DNA from: a virus
DNA: 64,000 nucleotides
Virus record (IMG/VR): IMGVR_UViG_3300032050_013007
Span: 18,254 to 82,253 of that record
Reading direction: 5' to 3' (one strand)
In this document: positions 1 through 64,000 of the stretch, piece by piece
Position numbering within the stretch: the stretch's first letter is position 1
How the letters are laid out: the number at the start of each line of letters is the position of its first letter
The notes under the pieces: generated by a model
The model's database searches: none
Seen by the model: only the letters and a program-made list of their open reading frames with translations
Told to the model about the DNA's origin: nothing
Position numbers and translations under genes: made by a program

Positions 1-3000
1 CCCTTATCAATGTTTATTATTGTGGTTAGGAAACTTGTGGTATCTCCTGACAATCCGTCTGTTGCGGTTATACCTGTAATTCCTTGTTGTTGTGTATTTG
101 TTATAGTTATAAGACCATTGTTATTTGACGATACCGATATTCCGTTTCCATTGGTTATCGCACTAACAGGTAGATTTTGATATGTTGTTGCAGATATTGT
201 ATTTGCGGTTAAACCATCTGTAAAAATGGTCGCCCCTGATACAGTACCACCTGTAAAATTAGAACCTGTTGTGCCTGTAAATGATATTGTAAAATTACCA
301 TTACTACCTGTGACTGATATGTTATCACCGCCAGTAAGACCACTAACAGGTAAATTTTGATATGTTGTTGCAGATATTGTTGTTGCGGTAATGCCATCAT
401 TAAATAATTGACCTACTGAAAAAATATTATTTACATTCTTATACGCAACATTTGCATATTCCGAGCTTGTTAAATGGTAATATTGACCGGCCGAACCACC
501 TTGTATTCCTGTTAAATCATTGTGGGATTGTACTGTTGTTGGTTGGAATACTTGTACGAATGCGCTTTCCACAATACCCGTTGTTGCACTAACTTGTACG
601 ATAATTCTTCCTGTTAAAAACGCATGTGATGTTATTAATTCAGGTAAATTAGGTTCGGTTGATAATTGGGCTTCGGACACCGTATCGTACTCATCGGTAC
701 TCCAAACTTCATATAAATGGTCGTTAACTTCTTGTCCTCTAAAATACCAATTGACAAGATATTTTCCTGCAGTTGCTAGTACTTTATCAGTACTTGTATC
801 ATAATATAAATTATTTAAAGTATTCGAAGTTGTAGTATAAACCCAAGTACTTCCACTATGATAGCTTTGGAAAAATACGTCATCTTGACTATTAACGGCA
901 ACTAATGATTGTCTGTTTGTCGCATTCCAAGCAATACCTCCCGATAAAGTTACAACACCTGTTGACCCACTTAGTGCCAATGAAAATCCACTTTCCCTTG
1001 CAAATCTGTCAGTTGCGATAATCCTATCATTTAATTTATTTGGTAAACCGGCACCTTCATTACCAAAATCTAAAACATGAACAAAATTGTTTGCTCTATA
1101 AACAATTAAATATAGAACAATATTACTATCATTAATTGTTGAGTTATCGGTCAATACATCATAAACGGGAGAACCACCGTTATAATTTATTACAATATAA
1201 TTTGTATCGTTATTGGACAACGCTGGTAATCCTCCACTTCCGGTTGTTGCGGATGTTACTACATAAACCTCAACACTTCCCGTAAATACAGCATTATTAT
1301 ATAATGCAACTTGTGTGGTTGGGAAAGTCATTGTCCCATCATTATTGTTAATCCATAAATCTGAATTCACAATAACCCCCGCATTATAATTAGGAACATT
1401 ATAATAAGTTGTTGCCGATATTGTATTGGCGCTTAAACCACCTGTAAAAATGGTTGCACCTGATACAGTTCCTCCTGTAAAATTAGAACCTGTGGTTCCT
1501 GTAAATGATATTGTAAAATTACCGTTGGCTCCCGTTATAGAAATGTTATTCCCTTCCGTTAAACCGCTAACAGGTAAATTCTGATATGTTGTTGCTGATA
1601 TTGTATTGGCGGTTAAACCTCCTGTAAATTGAGTTCCACCTGTTACAGTACCTCCACTTAATGGTAGGTAATCTCCCGATAAAGAACTACCAGTATAGGC
1701 AGATAAACTAATTGTAAATGCGGAGTATTGGTCTTTTCTATTTTGAGATAATGTTATCACATCATTATTCAATGAAAAACCTGTAACAAATGTGTCTCCA
1801 CTTCCACCAATAGATGTTGATAAACCAACTTGTTTTGCGACAATAATTACCGAAGGAGAATCAGGTCTTGTCGGTGTTGTTAAACCACTTAATGCGGTTA
1901 ATTGAACATATTGACTGTCAGATGAAAAATAAAATTCAACATAATCACCAGCATTTAACTCAAGTATATAAGAAACAAATGGTAATTGATATACACTGTT
2001 AGCAACTAATCCAAGAGTTGATGAACTCCGCTCAACATCTTGTCCATTTATTTTGGCCCAAATTGTTACATCGGCCTCCGTCCCTTGTGTTTTTTCTATT
2101 TGGGCGGAATATCCAATTTCATAAACACCCGTATTTTGTACTGTGATTTTAGTATTATCAACAACACTAATACCATTAGATATTTCAGTTGTATTATATT
2201 TCCAAACTGTCGCAATATTCGCACCACTTACAGGTTGGTTTGTTGAGTCAGAAAAACTTCCGTAATAATTTGCAGAAAAACCGGTTGCGGTTAAACCTGT
2301 TACGGTAAATGTTCCTCCTGAATTATTCGTAAATAATATTTCACTTCCGTTATAAGTACCTCCTGTTACATATACATCAAATCCTGAAGAACCTGATGAC
2401 CCACCAGTTCCTGCTGAAAATATTAATGTATTATTTGCACCTGAAATAATGTTAAGATTGATTCCACTAAAATTAATAAATGTATTTGTGTTGGCGGAGA
2501 ATTGTGGTGTTCCGTTAATATTAACAGAATGGAATACATGAGATAAATTACCACCATTTCCAAGAAATGTTGTACCTGATATTGCTCCGTCAGCTCTTAT
2601 AAATGAAGTTATAGTTCCTCCTGAACTAATTCCTTGTATTAGTTGAGCAACAGTATCGGCACTGGTTGTTCCATTTTTAATAGATATTCCATCTAATGTA
2701 GAATTAATTGTGATTTCAGGTTCAGATGAATTAAGATACGCTTGTTGTAGAGTAGTTGTTCCGATACCTCCAGCAGCACCAACCGTTTCACCAAATTTAG
2801 AAACTAAAAAGATTTGAGCTCTTGAGGTATCTGATAAATTATCACAGGTACTTGTAATACTTAAAATACCTATTAATATTGCGTTATTTGTAAAATTTGG
2901 AAAAACCGTAAATGTTTCTGTTTGAATTCCTGCAATTGCGGCGGATAATTGATTATATTCTTCTTGCCCATATTGAATCCTAAATTGTCCGTTTTGAAGT

Positions 3001-4781
3001 AAATAAATTCTTTGGTTGGTTGATTTAACTCCTGATACTGGAGTCACTACCCCACCATCGTCCCATTTAGTTGGGTCTATTTGAGTTACATTTGTAACAC
3101 TACCTCCTGTTTGGGTTCTGTATTGAAATGTACATGGGGATTGACCCGGAATAGTTACCGCATTTGGTTGCAAAGTATTAACTGAGAAATTAATACCTAA
3201 ACCATATATAAAACCCGCACTTGTATTAAATGTAAGTCCAGTATTTACCGATGGATAAACTCCACCATTTATAAGATTTATTGGTGCAAAAACATCACGA
3301 AGCTGTGCAAGTGGAGATAATACAAAATCAGGTTGACTAAAAACAAGATTGATTGATGTTTTTTCAGGGTGACCGATTTTACCTAAAAATATATTTTGTC
3401 TTCTTTGTTGTTCTGTTAGTGGAGTTGCCTGTTGACCGATTGTTGCCCCACTTGTTAAATAAACGAATGTCTCAAAGGCAGTGTTTACATAAATGTCAGT
3501 ATGAGTTCCACCACTATAATCAACATAATAAATTTGAGGTGATAATGGGTTTGATGTGTCATCAACTATCCATCCTTTAACTCTTGCTACTGAGAATTGT
3601 GTTGATGAAACTTTTGATAATCCCGAGAATTCAAAAACACCAGTTGAGTTGTTAACTGTACTTCTGTCCTGTCCCAAAATCACCCATTGAGCCCCATTAC
3701 TAACAAGTTGAGCAGCGTTGGTTTCACTTAAAATTAATAAATTTTTATCATCAATTTTTTCACTTCCAAAAGGTAAGATTGTTACCGCCCCACCACCATT
3801 ATTTTTAATCGCAAGTAATCTTCCCTGAACTCCTACAGCAGTTGGTAATTGGACATTAAATGTTCCACCAGTAACATCAACCATATAATCAAAATCGGTT
3901 ACAGTGTATGTACTACTAACTGTTTTTTGAGGAAATGTTATTCCTCCCGTTGATGTAAGTCCGCTAGTCCTTGTTAGACCTGAAACAAATAAAGTATTTG
4001 CACTTAATCCACTTGTAAAATATGTGTTACCTGAGACTGTACCTCCACTTAATGGAAGATAATCACCTGATAAAGAACTACCGGTGTATGCCGATAAACT
4101 AATTGTAAACGCGGAGTATTGGTCAGTTCTATTTTGAGATAATGTGATTATATTATTATTTAAACTAAAACCTGTAACATAAGAATCAGGATAATTTAAA
4201 TAAGTTGTTGCAGATATTGTAGTTGCGTAGATATTTCCCTCCACCGATAAATCGGCATAAATTGAAACATCGTCATTAAATATTGAAGTTGAGGTTACTT
4301 GTAATGTGGTTAAATCGGTTTGCCCAAGAACCGATATGTTTTGAAAATTAGCGGTATAGGCGGTTAGTGAATTGATATCAACACCTGAATTAAATGATGT
4401 AAACCCGCTTACTGTACCACCACTTAATGATAGGAAATAATTAGCCAAATCTGATGTTCCTGTAAAACTAACAACAACATTACCAGTTGTAGGAGATACG
4501 GCAATTCCATCAGTACCTGTCACACTTGTAACTCCTGATGATGGTGTTGCGGCAGTTACAGGAGCCCAAATGGCATTACCAAACGAATCACAAGTTAAAA
4601 CATAACCAAGTTGTTCCGTACCGTTTGAATATGTAAAACTATCATTAACCGTTAACCCTGATTGAAAAACGGGATTAACAGGGACCGCACCACCAATTCT
4701 ATAAACTATACCATCACCAAAATTACATTGTAGGACATAATTATATGAATCTTTAATTAATTGGTCTTTAATATCTGCCAT
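1..4781 (-). CDS. Very large repetitive tail-fibre or adhesin protein, C-terminus beyond the window
   Basis: An open frame runs from ATG at 4781 (MADIKDQLIKDSYNYVLQCN) to the window edge without a stop, at least 1593 residues. The product is rich in Ser, Thr, Gly and Asn, has almost no Cys, and is built from beta-type repeats such as LSGGTVSG, TISATTYQNLPVSGLT and NISITGANGNFTISFTGTTG. These are typical of phage tail fibres and trimeric adhesins. Two modules recur at DNA level: about 170-400 matches 1390-1625 at a constant offset of 1224 bases, and 1651-1790 matches 4042-4180. It is encoded beside two other adhesin-like genes. I infer a receptor-binding or tail-fibre role. No enzymatic domain or chaperone domain is visible in this part. 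Confidence 0.75.
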   Translation of the reverse strand, partial: MADIKDQLIKDSYNYVLQCNFGDGIVYRIGGAVPVNPVFQSGLTVNDSFTYSNGTEQLGYVLTCDSFGNAIWAPVTAATPSSGVTSVTGTDGIAVSPTTGNVVVSFTGTSDLANYFLSLSGGTVSGFTSFNSGVDINSLTAYTANFQNISVLGQTDLTTLQVTSTSIFNDDVSIYADLSVEGNIYATTISATTYLNYPDSYVTGFSLNNNIITLSQNRTDQYSAFTISLSAYTGSSLSGDYLPLSGGTVSGNTYFTSGLSANTLFVSGLTRTSGLTSTGGITFPQKTVSSTYTVTDFDYMVDVTGGTFNVQLPTAVGVQGRLLAIKNNGGGAVTILPFGSEKIDDKNLLILSETNAAQLVSNGAQWVILGQDRSTVNNSTGVFEFSGLSKVSSTQFSVARVKGWIVDDTSNPLSPQIYYVDYSGGTHTDIYVNTAFETFVYLTSGATIGQQATPLTEQQRRQNIFLGKIGHPEKTSINLVFSQPDFVLSPLAQLRDVFAPINLINGGVYPSVNTGLTFNTSAGFIYGLGINFSVNTLQPNAVTIPGQSPCTFQYRTQTGGSVTNVTQIDPTKWDDGGVVTPVSGVKSTNQRIYLLQNGQFRIQYGQEEYNQLSAAIAGIQTETFTVFPNFTNNAILIGILSITSTCDNLSDTSRAQIFLVSKFGETVGAAGGIGTTTLQQAYLNSSEPEITINSTLDGISIKNGTTSADTVAQLIQGISSGGTITSFIRADGAISGTTFLGNGGNLSHVFHSVNINGTPQFSANTNTFINFSGINLNIISGANNTLIFSAGTGGSSGSSGFDVYVTGGTYNGSEILFTNNSGGTFTVTGLTATGFSANYYGSFSDSTNQPVSGANIATVWKYNTTEISNGISVVDNTKITVQNTGVYEIGYSAQIEKTQGTEADVTIWAKINGQDVERSSSTLGLVANSVYQLPFVSYILELNAGDYVEFYFSSDSQYVQLTALSGLTTPTRPDSPSVIIVAKQVGLSTSIGGSGDTFVTGFSLNNDVITLSQNRKDQYSAFTISLSAYTGSSLSGDYLPLSGGTVTGGTQFTGGLTANTISATTYQNLPVSGLTEGNNISITGANGNFTISFTGTTGSNFTGGTVSGATIFTGGLSANTISATTYYNVPNYNAGVIVNSDLWINNNDGTMTFPTTQVALYNNAVFTGSVEVYVVTSATTGSGGLPALSNNDTNYIVINYNGGSPVYDVLTDNSTINDSNIVLYLIVYRANNFVHVLDFGNEGAGLPNKLNDRIIATDRFARESGFSLALSGSTGVVTLSGGIAWNATNRQSLVAVNSQDDVFFQSYHSGSTWVYTTTSNTLNNLYYDTSTDKVLATAGKYLVNWYFRGQEVNDHLYEVWSTDEYDTVSEAQLSTEPNLPELITSHAFLTGRIIVQVSATTGIVESAFVQVFQPTTVQSHNDLTGIQGGSAGQYYHLTSSEYANVAYKNVNNIFSVGQLFNDGITATTISATTYQNLPVSGLTGGDNISVTGSNGNFTISFTGTTGSNFTGGTVSGATIFTDGLTANTISATTYQNLPVSAITNGNGISVSSNNNGLITITNTQQQGITGITATDGLSGDTTSFLTTIINIDK
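170..1625. repeat. Direct repeat inside the tail-fibre gene (copies 170-400 and 1390-1625)
   Basis: The two copies align at a fixed offset of 1224 bases (for example 207 with 1431, and 345 with 1569) and encode nearly identical peptides ending TISATTYQNLPVSGLT. The second repeat pair, 1651-1790 and 4042-4180, encodes a TGFSLNNxxITLSQNR module. These are intragenic module duplications. Confidence 0.8.
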
Positions 4782-4810
4782 TATTTAATTTTACAAATTT
4801 TGTAGTACTA

Positions 4811-4820
4811 ATAAATAGTG
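4811..4820 (-). promoter_or_regulatory. Candidate phage late-promoter motif, weak form
   Basis: Read on the minus strand this is CACTATTTAT, 29 bases before the tail-fibre ATG at 4781. It is a weaker copy of the GATATTTATA motif that precedes most transcription units in the window. Confidence 0.35.
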
Positions 4821-4825
4821 ATAAA

Positions 4826-5323
4826 TTAGATTCCAGGAGGACAAACTCCATTAACACAATTACCCAAAATTGTAATAGTCAAAATTGGGTCATCTGTGGT
4901 CGGGGTATTACCACATCTTTCTAATATATTACCAGCAGTAACTGAACGAGCAATTAGTATACCGTCACATCTAATATAAGTAATATCTATATCACTACCT
5001 GACGCAGTATTATCAAACTGAATACAGAAACAATTTTGGTTTGCTTCAGGTGTTGGGGTTGGGGTTGGTGTATACGAAGGTGTTATAGTCACACTTGGTG
5101 TTGGTAACAAACATCCAATATTATAAAATAATTCACACCCGTTTGCATCTATTAGTTTAACTATAACTGACGGAGCTCCGGTTAAACCAATCGGTAAATC
5201 AATATATAATGGAAAAACTGAAACTCCAGTTGCCGCCGAATAACAATAAGTTATTGTCGTATCACAAACATAAACATCATAAGGCGCGACTCCTGTTACA
5301 TTATTTATTTCTATAACTTGCAT
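4826..5323 (-). CDS. Small Cys-containing adhesin-like protein with a Pro/Thr linker
   Basis: This 165-residue protein has an N-terminal part (about 1-75) with scattered Cys, a Pro/Thr linker (PTPSVTITPSYTPTPTPTPE, about 77-96), and a C-terminal domain starting NCFCIQFDNTASGS. The C-terminal domain matches a segment of the giant adhesin (about residues 1226-1305, DCNCVRFFNTGSTNS): C-x-C at the start, then TYxxC, a VTAG/IVAGG turn and a final GxCxxNGxCP. Both proteins end in a similar PPGI or GPGI tail. It lies between the tail-fibre gene and the plus-strand pair and is preceded by a late-promoter-like motif. I infer a virion surface or fibre accessory protein that shares a module with the large adhesin. 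Confidence 0.6.
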   Translation of the reverse strand: MQVIEINNVTGVAPYDVYVCDTTITYCYSAATGVSVFPLYIDLPIGLTGAPSVIVKLIDANGCELFYNIGCLLPTPSVTITPSYTPTPTPTPEANQNCFCIQFDNTASGSDIDITYIRCDGILIARSVTAGNILERCGNTPTTDDPILTITILGNCVNGVCPPGI

Positions 5324-5351
5324 TACTATAAAATAATTCTTTTGTTTTCAG

Positions 5352-5360
5352 TATAAATAG
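5352..5360 (-). promoter_or_regulatory. Candidate late-promoter motif, weak form
   Basis: On the minus strand it reads CTATTTATA, 28 bases before the ATG at 5323. Confidence 0.35.
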
Positions 5361-5387
5361 AAAAACTTTAACTTTATTCTTTTTGGC

Positions 5388-5397
5388 TTATTTATAT
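5388..5397 (+). promoter_or_regulatory. Candidate late-promoter motif, weak form
   Basis: TTATTTATAT lies 3 bases before the ATG at 5401. If transcription starts a few bases after the motif, the message would have almost no leader. Confidence 0.3.
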
Positions 5398-5400
5398 TAA

Positions 5401-5748
5401 ATGGCAACAATATGTTACTCGTGGGACGACGCTCCTTTTAAATGGTTAGAAACTCCTTTCACTTGGGCTGAAGGTTGTGTAATTGAAAAACTTATTGTTG
5501 GAGGTGCTGGTGGTATGCAATCCATCAGACGATTTAGAGAAAGAGTAAAACAACTATCGGACGAGGATAAAAAAGTTCTTATAAATCTTTTTATAAGATT
5601 AGAGGTTGACGAAATTGTTTTTGAAAGAAGAGTTAATAAAAATAAAAACACTAAAGTTAAATTAAGATTAAAAGATATTGAAGTAACCAAAGGGATTCAA
5701 AAAAATATCAAAGTCAATGTAAATTTAAAAGATAAAGATATTTATTAA
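5401..5748 (+). CDS. Unknown small phage protein with a Trp-rich N-terminus
   Basis: The 115-residue product opens with two aromatic repeats (SWDDAPFKW, LETPFTWAEG) and a short hydrophobic Gly/Ala stretch (LIVGGAGG, about 32-39). A long, very basic, charged helix-rich tail follows, with many Lys and Glu. I do not recognise the family. It is followed one base after its stop by the gene at 5750, so the two probably form one unit that ends at the terminator at 6219. The position between adhesin genes suggests a virion or assembly role, but that is only context. Confidence 0.45.
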   Translation: MATICYSWDDAPFKWLETPFTWAEGCVIEKLIVGGAGGMQSIRRFRERVKQLSDEDKKVLINLFIRLEVDEIVFERRVNKNKNTKVKLRLKDIEVTKGIQKNIKVNVNLKDKDIY

Positions 5749-5749
5749 T

Positions 5750-6214
5750 ATGATTTACAATTTATACACAGATAAACCTAATAAGTTCAATTGTAATATT
5801 GAAATTGAAGGAACTTCTTTATCTAAATCTAGAGTTAGATTAGTTGTTGAAACTGAAGATATGTCGTATATGTTTAACGGCAGAATAGAAAATAATGGTC
5901 TTTGTGAGGTTAATATTCCAAAAACCAAACATTTTTTACCTGAGGGTTCTCAAGGTCTAATGAGGCTTGAGGTTATTGCCGACGATGTATATTTTGAACC
6001 TTGGTCATCACAATTCAACGTTAAAACAAATAAAAAAGTAAATGTGGTAGTTTCTGAACAAGTGGAAGAAAAACCAAAGTTAAGAGTTCAAGTAATGGAA
6101 CAACCACAAGAAGAACCAAAACCAAGAATTGTAGAGACCAAAAAATCTCAACCAAATCCCCCAAAAAAGGTTGAGATTACAAAAGAACAATTACTCAGAA
6201 GATTGAGTCGATAA
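5750..6214 (+). CDS. Unknown phage protein, beta-rich N-domain and charged Pro/Lys tail
   Basis: The 154-residue product has an N-terminal part (1-100) with alternating hydrophobic residues and the segment SRVRLVVETEDMSYMFNG, consistent with a small beta-sandwich. A low-complexity tail rich in Glu, Lys and Pro follows and ends in ITKEQLLRRLSR, a short amphipathic helix. It is translationally linked to the gene at 5401. A short structured domain with a charged tail ending in a helix would suit a scaffold-like or virion-internal protein, but no family is recognised. Confidence 0.45.
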   Translation: MIYNLYTDKPNKFNCNIEIEGTSLSKSRVRLVVETEDMSYMFNGRIENNGLCEVNIPKTKHFLPEGSQGLMRLEVIADDVYFEPWSSQFNVKTNKKVNVVVSEQVEEKPKLRVQVMEQPQEEPKPRIVETKKSQPNPPKKVEITKEQLLRRLSR

Positions 6215-6218
6215 ATAA

Positions 6219-6247
6219 AAAACCCTCAAATGTGAGGGTTTTTTTTA
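6219..6247. terminator. Bidirectional intrinsic terminator
   Basis: AACCCTCA and TGAGGGTT form a perfect 8-bp stem around a short loop, with a T run on the plus side and six A bases before it, giving a T run on the minus strand. It sits between the convergent genes ending at 6214 and 6262. Confidence 0.9.
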
Positions 6248-6261
6248 TGCTAATATTTTTA

Positions 6262-9200
6262 TTAGATACCTGGACCGGTGGAACAATCTGATGGGAATAA
6301 CGGACCAAAAGAATTACTCGGCTTTAACTCACATGTTGTCGTACATGAGAAATATATTCCAGTACCAGCTAATAAATCGTAATCTGTCACAAACAGTAAC
6401 TGCGGATTATTGAATGGATACGCGCAAACACAGTTTGGTTGAGCGTAAACTCTAGTTGATGGGGTTTGATATAAATCAATTATACCCGTAGGATATCCTG
6501 TGGCATACTGTACTTGAGCTTGGTTAGCACCAGCACACCACCAAGCCTCCCAACATGGAAGTAATAATGCTGCCCCTGGGAATGATTTACAGGCGAATGT
6601 GGTACCATTAATTGGATTTATAATACTAATACCTGTAAATCCACTAATATATTGAGCGGGAGATAAATTACATTCAGGGGTTTTTGTTGGGGTATTTGTT
6701 GGAGTCTTAGTAATAGTTTTAGTCGGTGTTTGAGTTCTTGTTACGGTTGGTGTTTTAGTATTTGTTGGTGTTACGGTTGGTGTTTTAGTATTTGTTAATG
6801 TTACGGTTGGTGTTTTAGTATTTGTAGGTGTAATTGTTTTAGTAGGTGTTATTGTTTTAGTTACTGTGTTGGTTGGGGTGTTAGTTTGTGTTGGTGTTTG
6901 TGTTGGGGTAGAGCTTGAACATATACAACCCGGGTTACTTGTTATAGTACCCGAAACACCAGTTGTTCTAACCACACTACTTGCACAACTAACAGTGTAT
7001 GATTCAGTTCCTGTTAAAGACACAGAACCAGTACTACTATCACAATATACAATTTCAAAAGTTTGTGGTTGAGATGAGCCTCCAGCGTATAGATACCAAG
7101 TTGTACAACAAACGCTTGTCTTAGTAGGTGTTGGGGTTTTAGTCTTAGTAGGCGTGATAGTAGGTGTTTTAGTTATTGTGTTTGAAGGTGTAATACTTAC
7201 ACTTATTGATGGTGTTTGTGTTTTAGTTGGAGTTTGTGTTTTAGTAATAGTAACACTTGGTGTTATTGAGTTTGTAGGGGTATATGTTGGTGTTGGGGTT
7301 TTGGTCGCCGCTATAGATTTTGTTAAAGTCTGAGTGATTGTATTAGTTGGAGTTAAAGTTTTTGTAGGCTCAATAGTCTTAGTTGGAGTTTTTGTCACCA
7401 TTGGAGTTGAGGTCGTTGTTTTTGTTGGTGTTATAGTATTTGTTGGAGTTTTTGTCACCTCAACACTATTTGTTGGAGTTTTAGTCACAGTTGGGGTTGA
7501 TGCCATTGATTTTGTAGGGGTTATGGTGTTTGTTGGAGTGTTTGTTGGTTCAATAGTCTTAGTTGGAGTTTTTGTTGGCGTTGGGGTTTTAGTACCTGTA
7601 TTGGTTGGTGTTGGACTTTCCGGTGCTCTTTCTGGAATATTTGTTTTAGTTACAGTTGGGGTTATGGTATTTGTTGGGGTTAAAGTTGGGGTTTTGGTTG
7701 GAGTTTTAGTTTGAGTTTTTGTTGGTTCAGGAGTATTTGTTTGTGTTTTAGTTTGAGTTAATGTTACAGTATTTGTTGGGGTTTTAGTAATTGTTGGCGT
7801 TGGTGTGTTAGTTAATCCAATTGTTAATGTTGGTGTGTGACTAGATGTATTTGTAACTGTAGTTGTGGGAGAAGGTAATGGTGTTTTGTCCGGCGTTTTT
7901 GTGGGGTCCAGTGTTCTTGTTACTGTTTTAGTTATCGTTACTGTTTGAGTTAAAGTTGGTGTTGAAGCCGGTGTTTTAGCAGGTGTCTTGGTTGGTGCAG
8001 GTGAGATTGCAATTGGTTCATAAGGAATGTAAGTAGGTGTTGGTGTGTTTGTTTGTGTTGGTGTTTTTGTTTGTGTTTTAGTTGGCTCAACTGTAGTTGT
8101 TTGAGTTGTCGTAGCCGTTGGTGTCTTGGTATTTGTTGGAGTAACTGTCGGTGTTTTTGTTTGAGTATTTGTAGGTTCCGCGGTACTTGTTTGAGTTTTA
8201 GTAACTGTTGGTGTTTTAGTAACTGTTGGTGTGACTGTTGGTGTTATATCATTTGTTCTTGTTATAGTGTTAGTAATAGTTTGAGTTGGGGTTTGATTTG
8301 GGGTTTTAGTGTTAGTAGGAGTTTGAGTATTAGTCTGAGTATTAGTTTGAGTTACGGTAGATGTTATTGTCATTGTTGGGGTAGGGGTTGGAGTCGTAGG
8401 TATTACTACAAATTCAAAGTCGCTTGGTGTACAAGCAGATACCTTACAATCAGGACAATCAGGATTAAACATCCTAAACTGAGTTGACCTTAACTGAAAA
8501 TTGTGTTTTACTTCCGGTGCTGATAGTGGCTCAACGTAAAATCTAAACTGTGATATACCACCCTCAAAGGTACCTGCAAAATTTTGTTCAAGTAATATAT
8601 TTGTCGTTAACCCACTTAAAGTTGTACCTGTTAAATCTACAGTAGGTAAACATTCGGGGTCTTGTTGGTAGGGGCCTGTTTTTCCACTACAACTAATAAA
8701 TGTTAGGTTTTCTCTCAGACCTTGTGTACCTCCACCCCACGACATGTTAAAAGGAACGCCAATTTGTTTTTCTTTATCGGTATTTAAGGCTCTTGGAATT
8801 ATCTCTTCAAAATCCTCAATCGTGTAGAATATTCTACCGTTTATATAAATTTTTAATCTACCTTTTCTATAATGTTCATCAATTAACCACTTTTCATTAA
8901 GTTGTACAATTTCAACTTCTAAATCTTCAGTTCCTCTTGTATATGGTGGGGAAATTAACGCCACTGAATTATTTGCAAGTGACTGTAAAAGTTGTTTTTC
9001 AGTAATATCACCTAAACCGCCTCTATAATATAAATCACACACATCTAACCAAGTGTATCTTTCCCAAACAAAGTCAACTTGGAACCAATGTTCTTCATCA
9101 AGATACGCCGGATTAATCGATTCACAATATGGATAAATTGGTGGTGAACAGTAATCGATAACCGTGTATCCTGTTGTGTATGAAACACCAGAATTAGAAC

Positions 9201-12200
9201 AAGTTCCAGTTGTTTCACAACCACCGGTAAATCTTAAAACACGAACCCCGATTTGAGGATTATTAGGTTCACCACATAATCTAAATGCTATATTATTTGA
9301 TAACGCATCCCATTTTGGGTCGGACTCACATGTATTTTCAATAGAATACTCAACCTCAACGGTTTTTTCAAATTCAAACTCAGTAGATATTGAATACGAA
9401 AATACTTCCTCAGAATAAATAACAATATTAGTAAATTCACTAACCCCGACATAATCTGAATATTCATCGTCAATAACAACTTTAGTTGACCCTGATATAG
9501 TACCCGCAGATATCGTTATACTCGAATTTATTGTGGTTATTTCACCATTAAGTTTTGGTAAAAGATTTGTAAAAGTTATTATAGTGTTTGTTTGTTGGAT
9601 AGAATCTGAGACTATTTTGAATTCGGCAATAAATGAACCTGAAGAATAATCGGCTAATAGATTAAAAGAAGAAGAATTTAATAATCCTAAATTTATACAA
9701 CTTTGTATTTGTGAAAACCCTTCAGATACTATTGGTCCATTTGAATATACTTGGGTTATGGTATTAGGGAAAGTTATTCTAAATGTACTTGGTGGAGTAC
9801 TTTTTCTTTGTAGATATAATTCGTTATTATATACAAATAAATTACCTGAATTAATTGTTGAATTTATTGAGGTTATATCTATTTCAGCTTCGGAACCTCC
9901 TGAAAAATTGTATTGAGTTAAATAAGTTTTTGACAAAACATTATTTCTACTCAAAATTAAATATTTACCTCCCGTGGTGTATAACAAACTTCCGTTAGGT
10001 ATTCTACCAGTTGGTAAACTAAATAAAATAGTTGTGGATGTTATTGTGGATGAAGTTAAAGTAACTCTGATTAATTGATTAGAGTTATTAAAGGTTACAA
10101 TTGTTTCATCGTCAATAGCAAAAATTGGACTAGTTGCCGCATTACTAATACCCGAACTATAGGTGTAATTTGCAACATTAGTACCACTAAAAGTTGGAGA
10201 GTTTGAATAAGAGAATTTCCTTATAACACCTGAACCTCTTACAAATATAAAGTTATTAGTTATTGCAATTGATTGTGATGAAGACAGTCTTGTTCCAATA
10301 TTTAAATAAGTTATAGTATTACTTGAATAGTTGTACGTATATATAAGCCCTGTTTGAGTATCTACCGCAACAATTGCACAAGAATCTATAGTGGTGTTAG
10401 GACATCCATTTACATCACAAGAACCTACAGAAACCGCAAACGATGTTGATGCGGTATATAGATTACTAGAGACACAAGCCTGTAAAACACCACCAGCAAC
10501 AATTGATTGTTGTATTGGTGGACTTATTAATTGACATGGCTGGTAGGTAACTGTAACTGAATTTGTACTTCCAGTATTAAAAAATCTAACACAATTACAA
10601 TCTAAAAGTGACGGTATACTTGGTGTATTAGTTGGAGTTAAAGTTGTGGTTGGTGTTATAGTTTTGGTTATAGTAGTAGTCGGAGTTAAAGTCGTGGTTG
10701 GAGTATTAGTTAAGGTTATATTTGTTGTTGGTGTTTGAGATGGGGTAGTTATAGGTGTTGATGTCTTTGTGTTAGTTATTGTTGGGGTTATTGTTGTTGT
10801 AGGAGTTTGAGATAAACTTAAATTAGTTGTATTGGTTATTGTTGTTGTAGGAGTTGGCGTAACTTTTGTTAATGTTGGAGTTTTTGTTAATGTTCTAGTA
10901 GGAGTTGGGGTTTGTGTTGATGTTCTAGTAGGAGTTGGCGTAACTTTTGTTAATGTTGGAGTTTTTGTTTGTGTTCTAGTAGGAGTTGGGGTAACTTTTG
11001 TTAATGTTGGAGTTTTTGTTAATGTTGGAGTTTTTGTTTGTGTTCTAGTAGGAGTTGGGGTAACTTTTGTTAATGTTGGAGTTTTTGTTAATGTTGGAGT
11101 TTTTGTTTGTGTTCTAGTAGGAGTTGGTGTAGGTGTTGGTGTTGTTAGAGTGCTAGTCGGTGTTGGAGTTACTGAAGTTTGTGTTTGTGTTATAGTTTGA
11201 GTTGGTGTAATTGATATTGACGGGATAGAAAAATTATTTATTCTGAATACCTTAACCCATCCGTTGTTGCCGGGGGTTTGTATAGACAAATTAATTTGGT
11301 CAAACGGTATTGAGGATGTAACTAAGATTCTAACTTGTCCTCCATCTCCATTTGGAATACTGGCACACTGTAACCCACCTGAAATTTGATTTTGGGAATA
11401 CTGTAACCCGCAACATCCTCCACACAATGATGCCGTAGTTGTTCCGCTATTAGCACTAAACGTCAATATGTCAGCGTTTTGTAAATTACTGAATTCGAAC
11501 GTAATACTTGATAGTTGAGTTGAGGAGCTCATCGTATAATTACCATACAACCCACCATTAGGTATTATTGAAGGTTGGGCGGCAACTGTAGTAATTGACG
11601 TGCAGTTAAATGAAACAAATGAAAATTGAGCACTTGGTGAATAGGTATTAGTTGATGTTCTAACAAAACTAACGTTATTTATAACCGTAGTAGACGTAAA
11701 CGGAAGGGCAACGTCATAAATTTTAAGACATGGTGAGTTAGATGTTTGGGTTGGGGTTGGAGTTGGTTTTGTTGGTGTTGGTGTAGTATATGTAGGTGTA
11801 ATAGTTTTAGTAGGAGTGTTTGTTGGTGTGGGTGTCTGTGTCACTATTGAACCTAAACAACTTAGTCCGTTAATATAATCAACCATTCTTCTCTGTGGTT
11901 GAGGTCCCAATATAAACTGCATTGTATTCCCATACGACATAATGGTTGCACCTGATGAAATACATCCTTGTCCGGCGGGGTTCAATATACTAGTGGTACA
12001 ATCACAGTTACTTCCAGTGCCTCCATCACAACAATCTAAACAACAATTACCATAAGTTGTAGTACTGGCACTTGTAAATGAACAATTCCAATTCGAAGCA
12101 AAAGTATGGTACGATGTAAAATTATGTCCTATCTCATGAACCGCAGCTGCGACATTCCAACAATTATTGGAGTTATAATACGGGTTACTACCAAAATTGG

Positions 12201-14277
12201 TTACATAACCCTCAGGAGGTGGAGTTCCAGGAGTGGTACTTGTTAAACGCAATTGATGCGCCGCAAATGTCTTATTAGGGTTACACACACCACCAACGTA
12301 CGCAATACTTTTTCTAGAACTACCGGTACTGGGCCAATTACCTGTTAATAACATTGCAATATCTCCATTAAAGGTGATATTATTATTAAGATAATAATCT
12401 CTATAGTTACTTAGAAAACAATTATTTGATGTTGTTGCAGTACATCCGCAACAATAACGGTACGGAGAAGCTCCACTTGTCCAAATCTTAAGCTCATTTA
12501 AAGTAACACTTATTCCATCGGCCGCAAATACTGATGCGACTGAGTTAAACATTGATGTAACCCAACTAACTGTAGTACTTTCTGTACCGTAATATAAAAA
12601 AATATCATAGTCACATTCCCAAAAACACTTAACATTTTTTGTAGCAACTGTGGTTACATATGAATTTAAATTATTAGGGTCTATATTTTCTAAAATTATG
12701 TTATCTAAATTATTTGAAACTAAATCCCCAGCAGGAGAAAAATAACTTAGTACATCTTCTTGATTATCAACTACGGAACAGTCAAAGTTTATTGGTTCAT
12801 AATTTTCTAAACAATGGTGAGTATCTCCGCTAATATTGTTTACATCAATTTTCATAGTACCATCGGCAATCAAACCGCTAATACCATCTTTAGTAAAAAT
12901 TATTGAGGCATTTGAATCCTGTTTACCCTCGATAATACCGTCATAGTATTCTCCTAACTCAACATCTAAAATTTCTCCAAATTCATTGGTAACTCTAAAA
13001 GAATCCGATAATATCTTCTTTCTAACTAAATTTAATTTAACACTATAATCTTTAACGGGTAACTCGACACTCAATTTTTTAGGTTTATCCGTTAATACGG
13101 ATTCTAAAAATTTTTTATTAGTTTCAAAAACAGAGTTACCGTGAATTTTACTAATTAATTGTACTTCCTCTAAAATAACTAAATCAGTTGTATTACCAGT
13201 ACTACAAGTGTGTTTCTTACATTCCCAACCACATGTTTGACAAGTATCTACGCAAGTATCACATATTGATGTTGGTTGACAACCACAATTAATTTGTTTT
13301 GATAATACACCACCGCAAATATCACAACCATAATTAACATGAGGGTCATGAATATCGTTTTCTGACCTTGGAGGATAAACATATATACATCTTCCATTTG
13401 TAAAATTATTTCCACAACAAGAACAAGTTTCAATACATGTTAACTCAGAAGTCACCCTTGAGTATCCGGTGAATGTTGTTGGGCTTCCGTCCGCATGGTG
13501 ATAAAATTTATTTTCAGCTCTAGCACCCAAATAAAAAAATATGTTTTTATTATTAGGGTATATTTGATTTAAAGTAGTCTCTCCTGAATTGGGTGAATAT
13601 TCATCAAACAATCTAGGTTTTAAAATCATCTCAACAGTCCAACCTTTATTTACTCTTTCAGGTAAAATGTCGTAATCATATCCAAATAATTTATAAAATC
13701 CTTGATAGAATCCACCATATAGTTCATGATAATAACCCGCGTAATCATCCCTTTTAGTTACTACTTCATATAGAACTTTCTCATTAAATCCTGAAAATCT
13801 AAAGTTTGGTAAATCAGTATTTGATTTAACCTGAAACATTTTAAATCTTCTATCAAAATGATTTCTACTAAATTTAATACTTGAATTAAAAATACCATTG
13901 GTAAAATAAATTGTTTGGTCGGTCATACCGGTCACCAAACCGTTATCAATACCCGTCAAACCAATATCACAGGTTGAACCTGATAATATACAATTTAAAT
14001 CCTCATCTTCAGGATTATAATAATTTTGAGAAACAAAAATATTATATGGGTTATATACTCCATAATATAAGGTAATATCTTGTACAGTATTGGTATCATT
14101 TATATCAATATAAATTGGTAACTTATTACCATAAGTTTGAGCAATTAGATAAGGAGAGAATACTACCTCTTGATTAAACCCCGTTTCATCGGAAGTTAAA
14201 GAGATATCTGTAAAATCCAAAGTGAATTTAGGGTACAGATTTGGATATACGTATTGATTAATATTCTGCCTCGCCAT
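6262..14277 (-). CDS. Giant virion adhesin with embedded metzincin metalloprotease, LamG-like domain and long Thr-Pro repeats
   Basis: This 2671-residue protein begins with a phage-type N-terminal region. A LamG/concanavalin-like fold appears to be split. Its first strands are near residues 210-262 (GWTVEMILKPRLFDE, NIFFYLGARAENKF). The rest resumes near 1660 (NNIAFRLCG) and includes LKIYINGRIFYTIEDF and a final GGISQFRFYVEPLS. The insertion holds a Cys-rich knot (about 280-355) and a protease with zinc motif HEIGHNFTSYH (His714, Glu715, His718, His724) and Met-turn ATIMSY (Met780), the signature of metzincins near the reprolysins. It also holds Thr-Pro linkers and a Cys module. Further Thr-Pro blocks lie near 1958-2385 and 2458-2536. 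Thr replaces the usual Gly in the zinc helix. I infer a tail-associated adhesin that digests host surface protein. Confidence 0.75.
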   Translation of the reverse strand: MARQNINQYVYPNLYPKFTLDFTDISLTSDETGFNQEVVFSPYLIAQTYGNKLPIYIDINDTNTVQDITLYYGVYNPYNIFVSQNYYNPEDEDLNCILSGSTCDIGLTGIDNGLVTGMTDQTIYFTNGIFNSSIKFSRNHFDRRFKMFQVKSNTDLPNFRFSGFNEKVLYEVVTKRDDYAGYYHELYGGFYQGFYKLFGYDYDILPERVNKGWTVEMILKPRLFDEYSPNSGETTLNQIYPNNKNIFFYLGARAENKFYHHADGSPTTFTGYSRVTSELTCIETCSCCGNNFTNGRCIYVYPPRSENDIHDPHVNYGCDICGGVLSKQINCGCQPTSICDTCVDTCQTCGWECKKHTCSTGNTTDLVILEEVQLISKIHGNSVFETNKKFLESVLTDKPKKLSVELPVKDYSVKLNLVRKKILSDSFRVTNEFGEILDVELGEYYDGIIEGKQDSNASIIFTKDGISGLIADGTMKIDVNNISGDTHHCLENYEPINFDCSVVDNQEDVLSYFSPAGDLVSNNLDNIILENIDPNNLNSYVTTVATKNVKCFWECDYDIFLYYGTESTTVSWVTSMFNSVASVFAADGISVTLNELKIWTSGASPYRYCCGCTATTSNNCFLSNYRDYYLNNNITFNGDIAMLLTGNWPSTGSSRKSIAYVGGVCNPNKTFAAHQLRLTSTTPGTPPPEGYVTNFGSNPYYNSNNCWNVAAAVHEIGHNFTSYHTFASNWNCSFTSASTTTYGNCCLDCCDGGTGSNCDCTTSILNPAGQGCISSGATIMSYGNTMQFILGPQPQRRMVDYINGLSCLGSIVTQTPTPTNTPTKTITPTYTTPTPTKPTPTPTQTSNSPCLKIYDVALPFTSTTVINNVSFVRTSTNTYSPSAQFSFVSFNCTSITTVAAQPSIIPNGGLYGNYTMSSSTQLSSITFEFSNLQNADILTFSANSGTTTASLCGGCCGLQYSQNQISGGLQCASIPNGDGGQVRILVTSSIPFDQINLSIQTPGNNGWVKVFRINNFSIPSISITPTQTITQTQTSVTPTPTSTLTTPTPTPTPTRTQTKTPTLTKTPTLTKVTPTPTRTQTKTPTLTKTPTLTKVTPTPTRTQTKTPTLTKVTPTPTRTSTQTPTPTRTLTKTPTLTKVTPTPTTTITNTTNLSLSQTPTTTITPTITNTKTSTPITTPSQTPTTNITLTNTPTTTLTPTTTITKTITPTTTLTPTNTPSIPSLLDCNCVRFFNTGSTNSVTVTYQPCQLISPPIQQSIVAGGVLQACVSSNLYTASTSFAVSVGSCDVNGCPNTTIDSCAIVAVDTQTGLIYTYNYSSNTITYLNIGTRLSSSQSIAITNNFIFVRGSGVIRKFSYSNSPTFSGTNVANYTYSSGISNAATSPIFAIDDETIVTFNNSNQLIRVTLTSSTITSTTILFSLPTGRIPNGSLLYTTGGKYLILSRNNVLSKTYLTQYNFSGGSEAEIDITSINSTINSGNLFVYNNELYLQRKSTPPSTFRITFPNTITQVYSNGPIVSEGFSQIQSCINLGLLNSSSFNLLADYSSGSFIAEFKIVSDSIQQTNTIITFTNLLPKLNGEITTINSSITISAGTISGSTKVVIDDEYSDYVGVSEFTNIVIYSEEVFSYSISTEFEFEKTVEVEYSIENTCESDPKWDALSNNIAFRLCGEPNNPQIGVRVLRFTGGCETTGTCSNSGVSYTTGYTVIDYCSPPIYPYCESINPAYLDEEHWFQVDFVWERYTWLDVCDLYYRGGLGDITEKQLLQSLANNSVALISPPYTRGTEDLEVEIVQLNEKWLIDEHYRKGRLKIYINGRIFYTIEDFEEIIPRALNTDKEKQIGVPFNMSWGGGTQGLRENLTFISCSGKTGPYQQDPECLPTVDLTGTTLSGLTTNILLEQNFAGTFEGGISQFRFYVEPLSAPEVKHNFQLRSTQFRMFNPDCPDCKVSACTPSDFEFVVIPTTPTPTPTMTITSTVTQTNTQTNTQTPTNTKTPNQTPTQTITNTITRTNDITPTVTPTVTKTPTVTKTQTSTAEPTNTQTKTPTVTPTNTKTPTATTTQTTTVEPTKTQTKTPTQTNTPTPTYIPYEPIAISPAPTKTPAKTPASTPTLTQTVTITKTVTRTLDPTKTPDKTPLPSPTTTVTNTSSHTPTLTIGLTNTPTPTITKTPTNTVTLTQTKTQTNTPEPTKTQTKTPTKTPTLTPTNTITPTVTKTNIPERAPESPTPTNTGTKTPTPTKTPTKTIEPTNTPTNTITPTKSMASTPTVTKTPTNSVEVTKTPTNTITPTKTTTSTPMVTKTPTKTIEPTKTLTPTNTITQTLTKSIAATKTPTPTYTPTNSITPSVTITKTQTPTKTQTPSISVSITPSNTITKTPTITPTKTKTPTPTKTSVCCTTWYLYAGGSSQPQTFEIVYCDSSTGSVSLTGTESYTVSCASSVVRTTGVSGTITSNPGCICSSSTPTQTPTQTNTPTNTVTKTITPTKTITPTNTKTPTVTLTNTKTPTVTPTNTKTPTVTRTQTPTKTITKTPTNTPTKTPECNLSPAQYISGFTGISIINPINGTTFACKSFPGAALLLPCWEAWWCAGANQAQVQYATGYPTGIIDLYQTPSTRVYAQPNCVCAYPFNNPQLLFVTDYDLLAGTGIYFSCTTTCELKPSNSFGPLFPSDCSTGPGI
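7125..8405 (-). repeat. Long low-complexity Thr-Pro coding block
   Basis: About 425 codons consist almost only of Thr and Pro alternating with Lys, Asn, Gln, Ser, Val or Ile, in patterns such as TPTNTKTPT. The DNA is a degenerate 6- to 18-base repeat. It forms the stalk between the LamG-like part and the C-terminal Cys domain of the adhesin. Confidence 0.85.
10920..11130 (-). repeat. Tandem 69/51-bp repeats encoding Thr-Pro linker
   Basis: The segment starting at 10991 is repeated at 11060, an exact period of 69 bases (23 codons, with core TKTPTLTKVTPTPTR). The preceding copy starts at 10940, 51 bases before, because it lacks an 18-base (6-codon) subunit. The array is in frame, so gain or loss of units changes linker length without a frameshift. 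Confidence 0.85.
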
Positions 14278-14285
14278 ACTTTTTC

Positions 14286-14295
14286 AAATAAATAC
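14286..14295 (-). promoter_or_regulatory. Candidate late-promoter motif, weak form
   Basis: On the minus strand this reads GTATTTATTT, 8 bases before the adhesin ATG at 14277. A plus-strand copy at 14307 faces the opposite way, so this short divergent gap has one motif for each direction. Confidence 0.4.
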
Positions 14296-14306
14296 CTTGT
14301 TTCAAA

Positions 14307-14316
14307 GTATTTATTT
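14307..14316 (+). promoter_or_regulatory. Candidate late-promoter motif, weak form
   Basis: GTATTTATTT lies 10 bases before the ATG at 14327, opposite the minus-strand copy at 14286. Confidence 0.4.
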
Positions 14317-14326
14317 AATAAAAACT

Positions 14327-15172
14327 ATGATAAGTTATAACAAAGAATACTTTAAGAACAATATGTATTTCTTCTTGAAAGATAGGGGAGATAAAATTTC
14401 TTTGTACTATTCAATTGCAGATAATTTAGTGGAATCTAGAAAAAAAGATGAAAAAAAAGATTTCAATAAAAAAGACGAAAAAAAATTAAAATCAATTATC
14501 CATAAATTTTTAAATTCACCTAAAAAAGTATCTAAAAAAGAAATAGATAAAGAACTTAATGATGTTGAAAACGATGGAGAAATGAATGAACTTATCGATA
14601 TTGATGGTACGTTCCTGAATTCAAAAGTACCTTTTTTAGATATGAAACAACACCCTAGAAAAACTATGGACCAAACAGTTTCTATGTCAAGAGTAACTAA
14701 TGACCCAGTAACTAGAGGTTATCGTGTTTATTGGGGTGAGGGTGAGGAAAAGGATGATAACGTTGTTAGTGAGGTTGACTACTCAGACGCATTTGGATAT
14801 GAAGAAACAAAGGATAAAGATTATAAGGACACTGTTAAAATATTGAAAAAAATGGGTTCTGATAATGCCGAGGAAAGAGCAGTTGAGATGGGTAAGAGCC
14901 CTAAACTAGATAAGAAGAGAAAGAAAGGCGCTTTTGTTAGACAAAGATTATCAGAAAAAGATACAATTGAAGAAGAACAGAAAAAAGCTATGATGAAGAT
15001 GGTTGAGGATATATTGGCCAAAAAATCAAAGGACTCTTCCGATGTCGTTAGTAAAAACGAAACACCTATTAGTAAAATCTTAATGAAAAATTTACAGTCA
15101 ATTAAAAAATTGGCGGAGCGTGAAGGAATTAATATAAATCAACTTATTAAAGCTCTTAAATCAAGTGAATAA
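14327..15172 (+). CDS. Unknown charged phage protein, probable virion or assembly component
   Basis: I place the start at ATG 14327; an in-frame TTG at 14297 would add ten residues but lies on top of the promoter-like motif. The 281-residue product is very rich in Lys, Asp and Glu. Residues 35-75 are a Lys-rich helical stretch. A central segment reads MDQTVSMSRVTNDPVTRGYR, then YWGEGEE, then SDAFGYEETKDKDY, and the C-terminus is helical and basic. It overlaps the next gene by 8 bases. No family is recognised. The operon with small charged proteins suggests a structural or assembly role. Confidence 0.5.
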   Translation: MISYNKEYFKNNMYFFLKDRGDKISLYYSIADNLVESRKKDEKKDFNKKDEKKLKSIIHKFLNSPKKVSKKEIDKELNDVENDGEMNELIDIDGTFLNSKVPFLDMKQHPRKTMDQTVSMSRVTNDPVTRGYRVYWGEGEEKDDNVVSEVDYSDAFGYEETKDKDYKDTVKILKKMGSDNAEERAVEMGKSPKLDKKRKKGAFVRQRLSEKDTIEEEQKKAMMKMVEDILAKKSKDSSDVVSKNETPISKILMKNLQSIKKLAEREGININQLIKALKSSE

Positions 15173-15635
15173 AGACCTATACGGAAAAAAAGTACCATTA
15201 CCAGAGGATGTCCTAATTTATCTAGGTCAATGTCACGACGCTGCGGTTGGGGCTGACGACTCAACCGAAGGGTATAAAAGAAATAAGGAATTAAGAGATA
15301 GTGGAGAAGTAACCTACCAACAATTAAAAAGAATGAAAAATTTCTTCGATAGTTTTAATGGTCATGAGAACGATTTACCATTTATTTTAAATGGTGGTCA
15401 CTATGTTAAAGGTTGGGTCGATAAAACACTGGGTTCGATGAGAGACGGAGTTGATTTGGGTAAAGAAGTAAAATCTGAAGTTTTACCTAATCAATACATT
15501 GCTCCTCACGAAAAAGAAGGTCTAAAAAATATAAATAGGCCAAGTAAAAGTCATAGTACGAACGCAGACCAATATAATTTGGAAATAACCGAGAATTTAA
15601 AAAGAATAAATGATTTAATTAAAAAAATAATATAA
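15165..15635 (+). CDS. Unknown phage protein, GTG start
   Basis: The 156-residue product starts at GTG 15165, overlapping the preceding gene by 8 bases, which supports coupled translation. Visible segments are VPLPEDVLIYLGQCHDAA near the N-terminus, VTYQQLKRMKNFFDSFNGH (about 45-63), and a hydrophilic C-terminus ending in a charged helix (NLKRINDLIKKII). It is mostly helical, with no signal peptide or membrane segment. No known domain is recognised. It belongs to the operon from 14327 to 16933. Confidence 0.5.
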   Translation: MNKDLYGKKVPLPEDVLIYLGQCHDAAVGADDSTEGYKRNKELRDSGEVTYQQLKRMKNFFDSFNGHENDLPFILNGGHYVKGWVDKTLGSMRDGVDLGKEVKSEVLPNQYIAPHEKEGLKNINRPSKSHSTNADQYNLEITENLKRINDLIKKII

Positions 15636-15636
15636 C

Positions 15637-15933
15637 ATGGCACAGAGAGAACCTTTAAATTTTGAGCAACCGAATAATGAGTTGTCACAAATTGCCGAAA
15701 TGGAAAGAAGAAAACTTCTACCTAAAAACGATTTTATTAAAGACGCTAATGAATATTCATCAGTTAATAAAGATGCAATTGCCGATGGTGACTCCTATGG
15801 TAAAGGAACTGGAATATTTTTAGATGTCTATAATCAACAAGCGGGGGCTATTCAAGATATCTTAGAAAGAAAGGCTGAGATAGTTATTAACGAATATAAA
15901 GCCAATAATCCTTACACAACACCTAGTGCATAA
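15637..15933 (+). CDS. Unknown small phage protein
   Basis: The 98-residue product is acidic and hydrophilic and includes KDAIADGDSYGKGTGIFLD (about 45-63) followed by a predicted helix QQAGAIQDILERKAEIVINE. It begins one base after the previous stop, and its last base is the first base of the next gene. The tight packing marks it as a real coding gene. I recognise no family. Confidence 0.5.
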   Translation: MAQREPLNFEQPNNELSQIAEMERRKLLPKNDFIKDANEYSSVNKDAIADGDSYGKGTGIFLDVYNQQAGAIQDILERKAEIVINEYKANNPYTTPSA

Positions 15934-16328
15934 TGAAACTTACGGAAACCGTAAAATCATTAATATTAGAAGTCGCATCAATCGATTCGATTGTTGATGC
16001 AATTAAGAAAAAAAATAAAGTAATTATTTACTACGATGGGGATGAGCCAGGTGGTCGTGGTTTGAGACAAATAGAACCTGTTTGTTTTGGTTATAGTAAA
16101 GCGGATAATCCTGTTTTAAGAGCATGGGATGAGGAAGGAGCTTCTCATACGGGATATAAGGGCGAACAACCTTTACCAGGTTGGAGATTATTCAGGGTTG
16201 ATAAAATATTATCATTCAAACAAACAGGAGAAAAATTTAATACCGCGAGACCTGGTTATAATAATTCGGGAGATAAAAGTATGTTAAAAGTTATAATTAA
16301 CGCTTCATTTGGCCCGGAACAACCTTAA
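15933..16328 (+). CDS. Small WYL-like domain protein with an amphipathic N-terminal helix
   Basis: The 131-residue product starts with MKLTETVKSLILEVAS, one of several similar N-terminal helices in this window ending in (L/I)-x-E. The rest resembles a WYL or SH3-like beta-barrel domain: VIIYYDGDE, then RGLRQIEPVCFGYS, LRAWDEEG and WRLFRVDKILSF. These match the order Y, R-x-IEP, L-x-A and R-x-F-R-x-D-x-I seen in WYL proteins, which bind nucleic acid or small ligands. There is no HTH, so it is not a standard WYL regulator. If the leader is a capsid-targeting sequence, the barrel would be packaged and perhaps injected. Confidence 0.6.
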   Translation: MKLTETVKSLILEVASIDSIVDAIKKKNKVIIYYDGDEPGGRGLRQIEPVCFGYSKADNPVLRAWDEEGASHTGYKGEQPLPGWRLFRVDKILSFKQTGEKFNTARPGYNNSGDKSMLKVIINASFGPEQP

Positions 16329-16339
16329 ATTTTATTATT

Positions 16340-16933
16340 ATGACAAACGAAAATGATTTAATGAGAAAACTTATGATATCCAAACAGATAATGGATAAAC
16401 ATAGAGAATTACCTAGAAATACTAACGGAGATATTGGTTCAATATCCGAACAAAGAATTATGGCACCTGATTTACAAAATTTTGAATCGCCAAACGCCTC
16501 TTATAATATCCCACAAGAATTTATGCAGGAAAACGCCGCAACAAAAATCCCAAAGTATGTTAATTCAAGTGACCGAATTATGTCGTCAAAATTACCTGAC
16601 GCAATCAAACAACTGATGATTGAACATCCAATTAACCAACCAAATTCAATGTCAGGACCTACTTTGTCTGATGAGTTAGTTGAAAAAGCAGCAAGATTGA
16701 TGGGAACTAGTGGCCAACAGACTCAAGAAAATACAATTCAAAGACCAATACAAAAACAAACTGTTTCTGACAATAAAGAATTTAGACAAATGTTAAAGGA
16801 AGTTGTTAAAGAAGTACTATCTGAAAATGGTGTTATTGTCGAATCTACTTCGAAATCAAATGATGTTTTTTCTTTTAAAGTAGGAAAACATATATTTGAA
16901 GGTAAAGTCACGAAAGTAAAAAAACTACAGTAA
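16340..16933 (+). CDS. Unknown phage protein, last gene before a terminator
   Basis: The 197-residue product is largely disordered, rich in Asn, Gln, Ser and Pro, with MSSKLPDAIKQLMIEHPI (about 81-98) and a helical segment EFRQMLKEVVKEVLSENG (about 148-165). A short beta-rich C-terminal domain follows (VFSFKVGKHIFEGKVTKVKK). The helix resembles the N-terminal leaders found on other proteins here but is internal. Its stop is followed by a strong terminator at 16936. Function is unknown. Confidence 0.5.
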   Translation: MTNENDLMRKLMISKQIMDKHRELPRNTNGDIGSISEQRIMAPDLQNFESPNASYNIPQEFMQENAATKIPKYVNSSDRIMSSKLPDAIKQLMIEHPINQPNSMSGPTLSDELVEKAARLMGTSGQQTQENTIQRPIQKQTVSDNKEFRQMLKEVVKEVLSENGVIVESTSKSNDVFSFKVGKHIFEGKVTKVKKLQ

Positions 16934-16935
16934 AA

Positions 16936-16967
16936 TTAACCCCTCAAATGAGGGGTTTTTTGTTTTA
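16936..16967 (+). terminator. Intrinsic terminator
   Basis: AACCCCTC and GAGGGGTT form an 8-bp stem with a 4-base loop, followed by a T run. It ends the 14327-16933 operon and separates it from the glycosyltransferase operon. Confidence 0.9.
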
Positions 16968-17021
16968 CATGGTTGATATTCTTTGTTTTTTGGTTTATAA
17001 TTTTCACATATTATTTTAATT

Positions 17022-18242
17022 ATGAGTCAAAAAATTAATGTTTTAGTTCTTCCATCGGATAAAACCGGTGTTGGTAAGTTTAGGTCAACTGACCCACATG
17101 TTATGCTACAAAACATGTACCCCGATGATTTCCATGTTGATATCGATTATGAACCAAAAATAAATGATGTTAGTTACTGGAAAAAATATCAAATAGTCCA
17201 TGTCCATAGAAATATAGGTAATGATTACTCAGGTAATCCAGCAATAATTAATTTTATAAAATCATTAGGAATTCAAGTCGTTGTAGATTTAGATGATTAT
17301 TGGTTACCTACTATTGAACACCCTATCCATCATTTAATTCTACAAAATAAAATACATGAGAGGATTATGGATAATTTAAAAGTTGCAAGTTATGTAACAA
17401 CAACGACTACTGTTTTTGCCGATGAAATAAAAAAATTAAACAAAAATGTGGTTGTTTTTCCGAATGCAATTGACCCTAATGAACCACAATTTAAACAAAA
17501 AACTGAAGAGTCAGATAGAATCAGAATTGGGTGGCTCGGTGGGTCATCCCACTTACATGATTTAATGTTACTTGATGGATTTGTTCAAAAAAACGGTAAA
17601 GAAATTAACGATAAAATTCAGTATGTTCTTTGCGGGTTCGACACTAGAGGAACAATGACTGAGATTAACAAAGAAACAGGAGAACAAAAACAAAGGCCCA
17701 TTTTACCACACGAAACCGTTTGGGCGAGATATGAAGAAATTTTTACAGACAAGTATTCTATTATAGATGAAGACTATAAAAAGTTCCTTTTAAATTTTGA
17801 GGAGTTATCCTTTCCTTCCGAAAAAGAATTACCTTATCGACGAGTATGGACAAAACCTGTTACATCATATGCTATGAACTATTCTAAACTTGATGTTTCA
17901 CTAGCACCGATTAAAAATCATGTATTCAATAGAATGAAATCTCAACTAAAGGTTATTGAGGCGGGATTTTATAAAAAGGCTTTAATCGCATCAGATATTG
18001 GTCCTTATAGTATTGATTTAAAACATTGTTTGAAAAATGGTGAATTTGTTGATGGGAACGCTTTATTAGTTGATGAACATAGAAATCATAGTGACTGGTC
18101 CAAGTTCATTAAGAAATTAGTTAATAACCCTAACTTGATAACCGATATGGGTGAAAGATTGTATGAAACAGTAAAAGACACGTATGATTTGAGAAATGTT
18201 ACTAAAGCAAGAGCGGAGTGGTATAAAACAATTGTAAAATGA
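17022..18242 (+). CDS. GT-B glycosyltransferase, GT4-like
   Basis: The 406-residue product has a two-lobed GT-B pattern. The N-lobe contains YQIVHVHRNIG and QVVVDLDDYWLP (about 85-96). The linker and C-lobe carry VVVFPNAID (about 143-151), RIGWLGGSSHLHD (168-180) and a late SQLKVIEAGFYKKALIASD, matching the Glu-containing nucleotide-sugar site of group 1 transferases. It probably transfers a sugar from an activated donor in the cytoplasm. It opens the long plus-strand operon after the terminator at 16936, and its last 4 bases overlap the exonuclease gene. Acceptor and sugar cannot be read from sequence. Confidence 0.75.
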   Translation: MSQKINVLVLPSDKTGVGKFRSTDPHVMLQNMYPDDFHVDIDYEPKINDVSYWKKYQIVHVHRNIGNDYSGNPAIINFIKSLGIQVVVDLDDYWLPTIEHPIHHLILQNKIHERIMDNLKVASYVTTTTTVFADEIKKLNKNVVVFPNAIDPNEPQFKQKTEESDRIRIGWLGGSSHLHDLMLLDGFVQKNGKEINDKIQYVLCGFDTRGTMTEINKETGEQKQRPILPHETVWARYEEIFTDKYSIIDEDYKKFLLNFEELSFPSEKELPYRRVWTKPVTSYAMNYSKLDVSLAPIKNHVFNRMKSQLKVIEAGFYKKALIASDIGPYSIDLKHCLKNGEFVDGNALLVDEHRNHSDWSKFIKKLVNNPNLITDMGERLYETVKDTYDLRNVTKARAEWYKTIVK

Positions 18243-18967
18243 TAAAAATACCTTTAACCAAAATTTTATTTATTGATGTTGAAACTGTAGGGTGTTGTCC
18301 TGACTTCGCTAGTTGTCAGGCTCTTAATCCTACTTTGGCAACTCAATTTATTAATTACTATGATTGGTTTTTAAAAAGATTTCCTGAGGACGACACCGCG
18401 GTAAGTAATAGAGAACTGGCCGAAAAAAAACGAGACAGAATATTTGAGAAGAGGGCAACTTTAGTTCCTGAATTTGCAAAAATTGTTTGTGTAAGTGTGG
18501 CATTTGTTACGGATAATGGTGAAGTTAAGAAACAAACTTTCTCGGGAAAAGATGAACTTGAGGTGTTAAAAGGAGTTCAAAAACTTCTTGATAGATGTGG
18601 TAAATTGGATTTCTATTTGTGTGGTCACAATCTTAAAAATTTTGATATCCCGATGATTGCTAAAAGAATGATAATCAATGGATTGATGCCACCTTCTATT
18701 TTACCTTCTTATGATACTAAACCGTGGGAGATTAAAGCTATTGACACAAAAGAAATTTGGCAATATGGTTCGTATAGTTCAATAAGCTCTTTAGATTTAC
18801 TTTGTTCTTGTATGGATATACCAACATCTAAAGATGGTGAAATAAGTGGTGATAAAGTTCACAACGCATATTGGTTTGAAGATAAACTTGATTTAATAAC
18901 AGAATATTGTGAAAAGGATGTTTTGGTATTGATTGATATTATAAAAAAATTAAAGGAGTTACAATGA
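18239..18967 (+). CDS. DnaQ-like 3'-5' exonuclease (DEDDy type)
   Basis: The 242-residue product has the exonuclease motifs in order: FIDVET (Asp13, Glu15), HNLKNFDIP (Asp136) and YCEKDV (Tyr223, Asp227), the DEDDy arrangement. This is the fold of proofreading domains and of the PolB-like predicted 3'-5' exonucleases, which use two metal ions to remove nucleotides from 3' ends. No polymerase domain is attached. It overlaps both the gene before and the dUTPase gene after by 4 bases. It probably serves phage DNA replication or repair, or trims RNA. A region of about 45 residues between the DET motif and the next strand is longer than usual. Confidence 0.8.
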   Translation: MIKIPLTKILFIDVETVGCCPDFASCQALNPTLATQFINYYDWFLKRFPEDDTAVSNRELAEKKRDRIFEKRATLVPEFAKIVCVSVAFVTDNGEVKKQTFSGKDELEVLKGVQKLLDRCGKLDFYLCGHNLKNFDIPMIAKRMIINGLMPPSILPSYDTKPWEIKAIDTKEIWQYGSYSSISSLDLLCSCMDIPTSKDGEISGDKVHNAYWFEDKLDLITEYCEKDVLVLIDIIKKLKELQ

Positions 18968-19566
18968 TTGATTTAAATACAAACTTAAATTACTTAAAAG
19001 AAAATTCTGACAAGATTCGTGAGATGTTAGACGAAAACTTTGATGATGATATGTTTGAAACAATTTTAAATGAAACGGGGATTGATATTAGGGAGTTTGA
19101 TAAACAATTTGAAAACTATACTCCTAAAATTGAACTGAAATACAAGAAATTAAACCCTGACGCAAAACCCCCTTTTTATAATTACCCGTCCGATTCGGGT
19201 TTTGATTTATATGCAACTCAGACAGTTTATATTACAAAATTTGGAAGAGCGTTAGTTCCAACAGGATTGTCGTTTGACATCAAAGATGGATATGAAATTC
19301 AAGTAAGGTCAAAAAGTGGTCTTGCGATTAATCAAGGTCTTATGGTTTTAAATTCACCAGGGACTGTTGATAATGGTTATACAGGAGAAGTCCAAGTAAT
19401 CATTTTTAACACTAATGATTTTATGGTTACAATTGAAAAGGGGACAAAGATTGGTCAAGCGGTTCTTTGTCCTGTGGCGAATGGAAAGTGGGTTGATTTA
19501 CAAGAAACCACAGAAGAAATTAATAAAGATAGAAATGCCAATGGTTTTGGCTCAACAGGAATATGA
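18964..19566 (+). CDS. dut: dUTP diphosphatase
   Basis: The 200-residue product contains all five dUTPase motifs: SGFDLYA (78-84), RSKSG (115-119), GTVDNGYTGE (133-142), GTKIGQAVL (160-168) and RNANGFGST (190-198). It hydrolyses dUTP to dUMP and pyrophosphate, keeping uracil out of phage DNA and feeding dTMP synthesis; homologues are trimers. The first 55 residues are an acidic helical extension absent from standard enzymes of about 140-150 residues. It overlaps both neighbours by 4 bases, so it is co-translated with the exonuclease and a glycosyltransferase. Confidence 0.93.
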   Translation: MIDLNTNLNYLKENSDKIREMLDENFDDDMFETILNETGIDIREFDKQFENYTPKIELKYKKLNPDAKPPFYNYPSDSGFDLYATQTVYITKFGRALVPTGLSFDIKDGYEIQVRSKSGLAINQGLMVLNSPGTVDNGYTGEVQVIIFNTNDFMVTIEKGTKIGQAVLCPVANGKWVDLQETTEEINKDRNANGFGSTGI

Positions 19567-20981
19567 TTACAATAGGATATAGCACAAGAAAAACAAATCC
19601 CCAATACCAAGAAGTATTAAAAAAATCTTGCGGATTAAAAAATGTAGAAGTTATCGAGATTGTAAATGATGGTGTAATGTCGTTACCCGAGGCTTACAAT
19701 AAAATACTTAAAGAGTCGTCGAATGATATCGTTGTTTTGTGTCACGATGATTTGGAATTTGATACAAATAATTGGGGAAGTAAATTACTAAAACATTATA
19801 CTAAACATTCTGAATATGGTATTATTGGTATGGCGGGTTCTAAGTACTTACCTGAGAGTTCAAAGTGGTGGGAAATACCTCAAACAATGTATGGTATTGT
19901 AAATCATAAAAATGAAGGTAAAAAATGGACTAGCACTTATTCAAAACACATCAATAATAACATTGAAGAAGTTGTATTGATTGACGGTCTTTTTATGTCG
20001 TTGAATAAGAAAAAAATTAAACACAGCTTTGATGAGGAATTTAAAGGATTTCATTTTTACGATTTATCTTTTTGTATTCCAAACCATTTAGATGGAGTTA
20101 AGATTGGGGTTGTTACCGACATCAGAATAACTCATCTTTCAATAGGTATGACCAACGATAGTTGGGAAAATAATAGGGTATTCTTTTCTGAAAAGTTTAA
20201 GGAGAGTTTACCGTTAGACATTACAAATGATGGTGTTTGTGAAACATTCATATTTTGTCACGACCAAGACATTATTTTAGATTATGAATCTTCAGGTAAA
20301 TTTAATAATTTAAAAAAATACAGATATGTTTTTTTAGGTAATAGACCAACAGATAAGATTGATAATAATGACAACATTATAATCGCAAGGAATCTTGAGC
20401 ATAACTTGGAGGAATATCCTAATATAAATGCATACACAGGATGGTATGCGTTATGGAAAAACAATTTGATTACCACACCTTATGTTAATTTATTTGAATA
20501 CGATGTTATTCTAAATAAAAATATTGAACAAGTAATGAGTAAATTAATGTACGATGGTCAAAAAATGATTGGGTATATTCCTTTCCCATGTACAAATTAC
20601 CATTTTATAGACAACAAGGATTGGGTTGCTGAGTTGTTTGACGCAATTAAACAAGTTCATAAAATTGATTTAGAAAAAACTATTCGTCTTTACATGAAAC
20701 AAAATCCTAATATGATTTGGTCTACGACTAGTAATTGTACTATGGAAGTATCATTTTTTAATGATTATATGAAATGGTTTGAGCCACTAGCTCAATTAAT
20801 TAAAGGTTCAAAAACTGCGGGTCACGGACACGAAAGGTCAATGACTTTTTACTGTTTGATGTATAAACATACTCCATTTATAACACAAGGATTTATCAAA
20901 CACTATCAAATGAATTCACATGGAACCCAAGACCACCATGTTGATTATGAAAAAAACATAAAAGAATTAATAACAAATTAA
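19563..20981 (+). CDS. Glycosyltransferase, GT-A fold (GT2-like), with a C-terminal extension
   Basis: The 472-residue product starts with a GT2-type Rossmann-like domain: MITIGYSTRK, then VMSLPEAYNKILKES and IVVLCHDDLEFD (57-67), where the Asp residues would hold the metal and nucleotide-sugar. VVLIDGLFMSLNK and a later FHFYDLSFC fit the acceptor side. The arrangement recalls the StrF-like branch of GT2. The second half (about 230-472) is a separate globular region (NAYTGWYALWKNN, MIWSTTSNCTMEVSFF) that I do not recognise and that could be another transferase-type domain. It follows dut with a 4-base overlap. Confidence 0.7.
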   Translation: MITIGYSTRKTNPQYQEVLKKSCGLKNVEVIEIVNDGVMSLPEAYNKILKESSNDIVVLCHDDLEFDTNNWGSKLLKHYTKHSEYGIIGMAGSKYLPESSKWWEIPQTMYGIVNHKNEGKKWTSTYSKHINNNIEEVVLIDGLFMSLNKKKIKHSFDEEFKGFHFYDLSFCIPNHLDGVKIGVVTDIRITHLSIGMTNDSWENNRVFFSEKFKESLPLDITNDGVCETFIFCHDQDIILDYESSGKFNNLKKYRYVFLGNRPTDKIDNNDNIIIARNLEHNLEEYPNINAYTGWYALWKNNLITTPYVNLFEYDVILNKNIEQVMSKLMYDGQKMIGYIPFPCTNYHFIDNKDWVAELFDAIKQVHKIDLEKTIRLYMKQNPNMIWSTTSNCTMEVSFFNDYMKWFEPLAQLIKGSKTAGHGHERSMTFYCLMYKHTPFITQGFIKHYQMNSHGTQDHHVDYEKNIKELITN

Positions 20982-20982
20982 A

Positions 20983-21810
20983 ATGGAAAAAAAATTAAAA
21001 TGGTTTAGTTATCTAAATGATAACCCAAAAATGTTAAATGAGTATTTGGAATACTATAAAGTGGCAATTTATAGCCAAACTATAAATTGTCCGTCTTTAG
21101 AACCATATCTAATATATGATGGTGATAATGAAGAAGTAATTTCATTTTGCGAAAGAAAAAACATTAAATTAATAAAATACACGCCAAGGATTAAAGAGGA
21201 GGTAATTAAACATTATAGTGTACATCAACCAACTCAAGTTTTTGACGCGTTAGCTTGTTTTTTAAAACCTTACGTACCTCTAATTGTAAAAGAAATTTTA
21301 AAATCTGATGACGAATATGTTATTTTAACAGATACTGATGTATTGTTTTTGAATGAACCTAACTATACCGAATCAAATAAAATAAATTTCATAGGTGTTT
21401 CATCTGAGTTTGATATCAATTTATCCGACTTTAATGCCGGTATTATGTATTTTAACGTTGAGAATATGTATAATGACTTAGAAAATTTTGAAAAATTTAT
21501 AGTTAAAAATTTTGATAAGTTTAAGGTTTTTGACCAAGACGCGTTTAAAATTTATTATAGTGACCGAACTAAAAAATTACCTGTTGGATACAATTACAAA
21601 TGTTACTGGAACTATTCCAAACCTATCGATGAAATAAAAATTATACATTTTCACGGTTTAAAACCATATCAATATATGGATGTGTTAACCGGTAAAAATA
21701 CAAACCCAGTTTTAAAACCTATGTTAACTCCATTTTACATTGAAATGGTTGGATACTATAAGGGATTAAGAGATATTGAGAAGAAAAGTTATGAAGTACT
21801 TGAGTTTTAG
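20983..21810 (+). CDS. GT8-like glycosyltransferase
   Basis: The 275-residue product shows the GT8 layout: YVILTDTDVLFLNEP with the metal-binding DTD at 117-119, SDFNAGIMYFNVEN (148-161) as the acceptor-side motif, DQDAF (184-188), and IIHFHGLKPYQ (220-230) supplying the late metal-binding His. GT8 enzymes are retaining transferases that use UDP-sugars. It starts one base after the preceding stop. Its 3' end overlaps the next gene, whose ATG lies inside its last codons. Confidence 0.72.
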   Translation: MEKKLKWFSYLNDNPKMLNEYLEYYKVAIYSQTINCPSLEPYLIYDGDNEEVISFCERKNIKLIKYTPRIKEEVIKHYSVHQPTQVFDALACFLKPYVPLIVKEILKSDDEYVILTDTDVLFLNEPNYTESNKINFIGVSSEFDINLSDFNAGIMYFNVENMYNDLENFEKFIVKNFDKFKVFDQDAFKIYYSDRTKKLPVGYNYKCYWNYSKPIDEIKIIHFHGLKPYQYMDVLTGKNTNPVLKPMLTPFYIEMVGYYKGLRDIEKKSYEVLEF

Positions 21811-22447
21811 TTTGTGGGGTGACGACCCATTATACAACGTAGGGGCGATAAAAAATGCCGAATTATCTAAAATGATTTATCATGATTGGAAGGTTGTTCT
21901 GTATTATGATAAAACAGTACCTGAAGAAACTATAAGTAAAATAAAAAATTTAGATGTTGATGTTATTGACATGAGTGAAAGTAATATTTATGGTTGTTTT
22001 TGGAGATTTTTAATATCAGATAAAGAGGATTGTGAATATGCTATCTTTAGAGACTGTGATTCTAGAGTAACCCTAAGGGAAAGATTAGCGGTAGATGAAT
22101 GGATTAATAGTAGGAAAACTTTGCACGTAATGAGGGACCATCCATATCATAGAATTCCGTTCGGAAATGATAGTTTGGGTATCTTAGCAGGAATGTGGGG
22201 TATTAAAGGTAAAGTTATAAATTTTAATGAATCAATTACAAATTTTATTACTGGTAAATCAAACTATTATGGTATTGACCAAACATTTTTAAAAACAATA
22301 TATAGTATGTTTGAAAAAGATAGAATTATTCATGATGAGTTTTTTGATGGTCGTCCGTTCCCAATAAAAAGAGAACCAGGAATTTTTGTTGGGGGTCGAA
22401 TCGGTATAAATGAAAAACCATTAGGTGAAGAACATAAATTAGTATGA
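21791..22447 (+). CDS. Glycosyltransferase-like protein with a DxD-type motif
   Basis: I choose ATG 21791 (MKYLSFSLWGDDPLYNVGAI); an in-frame TTG at 21776 would only lengthen the overlap with the previous gene. The 218-residue product has YAIFRDCDSRVT with RDCDSR at 87-92 in the place of a metal-binding DxD, WRFLISD before it, and a later DQTFLKTIYSMF. These fit a GT-A transferase. DNDP-like and HxH features of GT8 are not clear. It ends 6 bases before the next gene. Confidence 0.6.
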   Translation: MKYLSFSLWGDDPLYNVGAIKNAELSKMIYHDWKVVLYYDKTVPEETISKIKNLDVDVIDMSESNIYGCFWRFLISDKEDCEYAIFRDCDSRVTLRERLAVDEWINSRKTLHVMRDHPYHRIPFGNDSLGILAGMWGIKGKVINFNESITNFITGKSNYYGIDQTFLKTIYSMFEKDRIIHDEFFDGRPFPIKREPGIFVGGRIGINEKPLGEEHKLV

Positions 22448-22453
22448 TAAAAT

Positions 22454-23167
22454 ATGAAAATAGATTATTGTTTAATGGGGTCCACTAATGACCCGCTTTA
22501 TTTAGATTTTTGGCCAGTAGTATCTAAAGTATGGAAGGAAGTTTTTAATGTTACCCCTGTTTTAGGACTAATATGTGATGAAGATTCTGAATTATTAGAA
22601 GATGATTATGGGTTAATTAAAAAATTTAAAAAGTCCACAATCTGTGATGAATCCACACAATCACAACTCATTAGATTATACCTAAGTAGATTTTTAAACG
22701 GAAATTGTCTAATCTCGGATATTGATATGATTCCTGTCTCTAAAAAATATTTTATAGATGATTTAGTAGAATATGAAGAGAATGATATTTTAGTGATGTC
22801 ATCACATCATCCACAAACTATACACACAAATCAATATCCGATGTGTTATGTTTTAGGTAAATCAAACAATTTAAATAAATTATTCAAAACCGAATTATCT
22901 TGGGATGATTTTTTAATATCAACAAATCCTAATAGTTGGTTTTCGGACCAACTATTTATTTACAAATCAGTTCAAGAGTTTGGAACTGAAAATATTAAAT
23001 TCCCATATCGTAGTTTTGAAAACGATAGAATTGATAGAGCTAATTGGATTTATGATAAAAATCTAGTTACAAGTGGAACTTATATTGATTCTCACCTATT
23101 AAGACCTCTTAAATATTATAGAGGTCAAATCGAGGTATTAATTAATTTATTATATCGCCAAAATTGA
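22454..23167 (+). CDS. Glycosyltransferase-like protein
   Basis: The 237-residue product opens with MKIDYCLMGSTNDPLYLDFW and carries CLISDIDMIPVSKKYF, where DID at 89-91 is a probable metal-binding DxD. It also contains QSQLIRLYLSRF just before it and a later WFSDQLFIYK. The layout matches the two preceding GT-A genes, suggesting a diverged series. It overlaps the start region of the next gene. Donor and acceptor are unknown. Confidence 0.6.
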   Translation: MKIDYCLMGSTNDPLYLDFWPVVSKVWKEVFNVTPVLGLICDEDSELLEDDYGLIKKFKKSTICDESTQSQLIRLYLSRFLNGNCLISDIDMIPVSKKYFIDDLVEYEENDILVMSSHHPQTIHTNQYPMCYVLGKSNNLNKLFKTELSWDDFLISTNPNSWFSDQLFIYKSVQEFGTENIKFPYRSFENDRIDRANWIYDKNLVTSGTYIDSHLLRPLKYYRGQIEVLINLLYRQN

Positions 23168-23169
23168 GA

Positions 23170-23925
23170 ATGGATTTTATACTTGGTGAAAAATTTAAAA
23201 CAATCGTAACAGACAAAGTTTTTTATGTAAAAACTGAACATGTTAATAATTTTTTAATGAATCCCCCCAAACATGAGTTTATTTTAGTTTCACATAATAG
23301 TGACGGTAAGATTATCGATTATGACTACCTACATTGTGCGAATGTGAAATACATACCTAAAAATTTAATAAGGTGGTTTGGTCAAAATGTGTGTGTTAAA
23401 AATGAAAAAGTGGAATCAATTCCAATAGGTTTGGAAAATACTGAATGGTTTGTTGAGGAGAAAAAAATAGAGAATATTGAGTATTATAGAAACTTAAATA
23501 TTGAATTTGAAAATTTGCTTTATATAAATCATAACATTAATACTAACCCTATGGAAAGAATGGAACCATATAGATTATTCAAAGACTCTAAATGGGCGAC
23601 TTTGGTAATGGGTAGTAACGGGTCTAATTTTAAAAATTATATTGAAAATGTGAAAAAACATAAATTCGTATTGTGTCCTGAGGGTAATGGTACCGACACT
23701 CATAGAACTTGGGAGACATTATATGTTGGCTCAATTCCTATAGAAAAAAGAAATATAAATAATTCTTTTTATCAGGACTTGCCAATTTGTTTTGTTGATT
23801 CTTGGTCTGAAATAAATGAAGACTTTTTAAATTATGAGTTTGACAGAATTAAAAATACAAAATGGAATTTAGATAAATTAAATTTTAGTTATTGGAAAGA
23901 TAAAATTATAAACTATAGTAAATGA
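23170..23925 (+). CDS. Exostosin-like (GT47-type) glycosyltransferase
   Basis: I choose ATG 23170; TTG 23164 two codons earlier is possible. The 251-residue product has the exostosin C-terminal signature: KFVLCPEGNGTDTHRTWE (165-182), then LYVGSIPIEKR and LPICFVDSWSEIN. These form the nucleotide-sugar site in GT47-like proteins. The N-terminal half includes SIPIGLENTEWF. It is shorter than eukaryotic exostosins but similar in size to bacterial and phage members. It probably acts on a glycan with the neighbouring transferases. Confidence 0.68.
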   Translation: MDFILGEKFKTIVTDKVFYVKTEHVNNFLMNPPKHEFILVSHNSDGKIIDYDYLHCANVKYIPKNLIRWFGQNVCVKNEKVESIPIGLENTEWFVEEKKIENIEYYRNLNIEFENLLYINHNINTNPMERMEPYRLFKDSKWATLVMGSNGSNFKNYIENVKKHKFVLCPEGNGTDTHRTWETLYVGSIPIEKRNINNSFYQDLPICFVDSWSEINEDFLNYEFDRIKNTKWNLDKLNFSYWKDKIINYSK

Positions 23926-23970
23926 CTATAACTTTTTACTTAAAAAAAAAAATTATTATACTATAACAAC

Positions 23971-24618
23971 ATGAATGTAGTAATTTCAGTACTGTCGGTA
24001 GACACTCCCCCATTTACTGAACTTGAGAAATCAATTAGAGAAACTTGGTGCAATTTAAATAGACCTAATTTTAAAATATTTTTTTATTATGGCAATCATA
24101 ATAAAAATGAAATAATTGGTGACAAAATTTTTACTAACTCAGGCGAAGGGTTATACAATGTGGGATACAAAACTTTAAGAATGTTTGAAGTTATCTACAA
24201 AAACTATAATTTTGACTACATATTCAGAACTAACTCCTCATCTTATGTTGATATTGATAATATGTGTAACTTTTTAGTGGACAAACCTTTAGAATCTTTT
24301 TACTGTGGAGTTTTTGGTAAAAGTGGTAACATTGATTTTTGTTCTGGTAGTGGTTACTTTTTGAGTAGAGATTTGGTAAAAAGGGTTATAGATAACCAAC
24401 GTTTATGGAATCACAATTACATAGATGATGTTTCACTAGGATTATTAATGTCTCAATTAGGAATTAATAGGACTTTGGGTAAAAGATATGATTTTGATAG
24501 TGGTTTACCTATTAATTTAAATAATTACCACTATAGATGTAAAATATCTGATAATAGATTAGACGACATTAAAAATATGAATTTAATATACAATTTAAAA
24601 AAACAAAAATATGAATAA
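23971..24618 (+). CDS. GT31-like (galactosyltransferase/fringe-type) glycosyltransferase
   Basis: The 215-residue product contains SIRETWCNL (21-29), typical of the beta-1,3-galactosyltransferase family, then FDYIFRTNSSSYVDIDNM (81-98) in the place of the DDD/DxD motif, FCSGSGYFLSRDLV (123-136) and YIDDVSLGLLMSQLGI (150-165), matching the GxGY and EDV motifs. It follows a 45-base gap after 23925 and overlaps the next gene by 8 bases. Confidence 0.7.
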   Translation: MNVVISVLSVDTPPFTELEKSIRETWCNLNRPNFKIFFYYGNHNKNEIIGDKIFTNSGEGLYNVGYKTLRMFEVIYKNYNFDYIFRTNSSSYVDIDNMCNFLVDKPLESFYCGVFGKSGNIDFCSGSGYFLSRDLVKRVIDNQRLWNHNYIDDVSLGLLMSQLGINRTLGKRYDFDSGLPINLNNYHYRCKISDNRLDDIKNMNLIYNLKKQKYE

Positions 24619-25195
24619 AATTAAAGAAAAGTACGATTACGAACAAAAAAACATTTCTGATATCAATGAACATATTTCTACGTTATATGAATATGGTCTA
24701 AAATGTAGTCATATAACTGAAATGGGTGTTAGATGGGTATCATCTACATGGGCGTTTTTATATTCTAACCCTAATAAACTTATTAGTTATGATATAGTTA
24801 AAGATGCAAATGTTAATGAAGTCATCTCTTTATCTAAAGAATATGGTATTAATTATGAATTTATTGAGTCTGATGTATTAAACATTAATATAGAACAAAC
24901 TGATTTATTATTTATTGATACTTTACACACTTATAATCAATTGTTATCTGAATTAAAATTACATTCAACTAAGGTTAATAAATACATAATATTACATGAT
25001 ACAGTTAGTTATGGTCAAATAGATGAACAAGTTTACAATCATGCAAGTCCAATTGTAAAAAATATGGAAAATAATAAAACAGGTCTTACTAACGCAATTA
25101 ATGACTTTTTATTATTAGATGTTGGTAAAACATGGTTTGTCTCTAAAGAATTTAAAAATAATAATGGTTTGACTGTTTTAGAAAAAAAAATATAA
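24611..25195 (+). CDS. SAM-dependent methyltransferase-like protein (class I fold)
   Basis: The 194-residue product has a class I Rossmann pattern: SHITEMGVRWVSST (33-45) in the SAM loop position, KLISYDIVKD (56-65) at strand 2, FIESDVLNI for the adenine strand and DLLFIDTLHTYNQLLSEL (98-115) with YIILHD (125-130). The last two match the family of methyltransferases linked to glycosyltransferases and cephalosporin hydroxylase-like proteins. It may methylate a sugar in the same pathway. The SAM loop is poor in Gly, so binding is uncertain. Confidence 0.6.
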   Translation: MNKIKEKYDYEQKNISDINEHISTLYEYGLKCSHITEMGVRWVSSTWAFLYSNPNKLISYDIVKDANVNEVISLSKEYGINYEFIESDVLNINIEQTDLLFIDTLHTYNQLLSELKLHSTKVNKYIILHDTVSYGQIDEQVYNHASPIVKNMENNKTGLTNAINDFLLLDVGKTWFVSKEFKNNNGLTVLEKKI

Positions 25196-25202
25196 TATAA
25201 TA

Positions 25203-25922
25203 ATGACAAGAAAAAAACCTATTTCAGTTCAAGAAGAACCTAAGAAAAATGTGAGTAGGAAAGACCAAATCACTGAAATAATAAAGAAAAAATCAAAAGA
25301 AAAATTTTTATCTGAAAATCAAAAAAAATACTACGATTTATTAGTTGGTAATCAAATTACCATTTGTTCGGGGCCGGCAGGTGTTGGTAAAAGTTATATC
25401 GCCATGAAAGCCGCTTTAGATTTATTATCCGACCCAACCACTCCATACGAAAAAATTATAATTGTAAGACCGGCGGTTGAGGCTGAAGAGAAACTTGGGT
25501 CGCTACCGGGTAATGTCGAAGAAAAATTAGACCCTTATATTTTTCCATCATATTACCTAATGAATAAAATTATCGGTAAGGAGGCCAGAGAAAAATTAAA
25601 GCAGATTGATGTTATTGAAGTTTTTGCTCTAGCTTATATGAGAGGTATGAACATTGATAATTCAATTCTTATTTTCGAAGAAGCTCAGAATTCTACTCCA
25701 AATCAAATGAAACTTTTGTTGACAAGGATTGGGTTTAATAGTAAATTTTTTATTTCGGGGGATTTAGAACAAACTGATAGATATAAAGACAAAAAACACT
25801 CAGGTCTTTGGGATGCAATTGAAAAATTCAAGGATTTATCTGACGTTGGTGTTTTTGAATTTGATAATCAAGATGTTGTTAGAAATCCTTTAATAAGTAA
25901 AATACTTAAAAGATACGAATAA
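25203..25922 (+). CDS. phoH: PhoH-like ATPase
   Basis: The 239-residue product has the PhoH helicase-like core: LSENQKKYYDLL, Walker A SGPAGVGKSY (56-65), IIIVRPAVEAEEKLGSLPG (85-103) and Walker B ILIFEEAQNSTPNQMK (155-170), then FISGDLEQTD. Glu replaces the usual first Asp of DEAQN. PhoH proteins are ATPases common in phages, with an uncertain role in RNA metabolism or phosphate stress. Its start lies 7 bases after the methyltransferase gene, and its stop overlaps the next start by one base. Confidence 0.9.
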   Translation: MTRKKPISVQEEPKKNVSRKDQITEIIKKKSKEKFLSENQKKYYDLLVGNQITICSGPAGVGKSYIAMKAALDLLSDPTTPYEKIIIVRPAVEAEEKLGSLPGNVEEKLDPYIFPSYYLMNKIIGKEAREKLKQIDVIEVFALAYMRGMNIDNSILIFEEAQNSTPNQMKLLLTRIGFNSKFFISGDLEQTDRYKDKKHSGLWDAIEKFKDLSDVGVFEFDNQDVVRNPLISKILKRYE

Positions 25923-26602
25923 TGAGAATCGGTATTGAAATCAACGGTGTGCTTAGAGATACTATTAGTAAATTTACACAAATATACGAGAAAGAGTATT
26001 TAGGGGCCGAGGTAATTGAAACTCCATCACAAACATATACCTTAGATTTATCAGGTAATACTGAAGAAATATTACCATTAAAACCATTTAAATATGAAAT
26101 TATATCTGAGGTAAATTCCTTGGAGCTTGAAAACCATTTTTCGTTTCAGTCTAAGGAAGAATTATATTCATTTATGTTTGAGGAATATGTTATGGAGTTG
26201 TTCGGTCACGCCCCATCAACAGAGTACACCACCTTTAATGATTTAAATGATTTATATATTAAAATCAGAGATAACCATGAATTAATTATAATTTCTGATG
26301 AGATTGGTAAATCAAAACCGGCATCTTTATTTTTCTTATCAAAATTTGGATGTTTAATTGAAAAAATTGTGTTCTACAGTAATTCCACAATTAATTCAAT
26401 GTGGAATGAAATAGACCTTTTACTTACCTCCAATCCTAACTTATTATTAAATCATCCGTCAGAAAAACAAGTAATAAAGTTTGAGACGGTTTATAATAAA
26501 AACGTAAATTCCGAACATAGTATTTTATCTATTAAGGAATTTGAAAACAAAATAAATGAAATCACAAATGTTGAAAATTCTGAACGAACATTACTATCTT
26601 GA
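25922..26602 (+). CDS. HAD-like protein with degenerate active site
   Basis: The 226-residue product starts MRIGIEINGVLRDTISKF, the position of the HAD nucleophile loop normally DxDGV. Here it reads EINGV, so both catalytic Asp residues are changed. Later ELIIISDEIGKSKPASLFFL (about 119-138) and KIVFYSNSTINSMWNEIDLLLTSNP resemble HAD motifs II-IV of 5'-nucleotidase-like proteins. It is probably a diverged HAD fold with altered or lost phosphatase activity. Its 3' end overlaps the next gene by 47 bases in another frame. Confidence 0.5.
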   Translation: MRIGIEINGVLRDTISKFTQIYEKEYLGAEVIETPSQTYTLDLSGNTEEILPLKPFKYEIISEVNSLELENHFSFQSKEELYSFMFEEYVMELFGHAPSTEYTTFNDLNDLYIKIRDNHELIIISDEIGKSKPASLFFLSKFGCLIEKIVFYSNSTINSMWNEIDLLLTSNPNLLLNHPSEKQVIKFETVYNKNVNSEHSILSIKEFENKINEITNVENSERTLLS

Positions 26603-26837
26603 TTTAGATGAGATAGATAATTACATCAATATTGAACCTCCCGCAAATTTTACTGGGAGTGGTGAAAATCATATTAGTGTTGTAAAATACGAAATGGTTA
26701 AAACTCTCATTGAAATTTTAATGACTGAAAACGAAGGCGTCGACGAGACACTAGGTCCTAAAAATTCAGATTTATCAATCCCGTTTAAAATAGCGTTTAA
26801 TACACTTTTAAATAAAAAACTTTTAAATAAATACTAA
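26556..26837 (+). CDS. Unknown small phage protein
   Basis: The 93-residue product is acidic and helical, with KILNEHYYLDLDEIDNYI near the start and VKYEMVKTLIEILMTENEG in the middle. It overlaps the upstream gene by 47 bases; an in-frame ATG at 26568 would shorten this to 35. It ends 3 bases before the next gene. No family is recognised. Confidence 0.45.
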   Translation: MKSQMLKILNEHYYLDLDEIDNYINIEPPANFTGSGENHISVVKYEMVKTLIEILMTENEGVDETLGPKNSDLSIPFKIAFNTLLNKKLLNKY

Positions 26838-26840
26838 TCT

Positions 26841-27908
26841 ATGAATCAAGAACAAATTTCAAAGTTAGAGAAATCAATCTCTAACATGAAAGAAAAAAAG
26901 TCCAAAATTTATTTTATTGTACAGGACACAAAAGGAAATGCAAAAGCTTCGGTGGCTTACATTTACCATATGGCAATGTCTCTGATGGAGAAAGGATATA
27001 ATTCCATAATACTTCACGAAAAACCTGACTACACAAATGTAGGTTCATGGATGGGTGTTGATTTTTTAAAAATCCCTCATAAATCGATTGAAGGTCAACA
27101 ACTTGAAATCGCGCCTGAGGATTTAATTGTAATACCAGAACTATACGGGTTTGTCATGTCTCAAATTACAAACTTACCATGTGGTAAAATCGTATTGTGT
27201 CAGGCGTATGACCATATGTTAGAAACACTACAGCCAGGTCAAAATTGGCAACAATTAGGGTTCTTAAAGTGTATTACAACCTCCGAGTTTCAAAAAGAAT
27301 TCATCTCAAATGTAATGAGAAACGTTTCATTTGACATTGTAGAACCTTTCATATCCGAACATTTCAAAAAGCAAAGTTTACCGCCAAAACCAGTAATCGC
27401 AATCCACTCAAGAGATGCTAGAGATACTGCAAATATAATTAAATCATTTTATCTAAAATTCCCACAATATCGATGGGTATCATTCAGAGATATGAGAGGT
27501 CAAACAACTAAAGAGTTTGCAAAAAACCTACAAGATTGTTTCCTTTCAGTATGGGTAGACGAAACAAGTGGGTTTGGAACATTCCCATTAGAATCTATGA
27601 AATCTGGAGTACCTGTACTTGGATTAGTACCTAATTTAACTCCAACGTGGATGAGTGAAACAAATGGTTTTTGGATAAATAACAAAAATCAAATTGTTGA
27701 TTTTATTGCTGATTTTTTACAAAATTGGTTGGAAGATAACATCAAAGAAGAACTTTATACAGAAATGCAAGTAACTGTAGATTACTTATCTAGTAAAGAA
27801 GAATTTTATAACAAAACAGTCGACTTATTTTTAAGTTATATTGATACTAGAGTAAATTCTTTCGAGGAACAATTAAATAAACTAACTGAAATTGAAACCG
27901 CTCAATAA
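26841..27908 (+). CDS. GT-B glycosyltransferase
   Basis: The 355-residue product has KIYFIVQDTKGNAKASVAY at the N-lobe and ends in a GT4-like nucleotide-sugar lobe: PVIAIHSRDARD (184-195), YRWVSFRDMRG, and CFLSVWVDETSGFGTFPLE then SMKSGVPVLGL, where Glu251 is the conserved donor-site residue. It resembles group 1 transferases with a short N-domain. The C-terminal 60 residues are helical. It lies between small unknown genes and a GT2 gene in the same operon. Confidence 0.7.
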   Translation: MNQEQISKLEKSISNMKEKKSKIYFIVQDTKGNAKASVAYIYHMAMSLMEKGYNSIILHEKPDYTNVGSWMGVDFLKIPHKSIEGQQLEIAPEDLIVIPELYGFVMSQITNLPCGKIVLCQAYDHMLETLQPGQNWQQLGFLKCITTSEFQKEFISNVMRNVSFDIVEPFISEHFKKQSLPPKPVIAIHSRDARDTANIIKSFYLKFPQYRWVSFRDMRGQTTKEFAKNLQDCFLSVWVDETSGFGTFPLESMKSGVPVLGLVPNLTPTWMSETNGFWINNKNQIVDFIADFLQNWLEDNIKEELYTEMQVTVDYLSSKEEFYNKTVDLFLSYIDTRVNSFEEQLNKLTEIETAQ

Positions 27909-27909
27909 T

Positions 27910-28725
27910 ATGGAAACAAATAATAACTCTTTTAATGTTTCGGTTATATTACCGATAAAATCCGCAATAGTTCAAGGATTTGATGACTATTTTAAAAAAT
28001 GTATAGATTCTATTAAAAATCAAAAAGTAGGTATTAATGAATTAGTAATTGTACACACAGATGAAACTCAGTTGATTGAATTTTTAGATTCATATGATTT
28101 TGGGGAAATTAATGTAAAAAAATATTCCTGGGGTGGAGAAGCTAACTACGCGATGCAAATTAATTATGGTGTTAGTGTTGCCGAATCTGAGTGGGTGTCA
28201 CTTTTTGAAATTGACGATGAATATTCGAATATTTGGTTTAAAAATGTTAAAAAATATACGGAATCATACCCTGAAGTAAACGGATTTTTACCTCTTGTTA
28301 TTGATGTTGATGAAAAAGGTGTATTTGCGGGGTTCACAAACGAAGCGACATTCGCACTTAACATTTCGGCTGAAATGGGTTATTTAATGAACGAAACCTT
28401 ACACACATATCAAAATTTTCAAATTTCAGGAATGGTTTTGAAAAAAGATGTTTTCTTAGAATATGGTAAAATAAAACCATCATTTAAATTAACATTTGGA
28501 TATGAATTCTTTTTAAGGTTAACATATAATTCTGTTAAAATTATGACAATACCAAAAATTGGTTATAAACACACCAATATGAGAACCGGAAGTATTTTTT
28601 GGAACTATAAAAATGGTGGAGATGTTTTGACAGAAAATGAAGTAAAGTTTTGGATTGAGTCCGCGAAAAAAGAATATTTTTTCACAGGTGAGAGAGGCAT
28701 AAAATACGAACCACAAGAAGTTTAA
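27910..28725 (+). CDS. GT2 family glycosyltransferase
   Basis: I choose ATG 27910 rather than TTG 27892, which leaves a one-base gap after the preceding gene. The 271-residue product starts with FNVSVILPIKS, followed by CIDSIKNQKVGINELVIVHT and a donor site EWVSLFEIDDEYSNIWF, where EIDDE supplies the DxD. An acceptor-side FGYEFFLRL, corresponding to the GT2 ED(x)-type segment, comes later. It probably adds one sugar residue. It overlaps the sigma-factor gene by one base. Confidence 0.75.
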   Translation: METNNNSFNVSVILPIKSAIVQGFDDYFKKCIDSIKNQKVGINELVIVHTDETQLIEFLDSYDFGEINVKKYSWGGEANYAMQINYGVSVAESEWVSLFEIDDEYSNIWFKNVKKYTESYPEVNGFLPLVIDVDEKGVFAGFTNEATFALNISAEMGYLMNETLHTYQNFQISGMVLKKDVFLEYGKIKPSFKLTFGYEFFLRLTYNSVKIMTIPKIGYKHTNMRTGSIFWNYKNGGDVLTENEVKFWIESAKKEYFFTGERGIKYEPQEV

Positions 28726-29474
28726 TGACTGAAATCAGCAGTTTGTCCGGAGAAACAAACGTTGAGCTGAAGAAGAAGGGTAGGAAACCAAAACAGGCAA
28801 ATTATTTTGACGTAAGAGAGGAGCAAGCGGTAATTAGATTTTTACAAGCAGAAACTTTTGACGAAAAAAATAAAATATACAATGAGTTTCTAAGAAAGCC
28901 CTTAGATAAAATGATATCTTCAATAATAAGAAGATATAAATTATACAGAAAAGATATGGACTTCTATGAAATCCATATAGATACTCACTCGTTTTTGATG
29001 ACTAAAATAGATAAGTTTAAACCTTCTAAAGAAAAGAAGGCTTATTCTTACTTTGGTACTATTTGTAAGAATTATCTGATGGGTCAAATTATAAAAGACC
29101 AAAAAGATATGAATCGTAAAATATCTTATGAAGATATATCTAGTAATTTAGAAAACAACGCGGATTTTTCTTACAGTATTGAGAGGGATACAATAGATAC
29201 TGAAGATATTATTACAAATTTTTTGAAAGAAATTGATTATTTTTTACATCAAAGTGATTTATCTGAAAATGAGATAAAGTTGGGGCACGCTCTATATGAA
29301 TTGTTTGACAACTATAATGACATTTTTATTGGTAACGACAATAACAAGTTTAATAAAAATATTATTTTACTTTCTTTAAGAGAAATGACAAATTTGAATA
29401 CAAAAGAAATAAGAAGTTCTATGAAAAAATTTAAAACTATATATTTCAATCTGGTTCAAAAAATGATTAAATAG
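28725..29474 (+). CDS. Phage sigma factor, T4 gp55-like (late transcription)
   Basis: The 249-residue product has a sigma region 2-like core: EFLRKPLDKMISSIIRRYKL, HSFLMTKIDKFKPSKEKKAY, then SYFGTICKNYLMGQIIKDQK, matching the order in gp55 and sigma-70 (FD..K....YI.......). The C-terminal part is helical and does not give a clear region 4. Such factors bind host core polymerase and direct it to phage late promoters. It is the last gene of the long operon. It is the best candidate reader of the GATATTTATA motif seen throughout the window. Confidence 0.65.
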   Translation: MTEISSLSGETNVELKKKGRKPKQANYFDVREEQAVIRFLQAETFDEKNKIYNEFLRKPLDKMISSIIRRYKLYRKDMDFYEIHIDTHSFLMTKIDKFKPSKEKKAYSYFGTICKNYLMGQIIKDQKDMNRKISYEDISSNLENNADFSYSIERDTIDTEDIITNFLKEIDYFLHQSDLSENEIKLGHALYELFDNYNDIFIGNDNNKFNKNIILLSLREMTNLNTKEIRSSMKKFKTIYFNLVQKMIK

Positions 29475-29485
29475 TATTTATTGTT

Positions 29486-29857
29486 ATGCCAAGACCACAA
29501 AAAAAAGAAATAAATCTAACCAAAGATTCAATGTTGTCATTGATGCAAGAGATTTACAACGAACTTGTAGAACAGAGAAATACCGCGATTAGAATACAAA
29601 ACAAAATGTTGTCAATGATGAAAGAGACCGAAGACATGACAGTACTTGGTCCAATCATCAAAGAACAACAAAAAATAATTAATGACTGTGTTGAGAAAAA
29701 ATTAACTCTATCAAAGTTACAATCTTCATTATGGGAAAAATCAAACTCAAATCAGGAAAGTTTTTCTATTAATGATTTAGATGTTGATGATGAGATGTTA
29801 CAAAATTTGATTGAAAAAGATATTTCAAAAAATGACGGGTCATATAAAATGAAATAA
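29486..29857 (+). CDS. Unknown small helical protein next to the sigma factor
   Basis: The 123-residue product is mostly helical and coiled-coil-like (DSMLSLMQEIYNELVEQR, MLSMMKETEDM, PIIKEQQKIINDCVEKKL) with an acidic C-terminus (INDLDVDDEMLQNLIEKD). Its size and its place after the sigma gene recall T4 gp33, the late co-activator, but I see no sequence match and this is only a suggestion. It could also be a tail assembly protein, since baseplate-like genes follow. Confidence 0.4.
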   Translation: MPRPQKKEINLTKDSMLSLMQEIYNELVEQRNTAIRIQNKMLSMMKETEDMTVLGPIIKEQQKIINDCVEKKLTLSKLQSSLWEKSNSNQESFSINDLDVDDEMLQNLIEKDISKNDGSYKMK

Positions 29858-29868
29858 TAACTCAAATA

Positions 29869-31791
29869 ATGTCATTAGACCTTAAATCAGATTATAATAA
29901 AGCTAAGAGTAAAATCCAAGCTACCAAATCATACAAAGATTTAAAGGGTCAGTATGATAAAGCTCAAAAAAAAGTTGGTGATTCTTTAGAAAAAGGAAAG
30001 GACACGCTTAGTGACTCTAAAGAAAAATTTGAGGAACAATTAGATGTAATAAAAAATCAGGCAAAAAGATATCAAACTGAGAAAAAGAACCAATTAGAAG
30101 AACTTTTAGATATCAATAAAGTCACAGGTAATAATTCGGTTAGATATATTAAACAAAAAATGATTAAGGCGTTACAGAATATTCGCCCCAAAATTGATGA
30201 AATTTTAATAGAAGAAGCTATAAAGGCTGTTGGATGTGACCAACAACAAACATATGACCCTGTAACTATTTATGTTAAAGTAAAATCAGTAGACCCTGCC
30301 GGACTTCTTAAAAAAAATCCAACATCTAAAGTTGCCAAAATTTTATATGAAAAGGACGATGTTGTAATACAGAATTTTCCTTTTTCTTTTAATAAAGAAT
30401 TATATAATAGAGTTCAAAATCCAGGTCAATTGTATAGTACCGCAAATGGACAAAATTATTTTGGTAATTCGGGTAATGAGTTATTGGATATAAGTTTTGT
30501 AGAATTCAACAATTTTGGCGAATCAGGACCTTGGTTTCAAGTTGATTTGAAACAAAGAGTTGCCAGTTCACCTAATGTTGTCGGGGAATTTTTAGTAGAC
30601 TATTTTAAAACGATTAATATTTTTGAATTTACCAATGTAATGGCAAATATTATGAACTCACTTAGTGGGGCCATTTCAATTAAAGCCAATGTGGGAGTAA
30701 ATGAAGTCACCGACTCAACAAAATTTGAAAGATATATTGCAAGAATTTTAGGTTTATGTTTTGATAATAGAAAACAAATAGATGTTAGTGGGGTGGCAAA
30801 AGTTGCTGAACTCGATGGGATTGATGAATCTTTTTACGAACTAACACAAATTGAGTTAAGAAATGTTGAAAATAAAGTCAGTAACATCCAAAATGGTGTA
30901 GTTGAATTTGAAGATTGTGATACGGAGAAGCTTCCTGTTAATGCTGACCAAATAGTTGACGCTCTTAATCAGTTAAACTTTGTTGAGGGTAGAGACCTTG
31001 ACAAAGCTGCGGACTCATTATCGGATATTTTAGCACAAAATCCAGCATGGAAAGGATTAGCAATTAACGGAAATATAAAGGCGGCAATTGATTTAAATTT
31101 TATAAAATTAATTACTCAGGGGTTAGTTTTTGCATTACTTGGACCAAAAGTTCTACTTCCTATTTTCACTATGTTAAAAGCGATAGGTAAAGAATTATGT
31201 GGTAATATTAATGGATTTGTTGATTTGCTTATTTGTTTTAAAGAATTCATGAAAGAGTTAATCTCTAAGATTGGTTCTTTGTTCATAAAAGAACTATTCA
31301 AATTAATCAAACGAGACATACTAAATCTAATCCAAGCGGTAATTAAAGATTTGTCTAAAGAGTTAAAAGACAAAAGAATTATTATGATTTTAAAATTGGT
31401 ACAATTAATTTTAGTTGTGGCTCAATTTGTTAGGGATTGGAGAGAATGTAAAAGTGTCGTAGACGAAATTTTGTGGTTACTTAATATTGCATTATCGGGT
31501 TGGGGGTCTCAAATTCCTCTTCCTCTATTGTACGCATCTCAATTATTAGACGGATTTTCTGCAACCAGAGCTTACATAGGGACAATAGAGGAACTACAAA
31601 AAATTGGGGTACCTACCGGTCCTATGCCTGATGGAAGTCCTAATTTAACGGTTTTATCAATGTTGAGTCAGTTAAAGGCTCAAGTTACGGAAGAAGCTGA
31701 AAATGGTAAAGTTCAAATAGCGTTACCACCTTTAACCATAACTCCTGCGGGATTAACAGTACCACAAAGCGCATTCGGTAAAAAATTCTAA
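29869..31791 (+). CDS. Large probable virion (baseplate or tail) protein
   Basis: The 640-residue product begins with a Lys-rich coiled coil (about 1-85, KSKIQATKSYKDLKG, KKVGDSLEKGKDTLSD). A beta-rich middle follows (WFQVDLKQRVASSPNVVGEF, ISIKANVGVNEVTD), then a strongly hydrophobic helical region (about 405-540, including ILKLVQLILVVAQFVRDW). It ends with a Pro-rich tail (ALPPLTITPAGLTVP). It precedes the gp5-like spike gene in the same unit. I do not recognise the family. The hydrophobic stretch may be buried in an assembly or act in membrane contact. A baseplate role is inferred from position. Confidence 0.5.
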   Translation: MSLDLKSDYNKAKSKIQATKSYKDLKGQYDKAQKKVGDSLEKGKDTLSDSKEKFEEQLDVIKNQAKRYQTEKKNQLEELLDINKVTGNNSVRYIKQKMIKALQNIRPKIDEILIEEAIKAVGCDQQQTYDPVTIYVKVKSVDPAGLLKKNPTSKVAKILYEKDDVVIQNFPFSFNKELYNRVQNPGQLYSTANGQNYFGNSGNELLDISFVEFNNFGESGPWFQVDLKQRVASSPNVVGEFLVDYFKTINIFEFTNVMANIMNSLSGAISIKANVGVNEVTDSTKFERYIARILGLCFDNRKQIDVSGVAKVAELDGIDESFYELTQIELRNVENKVSNIQNGVVEFEDCDTEKLPVNADQIVDALNQLNFVEGRDLDKAADSLSDILAQNPAWKGLAINGNIKAAIDLNFIKLITQGLVFALLGPKVLLPIFTMLKAIGKELCGNINGFVDLLICFKEFMKELISKIGSLFIKELFKLIKRDILNLIQAVIKDLSKELKDKRIIMILKLVQLILVVAQFVRDWRECKSVVDEILWLLNIALSGWGSQIPLPLLYASQLLDGFSATRAYIGTIEELQKIGVPTGPMPDGSPNLTVLSMLSQLKAQVTEEAENGKVQIALPPLTITPAGLTVPQSAFGKKF

Positions 31792-31794
31792 ACT

Positions 31795-32010
31795 ATGGAA
31801 AATAAACAACACGCAGAAAAAGTAGTTCAAATAATAAAAGAGTATAAATCCAGACCTAATAAAGATTTAACAATAGCTATGGATTTTTTAAAAGAAGATT
31901 TTGAAAAAACTAAGGACAGTCTCTTAAAACTAACTAATCATTTAGATAAAGTTGAAAATTCTTATAATTTATTATTAAAAGAATACCAAAGTAGGAATCA
32001 ATCAATATGA
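31795..32010 (+). CDS. Small coiled-coil protein
   Basis: The 71-residue product is one long charged helix with heptad spacing (FEKTKDSLLKLTNHLDKVEN, SYNLLLKEYQ). It sits 3 bases after the preceding gene and overlaps the spike gene by 4 bases, so it is co-translated with probable baseplate genes. It may be a chaperone or connector; nothing more can be said. Confidence 0.5.
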   Translation: MENKQHAEKVVQIIKEYKSRPNKDLTIAMDFLKEDFEKTKDSLLKLTNHLDKVENSYNLLLKEYQSRNQSI

Positions 32011-33605
32011 GAATAACCGAACAAAATAAACATCAAATAATATTTCCAGGTATCGTTTACGATGACAATGACCCTATGATGTTAGGTCGTATTAGAGTTA
32101 TACCTGAAACTGAAAATTATTCAGATATAATTGCATCAGTACCAAATTGGAATGAAAAAAAGGATATATGGACAAGTCGAGACCCTTTAATTTTTTTACC
32201 GTTACTTCCAGTTTTTTATAATCAGTCACCTAAAAAAGGAGAGTATGTTCATATATTTTATCAAAACAAAGAATTCCCATTTAAGAATCAATTTTACATA
32301 CAAGGACCATTCTCAAGTCCGTTATTATTAAATTATGAAAATTACCAAGGGGCTAAAAAATTCTTAGCAACTGGAGATAGGATAAAACAAGGGTTGAGTA
32401 TTAAAAATCAAGACGGTACTTATAAAGAAAAAAATAGTAAGGGAGTTTTTGCAGAACCTGAAGATGTTGCAATTTACGGTAGGGGGACTTCTGACTTAGT
32501 AATTAAAGATGAAGAACTATTATTAAGAGCCGGAAAAGTAAGAGGGTTCAAAACTAAAGAATTACCTACGGCAAACATTAACAGAGCTTTTTTACAACTT
32601 TCAAATTTTTCACAAACTAAAGAAAAATTACCAAAAGAAATAAAATTAAGTTTTATTGAAAATGTAAAAAATGTAAAAAAAATTATCATTTGGGATATTT
32701 CCAACTTAGAGAATGATGCTGACTCGTTCAATGGTTCTGTTGGTTTATATGCTGCAATTCCACAACCAACTGGTGAAAATAACCCAATAACTACAAAAAA
32801 TTTCAAAGCTAATACTATAACAAAATTATCGATTGGTACTGAATATCAAGGTCCTATTGAAGAAATAACATTTAACTCTAAATCCTACACTGAAATAGTT
32901 AATATTGTAAATTCATTTATAAGTGGTGTTTTTGGTGGTTTTTTAAATGTTTCTGGTTATACAACAAACAGTCAACAAAATGTTACTCCTGAAAATGTAT
33001 TTCCTCTAATAATTACTCCGTCAAAGGATGCTTACAAAACAGGGTCCAGAGTCAGTCCTAGTATTGACCCTTCACAATTAGTGGAATCTAGAAATTTTAT
33101 GAAATTTTTTAAGGGTATTAACATTGACCCCGCTAAACCTAACAAATCAGGTTTCTTCTTAATTTCTGATAATAGAATCGGTACTCCTGTATTCGGACCG
33201 CAGCAAGATGTTAAGATAAATAGAATAACCCCAACAATATTTACACCTGACCAAATAAGTTACGGTGTAATGGGTGCTCAAAAAATTTATCTATTATCCC
33301 ATAACTCAACACATCCTAGTGGAGGTAAGATAAATTTACAAGATACAATTTACGGAATACCTCAGGATAAATTTATTGGTGATAACAGAAGTATTGAATC
33401 TCTGAGTTTCTCAAGCATAAGAGGTGAAAAAATGTTAGAATTGATTAGAAAGATATTCTCTTTTGTGAAGGGTCATGTTCATGCAATTGCAACAACTCCA
33501 CCAATACCAGTAACTGAAGGTAATGGTATTACTACCGCTGAAATTGACCAGATACTTGCCGACGCTGAAAATACCATCCTTAATCAAAATATCCGTATTA
33601 ATTGA
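32007..33605 (+). CDS. gp5-like baseplate spike / hub protein with OB-fold
   Basis: The 532-residue product has an N-terminal OB-fold like that of T4 gp5 and VgrG: FPGIVYDDNDPMMLGRIRVI (about 13-32), then IWTSRDPLIFLPLLPVF and KKGEYVHIFYQN, followed by NQFYIQGPFSS. The GRIRV and P-x-x-GE-V spacing is typical of the spike OB domain. No lysozyme domain is present, unlike T4 gp5. The C-terminal part contains HNSTHPSGGKINLQD and KGHVHAIATTPPIPVTEG, which is seen in phage spike tips and would fit a metal-binding His tip. It pierces the outer membrane in the inferred role. Confidence 0.72.
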   Translation: MRITEQNKHQIIFPGIVYDDNDPMMLGRIRVIPETENYSDIIASVPNWNEKKDIWTSRDPLIFLPLLPVFYNQSPKKGEYVHIFYQNKEFPFKNQFYIQGPFSSPLLLNYENYQGAKKFLATGDRIKQGLSIKNQDGTYKEKNSKGVFAEPEDVAIYGRGTSDLVIKDEELLLRAGKVRGFKTKELPTANINRAFLQLSNFSQTKEKLPKEIKLSFIENVKNVKKIIIWDISNLENDADSFNGSVGLYAAIPQPTGENNPITTKNFKANTITKLSIGTEYQGPIEEITFNSKSYTEIVNIVNSFISGVFGGFLNVSGYTTNSQQNVTPENVFPLIITPSKDAYKTGSRVSPSIDPSQLVESRNFMKFFKGINIDPAKPNKSGFFLISDNRIGTPVFGPQQDVKINRITPTIFTPDQISYGVMGAQKIYLLSHNSTHPSGGKINLQDTIYGIPQDKFIGDNRSIESLSFSSIRGEKMLELIRKIFSFVKGHVHAIATTPPIPVTEGNGITTAEIDQILADAENTILNQNIRIN

Positions 33606-33614
33606 TATTTATAA
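33604..33614 (+). promoter_or_regulatory. Candidate phage late promoter
   Basis: GATATTTATAA, a full match to the recurring motif, lies 13 bases before ATG 33628 and spans the stop codon of the spike gene. Confidence 0.6.
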
Positions 33615-33627
33615 TTAAAAGTTATAA

Positions 33628-35094
33628 ATGTCTATAAACAATTCTTATTTCAGTAAGAACAACACAATACTATCAAATAGTTTTACTAATACAGGAAGAA
33701 ATCCTGTAACAGAATTATTTTTTGGTAATTTTGTTTATTCTGAATTCCCAAATGGATATAGTAGATTCATATTTGATTTAGATTTAACACTACTTAGGTC
33801 AAAAATTGCCGATGGAACAATATCAACAACTTGTTCAAGTGCAATGACTCACACTCTTAGAATGGTTAATACATCGTTCTTTGAAGAGGAATTAAAAAAT
33901 ACTCCGACTTCAAATGGAAGAATGAGAGCAACCTCGTTTGACCTTATATTATTTAGAATACCTTACGCAAATTCAGAATTACAAACTCCTCAAAATTGGG
34001 ACGAAGGTGTTGGTTATGATTTTGCGGATTTAATTTATGAATTTAAGGACGCGGATAAAAACTTTTCAGATAGACCATCAAACTGGTTTCAAACTACAAC
34101 AATTGATAACTGGACTCAAGAAGGTATATACAACAATAAAAACACAGGTACGGTAAACTATTCGGCACTAACCATTGTTGACACTCAGCATTTTGAATTT
34201 GGGGACGAGAATATCTCCTTTGATATGACTGACGAGATTAATAATATTCTTAACGGTAGTTTAGTTAATACAACGGGGTGGGGTATAGCATATTTACCTC
34301 AGGTTGAAAATTTAACAGGGTTAACTCAACCATACGAAGTTCAATTTTTTACTCGTCATACCCAAACATTTTATGAACCTTACTTAGAAACTAATTATAA
34401 TGATTTAATACAAGATGATAGGAACTTATTTACATTAGGTAAAAGTAATAAGTTATATCTGTATTTATTCGATGATGGTAACCCAATTAATTTGGATGTA
34501 TTACCTACGGTGAATTTAACCGATGGGTCGGGTGATTTAATACCGGGAGCGTCAGGCTTAACCGCTTGTAGAAGAACTAAAGGAGTATATGAGGTTACAA
34601 TACCACCACTAATCGGGTATAAAACACCTTGTACATTTAGTGATGAATGGTCAGGATTAATTTTAAATGGATTAACACTTTCAGACATTACAAATGAATT
34701 TGTAGTTTACCCATTAAAGAAATCTTTATCTATTGGTTTAGATTCTGTAGAACCAAAACTATATGGGTTTGATTATTATGGTATTAAACAAGATGAAAAG
34801 ATTTTTAATACTGATATTAGAAAAGTTGGTGTAATAATTAAACAAGCTTACTCGACCGCTAAACTTCTACCAAAGGTTGATGCCTCATATAGAATTTATG
34901 TTAGAGAAGGTCAAACTGAAGTTCAGGTACAAGACTGGACTAAGGTTAATAGAACACCGAACGAATATTATTTTATTTTTGATACAAGAGATAAAATACC
35001 TAATGAATATTACATCGACATACAAGTTGTTAGTTCTGGAGAAGTTAATACATATAAGAGACAAATTAAATTCCAAATAGTTAATTACAAATAA
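33628..35094 (+). CDS. Probable virion structural protein
   Basis: The 488-residue product is beta-rich with few Lys clusters. It has segments such as GYSRFIFDLDLTLLRSKI (about 39-56), ATSFDLILFRIPYANSEL, FEFGDENISFDMTDEINNIL (about 190-209) and GWGIAYLPQVENL, followed by several beta-sandwich-like stretches to the C-terminus (YYIDIQVVSSGEVNTYKRQI). The layout suggests tandem Ig or fibronectin-like domains of a baseplate wedge or fibre-attachment protein. It starts with its own late-promoter motif. No family is identified. Confidence 0.5.
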   Translation: MSINNSYFSKNNTILSNSFTNTGRNPVTELFFGNFVYSEFPNGYSRFIFDLDLTLLRSKIADGTISTTCSSAMTHTLRMVNTSFFEEELKNTPTSNGRMRATSFDLILFRIPYANSELQTPQNWDEGVGYDFADLIYEFKDADKNFSDRPSNWFQTTTIDNWTQEGIYNNKNTGTVNYSALTIVDTQHFEFGDENISFDMTDEINNILNGSLVNTTGWGIAYLPQVENLTGLTQPYEVQFFTRHTQTFYEPYLETNYNDLIQDDRNLFTLGKSNKLYLYLFDDGNPINLDVLPTVNLTDGSGDLIPGASGLTACRRTKGVYEVTIPPLIGYKTPCTFSDEWSGLILNGLTLSDITNEFVVYPLKKSLSIGLDSVEPKLYGFDYYGIKQDEKIFNTDIRKVGVIIKQAYSTAKLLPKVDASYRIYVREGQTEVQVQDWTKVNRTPNEYYFIFDTRDKIPNEYYIDIQVVSSGEVNTYKRQIKFQIVNYK

Positions 35095-35103
35095 ATAAAA
35101 TTA

Positions 35104-35114
35104 GATATTTATAA
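35104..35114 (+). promoter_or_regulatory. Candidate phage late promoter
   Basis: GATATTTATAA lies 12 bases before ATG 35127, nearly the same spacing as at 33604. Confidence 0.6.
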
Positions 35115-35126
35115 TAAAAAACCACA

Positions 35127-35513
35127 ATGGCATATAGAAATATGACGGGTACTACCTGTGGAAATGGGGAAGTACTTACATTTATAGCGGATGACTCTGG
35201 AGTATCAGCCAGTACTTTTTACCAATTAAGTACAGGTTTATGTATACAAATTACTGCGGTTAATACCGCATATACCGAAACTAATAACACGGTTTCTTTA
35301 GTTAAACAATACGCAAATTGTGCGGCTTGTTTAGCTCCTATTTCGGCAAATACCGAACAAGTAATTGGATTCTATTTAAATAGCGATATTAATAATGGTG
35401 ACGACACTGGAAAAACTTTTGTACCACCTCATCCTGTTTGGACTAATGGTCAAAATCACGCAGTTGTCCAACTTAATATGATTACTCTTGGTGGTAATGG
35501 TTTAAATTCTTAA
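35127..35513 (+). CDS. Small Cys-containing virion-like protein
   Basis: The 128-residue product has paired Cys residues (GTTCGNG, GLCIQI, YANCAACLAPIS) and a Ser/Thr-rich beta pattern, ending VVQLNMITLGGNGLNS. The Cys spacing recalls the small Cys modules in the large adhesin and the protein at 4826, but the match is loose. It is expressed from its own motif and is followed 4 bases later by the gene at 35518. A role as a virion surface or decoration protein is likely but unproven. Confidence 0.45.
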   Translation: MAYRNMTGTTCGNGEVLTFIADDSGVSASTFYQLSTGLCIQITAVNTAYTETNNTVSLVKQYANCAACLAPISANTEQVIGFYLNSDINNGDDTGKTFVPPHPVWTNGQNHAVVQLNMITLGGNGLNS

Positions 35514-35517
35514 TACT

Positions 35518-35994
35518 ATGAAAAAAATTAAATTGTCTGAAAACGAATTAAACAAAATCATTAAAAGAGTAATTGAGGAACAAGGTTCCGATAGATATAT
35601 GTTCTTTTCAAACTTAGAACAAATGAGAAGACAATGTGATATATTGTTAAGTAAAAATAGAGATGAAATTGATTCTATTTTAGACAATGGTCACGATTGG
35701 GCTCAAGACCATATTGCCGAAGCAAAAAATAATATGGACCAAGTGTTTGATTTCTTAATGAATGAAACAACCGATGAAGGCGATTTAGATGACCAATCGG
35801 ACGAAGAGGAAATGGTTATGATGGAAGGTCGTAAAAAGTCAGGTACAAAATTGTGTGCTAGAGGAAAAGCGGCGGCTAAGGCAAAATTTAAAGTTTGGCC
35901 CTCAGCTTATGGGAACGGTTTTGCGGTTCAGGTTTGCCAAGGTCGAATGAAAGGGCTTGACGGTAAAAAAAGATGTTCTCCACCTTATTGTTAA
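35518..35994 (+). CDS. Small protein with a leader-like helix and a basic Cys-containing C-terminal domain
   Basis: The 158-residue product begins KKIKLSENELNKIIKRVIEE, nearly the same leader as the protein at 62686 (RLTETELNNLVKRVIQE), with an (I/L)-x-E end. The middle is acidic (about 85-105). The C-terminal 55 residues, LCARGKAAAKAKFKVWPSAY and on to KKRCSPPYC, are basic with four Cys and resemble a short domain that recurs in phage and large-virus proteins. I infer a packaged internal protein whose basic domain could contact DNA. There are no membrane segments. Confidence 0.55.
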   Translation: MKKIKLSENELNKIIKRVIEEQGSDRYMFFSNLEQMRRQCDILLSKNRDEIDSILDNGHDWAQDHIAEAKNNMDQVFDFLMNETTDEGDLDDQSDEEEMVMMEGRKKSGTKLCARGKAAAKAKFKVWPSAYGNGFAVQVCQGRMKGLDGKKRCSPPYC

Positions 35995-35997
35995 TGT

Positions 35998-36366
35998 ATG
36001 GAATTTATAAAAAAATATTGGTATTACTCAGTTATATTGGGGTTAGTTCTTTACATAATAACAACTCCAAAAAAAGTTTACAGAGTTGTCCCAAAAGAGA
36101 ACGACAAATATGTTAAAGTTATAGATAAGTTAAAAGATAGTATCAATAACTTGAACTTAGAAAAAAATACCTTACTTTTGAATAAACCAACTTCCCAAGT
36201 TGAGACCGTTACGGTAACCATTAAATCACCACCAAAAGAAAAAATAATTTATCAAAATGAAGTCATTGTTCAAGAATCTGATTGTATTGATTTTTATTCT
36301 GACCGCAAGCTTGACAGTTTGTGGACAGGAAGTAGAACTACCAAAAAGAATAATCTTAAAAGGTGA
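35998..36366 (+). CDS. Membrane-anchored coiled-coil protein, possible inner-membrane spanin
   Basis: The 122-residue product has one N-terminal membrane helix (YWYYSVILGLVLYIITTP, about 7-24), then a periplasmic coiled coil (YVKVIDKLKDSINNLNLEKN, about 37-56) and a charged tail. This topology is that of inner-membrane spanins (Rz). The next gene starts inside it in another frame and carries a signal peptide, as in Rz/Rz1 pairs. No endolysin or holin gene is adjacent, so the lysis role rests on topology and overlap alone. Confidence 0.5.
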   Translation: MEFIKKYWYYSVILGLVLYIITTPKKVYRVVPKENDKYVKVIDKLKDSINNLNLEKNTLLLNKPTSQVETVTVTIKSPPKEKIIYQNEVIVQESDCIDFYSDRKLDSLWTGSRTTKKNNLKR

Positions 36367-36760
36367 TTCGGGTGTTTTCTTCACAAAAAAACAAGAAAAA
36401 GTATTAATATACAAGTTGAATTATATCAAAACCCTTGAAAGACAGATTGATTCGTTAGAAAACGAAAACCAAAAATGTTCGGTTAATTTAAAAGCATCTG
36501 AAATAACTAATGAAGTTATTTCAAAAAGAAAAGAAGATTTATATCAAATTGTAAGTATACAAGATTCGTTAATAAAAGGTCAAGAAAGTATAATCAATAC
36601 TAAAGACGAAAAATTACGTAAATGGAAAAAAACAACTCTTTGCACTGGAGTTGTTGCGGTTGGTTGTGTTTTTGCCGGAGTCACAGGTGCTTGGTTACCC
36701 GCAGTCGCGGTAATTGCCGTTACCGAAGCCGCAATTATTTTTACAAAAAAAACAAAATAA
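36257..36760 (+). CDS. Exported coiled-coil protein with C-terminal membrane segment, overlapping the preceding gene
   Basis: The 167-residue product overlaps the previous gene by 110 bases in the +1 frame. It has a signal peptide (LIVLIFILTASLTVCGQ, about 8-24). The Cys could be a lipobox, but Val at -1 is unusual; cleavage after GQ would match the other signal peptides here. A coiled coil follows (TLERQIDSLENENQ, about 54-67), and then a hydrophobic C-terminal segment (about 127-162). An outer-membrane spanin would not have the last feature, so it may be a different two-part envelope protein. Bounded by the host-type promoter at 36762. Confidence 0.5.
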   Translation: MKSLFKNLIVLIFILTASLTVCGQEVELPKRIILKGDSGVFFTKKQEKVLIYKLNYIKTLERQIDSLENENQKCSVNLKASEITNEVISKRKEDLYQIVSIQDSLIKGQESIINTKDEKLRKWKKTTLCTGVVAVGCVFAGVTGAWLPAVAVIAVTEAAIIFTKKTK

Positions 36761-36761
36761 G

Positions 36762-36794
36762 TTTGTCAGTTATCTAATTTTTTTTTTATCTTTG
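36762..36794 (+). promoter_or_regulatory. Bacteroidota-type promoter (TTTG-N21-TATCTTTG)
   Basis: TTTG at 36762-36765 and TATCTTTG at 36787-36794 are separated by 21 bases, a full match to the Bacteroidota primary sigma consensus TTTG-N19-21-TAnnTTTG. The gene at 36821 starts 26 bases downstream. It lacks the phage late motif, so this unit may be transcribed by unmodified host polymerase early in infection. Confidence 0.75.
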
Positions 36795-36820
36795 TAGTCA
36801 TAAATAAAAGAACTATAAAA

Positions 36821-37246
36821 ATGAACATTATTAAGACAAAACTGAAAAAACTTTACTCAAAATTTATTATTTGGTCTCAGAAAAAAATTAAAGCAAATCA
36901 AAGGAGTAAAGAAGAGAATATTAAAACTTGTGTTTCAATATGTCGCAAATTAATAAAACACGAAAGTTCTAAGTTTGTTATCGCACCTATATCGGGTAAA
37001 AAATATATTAAAAATAAAGAGCTAGGTCTTTTTGTAATTCTAGATGGTGGTAAAGTTAGTATCACAAACCACGTTTACCATTATGATATATTTTTAGATT
37101 TGAAAGAGTGGGATAGTGTTGTACGAATGTATGATGCGAGAACCGAAAAAGAAGTACAAGTATATGAAAATGAAATAAAATCTCAGATTGAGGTCTCCCT
37201 ATCAACGATACTTACAAAAGTTAGTGAAAATAATTTAGTTATTTAA
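36821..37246 (+). CDS. Unknown protein expressed from a host-type promoter
   Basis: The 141-residue product starts with a very basic region (MNIIKTKLKKLYSKFIIWSQ, KKIKANQRSKEENIK), then KLIKHESSKFVIAPISGKKY, a beta-rich middle (LGLFVILDGGKVSIT) and DLKEWDSVVRMYDARTEKEV near the C-terminus. There is no signal peptide. It is preceded by a perfect Bacteroidota promoter, unlike its structural neighbours, and its stop overlaps the stop of the opposite gene by 8 bases. An early host-takeover role would fit the promoter, but no family is recognised. Confidence 0.5.
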   Translation: MNIIKTKLKKLYSKFIIWSQKKIKANQRSKEENIKTCVSICRKLIKHESSKFVIAPISGKKYIKNKELGLFVILDGGKVSITNHVYHYDIFLDLKEWDSVVRMYDARTEKEVQVYENEIKSQIEVSLSTILTKVSENNLVI

Positions 37247-37961
37247 TCTCTTTTATAATCTTATCAATTAACCTATCAAGAGATTCGTTTTGATTTTTTC
37301 TTGGTTTGTATGATGTCATTTTTGGTGAATTTCCTGTTCCTGATTTATTATGGGTTTTTTCCGCTCTCCTTTTTTGAGCACAAGCGGCCTTTTTCTGAGA
37401 ATCCGACATTTTTGAGGCAACTCCTGCCGCTCTACATTTAGGGTATCCTTTATCAGAAGCTTCAGGTCTACCACATGGAGGGTGACCACCACCTTCTTTT
37501 GTTCTACATATATTAACCCAAGGACCCTTAGGTTGACTACTACCCTTTGGTTTTTTCTTAGTTCCAAACCATACTGCTAAATCTTCTGAGATAGTACTCT
37601 CATTTATTTCAACCCACTCTTTAATTGGTACAAAATTTAATCCTTTACCAGGGGTTTGATTTATATTATTTCCATCATCATCACTAAATGTCATGTACGG
37701 ATTTTTTTTCATTTTATTAGTAATTTTTCGTGCAACCTTTTCAATTTTTTTTATTTGGTCTAATCTTTCATTCATTTTACCATCATAACTATCGTACTGT
37801 AATAACGGACTATCATATTCTGATACAGGTATATTAAATGGTTGTAATTGTGTTTTATCAAAAGGTCTTATGCCTGGTTGTAGTGCGGTAATATAAGAAC
37901 CGGCACCACCTGAATCTGACGCAGCTTCCAATAAAACTTTTTTTATTATGTCACTTAACAT
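37239..37961 (-). CDS. Small basic Cys protein (DUF5872-like region) with a leader-like helix
   Basis: The 240-residue product begins MLSDIIKKVLLEAASDSG, a short amphipathic helix with LLE before Ala, as in the other leader-bearing proteins. The region at about 137-205 is basic and Cys-rich: GPWVNICRTK, GGGHPPCGRPEA, GYPKCRAAGVAS and KKAACAQKRRAEK. It resembles the small DUF5872-type domain found in phages and large viruses. The protein ends with another amphipathic helix (ESLDRLIDKIIKEIK). I infer a packaged internal protein. Four Cys and one His could bind a metal. Confidence 0.55.
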   Translation of the reverse strand: MLSDIIKKVLLEAASDSGGAGSYITALQPGIRPFDKTQLQPFNIPVSEYDSPLLQYDSYDGKMNERLDQIKKIEKVARKITNKMKKNPYMTFSDDDGNNINQTPGKGLNFVPIKEWVEINESTISEDLAVWFGTKKKPKGSSQPKGPWVNICRTKEGGGHPPCGRPEASDKGYPKCRAAGVASKMSDSQKKAACAQKRRAEKTHNKSGTGNSPKMTSYKPRKNQNESLDRLIDKIIKEIK

Positions 37962-37980
37962 TTTAAAATAAAATTCTTAT

Positions 37981-37995
37981 TATTATAAATATATC
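37981..37995. promoter_or_regulatory. Candidate late promoter shared by divergent genes
   Basis: On the minus strand this reads GATATATTTATAATA, 19 bases before ATG 37961. On the plus strand the same bases read TATAAATATATC, 5 bases before ATG 38001. TATAAATA is the T4 late consensus, so the site may fire in one or both directions. Confidence 0.5.
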
Positions 37996-38000
37996 ATTTT

Positions 38001-38240
38001 ATGGAAAACCAAGAAGAAGAATTATACGGAAAAATATTTGATGAAATTCCTTTAATTAGTGAAGAACATTTAGAATTGATTTTGTCAAATATGTCTTATG
38101 ATGAGTCAATTTATTTTTTAACTCAAGCATGTAAATCCGCTTACCACAGAGGAGCATTCTCTATAGGAGAAAGTGAAATAATCTCTAAAGCCATTAGAAT
38201 TATATCTAAAACAAAAAATAAAACAACTACTGAGGATTAA
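38001..38240 (+). CDS. Unknown small acidic protein
   Basis: The 79-residue product is acidic and helical: EELYGKIFDEIPLISEEHLE, MSYDESIYFLTQACKSAY and FSIGESEIISKAIRIISK. No domain is recognised. It is a single plus-strand gene between two minus-strand genes, and its last 4 bases overlap the end of the gene at 38237. The promoter-like sequence in front is shared with the opposite gene. Confidence 0.45.
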   Translation: MENQEEELYGKIFDEIPLISEEHLELILSNMSYDESIYFLTQACKSAYHRGAFSIGESEIISKAIRIISKTKNKTTTED

Positions 38241-38683
38241 TCTCCTGAAGACGGGTCTTCTTTTCCTGTTGTGGATGTATTAGACCCTGTCGATGTTACA
38301 GTACCTGTTCCTGTGGTATTAGTTCCTGTAGTTGATGTGTTAGTTTGAGTAGTTGCAGTATTACTTCCTGTAGTTGATGTGTTAGTTTGAGTAGTTGCGG
38401 TATTACTTCCTGTAGTTTCTGTACTAGCGGTACTTGGTGCTGATGTAACTCCACCTGTTTTAATAGTATCTAAAGCCTTTACTATTGCTGCTGATGTTTT
38501 TGGTCCAAATCTGTTATCCGCGACTAAACCCGCATTAAAAGGTGCTTGATTTAATTTGTTTTGAATATCTTGAATTGTATAATTGGTAGTTTGCTCAAAC
38601 AAAAACGTGTTATACCCAACTTTAAGATGCTTAGATAAAATTTGTCTTCTTTCTACTTCTGAAATTAATATTCTTTTTTTCAT
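38237..38683 (-). CDS. Peptidoglycan-binding-like small protein with Ser/Thr repeats
   Basis: The 148-residue product has an N-terminal module (KRILISEVERRQILSKHLK, then YNTFLFEQ) that aligns with the start of the next protein (YLDDSEKNRILEMHSN, QYLLNES). Residues about 38-72 (IQDIQNKLNQAPFNAGLVAD, then NRFGPKTSAAIVKALD) match a PG_binding_1 domain, which binds peptidoglycan through three helices. The C-terminal 70 residues are Ser/Thr/Gly repeats (TGSNTATTQTNTST twice), ending in SSGD. It is probably a packaged or virion-associated cell-wall-binding protein. Confidence 0.6.
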   Translation of the reverse strand: MKKRILISEVERRQILSKHLKVGYNTFLFEQTTNYTIQDIQNKLNQAPFNAGLVADNRFGPKTSAAIVKALDTIKTGGVTSAPSTASTETTGSNTATTQTNTSTTGSNTATTQTNTSTTGTNTTGTGTVTSTGSNTSTTGKEDPSSGD

Positions 38684-38702
38684 GTAAATATTTTTTAATT
38701 AA

Positions 38703-39776
38703 TTAATCACCGCTTGATGCACTGCTTGTTGTTGATTGTACTTCGTAAGGTGTTGGTGTCGGCGTTGGTGGTTTAACTCCATTTGTTAGTAAATCCATTA
38801 TTTTGTTTATAGTTGTTTGGTCCATAGAACCTGTTGGTTTATAGGTTGAATCCAATTCAACTATTTTGTTTTGTACATTAGATATAGAACTACCTCCAGT
38901 TCCTTGTCTATTTCCCTTACTTCGTCTATGTCGACTACCACTACTACCACCACTTCCACTACCACTTCCACTACCTGAACTATCAACCGCTCCCCAACCA
39001 GCTTCAGTAATCATTCTAACAAACTCTCTCTTCTTTGACTCCATTTGTGGTGTCAAATCGGTATTTGTTTTGTCCGTATATGCACCTGAAGTTTTTTCTA
39101 ATTTACCCGCTTTACAAGCGTAATATCCAAAATCTTTCCAATTTTTATCATATAAACGACCATCACCTATAAAAAATATAAATTCATTATTATTTATATT
39201 TGCTCTTAAATAATCACCATACTGAGAACAAACTGGTTTTGTGTCAAAAAACATATCAGGACTTGTACAAGGATATTTTTGCTGAACCTTATTCCAATCC
39301 CAACCCTTACATCCGCCAGCGGTTGCTCCTCCTAGAGATTTTGGTTGCACCGTTTCCGCCTGTTGAATTAAATTTTTTAACTGTTCTTTAGCCTTTACTC
39401 CATTAGGACTTAATCCTACATAAGTAAAGGATTCAATTTCATTGAACAGTGTATCCCCTTCATCGGCCCTATACTGTATTAACAAAGCTTGTAATGCGTT
39501 TATTAATTTTTTATCATTTAAATTTGTGTCGTCAAGATACCACTGATTAATTAATCTCGCAGCAATATCCCTAATTTTCACTAAGCCACTCTCAGTCACA
39601 TAAAAATCTAACGTATCAACAAATGTTTGAACGTCTCCACTTAAATCATTATCTTTATATGGGTCTTGTTCAGTTCCGGCAGATTCATTTAATAAATATT
39701 GATTTTTAGTAGCGTTAGAATGCATCTCTAAAATCCTATTTTTTTCGCTATCGTCCAAATAATACAATTTTTTCAT
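38703..39776 (-). CDS. Paralogue of the preceding protein with a longer central domain
   Basis: The 357-residue product shares the N-terminal module (EKNRILEMHSN, YLLNESAG) with the protein at 38237 and the same C-terminal SSGD. The centre (about 150-250) has Trp- and Cys-containing segments (GGCKGWDWNKVQQKYPC, FIFFIGDGRLYDKNWKDFGY). A Ser/Gly linker (SGSGSGSGG) and a peptidoglycan-binding-like unit (ISNVQNKIVELDSTYKPTGS, MDQTTINKIMDLL) follow, then a Pro/Thr run. No catalytic residues stand out. A packaged or tail-associated wall-binding protein is the likely role. Confidence 0.55.
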   Translation of the reverse strand: MKKLYYLDDSEKNRILEMHSNATKNQYLLNESAGTEQDPYKDNDLSGDVQTFVDTLDFYVTESGLVKIRDIAARLINQWYLDDTNLNDKKLINALQALLIQYRADEGDTLFNEIESFTYVGLSPNGVKAKEQLKNLIQQAETVQPKSLGGATAGGCKGWDWNKVQQKYPCTSPDMFFDTKPVCSQYGDYLRANINNNEFIFFIGDGRLYDKNWKDFGYYACKAGKLEKTSGAYTDKTNTDLTPQMESKKREFVRMITEAGWGAVDSSGSGSGSGSGGSSGSRHRRSKGNRQGTGGSSISNVQNKIVELDSTYKPTGSMDQTTINKIMDLLTNGVKPPTPTPTPYEVQSTTSSASSGD

Positions 39777-39792
39777 TTTGAAATGTTTTATA

Positions 39793-39802
39793 TATAAATA
39801 TC
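39793..39802 (-). promoter_or_regulatory. Candidate phage late promoter
   Basis: On the minus strand it reads GATATTTATA, 16 bases before ATG 39776. Confidence 0.6.
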
Positions 39803-39811
39803 TAATAAATA

Positions 39812-39837
39812 AAAAAAGGGAGTAAACTCCCTTTTTA
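39812..39837 (-). terminator. Intrinsic terminator after the subtilase gene
   Basis: An AAAAAGGGAGT/ACTCCCTTTTT stem with a two-base loop is followed on the minus strand by a T run. It lies 18 bases after the subtilase stop and just upstream of the late-promoter motif of the next gene. Confidence 0.85.
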
Positions 39838-39854
39838 AAATACTTTTTTTGTTT

Positions 39855-42179
39855 TTATTCTTTTGAAATTTTTCTTATTTCTACTGTTCCATCAGAGTAA
39901 TGGATGTGGATTATATTAAGTCCTTTTTCAAGTATTGCTTCTTCCATAGTCTTATATCTTACAGGATTTTCATACAGTTTACTAAATTGTCTAACCTCAA
40001 CATAATCAATATCTGATGTAACATCATTGTTTGTTGCGGTTGTTAATCTACTAACCGTACAATCAACTTGATTATTATTTAAATTAGTATCACCTGTTCC
40101 TCCGTTTACAGTTAGAATTGTAACTCTCATTATGTTAGTACCTCCAGGTTGAATTGCACAACTTGTCGAACTAAAACAAACCTGAGACGAACTCCAAGAA
40201 GCACCAATAGGGTTTGTTGGGGTTCCTCCTCCAGGTAAAAATATATATTGCCCCGGTAATAATGGTCCTTGCCAAGAAGTTGATGTGGGCCAAGTCAGCA
40301 CTGAACCACAAGGACTTAATGGATTTGTATACCCTGAACAATCAACCCAAGTTCTTCTCCAAGTAAATGATGTAATAGGAACTGAACCTGTGTTTGTAAC
40401 TTTCCATTGGAAAGATACTGCGGCTTGAGATGATGGAACTGTTATACTCCCTGATAATGGAGAAGTTATAATTAAAGATAAATCCGCACCTGTAACTGCC
40501 GGTTGAGTAATTGTGAAACTTGATTGTTTTGTATTATCTGTGGATATGGTCTCAGATACTGAACCCATATAGTTTACCCTACTTATAATGTATCTTAACC
40601 CTGAGGTATTTCCAACATTATATGTTAAAGTTTCAACATCAGTTGCAACACCACCTCCAAGAGTACCACTAGTTGTACCAATAATAATATCATCAGCATC
40701 ACCCCAAGTTGTGTTAGTTGATAATCTATGTTGAGTCATCACATTAACCGCAGGGTATGAAGGATTTTGAGTTGCAATTGTTGCAGTGATTGTAATACTA
40801 GAGTTAGCAAGAACTGATGTTGGATTAATAGTTAAAGTATTAATTACAAAATTATGTATTTGTGATGGTGGTGGTGGAGGTGGTACATCTCCTCCCGGAT
40901 TTGGTGTTGAGTTGATTGCATCTCTCAAATTAATTCTACCATAACCAAGTTCATTACTTCTTGTAGAATATGGCCAAGTTGGATTATTTGTATAACTATA
41001 CCCACCAACTTTTTCTGCGGTTTGAGATAATATTTGTAACACTTGGTCATCAGTTAATTCCCAATTCTTATAAAAACAAAATGCCGCTGAAGCCGCAAAT
41101 ATCGGACAAGAGAATGATGTTCCACTTATTGAGGTGTAATCACCCGAATTATATCCTGCAGTTCCTGGTCTATCGACAGTTCTAATTGAAACGCCAGGTG
41201 CGGATATATCACAAATTTGTCCAAAGTTAGAAAAACTTGCTTTAAAGTCACTTTGTGATGTTGCACCAATACCCCAAACACCACTATAATTTGCAGGATA
41301 CTGAGCGGCAGTTCCTGAATATTGATTACCAGACGATGCAACTACAACCATACCTTTACCGCCTCTCGCAGTTGTTCTTGCGGATTGAAAGGCGGCATCC
41401 AATGCTGATGAATAAGATGAACCTCCATAAGACATTGCAATTGCAACACAGGTTGGATTAGCCATCGCAGCATTAACACCATTAATTTGGATAACATCAG
41501 AAGTAAAAAAACTACCTCCATCAAATACTTGTGACATAATGTTAACTGGCATAACTTTTACTTTGTTATTACCAACACTACTAACACCGATACTATTATT
41601 TGTAACCGCCGCAATAGTACCTGAACAAGTTGTTCCGTGTTTGTCAAAAGAATTAACATAAGGAATATTAGTTGTACTGTTAACCGCATTAAATGGATTT
41701 GTTGTGTTTCCAGCTAAATCAGGAATAGTTAAATCAAGCCCTCCATCAAACATTGCAACACTTACTGTTGGATTGTTTGCCGGAACCAAGTCCCAAGCTT
41801 CGTCAGCATCAATATCCTTATCCGTAGATTGTTTAAGATGCCAACATTGGTTAAACTCAACATCATTTGGAATATAATCCAATTTCATTTCTACTTTTTG
41901 GTCTTTGTAGACCTCTTTAATAAACGGAAGGTCTTTAGATGACCTAACGAATGAATCTTGAGTTAAGTTTTCAGGTAGTAATACAACATACCATCCAAGC
42001 TGCTCAAAATTAGCAACAATCTGAGCGTTACTTCTTTGAATAAACGCTTGGGTTTGGGATTCCATTCCTTTTTGTGGAACCACCATTACTTGTCTGTCAA
42101 TATTTTTGGATAGGTCATACTGACTATATCCAAAAATAAATGAGAAACAAAACGAGAGTAATAAAACGATTTTTTTCAT
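39855..42179 (-). CDS. Secreted subtilisin-like serine protease (S8) with C-terminal beta domains
   Basis: The 774-residue product has a signal peptide (KKIVLLLSFCFSFIFGYSQ) and a pro-region (about 21-115). The S8 catalytic domain has Asp145 (VAMFDGGLD), His181 (DKHGTTCSGTIA), oxyanion Asn285 (ASSGNQ) and Ser355 (SGTSFSCPIFAAS). After a Pro run (GGDVPPPPPPS), two CARDB-like beta domains follow. The tail EKGLNIIHIHYSDGTVEIRK resembles a type IX secretion sorting domain. Such proteases are normally bacterial, and the gene has its own late-type expression unit and terminator. It probably digests host or neighbour proteins outside the cell, or aids release. All catalytic residues are intact. Confidence 0.85.
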   Translation of the reverse strand: MKKIVLLLSFCFSFIFGYSQYDLSKNIDRQVMVVPQKGMESQTQAFIQRSNAQIVANFEQLGWYVVLLPENLTQDSFVRSSKDLPFIKEVYKDQKVEMKLDYIPNDVEFNQCWHLKQSTDKDIDADEAWDLVPANNPTVSVAMFDGGLDLTIPDLAGNTTNPFNAVNSTTNIPYVNSFDKHGTTCSGTIAAVTNNSIGVSSVGNNKVKVMPVNIMSQVFDGGSFFTSDVIQINGVNAAMANPTCVAIAMSYGGSSYSSALDAAFQSARTTARGGKGMVVVASSGNQYSGTAAQYPANYSGVWGIGATSQSDFKASFSNFGQICDISAPGVSIRTVDRPGTAGYNSGDYTSISGTSFSCPIFAASAAFCFYKNWELTDDQVLQILSQTAEKVGGYSYTNNPTWPYSTRSNELGYGRINLRDAINSTPNPGGDVPPPPPPSQIHNFVINTLTINPTSVLANSSITITATIATQNPSYPAVNVMTQHRLSTNTTWGDADDIIIGTTSGTLGGGVATDVETLTYNVGNTSGLRYIISRVNYMGSVSETISTDNTKQSSFTITQPAVTGADLSLIITSPLSGSITVPSSQAAVSFQWKVTNTGSVPITSFTWRRTWVDCSGYTNPLSPCGSVLTWPTSTSWQGPLLPGQYIFLPGGGTPTNPIGASWSSSQVCFSSTSCAIQPGGTNIMRVTILTVNGGTGDTNLNNNQVDCTVSRLTTATNNDVTSDIDYVEVRQFSKLYENPVRYKTMEEAILEKGLNIIHIHYSDGTVEIRKISKE

Positions 42180-42200
42180 TTTAAAGGTTAATTAATTTAT

Positions 42201-42785
42201 TTATTTACTTCGTTTATACTTATTAAAATCCGTATAAACGGGAGTTTCGTTTTTGAAATAATATATTTCTTCTTTATTTCCATATCTTATTGTTTTTATG
42301 AACGCATCAGGAACTGTAGCTCCTGACGGAAGAATTAAAGATTTTTTAGAATACACCATTCTAATCTCAACAATAACCGATTGTTTTTTAGACAATTCTC
42401 TTTCATATTGTTCTAATAATCTCCACACACCTCTATTTAATTTTTCGTGTTGTAAAACACAATTTAAGTATGTGAATGTTAATTTAAGAGTTTCTTTATT
42501 ACAATTAAAGTCGGCGGCAGGAGCCAAATGACCCTTATCGTATATGTTATTCTCGTAATCCCTGTTATCAGAAGTTAAAATAGAATCACAGGTATAAAAA
42601 TCTAAACCTTTACGAGATATATTCCCATCAGAACATTTTACGTGATATTCAATCCATTTTGGTTGTTGTAATTTTTCAGAATAAACTATATCAAAAATAG
42701 AGGTTCTTATATAAATTGAATCTCTTATTTGTCCGAATGAAAAAATTGATAATAATAAAAAAATCTTAAAAAAAATAAACTTCAT
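42201..42785 (-). CDS. Secreted DNA/RNA non-specific endonuclease (NUC family)
   Basis: The 194-residue product has a signal peptide (FIFFKIFLLLSIFSFGQ, about 3-19) and the core of the DNA/RNA non-specific endonuclease family: NIYDKGHLAPAADFNC with the DRGH-type motif DKGH (His86), the metal site segment TYLNCVLQHEKLNRGVWRLL (about 105-124), then a helix ELSKKQSVIVEIRMVY. These enzymes cut DNA and RNA with a single metal ion. The second Asn-containing motif reads LNCVLQHEKLN instead of the usual NxxPQxxxxN, a modest change. With its signal peptide it would act in the periplasm or medium, perhaps degrading DNA after lysis or protecting against competing DNA. Confidence 0.78.
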   Translation of the reverse strand: MKFIFFKIFLLLSIFSFGQIRDSIYIRTSIFDIVYSEKLQQPKWIEYHVKCSDGNISRKGLDFYTCDSILTSDNRDYENNIYDKGHLAPAADFNCNKETLKLTFTYLNCVLQHEKLNRGVWRLLEQYERELSKKQSVIVEIRMVYSKKSLILPSGATVPDAFIKTIRYGNKEEIYYFKNETPVYTDFNKYKRSK

Positions 42786-42803
42786 TTATAACAAATAATT
42801 TAC

Positions 42804-42813
42804 TATAAATATC
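42804..42813 (-). promoter_or_regulatory. Candidate phage late promoter
   Basis: On the minus strand it reads GATATTTATA, 18 bases before the ATG at 42785. Confidence 0.6.
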
Positions 42814-42875
42814 TAAAATTGTTTTCGAGTTTTGTTTAACTTTATAAATTAGACAAACAACAAAATAGTATAGAC

Positions 42876-42906
42876 AAAAAAAAGGGGTTCATTATGAACC
42901 CCTTAA
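42876..42906 (-). terminator. Intrinsic terminator after the outer-membrane protein gene
   Basis: AAGGGGTTC and GAACCCCTT form a 9-bp stem with a 5-base loop, followed on the minus strand by eight T. It lies about 20 bases after the gene ending at 42926. Confidence 0.88.
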
Positions 42907-42925
42907 TAATTAATTAATATAATGT

Positions 42926-43717
42926 TTAAAACATAATCTGTAAATTGGCGGTAATTGGTCTATTAGCAACAGTTGGGTTTGGTACAATTGCGGTTTTATA
43001 CATAGGATTCACCATTATAGTTAAACGACTTTGAGCGTCGGTAGTTTTAGAGAACTGCAATGTTCTTTTAATTACAACTCCTACATTTGTAAAACCAGCT
43101 TTAGATTGGAAGTTTAACTGTGATTCACCTGTGACATACCCAACAAATAAATCGGCATTGTAATCTAAGTGATAAGTTGCCTCAATATACGCAGCTCCTC
43201 TTTTATACGCTTCATTTTGATAAAATACAAAGCTACCCCATAAGTCAATTCTTGATTTAAGGTCTCCTTTATATTTTAACGCCAACTCAAAAAAGTGATT
43301 TGTTGTTGCTTTGTCAAAATGGAAAAAAGAAGTATCTGATTGGGTTGGGGTGTTTTGATTAAAATAAACATCCTGTATTCCTATTGATGTGTTATACACA
43401 TTAAAAAACATTCCGTTTTTAACAGTATTACCGTATCCATCTTTAAATTGATTGTATACAACACAAGCTTCTGAATTTAATGTAAACCAATCAACTGGTT
43501 GATAGTCGGCTTCCATTTTTATTACAGGTTGTTTACCAACGTCCATACCTCTCCATAAATTACTTGTCGCCATTCCGTATTCACTCGTAAATGGACTTTG
43601 TTTTTTCTTTGGTTTAAAGAATAACCCTTGTTCAGTTGTATCGGCAATTGAAGTTTGTCCAATCGCAAATATTGATACGAACATCATTAGGGTTAAAAAT
43701 AAAATTTGTTTTTTCAT
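42926..43717 (-). CDS. Probable outer-membrane beta-barrel protein (TorF/porin-like)
   Basis: The 263-residue product has a signal peptide (ILFLTLMMFVSIFAIGQ). Its mature part alternates hydrophobic and polar residues and includes SEYGMATSNLWRGMDVGKQP, as in the putative-porin family whose strand one reads Y...RG. The last residue is Phe (LQIMF), the usual barrel assembly signal in Gram-negative hosts. Tyr and Trp girdle residues recur (KGDLKSRIDLWGSFVFYQNE, YIEATYHLDYNADLFVGY). A barrel inserted in the host outer membrane may change phage receptors, block superinfection or help lysis. It starts with a motif-like promoter at 43749 and has its own terminator. Confidence 0.7.
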   Translation of the reverse strand: MKKQILFLTLMMFVSIFAIGQTSIADTTEQGLFFKPKKKQSPFTSEYGMATSNLWRGMDVGKQPVIKMEADYQPVDWFTLNSEACVVYNQFKDGYGNTVKNGMFFNVYNTSIGIQDVYFNQNTPTQSDTSFFHFDKATTNHFFELALKYKGDLKSRIDLWGSFVFYQNEAYKRGAAYIEATYHLDYNADLFVGYVTGESQLNFQSKAGFTNVGVVIKRTLQFSKTTDAQSRLTIMVNPMYKTAIVPNPTVANRPITANLQIMF

Positions 43718-43748
43718 TTTTTGTTTTTTAAAATTTATTTATAGTATT

Positions 43749-43760
43749 CATAAATATATA
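43749..43760 (-). promoter_or_regulatory. Candidate phage late promoter, weak form
   Basis: On the minus strand it reads TATATATTTATG, 31 bases before ATG 43717. Confidence 0.45.
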
Positions 43761-43786
43761 AAATTTTACCAAATTTGTAAATTACA

Positions 43787-43818
43787 TTTGGAGATTACTA
43801 ATTTTCGATATATATTTG
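43787..43818 (+). promoter_or_regulatory. Bacteroidota-type promoter (TTTG-N20-TATATTTG) with no protein gene downstream
   Basis: TTTG at 43787-43790 and TATATTTG at 43811-43818 have the canonical 20-base spacer. Transcription would start near 43825 on the plus strand, into a non-coding gap and then antisense to the gene ending at 43905. Confidence 0.75.
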
Positions 43819-43824
43819 TAAAAC

Positions 43825-43910
43825 ATTTGAAAACAAGGTTAGAACGAAACAATCCTAATCTTTAGGTGGGTTGGAAGACGATTAAGATACAAGGCCCACC
43901 TTATTTATCT
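43825..43910 (+). ncRNA. Candidate small RNA with two hairpins
   Basis: Downstream of the host-type promoter, the sequence contains GGTTAG (43839-43844) able to pair with CTAATC (43855-43860, one G-U), and AGGTGGG (43863-43869) pairing perfectly with CCCACCT (43894-43900) around a 24-base loop. No open frame of coding character is present. The downstream T content is weak, so the 3' end is uncertain. The stop of the minus-strand gene is at 43905. The evidence is promoter plus structure only; no known RNA family is recognised. Confidence 0.4.
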
Positions 43911-44318
43911 CCATAAAACCAATTGATTTCTACCAACTCTAAATGGGTTTTCTTCAGATTCTCTGAAAACTGTAGTTATAATAAGCTTCCAATATGTCCC
44001 ATCAACATGAACAGGAGTAACAGGAACCGCGAGCTCCCAATTTAATGATTTTAATATAAAAGATTCATCATCTTTTATTTCACCACTAACTATTTTTTCA
44101 GAAATCTCTCTAATAAATAAACTTACAAATTCTTTTAGTTCGGAATTTGATATTTCTCTTTGATTATACGAATCGCCCAATTCGGGTCTTGTTGCTCTAT
44201 CAAAAGCATGTTTTTTCCTATCGACCTCAAAATTAAAAATTATTTTTAACTCAGAAGATATTTGAGCAATTCTTTTTTCTAATAATAAATGTTCTTTTAT
44301 TATTTTTCTAAGTGTCAT
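43905..44318 (-). CDS. Unknown phage protein with a leader-like helix
   Basis: The 137-residue product starts MTLRKIIKEHLLLEKR, an amphipathic helix with LLE, then RIAQISSELKIIFNF. A segment KKHAFDRATRPELGDS (about 35-50), recalling small toxins with an H-x-x-x-R-A motif, is followed by a beta-rich end, WKLIITTVFRESEENPFRVG. The late-type promoter lies only 4 bases before the start, and the capsid operon terminator lies behind it. The H/R pattern is not strong enough for a nuclease call. It is an internal protein candidate. Confidence 0.45.
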   Translation of the reverse strand: MTLRKIIKEHLLLEKRIAQISSELKIIFNFEVDRKKHAFDRATRPELGDSYNQREISNSELKEFVSLFIREISEKIVSGEIKDDESFILKSLNWELAVPVTPVHVDGTYWKLIITTVFRESEENPFRVGRNQLVLWR

Positions 44319-44322
44319 TTTA

Positions 44323-44332
44323 CATAAATATC
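44323..44332 (-). promoter_or_regulatory. Candidate phage late promoter
   Basis: On the minus strand it reads GATATTTATG, 4 bases before the ATG at 44318. Confidence 0.5.
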
Positions 44333-44346
44333 CCCAATTAATAAAA

Positions 44347-44380
44347 ATAAAAAAGGTCAGATTTCTCTGACCTTTTTATT
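44347..44380 (-). terminator. Intrinsic terminator after the capsid gene
   Basis: AAAAAGGTCAGA and TCTGACCTTTTT form a 12-bp stem with a 4-base loop and a T run on the minus strand, about 18 bases after the capsid stop at 44398. Confidence 0.9.
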
Positions 44381-44397
44381 ATTCTAAAGATAATTGA

Positions 44398-46251
44398 TTA
44401 TCTCAATTCTCTTAAGTCGAATGAACGAACACCATCAACTGTGATACGTCCGTAGAAACGGTTATTAACCATTTTCTTAGCGTAACGTGTCATGATACCC
44501 TTGATAGGTGTAAAGTTGAATGGATTGTACATAGTTGGAGTTAATTGAAGTGGTACATACGGTGCGTAAATGTAACCAGTATCAAGTAACGATGTACCTT
44601 TGTGACCAATCAATACTTGGTTTGGTGGGAAGTATGGGTCACGATATACTTGGTAACGACCAGCAAGTGTACCCACTCTTTCAATACCCATGTTGTATTG
44701 GTCTTGCTCAGGTGATGCGTTAGAAACGTGGAAGTATTCTAAGTCATCAAAGATTGCAGAAACCTCAGATGATACAACAATCCAGTTAGCTCCACCACGA
44801 AGTGTTGACTTGTGGATTTGAGCTGATAATTGGTTAATTGCCGTAATCAAAGTTTGGTTCCAGTCTTTCTGAGTGTAAGAAGTTGTGTTAGCAAGTCTTC
44901 TCCATCCGTTGTAGTCCCAACGTAAATTCCAAGCCGCACCTTTACGAAGGTCACGAAGGATTTCACGGTCAATTTCAGCCGCAACTTGTTCTGACAACAA
45001 TGCTGTCAATTCAGCTTCAGCGTCAATGTTGTGGAATGCCGCAACGTCTTGAGCAAGTTCTGGTGACCATTGTGCTCTCAACTTTCTTTCAGTTACAGAA
45101 ACTGTTACTGACTCAAGGTCGAAAGAAACTTCACCAATCTTGTCTTCAAATTCTAACTCTTCATAACGTCTCCAAGCCGCGTAGAACGAAGTAGTCGTAG
45201 CCGCAGATGTGATAGTTGCACCAGTGTAACCATCGATAGTGTCAGAACCACATGTAGGACATGCAGGACATGATAAGTCAACCTCAAGATAAATAAAACC
45301 TTGTGGTGAACAGATGTCATCATACTGACCACCATTACCTTGTGTTGGCCATGATGCTGTTCTTTGATTGTAGTTTGGATTAATAATTGCTCTACCGTAT
45401 TGTTGAGTAACTACTCTATACAATAGAGGTCCTGATGAAAGTGCGCAAGGGCTACTAGGTGCAGTAAGACCTGAACCTGAATAAATGATTAAGTTCGATA
45501 AGAAAGATTCTGTATCATATTCAGCACCATCAGGAGCGGTAAGTTTACCAGCACCTGTATTAGAAAATCCTGAAAGACCGATAGTAATTTTTCTTGTGTT
45601 ACCGGCATAAGAGGCTGAAGATGTTTGAGGTGCCAATGCGCCGTTTTGCCATGTCATAACAATACAGTTAGATGTAATTGCAGACCAACGACCTTTTGAA
45701 TAGTCAAAAAGACCTGCTGGGTCAAGACCTGGCTCAGAACCTTCATAGAATAAATCGTAAAGGTTTTTAGCGTATGTACCATTGTAAGAACCGTTAGATA
45801 ACGTGTAACCTGAATTAGGGTCACCAGGATAATTACCAGGTGAACCTACAGGTGCGTAGTGTTGACCTGAATTAACGTCATAAGCTCCAGTTCCAGCACC
45901 AGTACCATCTTGGTAACCCTGAATCTTTGGTACAAAGTAGAACAATTTACCGATTGGTAGGTTCATAGCTTGTACTGAAACGATTTCATTAGCAAGTAAT
46001 TTTGAGAATACTCTTCTAACGATAGGGAATACAACAGTTTCAAAAGAACCTGATGAACCGTCTGAAGTTGCTTCGTTTATCAAGAAGCTAGCTTGGTTTT
46101 CATAAAGCTGAGCTACGTTCTCTTTTAGGTGACCACGAAGGCCTTCAAGGAACCCTAATTTGTCCCATTTGTTAATAGTATCTTCCTTGATAACTTTAAG
46201 GTGCTTAAGACCAATGTTACCAACAAGACCTGATTCTAATAATGCTCCCAT
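44398..46251 (-). CDS. 23: Major capsid protein, T4 gp23-like
   Basis: The 617-residue product matches the T4-type capsid plan: an N-terminal scaffold-binding segment (1-60), a predicted cleavage point after Glu60 (ENQASFLINE then ATSDG), FPIVRRVFSKLLANEIVSVQ (about 75-94), and a long insert (about 115-345, Gly/Tyr/Thr-rich). GEVSFDLESVTVSVTERKLR and WSPELAQDVAAFHNIDAEAE follow, then the C-terminal IYAPYVPLQLTPTMYNPFNF and GIMTRYAKKMVNNRFYGRI. Its length exceeds T4 gp23 by about 95 residues, mostly from the insert. It forms the head shell after cleavage by the prohead protease encoded upstream. Confidence 0.93.
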   Translation of the reverse strand: MGALLESGLVGNIGLKHLKVIKEDTINKWDKLGFLEGLRGHLKENVAQLYENQASFLINEATSDGSSGSFETVVFPIVRRVFSKLLANEIVSVQAMNLPIGKLFYFVPKIQGYQDGTGAGTGAYDVNSGQHYAPVGSPGNYPGDPNSGYTLSNGSYNGTYAKNLYDLFYEGSEPGLDPAGLFDYSKGRWSAITSNCIVMTWQNGALAPQTSSASYAGNTRKITIGLSGFSNTGAGKLTAPDGAEYDTESFLSNLIIYSGSGLTAPSSPCALSSGPLLYRVVTQQYGRAIINPNYNQRTASWPTQGNGGQYDDICSPQGFIYLEVDLSCPACPTCGSDTIDGYTGATITSAATTTSFYAAWRRYEELEFEDKIGEVSFDLESVTVSVTERKLRAQWSPELAQDVAAFHNIDAEAELTALLSEQVAAEIDREILRDLRKGAAWNLRWDYNGWRRLANTTSYTQKDWNQTLITAINQLSAQIHKSTLRGGANWIVVSSEVSAIFDDLEYFHVSNASPEQDQYNMGIERVGTLAGRYQVYRDPYFPPNQVLIGHKGTSLLDTGYIYAPYVPLQLTPTMYNPFNFTPIKGIMTRYAKKMVNNRFYGRITVDGVRSFDLRELR

Positions 46252-46279
46252 TTTTTTGGTTTTTTATTTGTTTTTAAGT

Positions 46280-47881
46280 TTATTTTATTTTAGCCATCAA
46301 ATCTTTCATTCTCAGGAATTGAGGATTTTCATAAGTTTTTGACTCAATTAAGTTAGCCGCAGAACCTGATGAAGGTGCTTTATCCATTTTTCTTTCAAAA
46401 GACTCATTCATTGGTTGTACGTTACTTCCTGATAACTCATCTTTGATGATTTTGTACAAATTCTTTGATTCTTTTAGAGTTTCAACACCATCAAATCTTC
46501 TCAAGATATTAATTTTTTCTTGTTTAGATGTTGAATGTTCAGTAAATAATCTTGTAGCGTATGCCAAGTTTGAGTTGAACACAGCGACTTCATTTAATTT
46601 GTTTCTGAACACGTTAAGTGCTTTTCTGTACTCCTCATTCTTTTCTCTAAGAATTTGTAACTCACCACTATCCACACCTTCAAACGTCAAGTTTCTATTA
46701 GGAGTGATTCCTTTTCTTAAACCACGTCCTTCTTTAGAACCATTTCCGTATGTATGTGAGGCTTCTTTTGTTTCGGATTTCTTAACTTTTGGTTTAATTT
46801 TAAATTCACCATCTAAGTTTTCACCCGATTTATCATAATCAAATTTTGGTTTGCCTGTCCCAACTGATTTAGGACCTTGTTTCATTTTAGTGTTAAATCC
46901 CTTTTCATTTACTTTGCCGTACTTGAATTTAGGCGCACTTCCCATACCGACACCTTTAGCCTTGATTTTTTTCATAGCTTCTTCGATATAGTTGTCATCT
47001 TCATCCACTTCTTCGTCGGTCATTTCAATTTCATATACTACATCGTCCATGTCTTCATCCTCTTCAACACCCATAGATGTTGTATCATCAGACATTTCAA
47101 TTTCGTACATAACACTTTCGTCTTCTTCTTCGGAATCTCCAAAGTCGTGGTCTTCAGGGTAATCCATAAACACCTCTCCTTTGTCATATTTATCACCAAA
47201 TTTATTACGAAGGTCAGAATCTAATTTATCCCAAGGGTTTGAGCTTGGCTCATCTAACATTTCTTCATCCTCTTCATCATATTGCTCATCAAAAATATTT
47301 TGTATAATACTCTTAACATCAGAGCCTGATTTATCAGATTCAAAATCGTCTTCAGCCATCTCGCCAGACATATCACCTATTTCAGAATCACCGAATAAAT
47401 CATCGTCTTCCATCATTCCATATCCTTCCATAGCGTCAATTTCTGCATCACCCATGAACTCATCATCACTTTCACCAACAATCATATATTCTTTGTTTGA
47501 TTCATTGTCCTTCAAATTAATGTTTCCGTTGTCATCTTTTGTTACTACAATTTGGTCATCGGGTCCCATTAATTGAAACACTCTCAAAACTTCAGCATCT
47601 GATTTTTTAGTTAAGTCGATAGGTTCATCGTCAGGATTATCTGTATCCATTTCCATACCTTCTTCGTCGTCCATTTCTGGTTCTTCCATTTCAGGTTCTT
47701 CCATGTCTACATCTGTTTCAACCTCATCCTCTTCTTGTTCGGATAAAGATTCTTTTACCAATTCTTTGATTTCTTCCTTCATAGTAGAAGCAAGTATTCC
47801 TTTTGCATTTTCAGCAACCGCTTCTTCTAAATTTTTCATAGAAAGGATTGCCTCTTCAACTAAAGATTTTTCTTTTGCCAT
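46280..47881 (-). CDS. 22: Prohead scaffold protein, gp22-like, very acidic
   Basis: The 533-residue product is dominated by Asp, Glu and Met repeats (EEPEMEEPEMDDEEGMEMD and many others between about 45 and 300). A Lys-rich central part and a helical C-terminal third follow (GELQILREKNEEYRKALNVF). The N-terminus has the helix EEIKELVKESLSE. Acidic composition and position directly upstream of the capsid gene match T4 gp22, the scaffold core that is digested during maturation. (L/I)-x-E sites are present, as expected for a protease substrate. T4 gp22 is about 270 residues, so this one is longer. Confidence 0.75.
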   Translation of the reverse strand: MAKEKSLVEEAILSMKNLEEAVAENAKGILASTMKEEIKELVKESLSEQEEDEVETDVDMEEPEMEEPEMDDEEGMEMDTDNPDDEPIDLTKKSDAEVLRVFQLMGPDDQIVVTKDDNGNINLKDNESNKEYMIVGESDDEFMGDAEIDAMEGYGMMEDDDLFGDSEIGDMSGEMAEDDFESDKSGSDVKSIIQNIFDEQYDEEDEEMLDEPSSNPWDKLDSDLRNKFGDKYDKGEVFMDYPEDHDFGDSEEEDESVMYEIEMSDDTTSMGVEEDEDMDDVVYEIEMTDEEVDEDDNYIEEAMKKIKAKGVGMGSAPKFKYGKVNEKGFNTKMKQGPKSVGTGKPKFDYDKSGENLDGEFKIKPKVKKSETKEASHTYGNGSKEGRGLRKGITPNRNLTFEGVDSGELQILREKNEEYRKALNVFRNKLNEVAVFNSNLAYATRLFTEHSTSKQEKINILRRFDGVETLKESKNLYKIIKDELSGSNVQPMNESFERKMDKAPSSGSAANLIESKTYENPQFLRMKDLMAKIK

Positions 47882-47894
47882 TTATTAATTTTTT

Positions 47895-47908
47895 TATATA
47901 AATATATC
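47895..47908 (-). promoter_or_regulatory. Candidate phage late promoter
   Basis: On the minus strand it reads GATATATTTATATA, 13 bases before ATG 47881. Confidence 0.6.
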
Positions 47909-47947
47909 AGTAAATTAAAAAAATATTATTTATTAATTTTTTGGCAT

Positions 47948-47976
47948 AAAAAAAGGAGGGGTTAACCTCCTTTTAT
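47948..47976 (-). terminator. Intrinsic terminator after the protease operon
   Basis: AAAAGGAGG and CCTCCTTTT form a 9-bp stem with a 6-base loop, followed on the minus strand by seven T, 24 bases after the stop at 48000. Confidence 0.85.
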
Positions 47977-47999
47977 AAATAATTTATTCAAATAAATAA

Positions 48000-48209
48000 T
48001 TATTCAATTACTTCATCAATTTTACTTTCAACAATTGCCGTTATTCTCCAATCCTCTGAATAGTTCTCAAAAACTTTGGTAACTTTTGCCTCAACGTCAG
48101 TTGGGGAATAACCTTTTACCAATTTTTCTTGTCTGAGTTTTTTAATTTTTCCTGTTTCAGCATCAGGCATGTCTGTCGTAATTTTAGCTACAAAATATTT
48201 TTCGTCCAT
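48000..48209 (-). CDS. Small DUF4494-like protein
   Basis: The 69-residue product has KYFVAKITTDMPDAETGKIK, then KLVKGYSPTDVEAKVTKVFE and WRITAIVESKIDEV, a beta-beta-helix-beta pattern like the DUF4494 family found in Bacteroidota and their phages. Function is unknown. It follows the prohead protease by 11 bases and is the last gene before a terminator, so it is made with the head proteins. Confidence 0.55.
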   Translation of the reverse strand: MDEKYFVAKITTDMPDAETGKIKKLRQEKLVKGYSPTDVEAKVTKVFENYSEDWRITAIVESKIDEVIE

Positions 48210-48220
48210 TTTATTGAGTT

Positions 48221-48946
48221 TTAATATCCCAAATAATCGTTCAATTTTTTCATTAAGTCAAGCGATTTGTTACCATTTGACCCAACTTCTCTTTCCATCC
48301 TCATATTTTTCTCATCGTCAAGATTTTCTTCAAAATTAAATCTATCATCAGGATTTAAGAAAAGATACGCACCTGGTGTTGACGGGGATGACACTAAATC
48401 AAAACAAATTAATTCAAAGTCATCTTGAACTTCATTTTGTTCTCCAACTTTTTTTAATGACCCAACACCACGAGAAGAAATTCCAAGTGTTACACCTTGT
48501 CTTAAATAATTTGCAGCTAAATCTCCTTTAGTAGAACAAACACCTCTTTCATGAAATCCTGGTGAAGTTAATAATTTAATTTTACCCATCAACACAGGTC
48601 CTTCCCACCATATATCTGTGATAGCATGAGAAACTCTATCTAAATCAATTAATGATGACTCAGGGTGGTTTAACTCAGATAGAGCGGTTCCCTTTGCAAT
48701 CATTTTTTTATAATTCTCGGCTTCTCTTTTTAATATTTTTTCAGGATATATTCTACCGTTTCTATTTGGTGTGTTATACTTTTGTAATACAGCGTAAAAC
48801 TCAAATGGTTTTGAGTGGTCTAACATTTTGTCAGATTCTCTAATAAGGTTTGCGTTTCTGGCTTCAGTTGGGGAAATATATCCCGCATCGTATTCTATTA
48901 GAATACCTTTACCCGATTGACCAGGTTTTAGAACTTGCATATTCAT
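48221..48946 (-). CDS. 21: Prohead core protease, gp21-like
   Basis: The 241-residue product has the herpes-type prohead protease core: YAVLQKYNTPNRNGRIYPEK (51-70), ELNHPESSLIDLDRVSHAIT (91-110) with catalytic His94, WWEGPVLMGKIKLLTSPGF, and VTLGISSRGVGS (152-163) with the nucleophile Ser at 157 or 158. ELICFDLVSSPSTPGAYL follows. T4 gp21 cleaves head proteins after (L/I)-x-E, including the capsid protein and scaffold, before DNA packaging. It sits between the portal and the scaffold genes, as in T4. Its motif-like promoter is at 48957. Confidence 0.9.
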   Translation of the reverse strand: MNMQVLKPGQSGKGILIEYDAGYISPTEARNANLIRESDKMLDHSKPFEFYAVLQKYNTPNRNGRIYPEKILKREAENYKKMIAKGTALSELNHPESSLIDLDRVSHAITDIWWEGPVLMGKIKLLTSPGFHERGVCSTKGDLAANYLRQGVTLGISSRGVGSLKKVGEQNEVQDDFELICFDLVSSPSTPGAYLFLNPDDRFNFEENLDDEKNMRMEREVGSNGNKSLDLMKKLNDYLGY

Positions 48947-48956
48947 TTGTTTTAAT

Positions 48957-48966
48957 AAATAAATAT
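48957..48966 (-). promoter_or_regulatory. Candidate late-promoter motif, weak form
   Basis: On the minus strand it reads AATATTTATT, 10 bases before the ATG at 48946. Confidence 0.4.
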
Positions 48967-48974
48967 TTAGTTTT

Positions 48975-49436
48975 TCAACTTTGTAATACAGGTTCTTTTA
49001 ATTTGTTTGTTTTGCGAAGATGAAACTTAAAATGTTGGTTTTTTGAAAAATTAGATGATATTATATCTTTTGTCATTTTTTTCAAAATATCCTTTAATTT
49101 TTTTGATTTGAAATCAATAACAACTTCCTTAAAATATAAATTAATTTCTAGGTTTAAAAATGATTTTTTTCCCTTTACAAGTCCGCTAGCTCTCAAATCC
49201 AAATCAACTATAAAATTATCTTCAAAAATGTTTCTGTCTAAAATTTCATAAATTGTGTGTCTGATTGCCCTACTTAAGTTTAGTACTACTCTTGTCCAAT
49301 TTTCCGAATCTATTATGGGTTCTACCCAAGTTTGAATGTTTAAATATACAGATTTAAAATTTACGGAATCTACTGTGCCGTAAATTACTTTAGCATTTTT
49401 AAACCCCACTATCGGTGAAGTTTTTCCCTTTTTCAT
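48975..49436 (-). CDS. Unknown phage protein
   Basis: I choose ATG 49436 (MKKGKTSPIVGFKNAKVIYG); the frame stays open to a TTG at 49499. The 153-residue product is beta-rich in its first part (VDSVNFKSVYLNIQTWVEPI, NWTRVVLNLSRAIRHTIYE) and basic and helical at the C-terminus (SKKLKDILKKMTKDIISSNF). No family is recognised. A candidate host-type promoter is at 49469-49500. It lies between the protease gene and the opposite bS21 gene. Confidence 0.45.
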   Translation of the reverse strand: MKKGKTSPIVGFKNAKVIYGTVDSVNFKSVYLNIQTWVEPIIDSENWTRVVLNLSRAIRHTIYEILDRNIFEDNFIVDLDLRASGLVKGKKSFLNLEINLYFKEVVIDFKSKKLKDILKKMTKDIISSNFSKNQHFKFHLRKTNKLKEPVLQS

Positions 49437-49468
49437 CAAATTTCCATTTTTCCAAAGTTTATTTTTAA

Positions 49469-49500
49469 AAAAAATAAGTATATTTGCCTTGCTAGTCAAA
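49469..49500 (-). promoter_or_regulatory. Possible Bacteroidota-type promoter, one mismatch
   Basis: On the minus strand TTTG, a 20-base gap and TATTTTTT match the TTTG-N19-21-TAnnTTTG plan with one mismatch. The ATG at 49436 lies 32 bases downstream. Confidence 0.35.
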
Positions 49501-49518
49501 AAAAATTGGAAAATTAAA

Positions 49519-49528
49519 TTATTTATAT
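49519..49528 (+). promoter_or_regulatory. Candidate late-promoter motif, weak form
   Basis: TTATTTATAT lies 3 bases before the bS21 start at 49532. Confidence 0.35.
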
Positions 49529-49531
49529 TAT

Positions 49532-49723
49532 ATGTTAATTGTAAAATTAGATAAAAATACTAACATTGAGAGAGCTCTTAAACTTTTAAAAAGCAAGGTG
49601 ATTAAAACAAGACAAACGTCCCAACTTGTAGAAAGAAAAGAGTATGAGAAGAAATCTGTAAAAAGGAGAAAAATGATTAAGAAAGCAAAGTATGTTCAAA
49701 AACTAAGAGACAAAGAAAATTAA
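49532..49723 (+). CDS. rpsU: Phage-encoded ribosomal protein bS21
   Basis: The 63-residue product matches bS21 across its length: MLIVKLDKNTNIERALKLLK, then ERKEYEKKSVKRRKMIKKAK and YVQKLRDKEN. The last part is close to the Bacteroidota form, which ends in xYxxxLRDxE. bS21 sits at the 3' end of 16S rRNA and, in Bacteroidota, takes part in hiding the anti-Shine-Dalgarno sequence. A phage copy could replace the host one and bias translation to phage messages. It is a lone plus-strand gene within the minus-strand head region; its stop overlaps the opposite gene's stop by 4 bases. Confidence 0.85.
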   Translation: MLIVKLDKNTNIERALKLLKSKVIKTRQTSQLVERKEYEKKSVKRRKMIKKAKYVQKLRDKEN

Positions 49724-50439
49724 ATATTTTCGTTTAAATTCTTAATTTTGAAGTAAGTAAACTTATCGTACTTTTCTGAAATAACTTTTTCTAAAGTTTC
49801 TTCTATTCTTTGCTTTGTTTCTGAGTCACTTGAACTTTCTTTAAGTGACTTTAGCTTTACCGTGACCTCTTCCTTTAAAGTATCAAACTTGGTTTCTAAT
49901 TCTTTGTCATCTGATTTTAAAAAACTCATAAGTTCTTTTTTCTCAGATTCATTTAGATTATCAACATAATTAGAGATTGTTTTGTTTGCAACATTTACCA
50001 TTGTACTGATTGGTAAATTAACAACTTCTTTTTTAGGTTGTGATTTTTTCTTAAGAGTTTCCTTAATTAATTTTTTACCTAAAAGTCGTGATTCAATAGT
50101 TAGAACATCTGTAGAAAATAAATCATCTATGTGAGAATACTCATTTTTAGATTCTATTCCACTTACCCATTTCTGTAATTTTAAGATTGTTGAATCTTTA
50201 ATTTTATTTACAGTATTCTCATAAATTGTTATACACTCGTGAATATAATCGTCAACAACGGATTCATTTAGACCCTTGTTTGAATTTAATTCATCGTATA
50301 AATAAAAAAGTTTGGATATATTCTTATCCTCCAAAATGTATTTCTTAAAGTTTTTTAATTCTTCTTTAAAAGTTTTATCAGAATACGATTCCAGCATCAA
50401 CTTTTCAATTTTTGATTTTAATAATCCAAACTTTTTCAT
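49720..50439 (-). CDS. Probable prohead core or internal head protein
   Basis: The 239-residue product starts KKFGLLKSKIEKLMLESYSD, a short leader-like helix. The rest is almost wholly charged helix (FKEELKNFKKYILEDKNISK; LNESEKKELMSFLKSDDKEL; TKQRIEETLEKVISEKYDKF), which suggests coiled coil. In T4 the small prohead core genes 67 and 68 lie between portal and protease genes, and this gene has that place. No sequence match to them is visible, so the role is by position and composition. Confidence 0.5.
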   Translation of the reverse strand: MKKFGLLKSKIEKLMLESYSDKTFKEELKNFKKYILEDKNISKLFYLYDELNSNKGLNESVVDDYIHECITIYENTVNKIKDSTILKLQKWVSGIESKNEYSHIDDLFSTDVLTIESRLLGKKLIKETLKKKSQPKKEVVNLPISTMVNVANKTISNYVDNLNESEKKELMSFLKSDDKELETKFDTLKEEVTVKLKSLKESSSDSETKQRIEETLEKVISEKYDKFTYFKIKNLNENI

Positions 50440-50450
50440 CTTTTTTATTT

Positions 50451-50460
50451 TATAAATATC
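50451..50460 (-). promoter_or_regulatory. Candidate phage late promoter
   Basis: On the minus strand it reads GATATTTATA, 11 bases before ATG 50439. It overlaps the 3' end of the portal gene. Confidence 0.6.
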
Positions 50461-52249
50461 AATCTCGTAGAAGTTTGCTCAATTGATTCTCCATTTCACC
50501 TAAAGAATTTTTTGCTCTAGATAAATCAATGTATGAATCGTCTTCAGTCAAACTATCGTTTTCTAAAAGAATTTTTAAATTATCCCTTTTAAAGTTTTCG
50601 GGAATTGGAGGTTCTGCACCTCCTGCAGGTTCAGGTGATGGTGGGGCTCCCCCTCCACCAGGAGGCGCCGGTGGGGCTCCACCTGCGGCAGTCGCTCCTG
50701 TTACAGAACCATATAACTTATCTACATTATCAAATATACCCGTATGAGTAATAATAGTTGCGGTATTAGTTAATTCAGCACCAACCGCCTTTTCAATTCT
50801 TTGTTGTTGTAAATCAAGTTTAATTTCTTCATCACTAAATCCAAGTACGTGTTTTTTAGCCCAAGAAACTGACACAGGTGCAATACCCTCAATCGCCGTA
50901 ACTGCGTCTTTATATAAAAGTATTTTTTCCTTCCAAACATCAACTTTCAATAAATCCGCTTGGGTCGATGGATTGGTTAAACCTAAGGTGAAGTTAGATA
51001 ATTCATCTTCAAACCCCATTAAAAACAGGTGAATAATCGCAATCTTATTTAATTCGGCAATCATACACTTTTGAATTCTGTTTATGGTGCGAGCAAAACG
51101 TATGTCTTGTAATGACAAATTTTTACCTTCACCTACAACCTCTTCAAAACCTAAAAACGCTTTAGGTACACGTAATGCAGTCAATAGTTTCTTTTGGATG
51201 TATTCAATATCAGCGATTTCAGATAAGTTTTGAGCGCCAGGTAAAGTATCGATTGGAGATGCTTGTGCTGGGTCACGAACAGGAATAAAATAATCTTGGT
51301 CAACCGCCATTTGATTAAATCTCATATCAACATTACCTGTCTTTGAGTCAACTACTTGGTCACGTTTAAACTTATTTGCAACACGTTGTACATAAGCTTC
51401 AACATCCTTATCATCCATATTACCAACAAACACCTTAAACACTCTTCTTTCAGGGGCTCTTGATGTTCTGTATATCAACATAGCATCTTCGGATAATAAC
51501 AATTGTTTCCAAATACGACGAGCTTTTTCCAACATAGAGGTACCATAAGGGAGTTTTCTATCGTCACCAAGCAATCTAAAGTGAGCAACTTCCCATGAAT
51601 TAAATTCCATGTCTTTTGCTTTCCACTTAAATCTTAAACCTCTATTTTCTTTTGGTTCATCAACATTTTGAGTTTTTGCCGGCATTCCCCTTTCCAATCT
51701 TTCAATCTCAATATTGGGTAACTGCATACAACCAACAACACCTTTTTCAGGGTCTAACTTTAGATATACAAAGTTATCTCCATACTTACAAGTGTTTCTT
51801 GTCCACATTGGTAAGTTGGTATTAAGGTCAAGTGCGTTATTAAATAAATCAGTTAAAATTCCTTTTATTCTTTTTGATTCAGAATAAATTTGCAACATAT
51901 AACCATTTTGGTCTACAGTTGTTGATTCTTCTCCGTATATGTCTAAAGCTGCAGAAATCTCTGGAGTATATTCCATACTCTCATAGTCATAAAATGAAGC
52001 CAAACGAGTTGGTTCATAATATACGGCTTGTGTATACAAATTACTCTCAATCTTCGTCCATTGGTTTGCCAAATAGAAAGTTTGTTGAGCTTGTAAAAGT
52101 TCTTTTTCATATTCTTGTTTTGAAGTGGTTTTGAGCAGCTCTTTCTTATCAAATTTATATGTAGGATAATCTTGATTTAACTGAGCGTTAGGTCCAAAAG
52201 CCCTTGTTAACCTCTGCCAAACTGTATACTGATTGTTGTTATTTTCCAT
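50459..52249 (-). CDS. 20: Portal vertex protein, gp20-like
   Basis: The 596-residue product has the T4 portal layout: FYDYESMEYTPEISAALDIY (about 81-100), ESTTVDQNGYMLQIYSESKR, TRNTCKYGDNFVYLKLDPEK, VAHFRLLGDDRKLPYGTSML, ILYKDAVTAIEGIAPVSVSW and a DIEYIQKKLLTALRVPKAFL segment. A Gly/Pro-rich linker (about 520-550) precedes a short helical tail, an extension absent from T4. The portal forms the dodecameric ring at one head vertex through which DNA enters. It sits between the terminase and the prohead genes. Confidence 0.92.
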   Translation of the reverse strand: MENNNNQYTVWQRLTRAFGPNAQLNQDYPTYKFDKKELLKTTSKQEYEKELLQAQQTFYLANQWTKIESNLYTQAVYYEPTRLASFYDYESMEYTPEISAALDIYGEESTTVDQNGYMLQIYSESKRIKGILTDLFNNALDLNTNLPMWTRNTCKYGDNFVYLKLDPEKGVVGCMQLPNIEIERLERGMPAKTQNVDEPKENRGLRFKWKAKDMEFNSWEVAHFRLLGDDRKLPYGTSMLEKARRIWKQLLLSEDAMLIYRTSRAPERRVFKVFVGNMDDKDVEAYVQRVANKFKRDQVVDSKTGNVDMRFNQMAVDQDYFIPVRDPAQASPIDTLPGAQNLSEIADIEYIQKKLLTALRVPKAFLGFEEVVGEGKNLSLQDIRFARTINRIQKCMIAELNKIAIIHLFLMGFEDELSNFTLGLTNPSTQADLLKVDVWKEKILLYKDAVTAIEGIAPVSVSWAKKHVLGFSDEEIKLDLQQQRIEKAVGAELTNTATIITHTGIFDNVDKLYGSVTGATAAGGAPPAPPGGGGAPPSPEPAGGAEPPIPENFKRDNLKILLENDSLTEDDSYIDLSRAKNSLGEMENQLSKLLRD

Positions 52250-52295
52250 TTTAAAAATTTAGAACTTACTATGGATAATTAAATAGTTTAGATTC

Positions 52296-52309
52296 TTATA
52301 AATATTATC
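52296..52309 (-). promoter_or_regulatory. Candidate phage late promoter
   Basis: On the minus strand it reads GATAATATTTATAA, 46 bases before the portal ATG at 52249. It overlaps the last codons of the terminase gene. Confidence 0.5.
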
Positions 52310-54065
52310 TACCACCAAATAACCACGCATATTTCATATAATCGTCTTTACTAATATTATTACCATTAAATTGATTTGGTCTATCTGTTGAAACCGGTAT
52401 GACCGGATTAAATGCAATTTGAGCACCAACATTTTCATTATTACTAACAGACCAAGATTCAATCATAGCCTTTGTTTGTTCTGTTACTTTTGTAAGTTGT
52501 GAAAATGATGATTCCGCAACATAACAAGCCATGGCGATAGACATAATTAAGTCATCATGGTGTCCTTTTTGGTGGTCAGGTCTTCCGTTAATGTAAATGA
52601 AAGTGTTCATCTCATTGAATAATCTATTACTATAGATTCTAAATTTGTGTCTCATGGCCTCCTCAAACGAGGCAATGATTTGAACTCTCTTGTTATTAAA
52701 ATTAATTCCTGGTATCTTTTCCGCGGCTTTTGGGTCCCATTTCCATTTGTTAGCTACGTCAACACCGTCAACATACAGGTTTTTATACCCCATCTCTTGT
52801 AATTTTCTTGATGTTGACACACCCATACCACCAGTTATATCAATCACAATAAAACATGAGTACATACTTGCCCATTTGTAGCAAATATCAGCCATCGTAT
52901 CAGGTGGTAACTTACCAACAAATTCCGCAACCTGTTCCCTCTCGTCAAAATCAATTATCTGAAATGAACTGAAATCCTCACTGTCACCCCTACTTACGTC
53001 AACCCCCATAACATACTTATGACCCTCAACAGGTTCTTTCCATATCCATAGAGCATTACCCATCATTTTATTTTGAGGTGGCCTAATCATGTTTTCCCTA
53101 ATATCTTGTAGTAAATTAGAATCAAACACATTATCACCAGAGCCTAAAAAATTACATTCTAACTCCTGAGAAACCTTTCGTTTATCATACTTTAATTTTT
53201 TAACCATACCTTCAAACCAATCTGAACATGGTTTATAACCACCATCCATTATTGATTTTAATTCCTCATAGTCTCTAGTTTCAAATGGTATATTAGTCCA
53301 ACTAATAATATCTTCTTTAGAATATTCTTCCTTGTTAAGTAAGTAATGAATAATGTCTTTTGTTTTAACCAGATATAAATCTTTAGTATATCTAGGGTCT
53401 CTAAACCAATACATTTCAGAAATCTTAAAGTCATTCATATTCCTATTAGCTTGGTCATAAATTTCATAGTATATTGGGTCAAATCCGTTTGGGGTTGATA
53501 CTACAATTACTTTACCTCCCGTAGACAAGGAGGCCATACAAGCGGCCCAAAAATCACTATCAGCCTCGATAAACGCTGCCTCGTCAAAAATTAATATTGT
53601 TGGTGTAAAACCACGAAGTGCGTCTTTTGATGTTGCAACTGCCTTAACTTCACACCCATTATTTAGTTTATAATGTTTTTGTGAGTTTTTATCCGCAGAA
53701 AAATCAATACCAACCCAAGAAGGCCACTGTCCAACAAAAGCCCTAATTTTATTAGCCATTTCAAGAGAAGTATCAAGTTTGTTGGCAATAATTAGAATTT
53801 TTTCAGGTTTGTTTTTTTTAGCAAATGCCAATCTTTTTGAAACCCAAGCTGCCGTTACTGTCGATACACCTGCTTGTCTGTATTTTAACGCAATGTTTTC
53901 ATTATAATTTTCGTAGTCGTCAAGCAAACTAATTTGGTCAGGGAATAGTTCTAATGGAACATACTTTGACACTGTATTGTCATAGGTTTGTAAATATGTC
54001 TTAAGAGCATAAGGAGTGTCCTTCATGCACCTAACATATTCTATCATTACTTGTTCTTTTGTCAT
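52305..54065 (-). CDS. 17: Terminase large subunit, gp17-like
   Basis: The 586-residue product has the packaging ATPase: Q-motif FPDQISLLDDY (41-51), Walker A-like KYRQAGVST (61-69), Walker B ILIFDEAAF (157-165) and motif III VIVVSTPNGFD. The RNase H-like nuclease carries MGVDVSRGDSEDFSSF (Asp356), IVIDITGGMGVS (Asp409) and HHDDLIMSIA (Asp504/505). It pumps and cuts phage DNA at the portal. The Walker A lacks a canonical GxxxxGK(S/T), as in other T4-type terminases. The small subunit is not recognised nearby. Confidence 0.93.
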   Translation of the reverse strand: MTKEQVMIEYVRCMKDTPYALKTYLQTYDNTVSKYVPLELFPDQISLLDDYENYNENIALKYRQAGVSTVTAAWVSKRLAFAKKNKPEKILIIANKLDTSLEMANKIRAFVGQWPSWVGIDFSADKNSQKHYKLNNGCEVKAVATSKDALRGFTPTILIFDEAAFIEADSDFWAACMASLSTGGKVIVVSTPNGFDPIYYEIYDQANRNMNDFKISEMYWFRDPRYTKDLYLVKTKDIIHYLLNKEEYSKEDIISWTNIPFETRDYEELKSIMDGGYKPCSDWFEGMVKKLKYDKRKVSQELECNFLGSGDNVFDSNLLQDIRENMIRPPQNKMMGNALWIWKEPVEGHKYVMGVDVSRGDSEDFSSFQIIDFDEREQVAEFVGKLPPDTMADICYKWASMYSCFIVIDITGGMGVSTSRKLQEMGYKNLYVDGVDVANKWKWDPKAAEKIPGINFNNKRVQIIASFEEAMRHKFRIYSNRLFNEMNTFIYINGRPDHQKGHHDDLIMSIAMACYVAESSFSQLTKVTEQTKAMIESWSVSNNENVGAQIAFNPVIPVSTDRPNQFNGNNISKDDYMKYAWLFGGR

Positions 54066-54070
54066 ATTCC

Positions 54071-54080
54071 TATAAATATC
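54071..54080 (-). promoter_or_regulatory. Candidate phage late promoter
   Basis: On the minus strand it reads GATATTTATA, 5 bases before the terminase ATG at 54065 and directly after the hairpin at 54081. Confidence 0.55.
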
Positions 54081-54105
54081 AAACCCCCGATAAACGGGGG
54101 TTTTT
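54081..54105. terminator. Hairpin terminator
   Basis: AACCCCCG and CGGGGGTT form an 8-bp stem. The plus side has a strong T run, while the minus side has only TTTG before the late-promoter motif. It probably ends the minus operon reading into 54110 and may also stop antisense transcription. Confidence 0.75.
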
Positions 54106-54109
54106 ATTT

Positions 54110-55435
54110 TTAAAGACCTAAATCTGCTAGATTTATGTCATCCAAATCATCATCATCCCATTTACTTGCTTCATCCTCATATTCTTGTTTTTTTAAATCT
54201 GAAACAATTTCATCAACCATCCTTTGAACCGCTTTATTTGCCGATGGGTCTCCGTTCAAAACACTTTTTGCAAATTTGAAAAAATCTTCAGCTGGTAGTT
54301 TTGAAAATCTCATAAAGAGGTAGTGTTGTATGTGTCTCTTATCTTCGTCAAATAACTCTAATGGGTATGACGCTTGGAATTTTTCCCAGAATATTGGTCC
54401 CAATCTCATATCCCAAATCTCAGCAGGAAGAGTGTCTTCGGCACCCATAATCATTTCAGCTTGTTTTGGGTCATCAGGTAATCCGTGTGTTCCGAATATA
54501 TCATAAACACCTTTAATAAGTTCATGTACTAATAATGGAAATGTTGCGGCTCTTGCCTTAACTGTTGGTGGGTCTGTTTCGATATCTACTTCAGATTGAC
54601 CAATTTGACCTTCACCTGATGCTGCCATACCCTCCATGTCCGGCATAACCCAATATAAGTGGTCCATAAGTGATTGGTTTACCCCATATAAATTAGCAAG
54701 TTCAGGGTCTAATCTATCAAGTTCATCTCTAACTAATTCAAACATGTAATGCCCTTTTTTAGACGCCCCCTGTATTAAAGAATTAATGAATCTTCTTTTA
54801 GCTTTTTCTAAATTAAATTTTTCAAATTCGTCTACAAAATCTTCAAGCTCATCTTGGTGTTTAAATGCTTGTTTAACATCTTGTTGTTTTGGTTCTTGAG
54901 GTTGTTGTCTCATTCCTTCAGCTGATGACATTGGTCCCATAACTAGTTTTGCATCAAACTGCATTGCTCCTTCAGGAATTGACATTTCTTTTTTTACCAA
55001 ATCAACCGCTAATCTTTCCAAGTATTCTTTATGTTGGAACTGTATTCTACCAACTTGTTGTAATGACTGCATAGCCATACCCATAAGTTGCATTAATGGG
55101 TTTCTCCCCTGAAGCGGAGCGGTTGTACCTAAATATCTTCTAACATTATCAACAGAATCTTTAAATCTTTTTGAGGAAACTAACTCAACGAAATCTCTGT
55201 CACCAATAGGCATTGCCGGATGTTTTGAGAATGGGGTTTCTTTACCTGTAATTTTTCTTTCGATATTTGGGTCCATTCTTTCAGGACCTTCATAATCTAT
55301 TGGAGCTTCATTTAAGACTCTTTTAATAGTTTTTAACAAATCATTTTCTTTTCTTGTTAAACCCTCAGTCATCAACTTCCTCTCTAAAGTTGATTTTTTC
55401 TTCAAGATTTTTTCCATTTTAATGTTATGACTCAT
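54110..55435 (-). CDS. Unknown head-region protein, probably virion-associated
   Basis: The 441-residue product begins with a long basic helical leader (KKKSTLERKLMTEGLTRKEN, then LLKTIKRVLNEAPIDYEG) containing LNE before Ala, the same motif as other leader-bearing proteins. The middle is Gln/Met-rich (LMQLMGMAMQSLQQVGRIQF) and the C-terminal half is helical and acidic (AKRRFINSLIQGASKKGHYM; YLFMRFSKLPAEDFFKFAKS), ending DDDDLDDINLADLGL. It lies just upstream of the terminase gene. No family is recognised. It is likely head-packaged or head-associated. Confidence 0.5.
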   Translation of the reverse strand: MSHNIKMEKILKKKSTLERKLMTEGLTRKENDLLKTIKRVLNEAPIDYEGPERMDPNIERKITGKETPFSKHPAMPIGDRDFVELVSSKRFKDSVDNVRRYLGTTAPLQGRNPLMQLMGMAMQSLQQVGRIQFQHKEYLERLAVDLVKKEMSIPEGAMQFDAKLVMGPMSSAEGMRQQPQEPKQQDVKQAFKHQDELEDFVDEFEKFNLEKAKRRFINSLIQGASKKGHYMFELVRDELDRLDPELANLYGVNQSLMDHLYWVMPDMEGMAASGEGQIGQSEVDIETDPPTVKARAATFPLLVHELIKGVYDIFGTHGLPDDPKQAEMIMGAEDTLPAEIWDMRLGPIFWEKFQASYPLELFDEDKRHIQHYLFMRFSKLPAEDFFKFAKSVLNGDPSANKAVQRMVDEIVSDLKKQEYEDEASKWDDDDLDDINLADLGL

Positions 55436-55437
55436 AA

Positions 55438-56400
55438 TTATTTTAAATTAATTCCTATTGAATCAAAGCTCATCCAATCAGGTAGTTTACCCGCCTTTGG
55501 AGCTGGTTTATGTTTTGGTTGATACGGGGTATCTTTTTTTGGTTTTGATGGGGTATCAACATCAGGTTTAACCGGTGTTTCAACCTCCTTTTCTTTCGCC
55601 TTTGGTGCTGGTTTATGTTTTGGCTGATACGGGGTATCTTTTTTTGGTTTTGATGGAGTATCAACATCAGGTTTAACCGGTGTCTCAACCTCTTTTTCAG
55701 ATTCTATAATCGTTTTAATAAAATCTTTTTTGCTCATTTTTGGTGGTATATTTTTCTGAATCATGTTCATAATACTTTCTTCTAATTTTTGTTCAAATGT
55801 AGGTCTAAAACTATTTCCCACACCCTTACTAACCGCGGCGGTATTTACACTTGCTAATTTATTAAAATAATCTTTAAATGAAAAATCTTCGTTAGTTTCT
55901 TCTTTCTTTTCAGGTAATTTTTTAAAATCTTTGGTTGATTTAGCAAATTCTTTTGCCATTTTACACCATTTTTTTTGTTCTTTAGTTTTACCATCACCGC
56001 ACTTAGCAAAAAACAATTTTTGTTGTGATTTAGATTCAAACTTTTCCTGTAAATCATCACTCATTGCTAAACCTAAATCAGGGTCTTTTTCACTAACCGC
56101 TAATGCAATATCATCATTTTCTAAATCATCACTTTCATTTGTAGTAGTAACAATCGCTTTACCATTTTGATTTTTAACCACATAATTACCAACCGCCATT
56201 TCTTTACCAGGGTCAATTTGATATTCTTTGGTTGTTTTTTGAATTTCTTTAACACCTGGTGGAGTTTGCTCTTTAGTTTCTATTTTAGATTCTTCCAATC
56301 TTTGATATAGAGCATTTATCTGATTTTCAGTTAATTCAGATAAAGTAGAACTGTTTAGTCCCGCGTTAATTAAAGATAATATTTTATTATTAGGTTTCAT
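55438..56400 (-). CDS. Unknown head-region protein with a 35-residue tandem repeat
   Basis: The 320-residue product has a short segment SKSQQKLFFAKCGDGKTKEQ (about 124-143) resembling the small phage DUF3008-like motif, and a Lys/Pro tail built from two tandem 35-residue repeats (VETPVKPDVDTPSKPKKDTP, YQPKHKPAPKA). It ends PDWMSFDSIGINLK. The upstream gene overlaps it by 11 bases and the downstream gene starts 2 bases after its stop. The repeated basic tail could bind DNA or another head protein. It is not recognised beyond this. Confidence 0.5.
   Translation of the reverse strand: MKPNNKILSLINAGLNSSTLSELTENQINALYQRLEESKIETKEQTPPGVKEIQKTTKEYQIDPGKEMAVGNYVVKNQNGKAIVTTTNESDDLENDDIALAVSEKDPDLGLAMSDDLQEKFESKSQQKLFFAKCGDGKTKEQKKWCKMAKEFAKSTKDFKKLPEKKEETNEDFSFKDYFNKLASVNTAAVSKGVGNSFRPTFEQKLEESIMNMIQKNIPPKMSKKDFIKTIIESEKEVETPVKPDVDTPSKPKKDTPYQPKHKPAPKAKEKEVETPVKPDVDTPSKPKKDTPYQPKHKPAPKAGKLPDWMSFDSIGINLK
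55494..55703. repeat. Tandem 105-bp repeat within the gene at 55438
   Basis: The block from about 55494 is repeated at 55599, an exact 105-base (35-codon) step, with only a few substitutions. Confidence 0.85.
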
Positions 56401-56800
56401 AAACTACTTTTTTTTCAAACTCCAAAACTATATCTCTTTCATAGAGTTTATTTTTAACATCTTCTTCTTTCTCACCAAAACGAAATACTAATCTTTTCTT
56501 CAAATCAAAATTAATATTTTCGTTTTCATCCTCCCAAGATAAAGCAATTATATCATCAATTGCATCTATCATTGAAAAAAAATCGGAGTTCTGTATAACC
56601 GACATTTTAATTTCATCGTTTTTTAGAACTCCTACTCTTTTTATATTTTCAATGTTTGGAGGTAATGGGTAACCGTTTGAAGGTTTTGATTCCCAGTTTT
56701 CTCCCCAAACATTTTCCAAACTATCTGAGAATATAAATTCGTATATATTATCTCCTTTATAGTTTGGACCTAATTCATTAACAAATATCAAAAAACTCAT
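56390..56800 (-). CDS. Unknown small acidic protein
   Basis: The 136-residue product starts MSFLIFVNELGPNYKGDNIY, with WGENWESKPSNGYPLPPN (about 32-49) and LKKRLVFRFGEKEEDVKNKL near the C-terminus. It has an alpha/beta composition and no signal peptide. It overlaps the gene before by 4 bases and the gene after by 11 bases, so it is part of the head operon. No family is recognised. Confidence 0.5.
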   Translation of the reverse strand: MSFLIFVNELGPNYKGDNIYEFIFSDSLENVWGENWESKPSNGYPLPPNIENIKRVGVLKNDEIKMSVIQNSDFFSMIDAIDDIIALSWEDENENINFDLKKRLVFRFGEKEEDVKNKLYERDIVLEFEKKVVYET

Positions 56801-58053
56801 AGAATACGACCCTTAGGACTAACTCTAACTTTAGTATCATTTATCTCAAAAACCAAATTTTTGTTATTGTCTTTTCCTACTAGTTTCGCTTCTTTGTATT
56901 TTTTAATTAATTTTCTTGAAATAACCTCTTGTTCAACATTTTCACTGATTACACCGAGTTTCCAAACTAATTCTTCTCTACTTTTTCTTTTTTGTTCGGT
57001 TAAAACTTTTTCAGTATTTTCAATATTAAAATATTTTGTTAAGATTTTATCAACTTTTGACTCCGTGAATAAACCTTCAATCATCTCTTCCACTTTGGCG
57101 GCCTCATAATCTGACATACCACGGTTTTTAAGTTGTTTAGGTTTAGTTCTTTTTGGGGTTTCAAAATCACCATAGTCTAGTACTTCATCAAACATTTCAG
57201 CCATTTCTCCCCCTGTCTCAGGTTGAGGTGCTTCAGGTGATTCTGGTTCGATTTCTTCTCCACCCATTTCTCCTTCACTACCCATTCCTTCTTCCTCACC
57301 TTCAAATTTCATCATAATTTCATCTCTGTCCTCTTCTTCCAAATTATTTAAATCAAATGCTGATAAAACTGAATTTATAACATATTTTATATCTTTTGAG
57401 GACATTGGATTTTCTTCATCTTGAGATAACGTTCTAATTTTTTGAGCTAGTTTTCCTGTAAGTTTTTGTATCGTTTTAAAAGTCGCCGGTTCTTCATCAC
57501 CCATTCCTCCTTCTTCACCTGAATCTGATGGTCCTTCTTCACCTGAATCTGCTGGTCCTTCGTCATCCATTTCTGCCGGAGCCGGTCCTTCGTCATCCAT
57601 TCCTGTAGGAGCGGGTGCAGGTGCTGGGGCTGGTGCCGCCGCAGGTGGTGCTTGTTCTTCCATAGCGGTTTTAAGATAATATTTCATACCACTCTCATCT
57701 TCTTCGTTAAATAACGATAAATTTTTATCATTACCTGTTGATTCGTTAATTTCTTTAACAATCAAGTTAAGCCTTTTAAGAGCTTGGGAATATGAGTTAT
57801 AATATTTTCTACTTTTCATGGGTTCTATATAGTCAGACGAAGATTCTGAAATGCCTTTTTTAATAACATATCCATTTTTTTCTTTATCAATTCTATATGT
57901 GTATCCATCTGATAATACTTTTGAGTATTCAACAGATGTATCCTCATTAATCGGCTTAGGTATGTATTCTTTGTATCTTGATATCTCAATCATACGATTG
58001 ATTTTATCCATACCTTGAAGTTTCTCACTTCCTATTGGTTTTAGTTTTCCCAT
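56797..58053 (-). CDS. Acidic head-region protein, possible scaffold or core component
   Basis: The 418-residue product has an N-terminal basic segment, an Ala/Pro run (APPAAAPAPAPAPAPTG, about 137-153) and acidic repeats (MDDEGPAPAEMDDEGPADSG). A helical middle (TFKTIQKLTGKLAQKIRTLS) and an acidic stretch follow, then a C-terminal basic region (KLIKKYKEAKLVGKDNNK). The YIPKPINEDTS site near residue 37 has I-x-E. Its composition resembles the gp22-like scaffold, so it may be a second core protein. No family is recognised. Confidence 0.5.
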   Translation of the reverse strand: MGKLKPIGSEKLQGMDKINRMIEISRYKEYIPKPINEDTSVEYSKVLSDGYTYRIDKEKNGYVIKKGISESSSDYIEPMKSRKYYNSYSQALKRLNLIVKEINESTGNDKNLSLFNEEDESGMKYYLKTAMEEQAPPAAAPAPAPAPAPTGMDDEGPAPAEMDDEGPADSGEEGPSDSGEEGGMGDEEPATFKTIQKLTGKLAQKIRTLSQDEENPMSSKDIKYVINSVLSAFDLNNLEEEDRDEIMMKFEGEEEGMGSEGEMGGEEIEPESPEAPQPETGGEMAEMFDEVLDYGDFETPKRTKPKQLKNRGMSDYEAAKVEEMIEGLFTESKVDKILTKYFNIENTEKVLTEQKRKSREELVWKLGVISENVEQEVISRKLIKKYKEAKLVGKDNNKNLVFEINDTKVRVSPKGRIL

Positions 58054-58080
58054 TTTATTTTTTTTGTGAAAATTATTTTT

Positions 58081-58093
58081 ATATAAATATATC
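58081..58093 (-). promoter_or_regulatory. Candidate phage late promoter
   Basis: On the minus strand it reads GATATATTTATAT, 27 bases before ATG 58053. Confidence 0.6.
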
Positions 58094-58112
58094 AGTATTA
58101 AGAAAATTCCAT

Positions 58113-60326
58113 TTACATCTTACTTCCATATTGTTCGTAAAACGATTTGAGGATGCCAAAATTCATGTGACTTCCTCCTTTATTAAAACATACTACTTTG
58201 CTACCGTACTTGTCTTTGTTTTCGCAGTACCACTCCAATCTTTTTCTTGTTTGACCATAAAACCCAGATGTCCCCCAATTTTTAGGGTCGCAATATAAAA
58301 TAGTGTTACTTCCAAAAGGTAATCCTGTTTCATATGTTGATGGGTCAATTAACCCAACTAAACTAAGTGAACTGTCATCGGCATGTGACCAAGCCTCTCT
58401 TCCACCTTGTGAAAAACCCGCTAATGAAGAAACTTCTCCACCGAATTTTTCCTTTACATACGCTCTTACGTTAGCCAAACTATTCATATGATGAGTAACA
58501 ACTATAATAATATTGTTAGCGTAAGGGGTCATTACATTTATATATTTTTTTATTGCTTCAGGTTTTGCACTATTTTTTGAGTATCCTGATGTATGTGAAC
58601 CACCAAATAGAACATGCACTCTATTACCTGTATAACCCTCTGGTTTAATTATTGCATATTCATTATCAGATGTTGATGAAACTTTATTTGTTGGTTTTTC
58701 CGAACTAGTGACGGTTTCAGCTGGTTTTGTGGTAGTATCTGTAGAAATGGTTGCGGTTTTTGTTTTTTGTATTTTATCCAAAACTGACGGGTCTTCAGTT
58801 ACTTTTTTTGATATTAAAATTATTAACTTATTAATTTCTTCTTTTGTAATTACACCAGTTTCAGTCAATCCATTCGCCTTTTGGAAATCCTTTACCGCTT
58901 GTTCAGTTTCGTTACCGAATTTACCATCGATACCCCATTTTGGTAACGAAAACCCTAAAATTTGAAGTATTATTTGAATTGTTTCAACATTTGGGTTAAA
59001 TTCTAGAGTTTGTCCTGATGGTTTTAAATTATTTAGTGTTTGATTTAAATTTTTTAATTCTATTAATTTGTCGGCAAAATCTTTTTCTCCGACAGATTCT
59101 GATGGTTTTTCGGCGGTAGAGGTTGAATTAGATGGTGATGTTGATTCACTACCTGTAAATATTTTATCTGAATTTACTAGTAATTCTTTTATGTGTCGTC
59201 CTTTTGGTAACCCTATATGAACATGGGTTCCATTATGCATCTCTGTACAAGATTCATCTTTGCACCATTCGGTAACTTCCCCAACGTAATCACCCAATTT
59301 AACACTATCACCCACAGAAAGTTTTACATTTTTCAAGTGGGTGTAGAAAATATCAGGAAAATTACCTTCACCTTTGACAGTAACTTGAGTTCCAAAAACT
59401 TTACCAGACCTTTTATTTGTATTTCTTATTTTAATAACTTTTCCTTCAGTATAGGCATTTACTACACTTCCTGGAGGTGCAAATACGTCCCAAGCATTGT
59501 CTGACTGCCAATTACCAAATGCTCTTTTACCGTGATTTGACGGACCATTTTCAATATCCGTTTTAAAAGGACCGCCAATACTTGTTTCACCTTCTTTTAA
59601 TGTATATGTCTTGTCTACTAATTTATTTTCAAAATCATGTAGCTTTTCAATATAACCATTTCTTCTTAAAACTTTGAAAACTAAATTTTCGTCGGAATAT
59701 TCTCCCTGTTTTTCAAGACCGCAAGTTCTATATTTTTTTAACTTGTCTTTATACTTTTTAATTATCTGTCTCGCATTGTCAATAGGTTCATCTGATGCAT
59801 TTTTAATTACACCATCAATAATATCCATCCATTGATTTGTCTTTGTTTTAATCAAAGATGTATCAATTTTTACATTTTCCTTTTTTGGTTTGTTTGACCA
59901 TTCATTATATAACACAGAATAAACTCCACTACTGAAATGAGCTTCAGTTTCATTTTGAACATACAATTCAACATCATAACCATAGATAGTTATGTCATGT
60001 TTTTCGTTATATAATGTTTTTTTTAATGTGAAAAGTTCTTTATATAAATCAAGTTGTTCCTCAGGAAATTGAGAAAAGTCCGCAACTATATGTAAATCAA
60101 CATCTGAAAAACTCGACCAATTAAAGTTAGCCAAAGAACCGGTCATAATGATGTCAGTAACAACCACATCAACCTTTAGATACTCAATAAAATCATTTGC
60201 AACTTCTAAAAGTTTTTCCCTAACCTTAGGGTTCATAACAATCTCATTATCTTTTTTAACCCAAATTTTTGGATTTAAAGATTCTCTAACTTTAAAACTT
60301 GATAAAATCCTTTTTAAATTACTCAT
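58113..60326 (-). CDS. Four-domain fusion: nucleotidyltransferase, M23 peptidase-like, peptidoglycan-binding and alpha/beta-hydrolase-like
   Basis: I choose ATG 60326; a TTG two codons earlier is possible, and residue numbers here count from that TTG. The N-domain (about 40-150) has GSLANFNWSSFSDVDLHIV with GS and Asp77/Asp79, as in nucleotidyltransferases, and a third Asp near 120. Residues 265-385 are M23-like: SDNAWDVFAPPGSVV (Asp278, Asp282), FYTHLKNV (His332), THVHIGLP (His370, His372). Asp278 is in the place of the first zinc His. Residues 450-505 are a PG_binding_1 unit (WGIDGKFGNETEQAVKDFQK). Residues 570-739 look like a serine hydrolase: SLAGFSQGGREAW (Ser641), Asp663, His722. The wall domains suggest virion-borne peptidoglycan digestion. 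Confidence 0.7.
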   Translation of the reverse strand: MSNLKRILSSFKVRESLNPKIWVKKDNEIVMNPKVREKLLEVANDFIEYLKVDVVVTDIIMTGSLANFNWSSFSDVDLHIVADFSQFPEEQLDLYKELFTLKKTLYNEKHDITIYGYDVELYVQNETEAHFSSGVYSVLYNEWSNKPKKENVKIDTSLIKTKTNQWMDIIDGVIKNASDEPIDNARQIIKKYKDKLKKYRTCGLEKQGEYSDENLVFKVLRRNGYIEKLHDFENKLVDKTYTLKEGETSIGGPFKTDIENGPSNHGKRAFGNWQSDNAWDVFAPPGSVVNAYTEGKVIKIRNTNKRSGKVFGTQVTVKGEGNFPDIFYTHLKNVKLSVGDSVKLGDYVGEVTEWCKDESCTEMHNGTHVHIGLPKGRHIKELLVNSDKIFTGSESTSPSNSTSTAEKPSESVGEKDFADKLIELKNLNQTLNNLKPSGQTLEFNPNVETIQIILQILGFSLPKWGIDGKFGNETEQAVKDFQKANGLTETGVITKEEINKLIILISKKVTEDPSVLDKIQKTKTATISTDTTTKPAETVTSSEKPTNKVSSTSDNEYAIIKPEGYTGNRVHVLFGGSHTSGYSKNSAKPEAIKKYINVMTPYANNIIIVVTHHMNSLANVRAYVKEKFGGEVSSLAGFSQGGREAWSHADDSSLSLVGLIDPSTYETGLPFGSNTILYCDPKNWGTSGFYGQTRKRLEWYCENKDKYGSKVVCFNKGGSHMNFGILKSFYEQYGSKM

Positions 60327-60330
60327 CCCC

Positions 60331-60340
60331 AATAAATATT
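60331..60340 (-). promoter_or_regulatory. Candidate late-promoter motif, weak form
   Basis: On the minus strand it reads AATATTTATT, 4 bases before the chosen ATG at 60326. Confidence 0.35.
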
Positions 60341-60356
60341 TGAGTTGAGTTAATTG

Positions 60357-60599
60357 TTATGATTTTTTGTATTTAAACGCTTTTGCAATTTTAGTACTGA
60401 AAAATTTACCTTGTGATTCGCTCATTCTAAATTGAGTGTATAACTGATGGGGAACTTCATCGTATTCATATAGAGCCCCATTATTAAATGTTACCAAAAG
60501 TTTTTTAGTCTCGGTATCATATTCAGTTTTCTTAATATTACTTGATTGAATCTCGTTAATAATTTTTGTTCCAATAATTTCTTCTTTGAGTATTGCCAT
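60357..60599 (-). CDS. KTSC-domain protein
   Basis: The 80-residue product matches the small KTSC domain: SSNIKKTEYDTETKKLLVTF (about 20-39), LYEYDEVPHQLYTQFRMSES (44-63) and QGKFFSTKIAKAFKYKK. The Y-x-Y-x-x-VP and A/S-S-x-G-x-(F/Y)F elements are visible. KTSC domains bind or modify RNA or act with lysyl-tRNA synthetase-like enzymes, but their function in phages is unknown. It shares a short divergent gap with the Clp gene. Confidence 0.75.
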   Translation of the reverse strand: MAILKEEIIGTKIINEIQSSNIKKTEYDTETKKLLVTFNNGALYEYDEVPHQLYTQFRMSESQGKFFSTKIAKAFKYKKS

Positions 60600-60619
60600 A
60601 ACTTTTTTTTTAAAAAATA

Positions 60620-62674
60620 ATGGTTATTATTAGAAAAAAAATAGTTATGATAGAATCTGCAGATAACGACGGAAAAAAATCAAAACCTTCATCTGATAAC
60701 GGCACTCCTGTGTTGGATAATTTCAGTAGAGATTTAATAAAATTAGCCGAGCAAGGTAAACTTGACCCTGTTGTTGGTAGAGAAAGAGAAATCACAAGAA
60801 TTGCTCAAATTCTATCACGAAGAAAAAAGAATAATCCCATCATTATTGGTGAACCTGGTTGTGGTAAAACTGCAATTGCTGAAGGTTTGGCAATTAAAAT
60901 TTTTGAGGGGGATTGTCCAAGAAATCTACAGGATAAAAGAATCGTGTCTTTGGATATGACATCAATTGTTGCGGGAACAAAGTACAGAGGTCAGTTTGAG
61001 GAAAGGATGAAAGTTATCATTGAGGAACTTCAGGGAAATCCAAATATCATCGTTTTTATTGATGAGATTCATACTATAGTTGGAGCAGGTAATTCATCAG
61101 GGTCATTGGATGCATCCAATATATTCAAGCCGGCACTTGCTCGCGGTGAGATTCAATGTATCGGAGCTACCACAAATGACGAATACCGTAAGAATTTTGA
61201 AAAGGATGGTGCTCTCGAAAGAAGATTCCAAAAGGTTATGGTTGACGCCGCAACAAAGGCGGAGACAATTCAAATTTTAACAAACACAAAAGACAAATAC
61301 GAATCATATCATAAAGTTACTTATTCTGAACCAATTTTGAATTTATGTGTTGATTTGGCTGAGCGATATATTACTGACAGAGAATTTCCTGATAAAGCAT
61401 TTGATATCATTGACGAAGTCGGAGCTCGTAGTCAAGTTGAAATCAAAATGCCTGAGATTATCGAGGAATTAAAACAACAAGCTGCCGATATCAAACAAGA
61501 AAAATTGGAAGTTGTTAAGAAACAAAACTACGAGGAGGCAGCGAACCTTAGAGATAAGGAGAAGAAAATTTTGAACAAATTAGATGAGGAGAAGAAAAAG
61601 TTTGAAGCCGAACTAACGAGTTCTAAACGAGAAGTTACCGAAGAATTGGTTTACGAGGTGGTTTCAAATATGACAAAGATTCCAATTTCTAAATTAAACG
61701 CGGACGAAACAAGATTACTTGCTGAATTGGAAAAGAATTTGTCAGGTAAAGTTATTGGTCAAGAAGATGCGGTTATTAAAATTGCAAAATCAATTAGAAG
61801 GAATAGATTAGGTATCAAAGACCCAAATAAACCAATTGGTTCATTTATTTTCTTAGGGTCAACGGGTGTTGGTAAAACTTTATTGGCTAAACAATTGGCT
61901 AAAGAAATTTTTGGAAGCGAGGATAACCTAATCAGAGTTGATATGTCCGAATTCCAAGAGAAACACACAATCTCTCGTTTGATTGGAGCCCCTCCAGGTT
62001 ATGTTGGATATGATGAAGGTGGTCAATTAACTGAACAAGTAAAAAACAAACCATATTCAGTTATTTTGTTTGATGAGATTGAGAAGGCGAACAAAGATAT
62101 ATTCTCAGCTCTTTTACAAGTTTTGGATGATGGACATTTAACTGACGGTATCGGTAGAAAAATCAATTTCAAAAATTGTGTAATCATTATGACATCTAAC
62201 ATTGGTGTTAAGAAATTGGAGGAGTTTGGTGCGGGTATCGGATTCAAATCTACCAACACTTATATCGAAGAAGAATATAAGAGGGATATGTTAAAGAAAG
62301 AACTTAAAAAGTTCTTTGCACCTGAATTCTTAAACAGAATCGATGAAATTATCGTCTTCAATAGTTTGAAAAAGGATGAGATTGTTGAGATTGTTAAGAT
62401 TGAGTTGTCTAAACTTACTCAAAGATTGACAGGTCGTAATTACCAAATTAAGTTCGATAAATCAGTTGTTGATTTTATTTCAGAAGTTGGGTTTGATGAA
62501 AACTACGGAGCTCGTCCACTGAAAAGAGCAATTCAAGATAAAATTGAGGATTTTATTTCAGAAGAGGTTCTAAGAGGTAATATTAAAGAGGGAACCGATT
62601 ATGAATTATCTGTAGTTGATAATAATGTTCAGATTAGTCAACAAAAGAAATCAAAAAAGAAAAAGGGAGAATAA
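60620..62674 (+). CDS. ClpA/ClpC-type AAA+ unfoldase lacking the N domain
   Basis: The 684-residue product has two AAA+ modules. D1: GEPGCGKT (77-84), IIVFIDEIHTIVG (143-155). D2: GSTGVGKT (413-420), VILFDEIEKA (481-490). A short coiled-coil middle lies at about 280-340 (KQNYEEAANLRDKEKKILNK). The ClpP-docking tripeptide IGF is at 540-542 (GAGIGFKST), so it probably feeds host ClpP. The N-terminal Clp_N substrate-adaptor domain is missing: the frame begins in the D1 linker, so substrate choice may be altered. An in-frame ATG at 60647 is an alternative start. The stop codon lies in the terminator at 62660. Confidence 0.9.
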   Translation: MVIIRKKIVMIESADNDGKKSKPSSDNGTPVLDNFSRDLIKLAEQGKLDPVVGREREITRIAQILSRRKKNNPIIIGEPGCGKTAIAEGLAIKIFEGDCPRNLQDKRIVSLDMTSIVAGTKYRGQFEERMKVIIEELQGNPNIIVFIDEIHTIVGAGNSSGSLDASNIFKPALARGEIQCIGATTNDEYRKNFEKDGALERRFQKVMVDAATKAETIQILTNTKDKYESYHKVTYSEPILNLCVDLAERYITDREFPDKAFDIIDEVGARSQVEIKMPEIIEELKQQAADIKQEKLEVVKKQNYEEAANLRDKEKKILNKLDEEKKKFEAELTSSKREVTEELVYEVVSNMTKIPISKLNADETRLLAELEKNLSGKVIGQEDAVIKIAKSIRRNRLGIKDPNKPIGSFIFLGSTGVGKTLLAKQLAKEIFGSEDNLIRVDMSEFQEKHTISRLIGAPPGYVGYDEGGQLTEQVKNKPYSVILFDEIEKANKDIFSALLQVLDDGHLTDGIGRKINFKNCVIIMTSNIGVKKLEEFGAGIGFKSTNTYIEEEYKRDMLKKELKKFFAPEFLNRIDEIIVFNSLKKDEIVEIVKIELSKLTQRLTGRNYQIKFDKSVVDFISEVGFDENYGARPLKRAIQDKIEDFISEEVLRGNIKEGTDYELSVVDNNVQISQQKKSKKKKGE

Positions 62675-62687
62675 TCTCCCTTTTTTT
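62660..62687. terminator. Bidirectional intrinsic terminator
   Basis: AAAAAGGGAGA and TCTCCCTTTTT form an 11-bp stem around a 4-base loop, with T runs on both strands. It contains the Clp stop codon and serves the convergent gene ending at 62686. Confidence 0.88.
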
Positions 62688-63075
62688 AATCTAATCTTTG
62701 TGTTGCTAGTTGTTCTATCGTATTAATCAAATTGGCGTAAGCCGTAAAGTGATTAATTGCACCATCAATTGATGTCAAAAGATTTTGTTTTCTATCAGGT
62801 GGCATTTTTGAGCTTTGGACCTTATTTTTCAAGTCTCTAAGTTGGTCCATAATCTTGACATTTGGAGCATCTAACTTTTTTAGTTTTCTTGTAAGTTGAC
62901 GAAGGCTACTTAGATATTTAAAATAATCATAACCATATCCTCTCCATACTCCTTTTAATCCTTGAGCCGCATTTACCAAAGGGTCGAATATACCCTCTTC
63001 CATTTCTTGTTCTTGGATAACTCTTTTTACTAAATTGTTGAGTTCTGTTTCTGTTAGTCGTATAACTTTTGACAT
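62686..63075 (-). CDS. Small protein with a capsid-targeting-like leader
   Basis: The 129-residue product starts VIRLTETELNNLVKRVIQEQ, nearly the same leader as the protein at 35518, with IQE before Gln. The rest is a helical bundle (YFKYLSSLRQLTRKLKKLDA, then DQLRDLKNKVQSSKMPPDRK), with no known domain. A late-promoter motif is 13 bases upstream. Probably a packaged internal head protein. Confidence 0.55.
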   Translation of the reverse strand: MSKVIRLTETELNNLVKRVIQEQEMEEGIFDPLVNAAQGLKGVWRGYGYDYFKYLSSLRQLTRKLKKLDAPNVKIMDQLRDLKNKVQSSKMPPDRKQNLLTSIDGAINHFTAYANLINTIEQLATQRLD

Positions 63076-63088
63076 TTTACTTTTTTTT

Positions 63089-63098
63089 AATAAATATC
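63089..63098 (-). promoter_or_regulatory. Candidate phage late promoter
   Basis: On the minus strand it reads GATATTTATT, 13 bases before the ATG at 63075. Confidence 0.55.
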
Positions 63099-63932
63099 TT
63101 AAAAAAGTAAAAATTGCTTGTCTTTAACAACTGAGACATGGTATTTGAAATTACCAAGTTCTTGAATCATTTTTTTCCCCGTATCAACACCATTCATAGT
63201 ATCCTCAATTACAACATACTCGTTAGCAGTGTGGTAGTTGTAATACCCAATTGAAATGTTGATACAAGAAAAATCAAATTTACTTTTCAGGGCGTAAACG
63301 TCTGTGTATGGATGCGACCCATATTTTTGTCTACCGTCAAAACTTTCAACTAAAACATTGTCACAAATTTGAAAAAATTCATCTGACTTGTCAAACAATT
63401 TAACACCCATTGAGTATTCTGTAACCATCCAATTGAACGGGGCGTCGAACTGAATTGCATATCCCACGTTTTCAAAAAATTCAGGGTCAGCGTTTCTTGA
63501 ACCATGACAACCAGTTTCTTCAGAAACGAAAAACGCGGCTTTAAGATTTGGAATTTCTTTTAGTAATTCTAAACATGCGAAGACTCCACACTTGTTATCA
63601 CCACCAATACCTGTTGGTTTTCCGTTGTCATTGTAAGCTTTAAGTGCGGGTTTTAGTTCTCCCTGATAGTTCTCAAGAATTTCATCCTCAATATTAATTG
63701 TATCAATTTCGTGTACGGTATCGGTATGTGCAACAACACAAGGATAATAGAAATCAACATTTTTTTCTTCACCATCATCTTTTGTCGCGTAGATACTACC
63801 TTTTGAATCGACATAATAAGGTATATCGTTCTCAGTCAACCAATTTTCAAGGAATTCAATCATCAATTCCTCCTGATAGGTTTTTGTTGGGACTGACAAA
63901 ACTGATTTAAGTAAATTTAGGTCTCTTTGCAT
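63099..63932 (-). CDS. M20/PepT-like metallopeptidase
   Basis: The 277-residue product shows the di-zinc order of M20/M28-type peptidases: VVAHTDTV (His69), GIGGDNKCGV (Asp112), FFVSEETGCHG (Glu138, Glu139), IQFDAP (Asp163) and GYYNYHTANEYV (His234). It lacks the large insert of full-length M20 enzymes and has about two thirds of their length. It would cleave short peptides or amino acyl groups in the cytoplasm. Signal peptide is absent. A TATCTTTG box lies just 5 bases before the ATG. Confidence 0.78.
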   Translation of the reverse strand: MQRDLNLLKSVLSVPTKTYQEELMIEFLENWLTENDIPYYVDSKGSIYATKDDGEEKNVDFYYPCVVAHTDTVHEIDTINIEDEILENYQGELKPALKAYNDNGKPTGIGGDNKCGVFACLELLKEIPNLKAAFFVSEETGCHGSRNADPEFFENVGYAIQFDAPFNWMVTEYSMGVKLFDKSDEFFQICDNVLVESFDGRQKYGSHPYTDVYALKSKFDFSCINISIGYYNYHTANEYVVIEDTMNGVDTGKKMIQELGNFKYHVSVVKDKQFLLF

Positions 63933-63937
63933 AATGA

Positions 63938-63945
63938 CAAAGATA
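63938..63945 (-). promoter_or_regulatory. Possible Bacteroidota-type -7 box
   Basis: On the minus strand it reads TATCTTTG, matching TAnnTTTG, 5 bases before ATG 63932. No TTTG is found at 19-21 bases upstream; a TTGAC occurs 12 bases upstream. If active, the message would be nearly leaderless. Confidence 0.35.
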
Positions 63946-64000
63946 AGTCAAGTTTGTCAATAAATAAAATTTATTTAAAATAATTCAGGATGATACAAAA

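Follow-up and report, generated by a model that had tools for sequence, protein, structure and literature searches.

Three genes for exported proteins beside the major capsid gene

Three adjoining minus-strand ORFs occupy positions 39855–43717 of the window, by which we mean the whole 64,000-nucleotide stretch of viral DNA that was analysed, and they lie where the first-pass annotation had placed them (Table 1). Their products are a subtilase of family S8, a nuclease of the Endonuclease_NS family and a barrel-type protein. The source is a giant T4-like phage, probably with a Bacteroidota host, and the portal, terminase and head protease genes share a block with the gp23-type capsid gene that borders the three-gene slot.

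Table 1. Features of the slot and its borders in the window
Feature	Position	Strand	Basis
Convergent gene pair, far slot border	37239–38240	38001–38240 plus; 37239–37961 minus	Conserved downstream of capsid gene across relatives
Intrinsic terminator after subtilase gene	39813–39836	-	Sequence
Exported S8 subtilase (predicted), 774 aa	39855–42179	-	Peptidase_S8 (PF00082), E 2.3e-31, 109.6 bits vs 21.8
C-terminal tail of subtilase, T9SS-like but not passing	39858–40010	-	Profile tests
Ig/Fn3-like beta-sandwich domains, C-terminal region of subtilase	40038–40850	-	AlphaFold2, mean pLDDT 76
Catalytic domain of subtilase, residues 138–414, triad D145/H181/S355	40938–41768	-	Pfam and alignment
Subtilase signal peptide MKKIVLLLSFCFSFIFGYS, then Q	42123–42179	-	Q-rule site in all full-length homologues
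Exported non-specific nuclease (predicted), 194 aa, H86/N117/E125	42201–42785	-	Endonuclease_NS (PF01223), E 5.8e-24
DKGH motif of nuclease, residues 83–86	42528–42539	-	Alignment of homologues
Nuclease signal peptide MKFIFFKIFLLLSIFSFG, then Q	42732–42785	-	Q-rule site
Late-promoter-like motif ATATTTATA before nuclease gene	42804–42812	-	Motif count in window
Intrinsic terminator after barrel gene	42882–42904	-	10 pairs, then T run
Barrel protein, outer-membrane porin-like (predicted), 263 aa	42926–43717	-	Profile match to bacterial barrels
Barrel signal peptide MKKQILFLTLMMFVSIFAIG, then Q	43658–43717	-	Q-rule site
Promoter-like motif ATATTTATG before barrel gene	43749–43757	-	One mismatch to ATATTTATA; weak
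Terminator-like hairpin by capsid gene, bidirectional	44350–44377		Sequence
Major capsid protein (gp23 type), slot border	44398–46251	-	Pfam Gp23, E 3.3e-73; PHROG_138, E 4.2e-66

All three predicted proteins begin with a Sec signal peptide with a small residue at −1 and Gln at +1, the arrangement known as the Bacteroidetes Q-rule (PMC5837995, PMC10653852). Signal peptides with a Gln had been claimed before and are present in all three, but the Gln is the first residue of the mature protein and not the end of the leader. It is kept in 6 of 6 barrels, 26 of 27 nucleases and 19 of 19 full-length subtilases (a twentieth entry of the subtilase set is an internal fragment), and it stays while the sequence before it varies, with 4, 17 and 13 different leaders for barrel, nuclease and subtilase, respectively.

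The active sites of both enzymes appear intact, as had been proposed. D145, H181 and S355 of the subtilase are invariant in 14 homologues, in agreement with family S8. Its catalytic domain, the part that was compared, resembles those of Mirolase, its nearest solved structural relative, and of other secreted Bacteroidota S8 proteases, whereas its C-terminal region differs from theirs. Foldseek searches with this region returned RbmA, integrin and complement C3, generic beta-sandwich matches of low TM-score. In the nuclease, DKGH takes the place of the usual DRGH, and the catalytic H86, the Mg-binding N117 and E125 are invariant in homologues, supporting the assignment to PF01223 made by the profile match; the spacing of these residues is like that of Serratia nuclease.

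The barrel protein had no match in Pfam, PHROG or NCBIfam, PF09694 included. By profile comparison, however, it is related over its full length to a bacterial outer-membrane barrel superfamily, with a match to Gcw_chp-type barrels (hhalign 99.1%, E 4.7e-19) set against a non-significant reversed control (0.2%). A search of 396 Bacteroidota genomes with an HMM recovered eight weak relatives, and one bacterial relative passes PF09694 itself (31.9 bits vs 24), while a genome scan with the barrel gave no match and the barrel alignment, used to scan viral sequences a second time, brought up no new relatives. With Gcw_chp members it shares a [WF]RG motif region, a barrel-like strand pattern and the C-terminal Phe noted earlier, which proved invariant in 6 of 6 barrels; unlike them, it falls below Pfam detection, and the profile alignment shows an identity of about 20%. 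Its strand amphipathicity exceeded that of all 500 shuffles. The AlphaFold2 model, built from 6 alignment rows only, had a pLDDT of 31.

The motif ATATTTATA occurs 10 times in the window against 3.9 expected, a count reached by none of 100 shuffles, and all copies lie just upstream of genes, among them other genes of the capsid/portal/terminase block. As terminators follow the barrel and subtilase genes and no copy of the motif was found before the subtilase gene, the three genes apparently form two transcription units and not three. This corrects the proposal that at least two of the genes have their own promoter motif and terminator, the barrel gene having only a one-mismatch copy of the motif.

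Linkage, exchange and selection in a hypervariable slot

In the relatives compared, the slot between the major capsid gene and the conserved convergent pair is hypervariable, ranging from 49 bp to 7 kb. It is empty in many related phages and holds different exported proteins in others, including surface- or adhesion-like ones (SprB repeats, CUB, GEVED) and some with true T9SS sorting domains. The order capsid-barrel-nuclease-subtilase is found in 12 or more contigs of related phages, which answers the call of the first-pass annotation for conserved linkage. Moreover, the nuclease gene lies within about 3 kb of every close subtilase homologue that has flanking sequence, and the pairing holds at other sites too and where the two genes diverge. 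To date, every phage seen with the barrel has this pair as well, and one of them has the barrel elsewhere. To judge from these arrangements, nuclease and subtilase form a linked pair across contexts and the barrel a separate module; the three genes, though linked in related phages, are not one operon.

All three genes have dN/dS values of 0.05–0.15, indicating purifying selection. Between the window and one related contig (L012), dS is 0.20 for the subtilase gene and 1.1–1.5 for neighbouring genes, a difference pointing to gene-by-gene exchange within the slot. All three protein families are common in bacteria, and the genes could in principle be a recent random insertion of bacterial DNA serving no phage function. 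This we consider highly improbable given the recurrence of the set, the purifying selection, the lack of repeats flanking the three genes and the distance of bacterial subtilase homologues, which are at most about 38% identical; the earlier view of a phage-borne, exported and conserved set is the one these data support.

The subtilase tail had also been likened to a type IX secretion sorting domain. This was rejected by three routes, since the window subtilase matched neither PF18962 in Pfam nor TIGR04183 in NCBIfam, examined up to E 1, and hhalign scored its tail at 12.4 against the T9SS profile, no better than the 13.5 of the reversed control. PF18962 had no match in the whole record from which the window was taken, and neither profile matched in a 322-kb relative. 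Transport of the protein to the surface by the host T9SS, by means of a short and degenerate signal at its C-terminus, thus seems quite improbable, even though related phages place genuine T9SS domains in this slot (PF18962 at E 3.1e-11 on the subtilase of L120 and at 1.3e-13 on its neighbour), the subtilases of L037 and L074, 51–53% identical, have CTD-like tails (hhalign 78%) and a similar GLNIIHIHYSDGTVEIRK hairpin ends the window tail.

Possible action outside the cytoplasm

What the genes are, their export signals and active sites, the slot, the linkage and the selection were read from the sequence itself, and we infer the late timing, the place after export, the substrates and the benefit to the phage. 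The set probably alters the envelope or the surroundings of the infected cell during phage production; the first-pass annotation had suggested receptor block and matrix clearing as possible roles. The explanation that we favour, though only tentatively, is that the slot is a late-expressed cargo site of a giant T4-like phage infecting Bacteroidota, whose products act outside the cytoplasm against superinfecting phages. They would leave the cytoplasm by the host Sec/signal peptidase I route, with mature N-termini pyroglutamylated according to the Q-rule, and nuclease and subtilase would behave as one transcriptional and evolutionary pair. A non-specific nuclease in the cytoplasm would threaten the phage genome, so the phage may depend on export by design. 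The likeliest place of action of both enzymes would be the periplasm or the surface of the infected cell while it is still alive, and their targets would be incoming DNA and protein, chiefly the injected DNA of superinfecting phages and their tail or pilot proteins; the barrel would insert into the outer membrane, acting like a porin, and change what binds or gets in. The hypervariable slot and gene-by-gene exchange count for this explanation, as fast turnover is typical of conflict genes, and so do the conserved Q-rule leaders, the invariant active sites, the low dN/dS of all three genes, the place by gp23 in a block that shares the promoter motif, and the linkage of the set; late timing counts against it, being less ideal for exclusion than early timing. 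It is possible, but doubtful, that the slot behind the capsid gene is a dedicated loader of a swappable envelope kit made up of enzymes, barrels and T9SS surface proteins, of which the nuclease-subtilase-barrel set would be one kit, working as a unit against competing phages.

The nuclease lies near nucleotide-metabolism genes in other phages, so nutrient scavenging would fit as well: the enzymes would break down nucleic acid and protein beyond the cytoplasm, with the barrel letting in the products or small nitrogen compounds, thereby feeding the replication of a very large genome. The nuclease gene adjoins RNR genes in the isolated phage immuto and phosphoribosyltransferase and dCTP deaminase-like genes in L069, L035 has a thymidylate synthase gene 2.4 kb upstream, both L035 and L031 have glutamine synthetase next after the nuclease-subtilase pair, and the three bacterial barrel relatives examined adjoin ammonium-channel-, aquaporin- or FNT-like genes (identified by eye from their sequences). 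These neighbourhoods may, however, merely be the metabolism region of the other phages, and a hypervariable slot by the capsid gene is atypical of metabolic genes; glutamine synthetase, rejected as a constant partner since it occurs in only 3 of 21 records, is missing from the window's record and from the 322-kb relative. We keep scavenging as a serious, though rather unlikely, rival. A little less likely, but likewise a serious rival, is a role in release or dispersal, in which the enzymes would collect beyond the cytoplasm towards the end of infection and, once the cell lyses, cleave chromosomal DNA, S-layer or matrix protein and so free the virions. The position of the genes in the late structural block agrees with such a role, and the enzyme pair would suit a mixed matrix of DNA and protein, but the resemblance of the subtilase C-terminal domains to the biofilm scaffold RbmA is weak, as the TM-scores above indicate, the other slot occupants are surface- or adhesion-like proteins and not dispersal enzymes, and many relatives have nothing in the slot.

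Relation to known phage systems

Most known phage takeover is intracellular. A conserved slot for exported proteins, if the proposed function is true, would mean that giant phages of Bacteroidota reshape the exterior of infected cells with kits that differ by phage, and could bear on the origin of extracellular nuclease and protease activity in lakes. The Lc protein of E. coli phage PA-2, a classic trimeric porin encoded by a prophage, excludes other phages; the barrel would likewise be a phage-made outer-membrane porin, but of a different barrel family and from a presumably lytic phage.

Phage-encoded T9SS cargo in variable genes has been known since 2020 from Cryophage, a 76-kb Bacteroidetes phage whose endoglucanase, GH39 and PA14 cargo carries T9SS CTDs, and whose authors suggest hijacking of host secretion and superinfection exclusion (Bellas et al. 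2020, PMC7468147). The window set shares with Cryophage a Bacteroidetes phage and variable genes for exported host-surface proteins, but it belongs to a T4-like giant phage and comprises a nuclease, a subtilase and a barrel that have Sec leaders and, in the window, lack a recognisable CTD. Candidate genes are thereby on offer for testing superinfection control, nutrient capture or release, including a homologue in Flavobacterium phage immuto (NC_055915). Its gp012–gp017 region encodes a nuclease of this family, 50% identical and with a Q-rule site, which differs in lying beside RNR genes, with no subtilase or barrel seen there; after it come exported proteins of lectin and cohesin type, of which the cohesin one bears a T9SS CTD.

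Identity and export signals of the three proteins

The three open reading frames described in the first-pass annotation were present as claimed, following the capsid gene with one small gene in between. Pfam gave clear passes for the subtilase and the nuclease. The numbering proposed for the subtilase catalytic triad (Asp145/His181/Ser355) was correct and the triad is invariant across 14 homologues. The DKGH of the nuclease was confirmed at residues 83-86, and its other expected residues, N117 and E125, are invariant. The leaders of all three proteins, previously read as signal peptides ending in Gln, match the Bacteroidetes Q-rule (PMC5837995, PMC10653852), each running from a positive start through a hydrophobic core to a small residue and Gln. 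This +1 Gln is kept in 6/6 barrel proteins, 26/27 nucleases and all full-length subtilases, over 4, 17 and 13 differing leader versions, respectively; among ordinary ORFs of these phages, 29% have a small residue followed by Gln within the same stretch. Such leaders are strong sequence-level evidence that the proteins would be exported in a Bacteroidota host.

The barrel protein had no match in Pfam, PHROGs, NCBIfam or PDB. An HMM of six viral homologues produced eight weak matches among 396 Bacteroidota genomes; the bacterial relatives inspected at full length are exported proteins of 220-260 aa, most with an RYVWRG-like motif, and one passes Pfam Gcw_chp. Profile-profile comparison with these relatives gave 99.1% (E 4.7e-19, 213 columns; reversed control not significant), an E-value somewhat flattered by their selection with the same HMM, the margin still being very large. 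Strand amphipathicity exceeded 500 of 500 shuffles, and it is on this and on homology that the predicted barrel fold rests. Neighbours of the three bacterial relatives whose flanks were inspected are presumably ammonium-channel-, aquaporin- and formate/nitrite-channel-like, by sequence recognition.

A variable slot behind the capsid gene

The IMG/VR virus record containing the window (82,253 bp) is probably a piece of a giant phage genome, because the most closely related long contig is 322 kb in size. The three genes follow a T4-type head module, in a slot that spans 49 bp to 7.2 kb, from capsid gene to convergent pair, among relatives with a capsid gene.

Features of the window and of related phage loci
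Feature	Coordinates	Strand	Basis
Large terminase	window 52305-54065	minus	
Portal	window 50459-52249	minus	
Head maturation protease	window 48221-48946	minus	
gp23 major capsid protein	window 44398-46251	minus	
Small gene between capsid gene and the three genes	window 43905-44318		
Barrel protein	window 42926-43717	minus	
Nuclease	window 42201-42785	minus	
Subtilase	window 39855-42179	minus	
Conserved convergent gene pair, far end of slot	window 38001-38240 and 37239-37961		
Proteins with modular N-terminal peptide or shorter LxE peptides	window 38703-39776, 38237-38683; also 35518-35994, 62686-63075, 43905-44318, 37239-37961		
Exported-looking protein; overlapping gene	window 36257-36760; 35998-36366		
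Five consecutive exported genes of related locus L120	10015-16932		
Glutamine synthetase gene directly following the nuclease-subtilase pair	L035 11157-12176		Pfam
Glutamine synthetase gene directly following the nuclease-subtilase pair	L031 9802-10824		similarity
CsgG-like exported protein	L199 8752-9465		by eye

Among 96 capsid loci, surveyed with a simple pattern as leader test, barrel-nuclease-subtilase occurred at 12 (several being near-identical contigs), nuclease-subtilase without barrel at 6, nuclease alone at 3, a distant subtilase at 3 and other signal-peptide genes at 9; the slot was closed without a signal-peptide gene at 47, and 16 loci end too early to classify. The L120 slot holds five consecutive exported genes, three of whose products contain SprB repeats.

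The suggested linkage proved conserved, subtilase homologues of at least 49% identity always having the nuclease inside ~3 kb; in L037 and L074 the two genes are oppositely oriented, and in L025, L031 and L035 the pair is sited away from the capsid slot. The modules are thus mobile between at least two sites yet co-occurring, since the L013 barrel sits in the gene context that holds nuclease-subtilase in L031 and the phage of L013 (G010) retains that pair in its capsid slot. Comparison of the window with the related locus L012 gave 99% identity and a dS of 0.20 for the subtilase, against a dS of 1.49 for the barrel and 1.15 for the nuclease, a sign of gene-by-gene exchange. Flanking repeats, sought as marks of a recent random insertion, were not found. 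At the codon level, dN/dS values between 0.05 and 0.15 show that function has been under selection. A frameshift interrupts the subtilase gene in L002 and L009 only, both from metagenome 3300008114, probably through assembly error.

The motif ATATTTATA, inferred to be a late promoter from the identity of the genes downstream, has 10 copies in the window against 3.9 expected, each just 5' of a gene, including the nuclease gene and that at 38703-39776. The proposal that at least two of the three genes have their own promoter and terminator held in part: the nuclease has the motif and terminators follow the barrel and subtilase genes, but the barrel gene is preceded only by a one-mismatch copy and the subtilase gene by none. 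Motif placement and terminators together predict two transcription units, the barrel gene and nuclease-subtilase (gap 21 bp).

A peptide resembling MKKLYFLDEEEKNRILNLHESATKRQYLxE heads differing capsid-slot proteins in many related phages, and several other window proteins start with shorter peptides ending LxE. As a T4-type head protease is encoded, it looks like a capsid-targeting propeptide of internal head proteins.

Type IX secretion

The sorting domain of type IX secretion (T9SS) that had been suggested on the window subtilase was not borne out, the protein matching neither PF18962 nor TIGR04183 and its tail scoring 12.4 against phage C-terminal domains (CTDs) in hhalign (reversed control 13.5). 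Its C-terminal 350 residues are predicted to form beta-sandwich domains and a small terminal beta unit (pLDDT 76, moderate confidence). CTD-like tails were found on the L037 and L074 subtilases (78%, E 1.8e-5), and true T9SS domains on the L120 subtilase and SprB-repeat protein (PF18962, E 3.1e-11 and 1.3e-13). When whole records were searched, a T9SS domain passed the cut-off in 7 of 16 related phages and in neither the window record nor its 322-kb relative. We conclude from these sequences that T9SS cargo is the natural company of this family, the window member being a candidate at most.

Otherwise different exported slot proteins (L116, L118, L120, L127, L131, L140, L142, L150) share the C-terminal motif KKIVKYVNLLGQEV..KGVIIEIYDDGTxRKIIR, T9SS-domain-like yet not recognized as one. 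Exported proteins that look CsgG-like by eye (L199, with no Pfam match, L201 and L205) occur near T9SS cargo in the isolated Flavobacterium phage immuto and two nuclease-bearing phages.

Possible roles

By sequence, these are exported enzymes whose active sites are intact; their genes are linked, under selection and sited in a variable slot of a structural gene block. Sec-exported without T9SS or lipid anchor, the nuclease would be expected to stay in the periplasm or to be released. During T4 infection, superinfecting DNA ends in the periplasm and is degraded by a host periplasmic endonuclease; a phage-made nuclease and protease in that compartment would form a natural superinfection barrier. 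We tentatively favour this role; slot variability and gene exchange make a role in conflict fitting. Weighing against that barrier and in favour of precursor scavenging, which we consider rather unlikely, the nuclease lies near RNR genes in immuto and near a phosphoribosyltransferase gene and a dCTP deaminase-like one in L069; in L035 the gene for thymidylate synthase is ~2.4 kb away, with glutamine synthetase 3' of the pair. A function in release at lysis seems slightly less probable still.

The variable genes of Cryophage were described in 2020 as encoding T9SS cargo, with surface change and superinfection exclusion likewise suggested (PMC7468147), and in 2019 T9SS domains were described close to head genes of crAss-like type (PMC6949934). 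As far as the searched literature shows, it is new that T4-like giant phages keep a fixed slot after their capsid gene, and so are the nuclease-subtilase pair and the barrel.

Elsewhere in the window, a further protein looks exported: its leader ends in CGQ, and hydrophobic stretches lie in its C-terminal part. Together with its overlapping gene it possibly forms a lysis or spanin-type pair.
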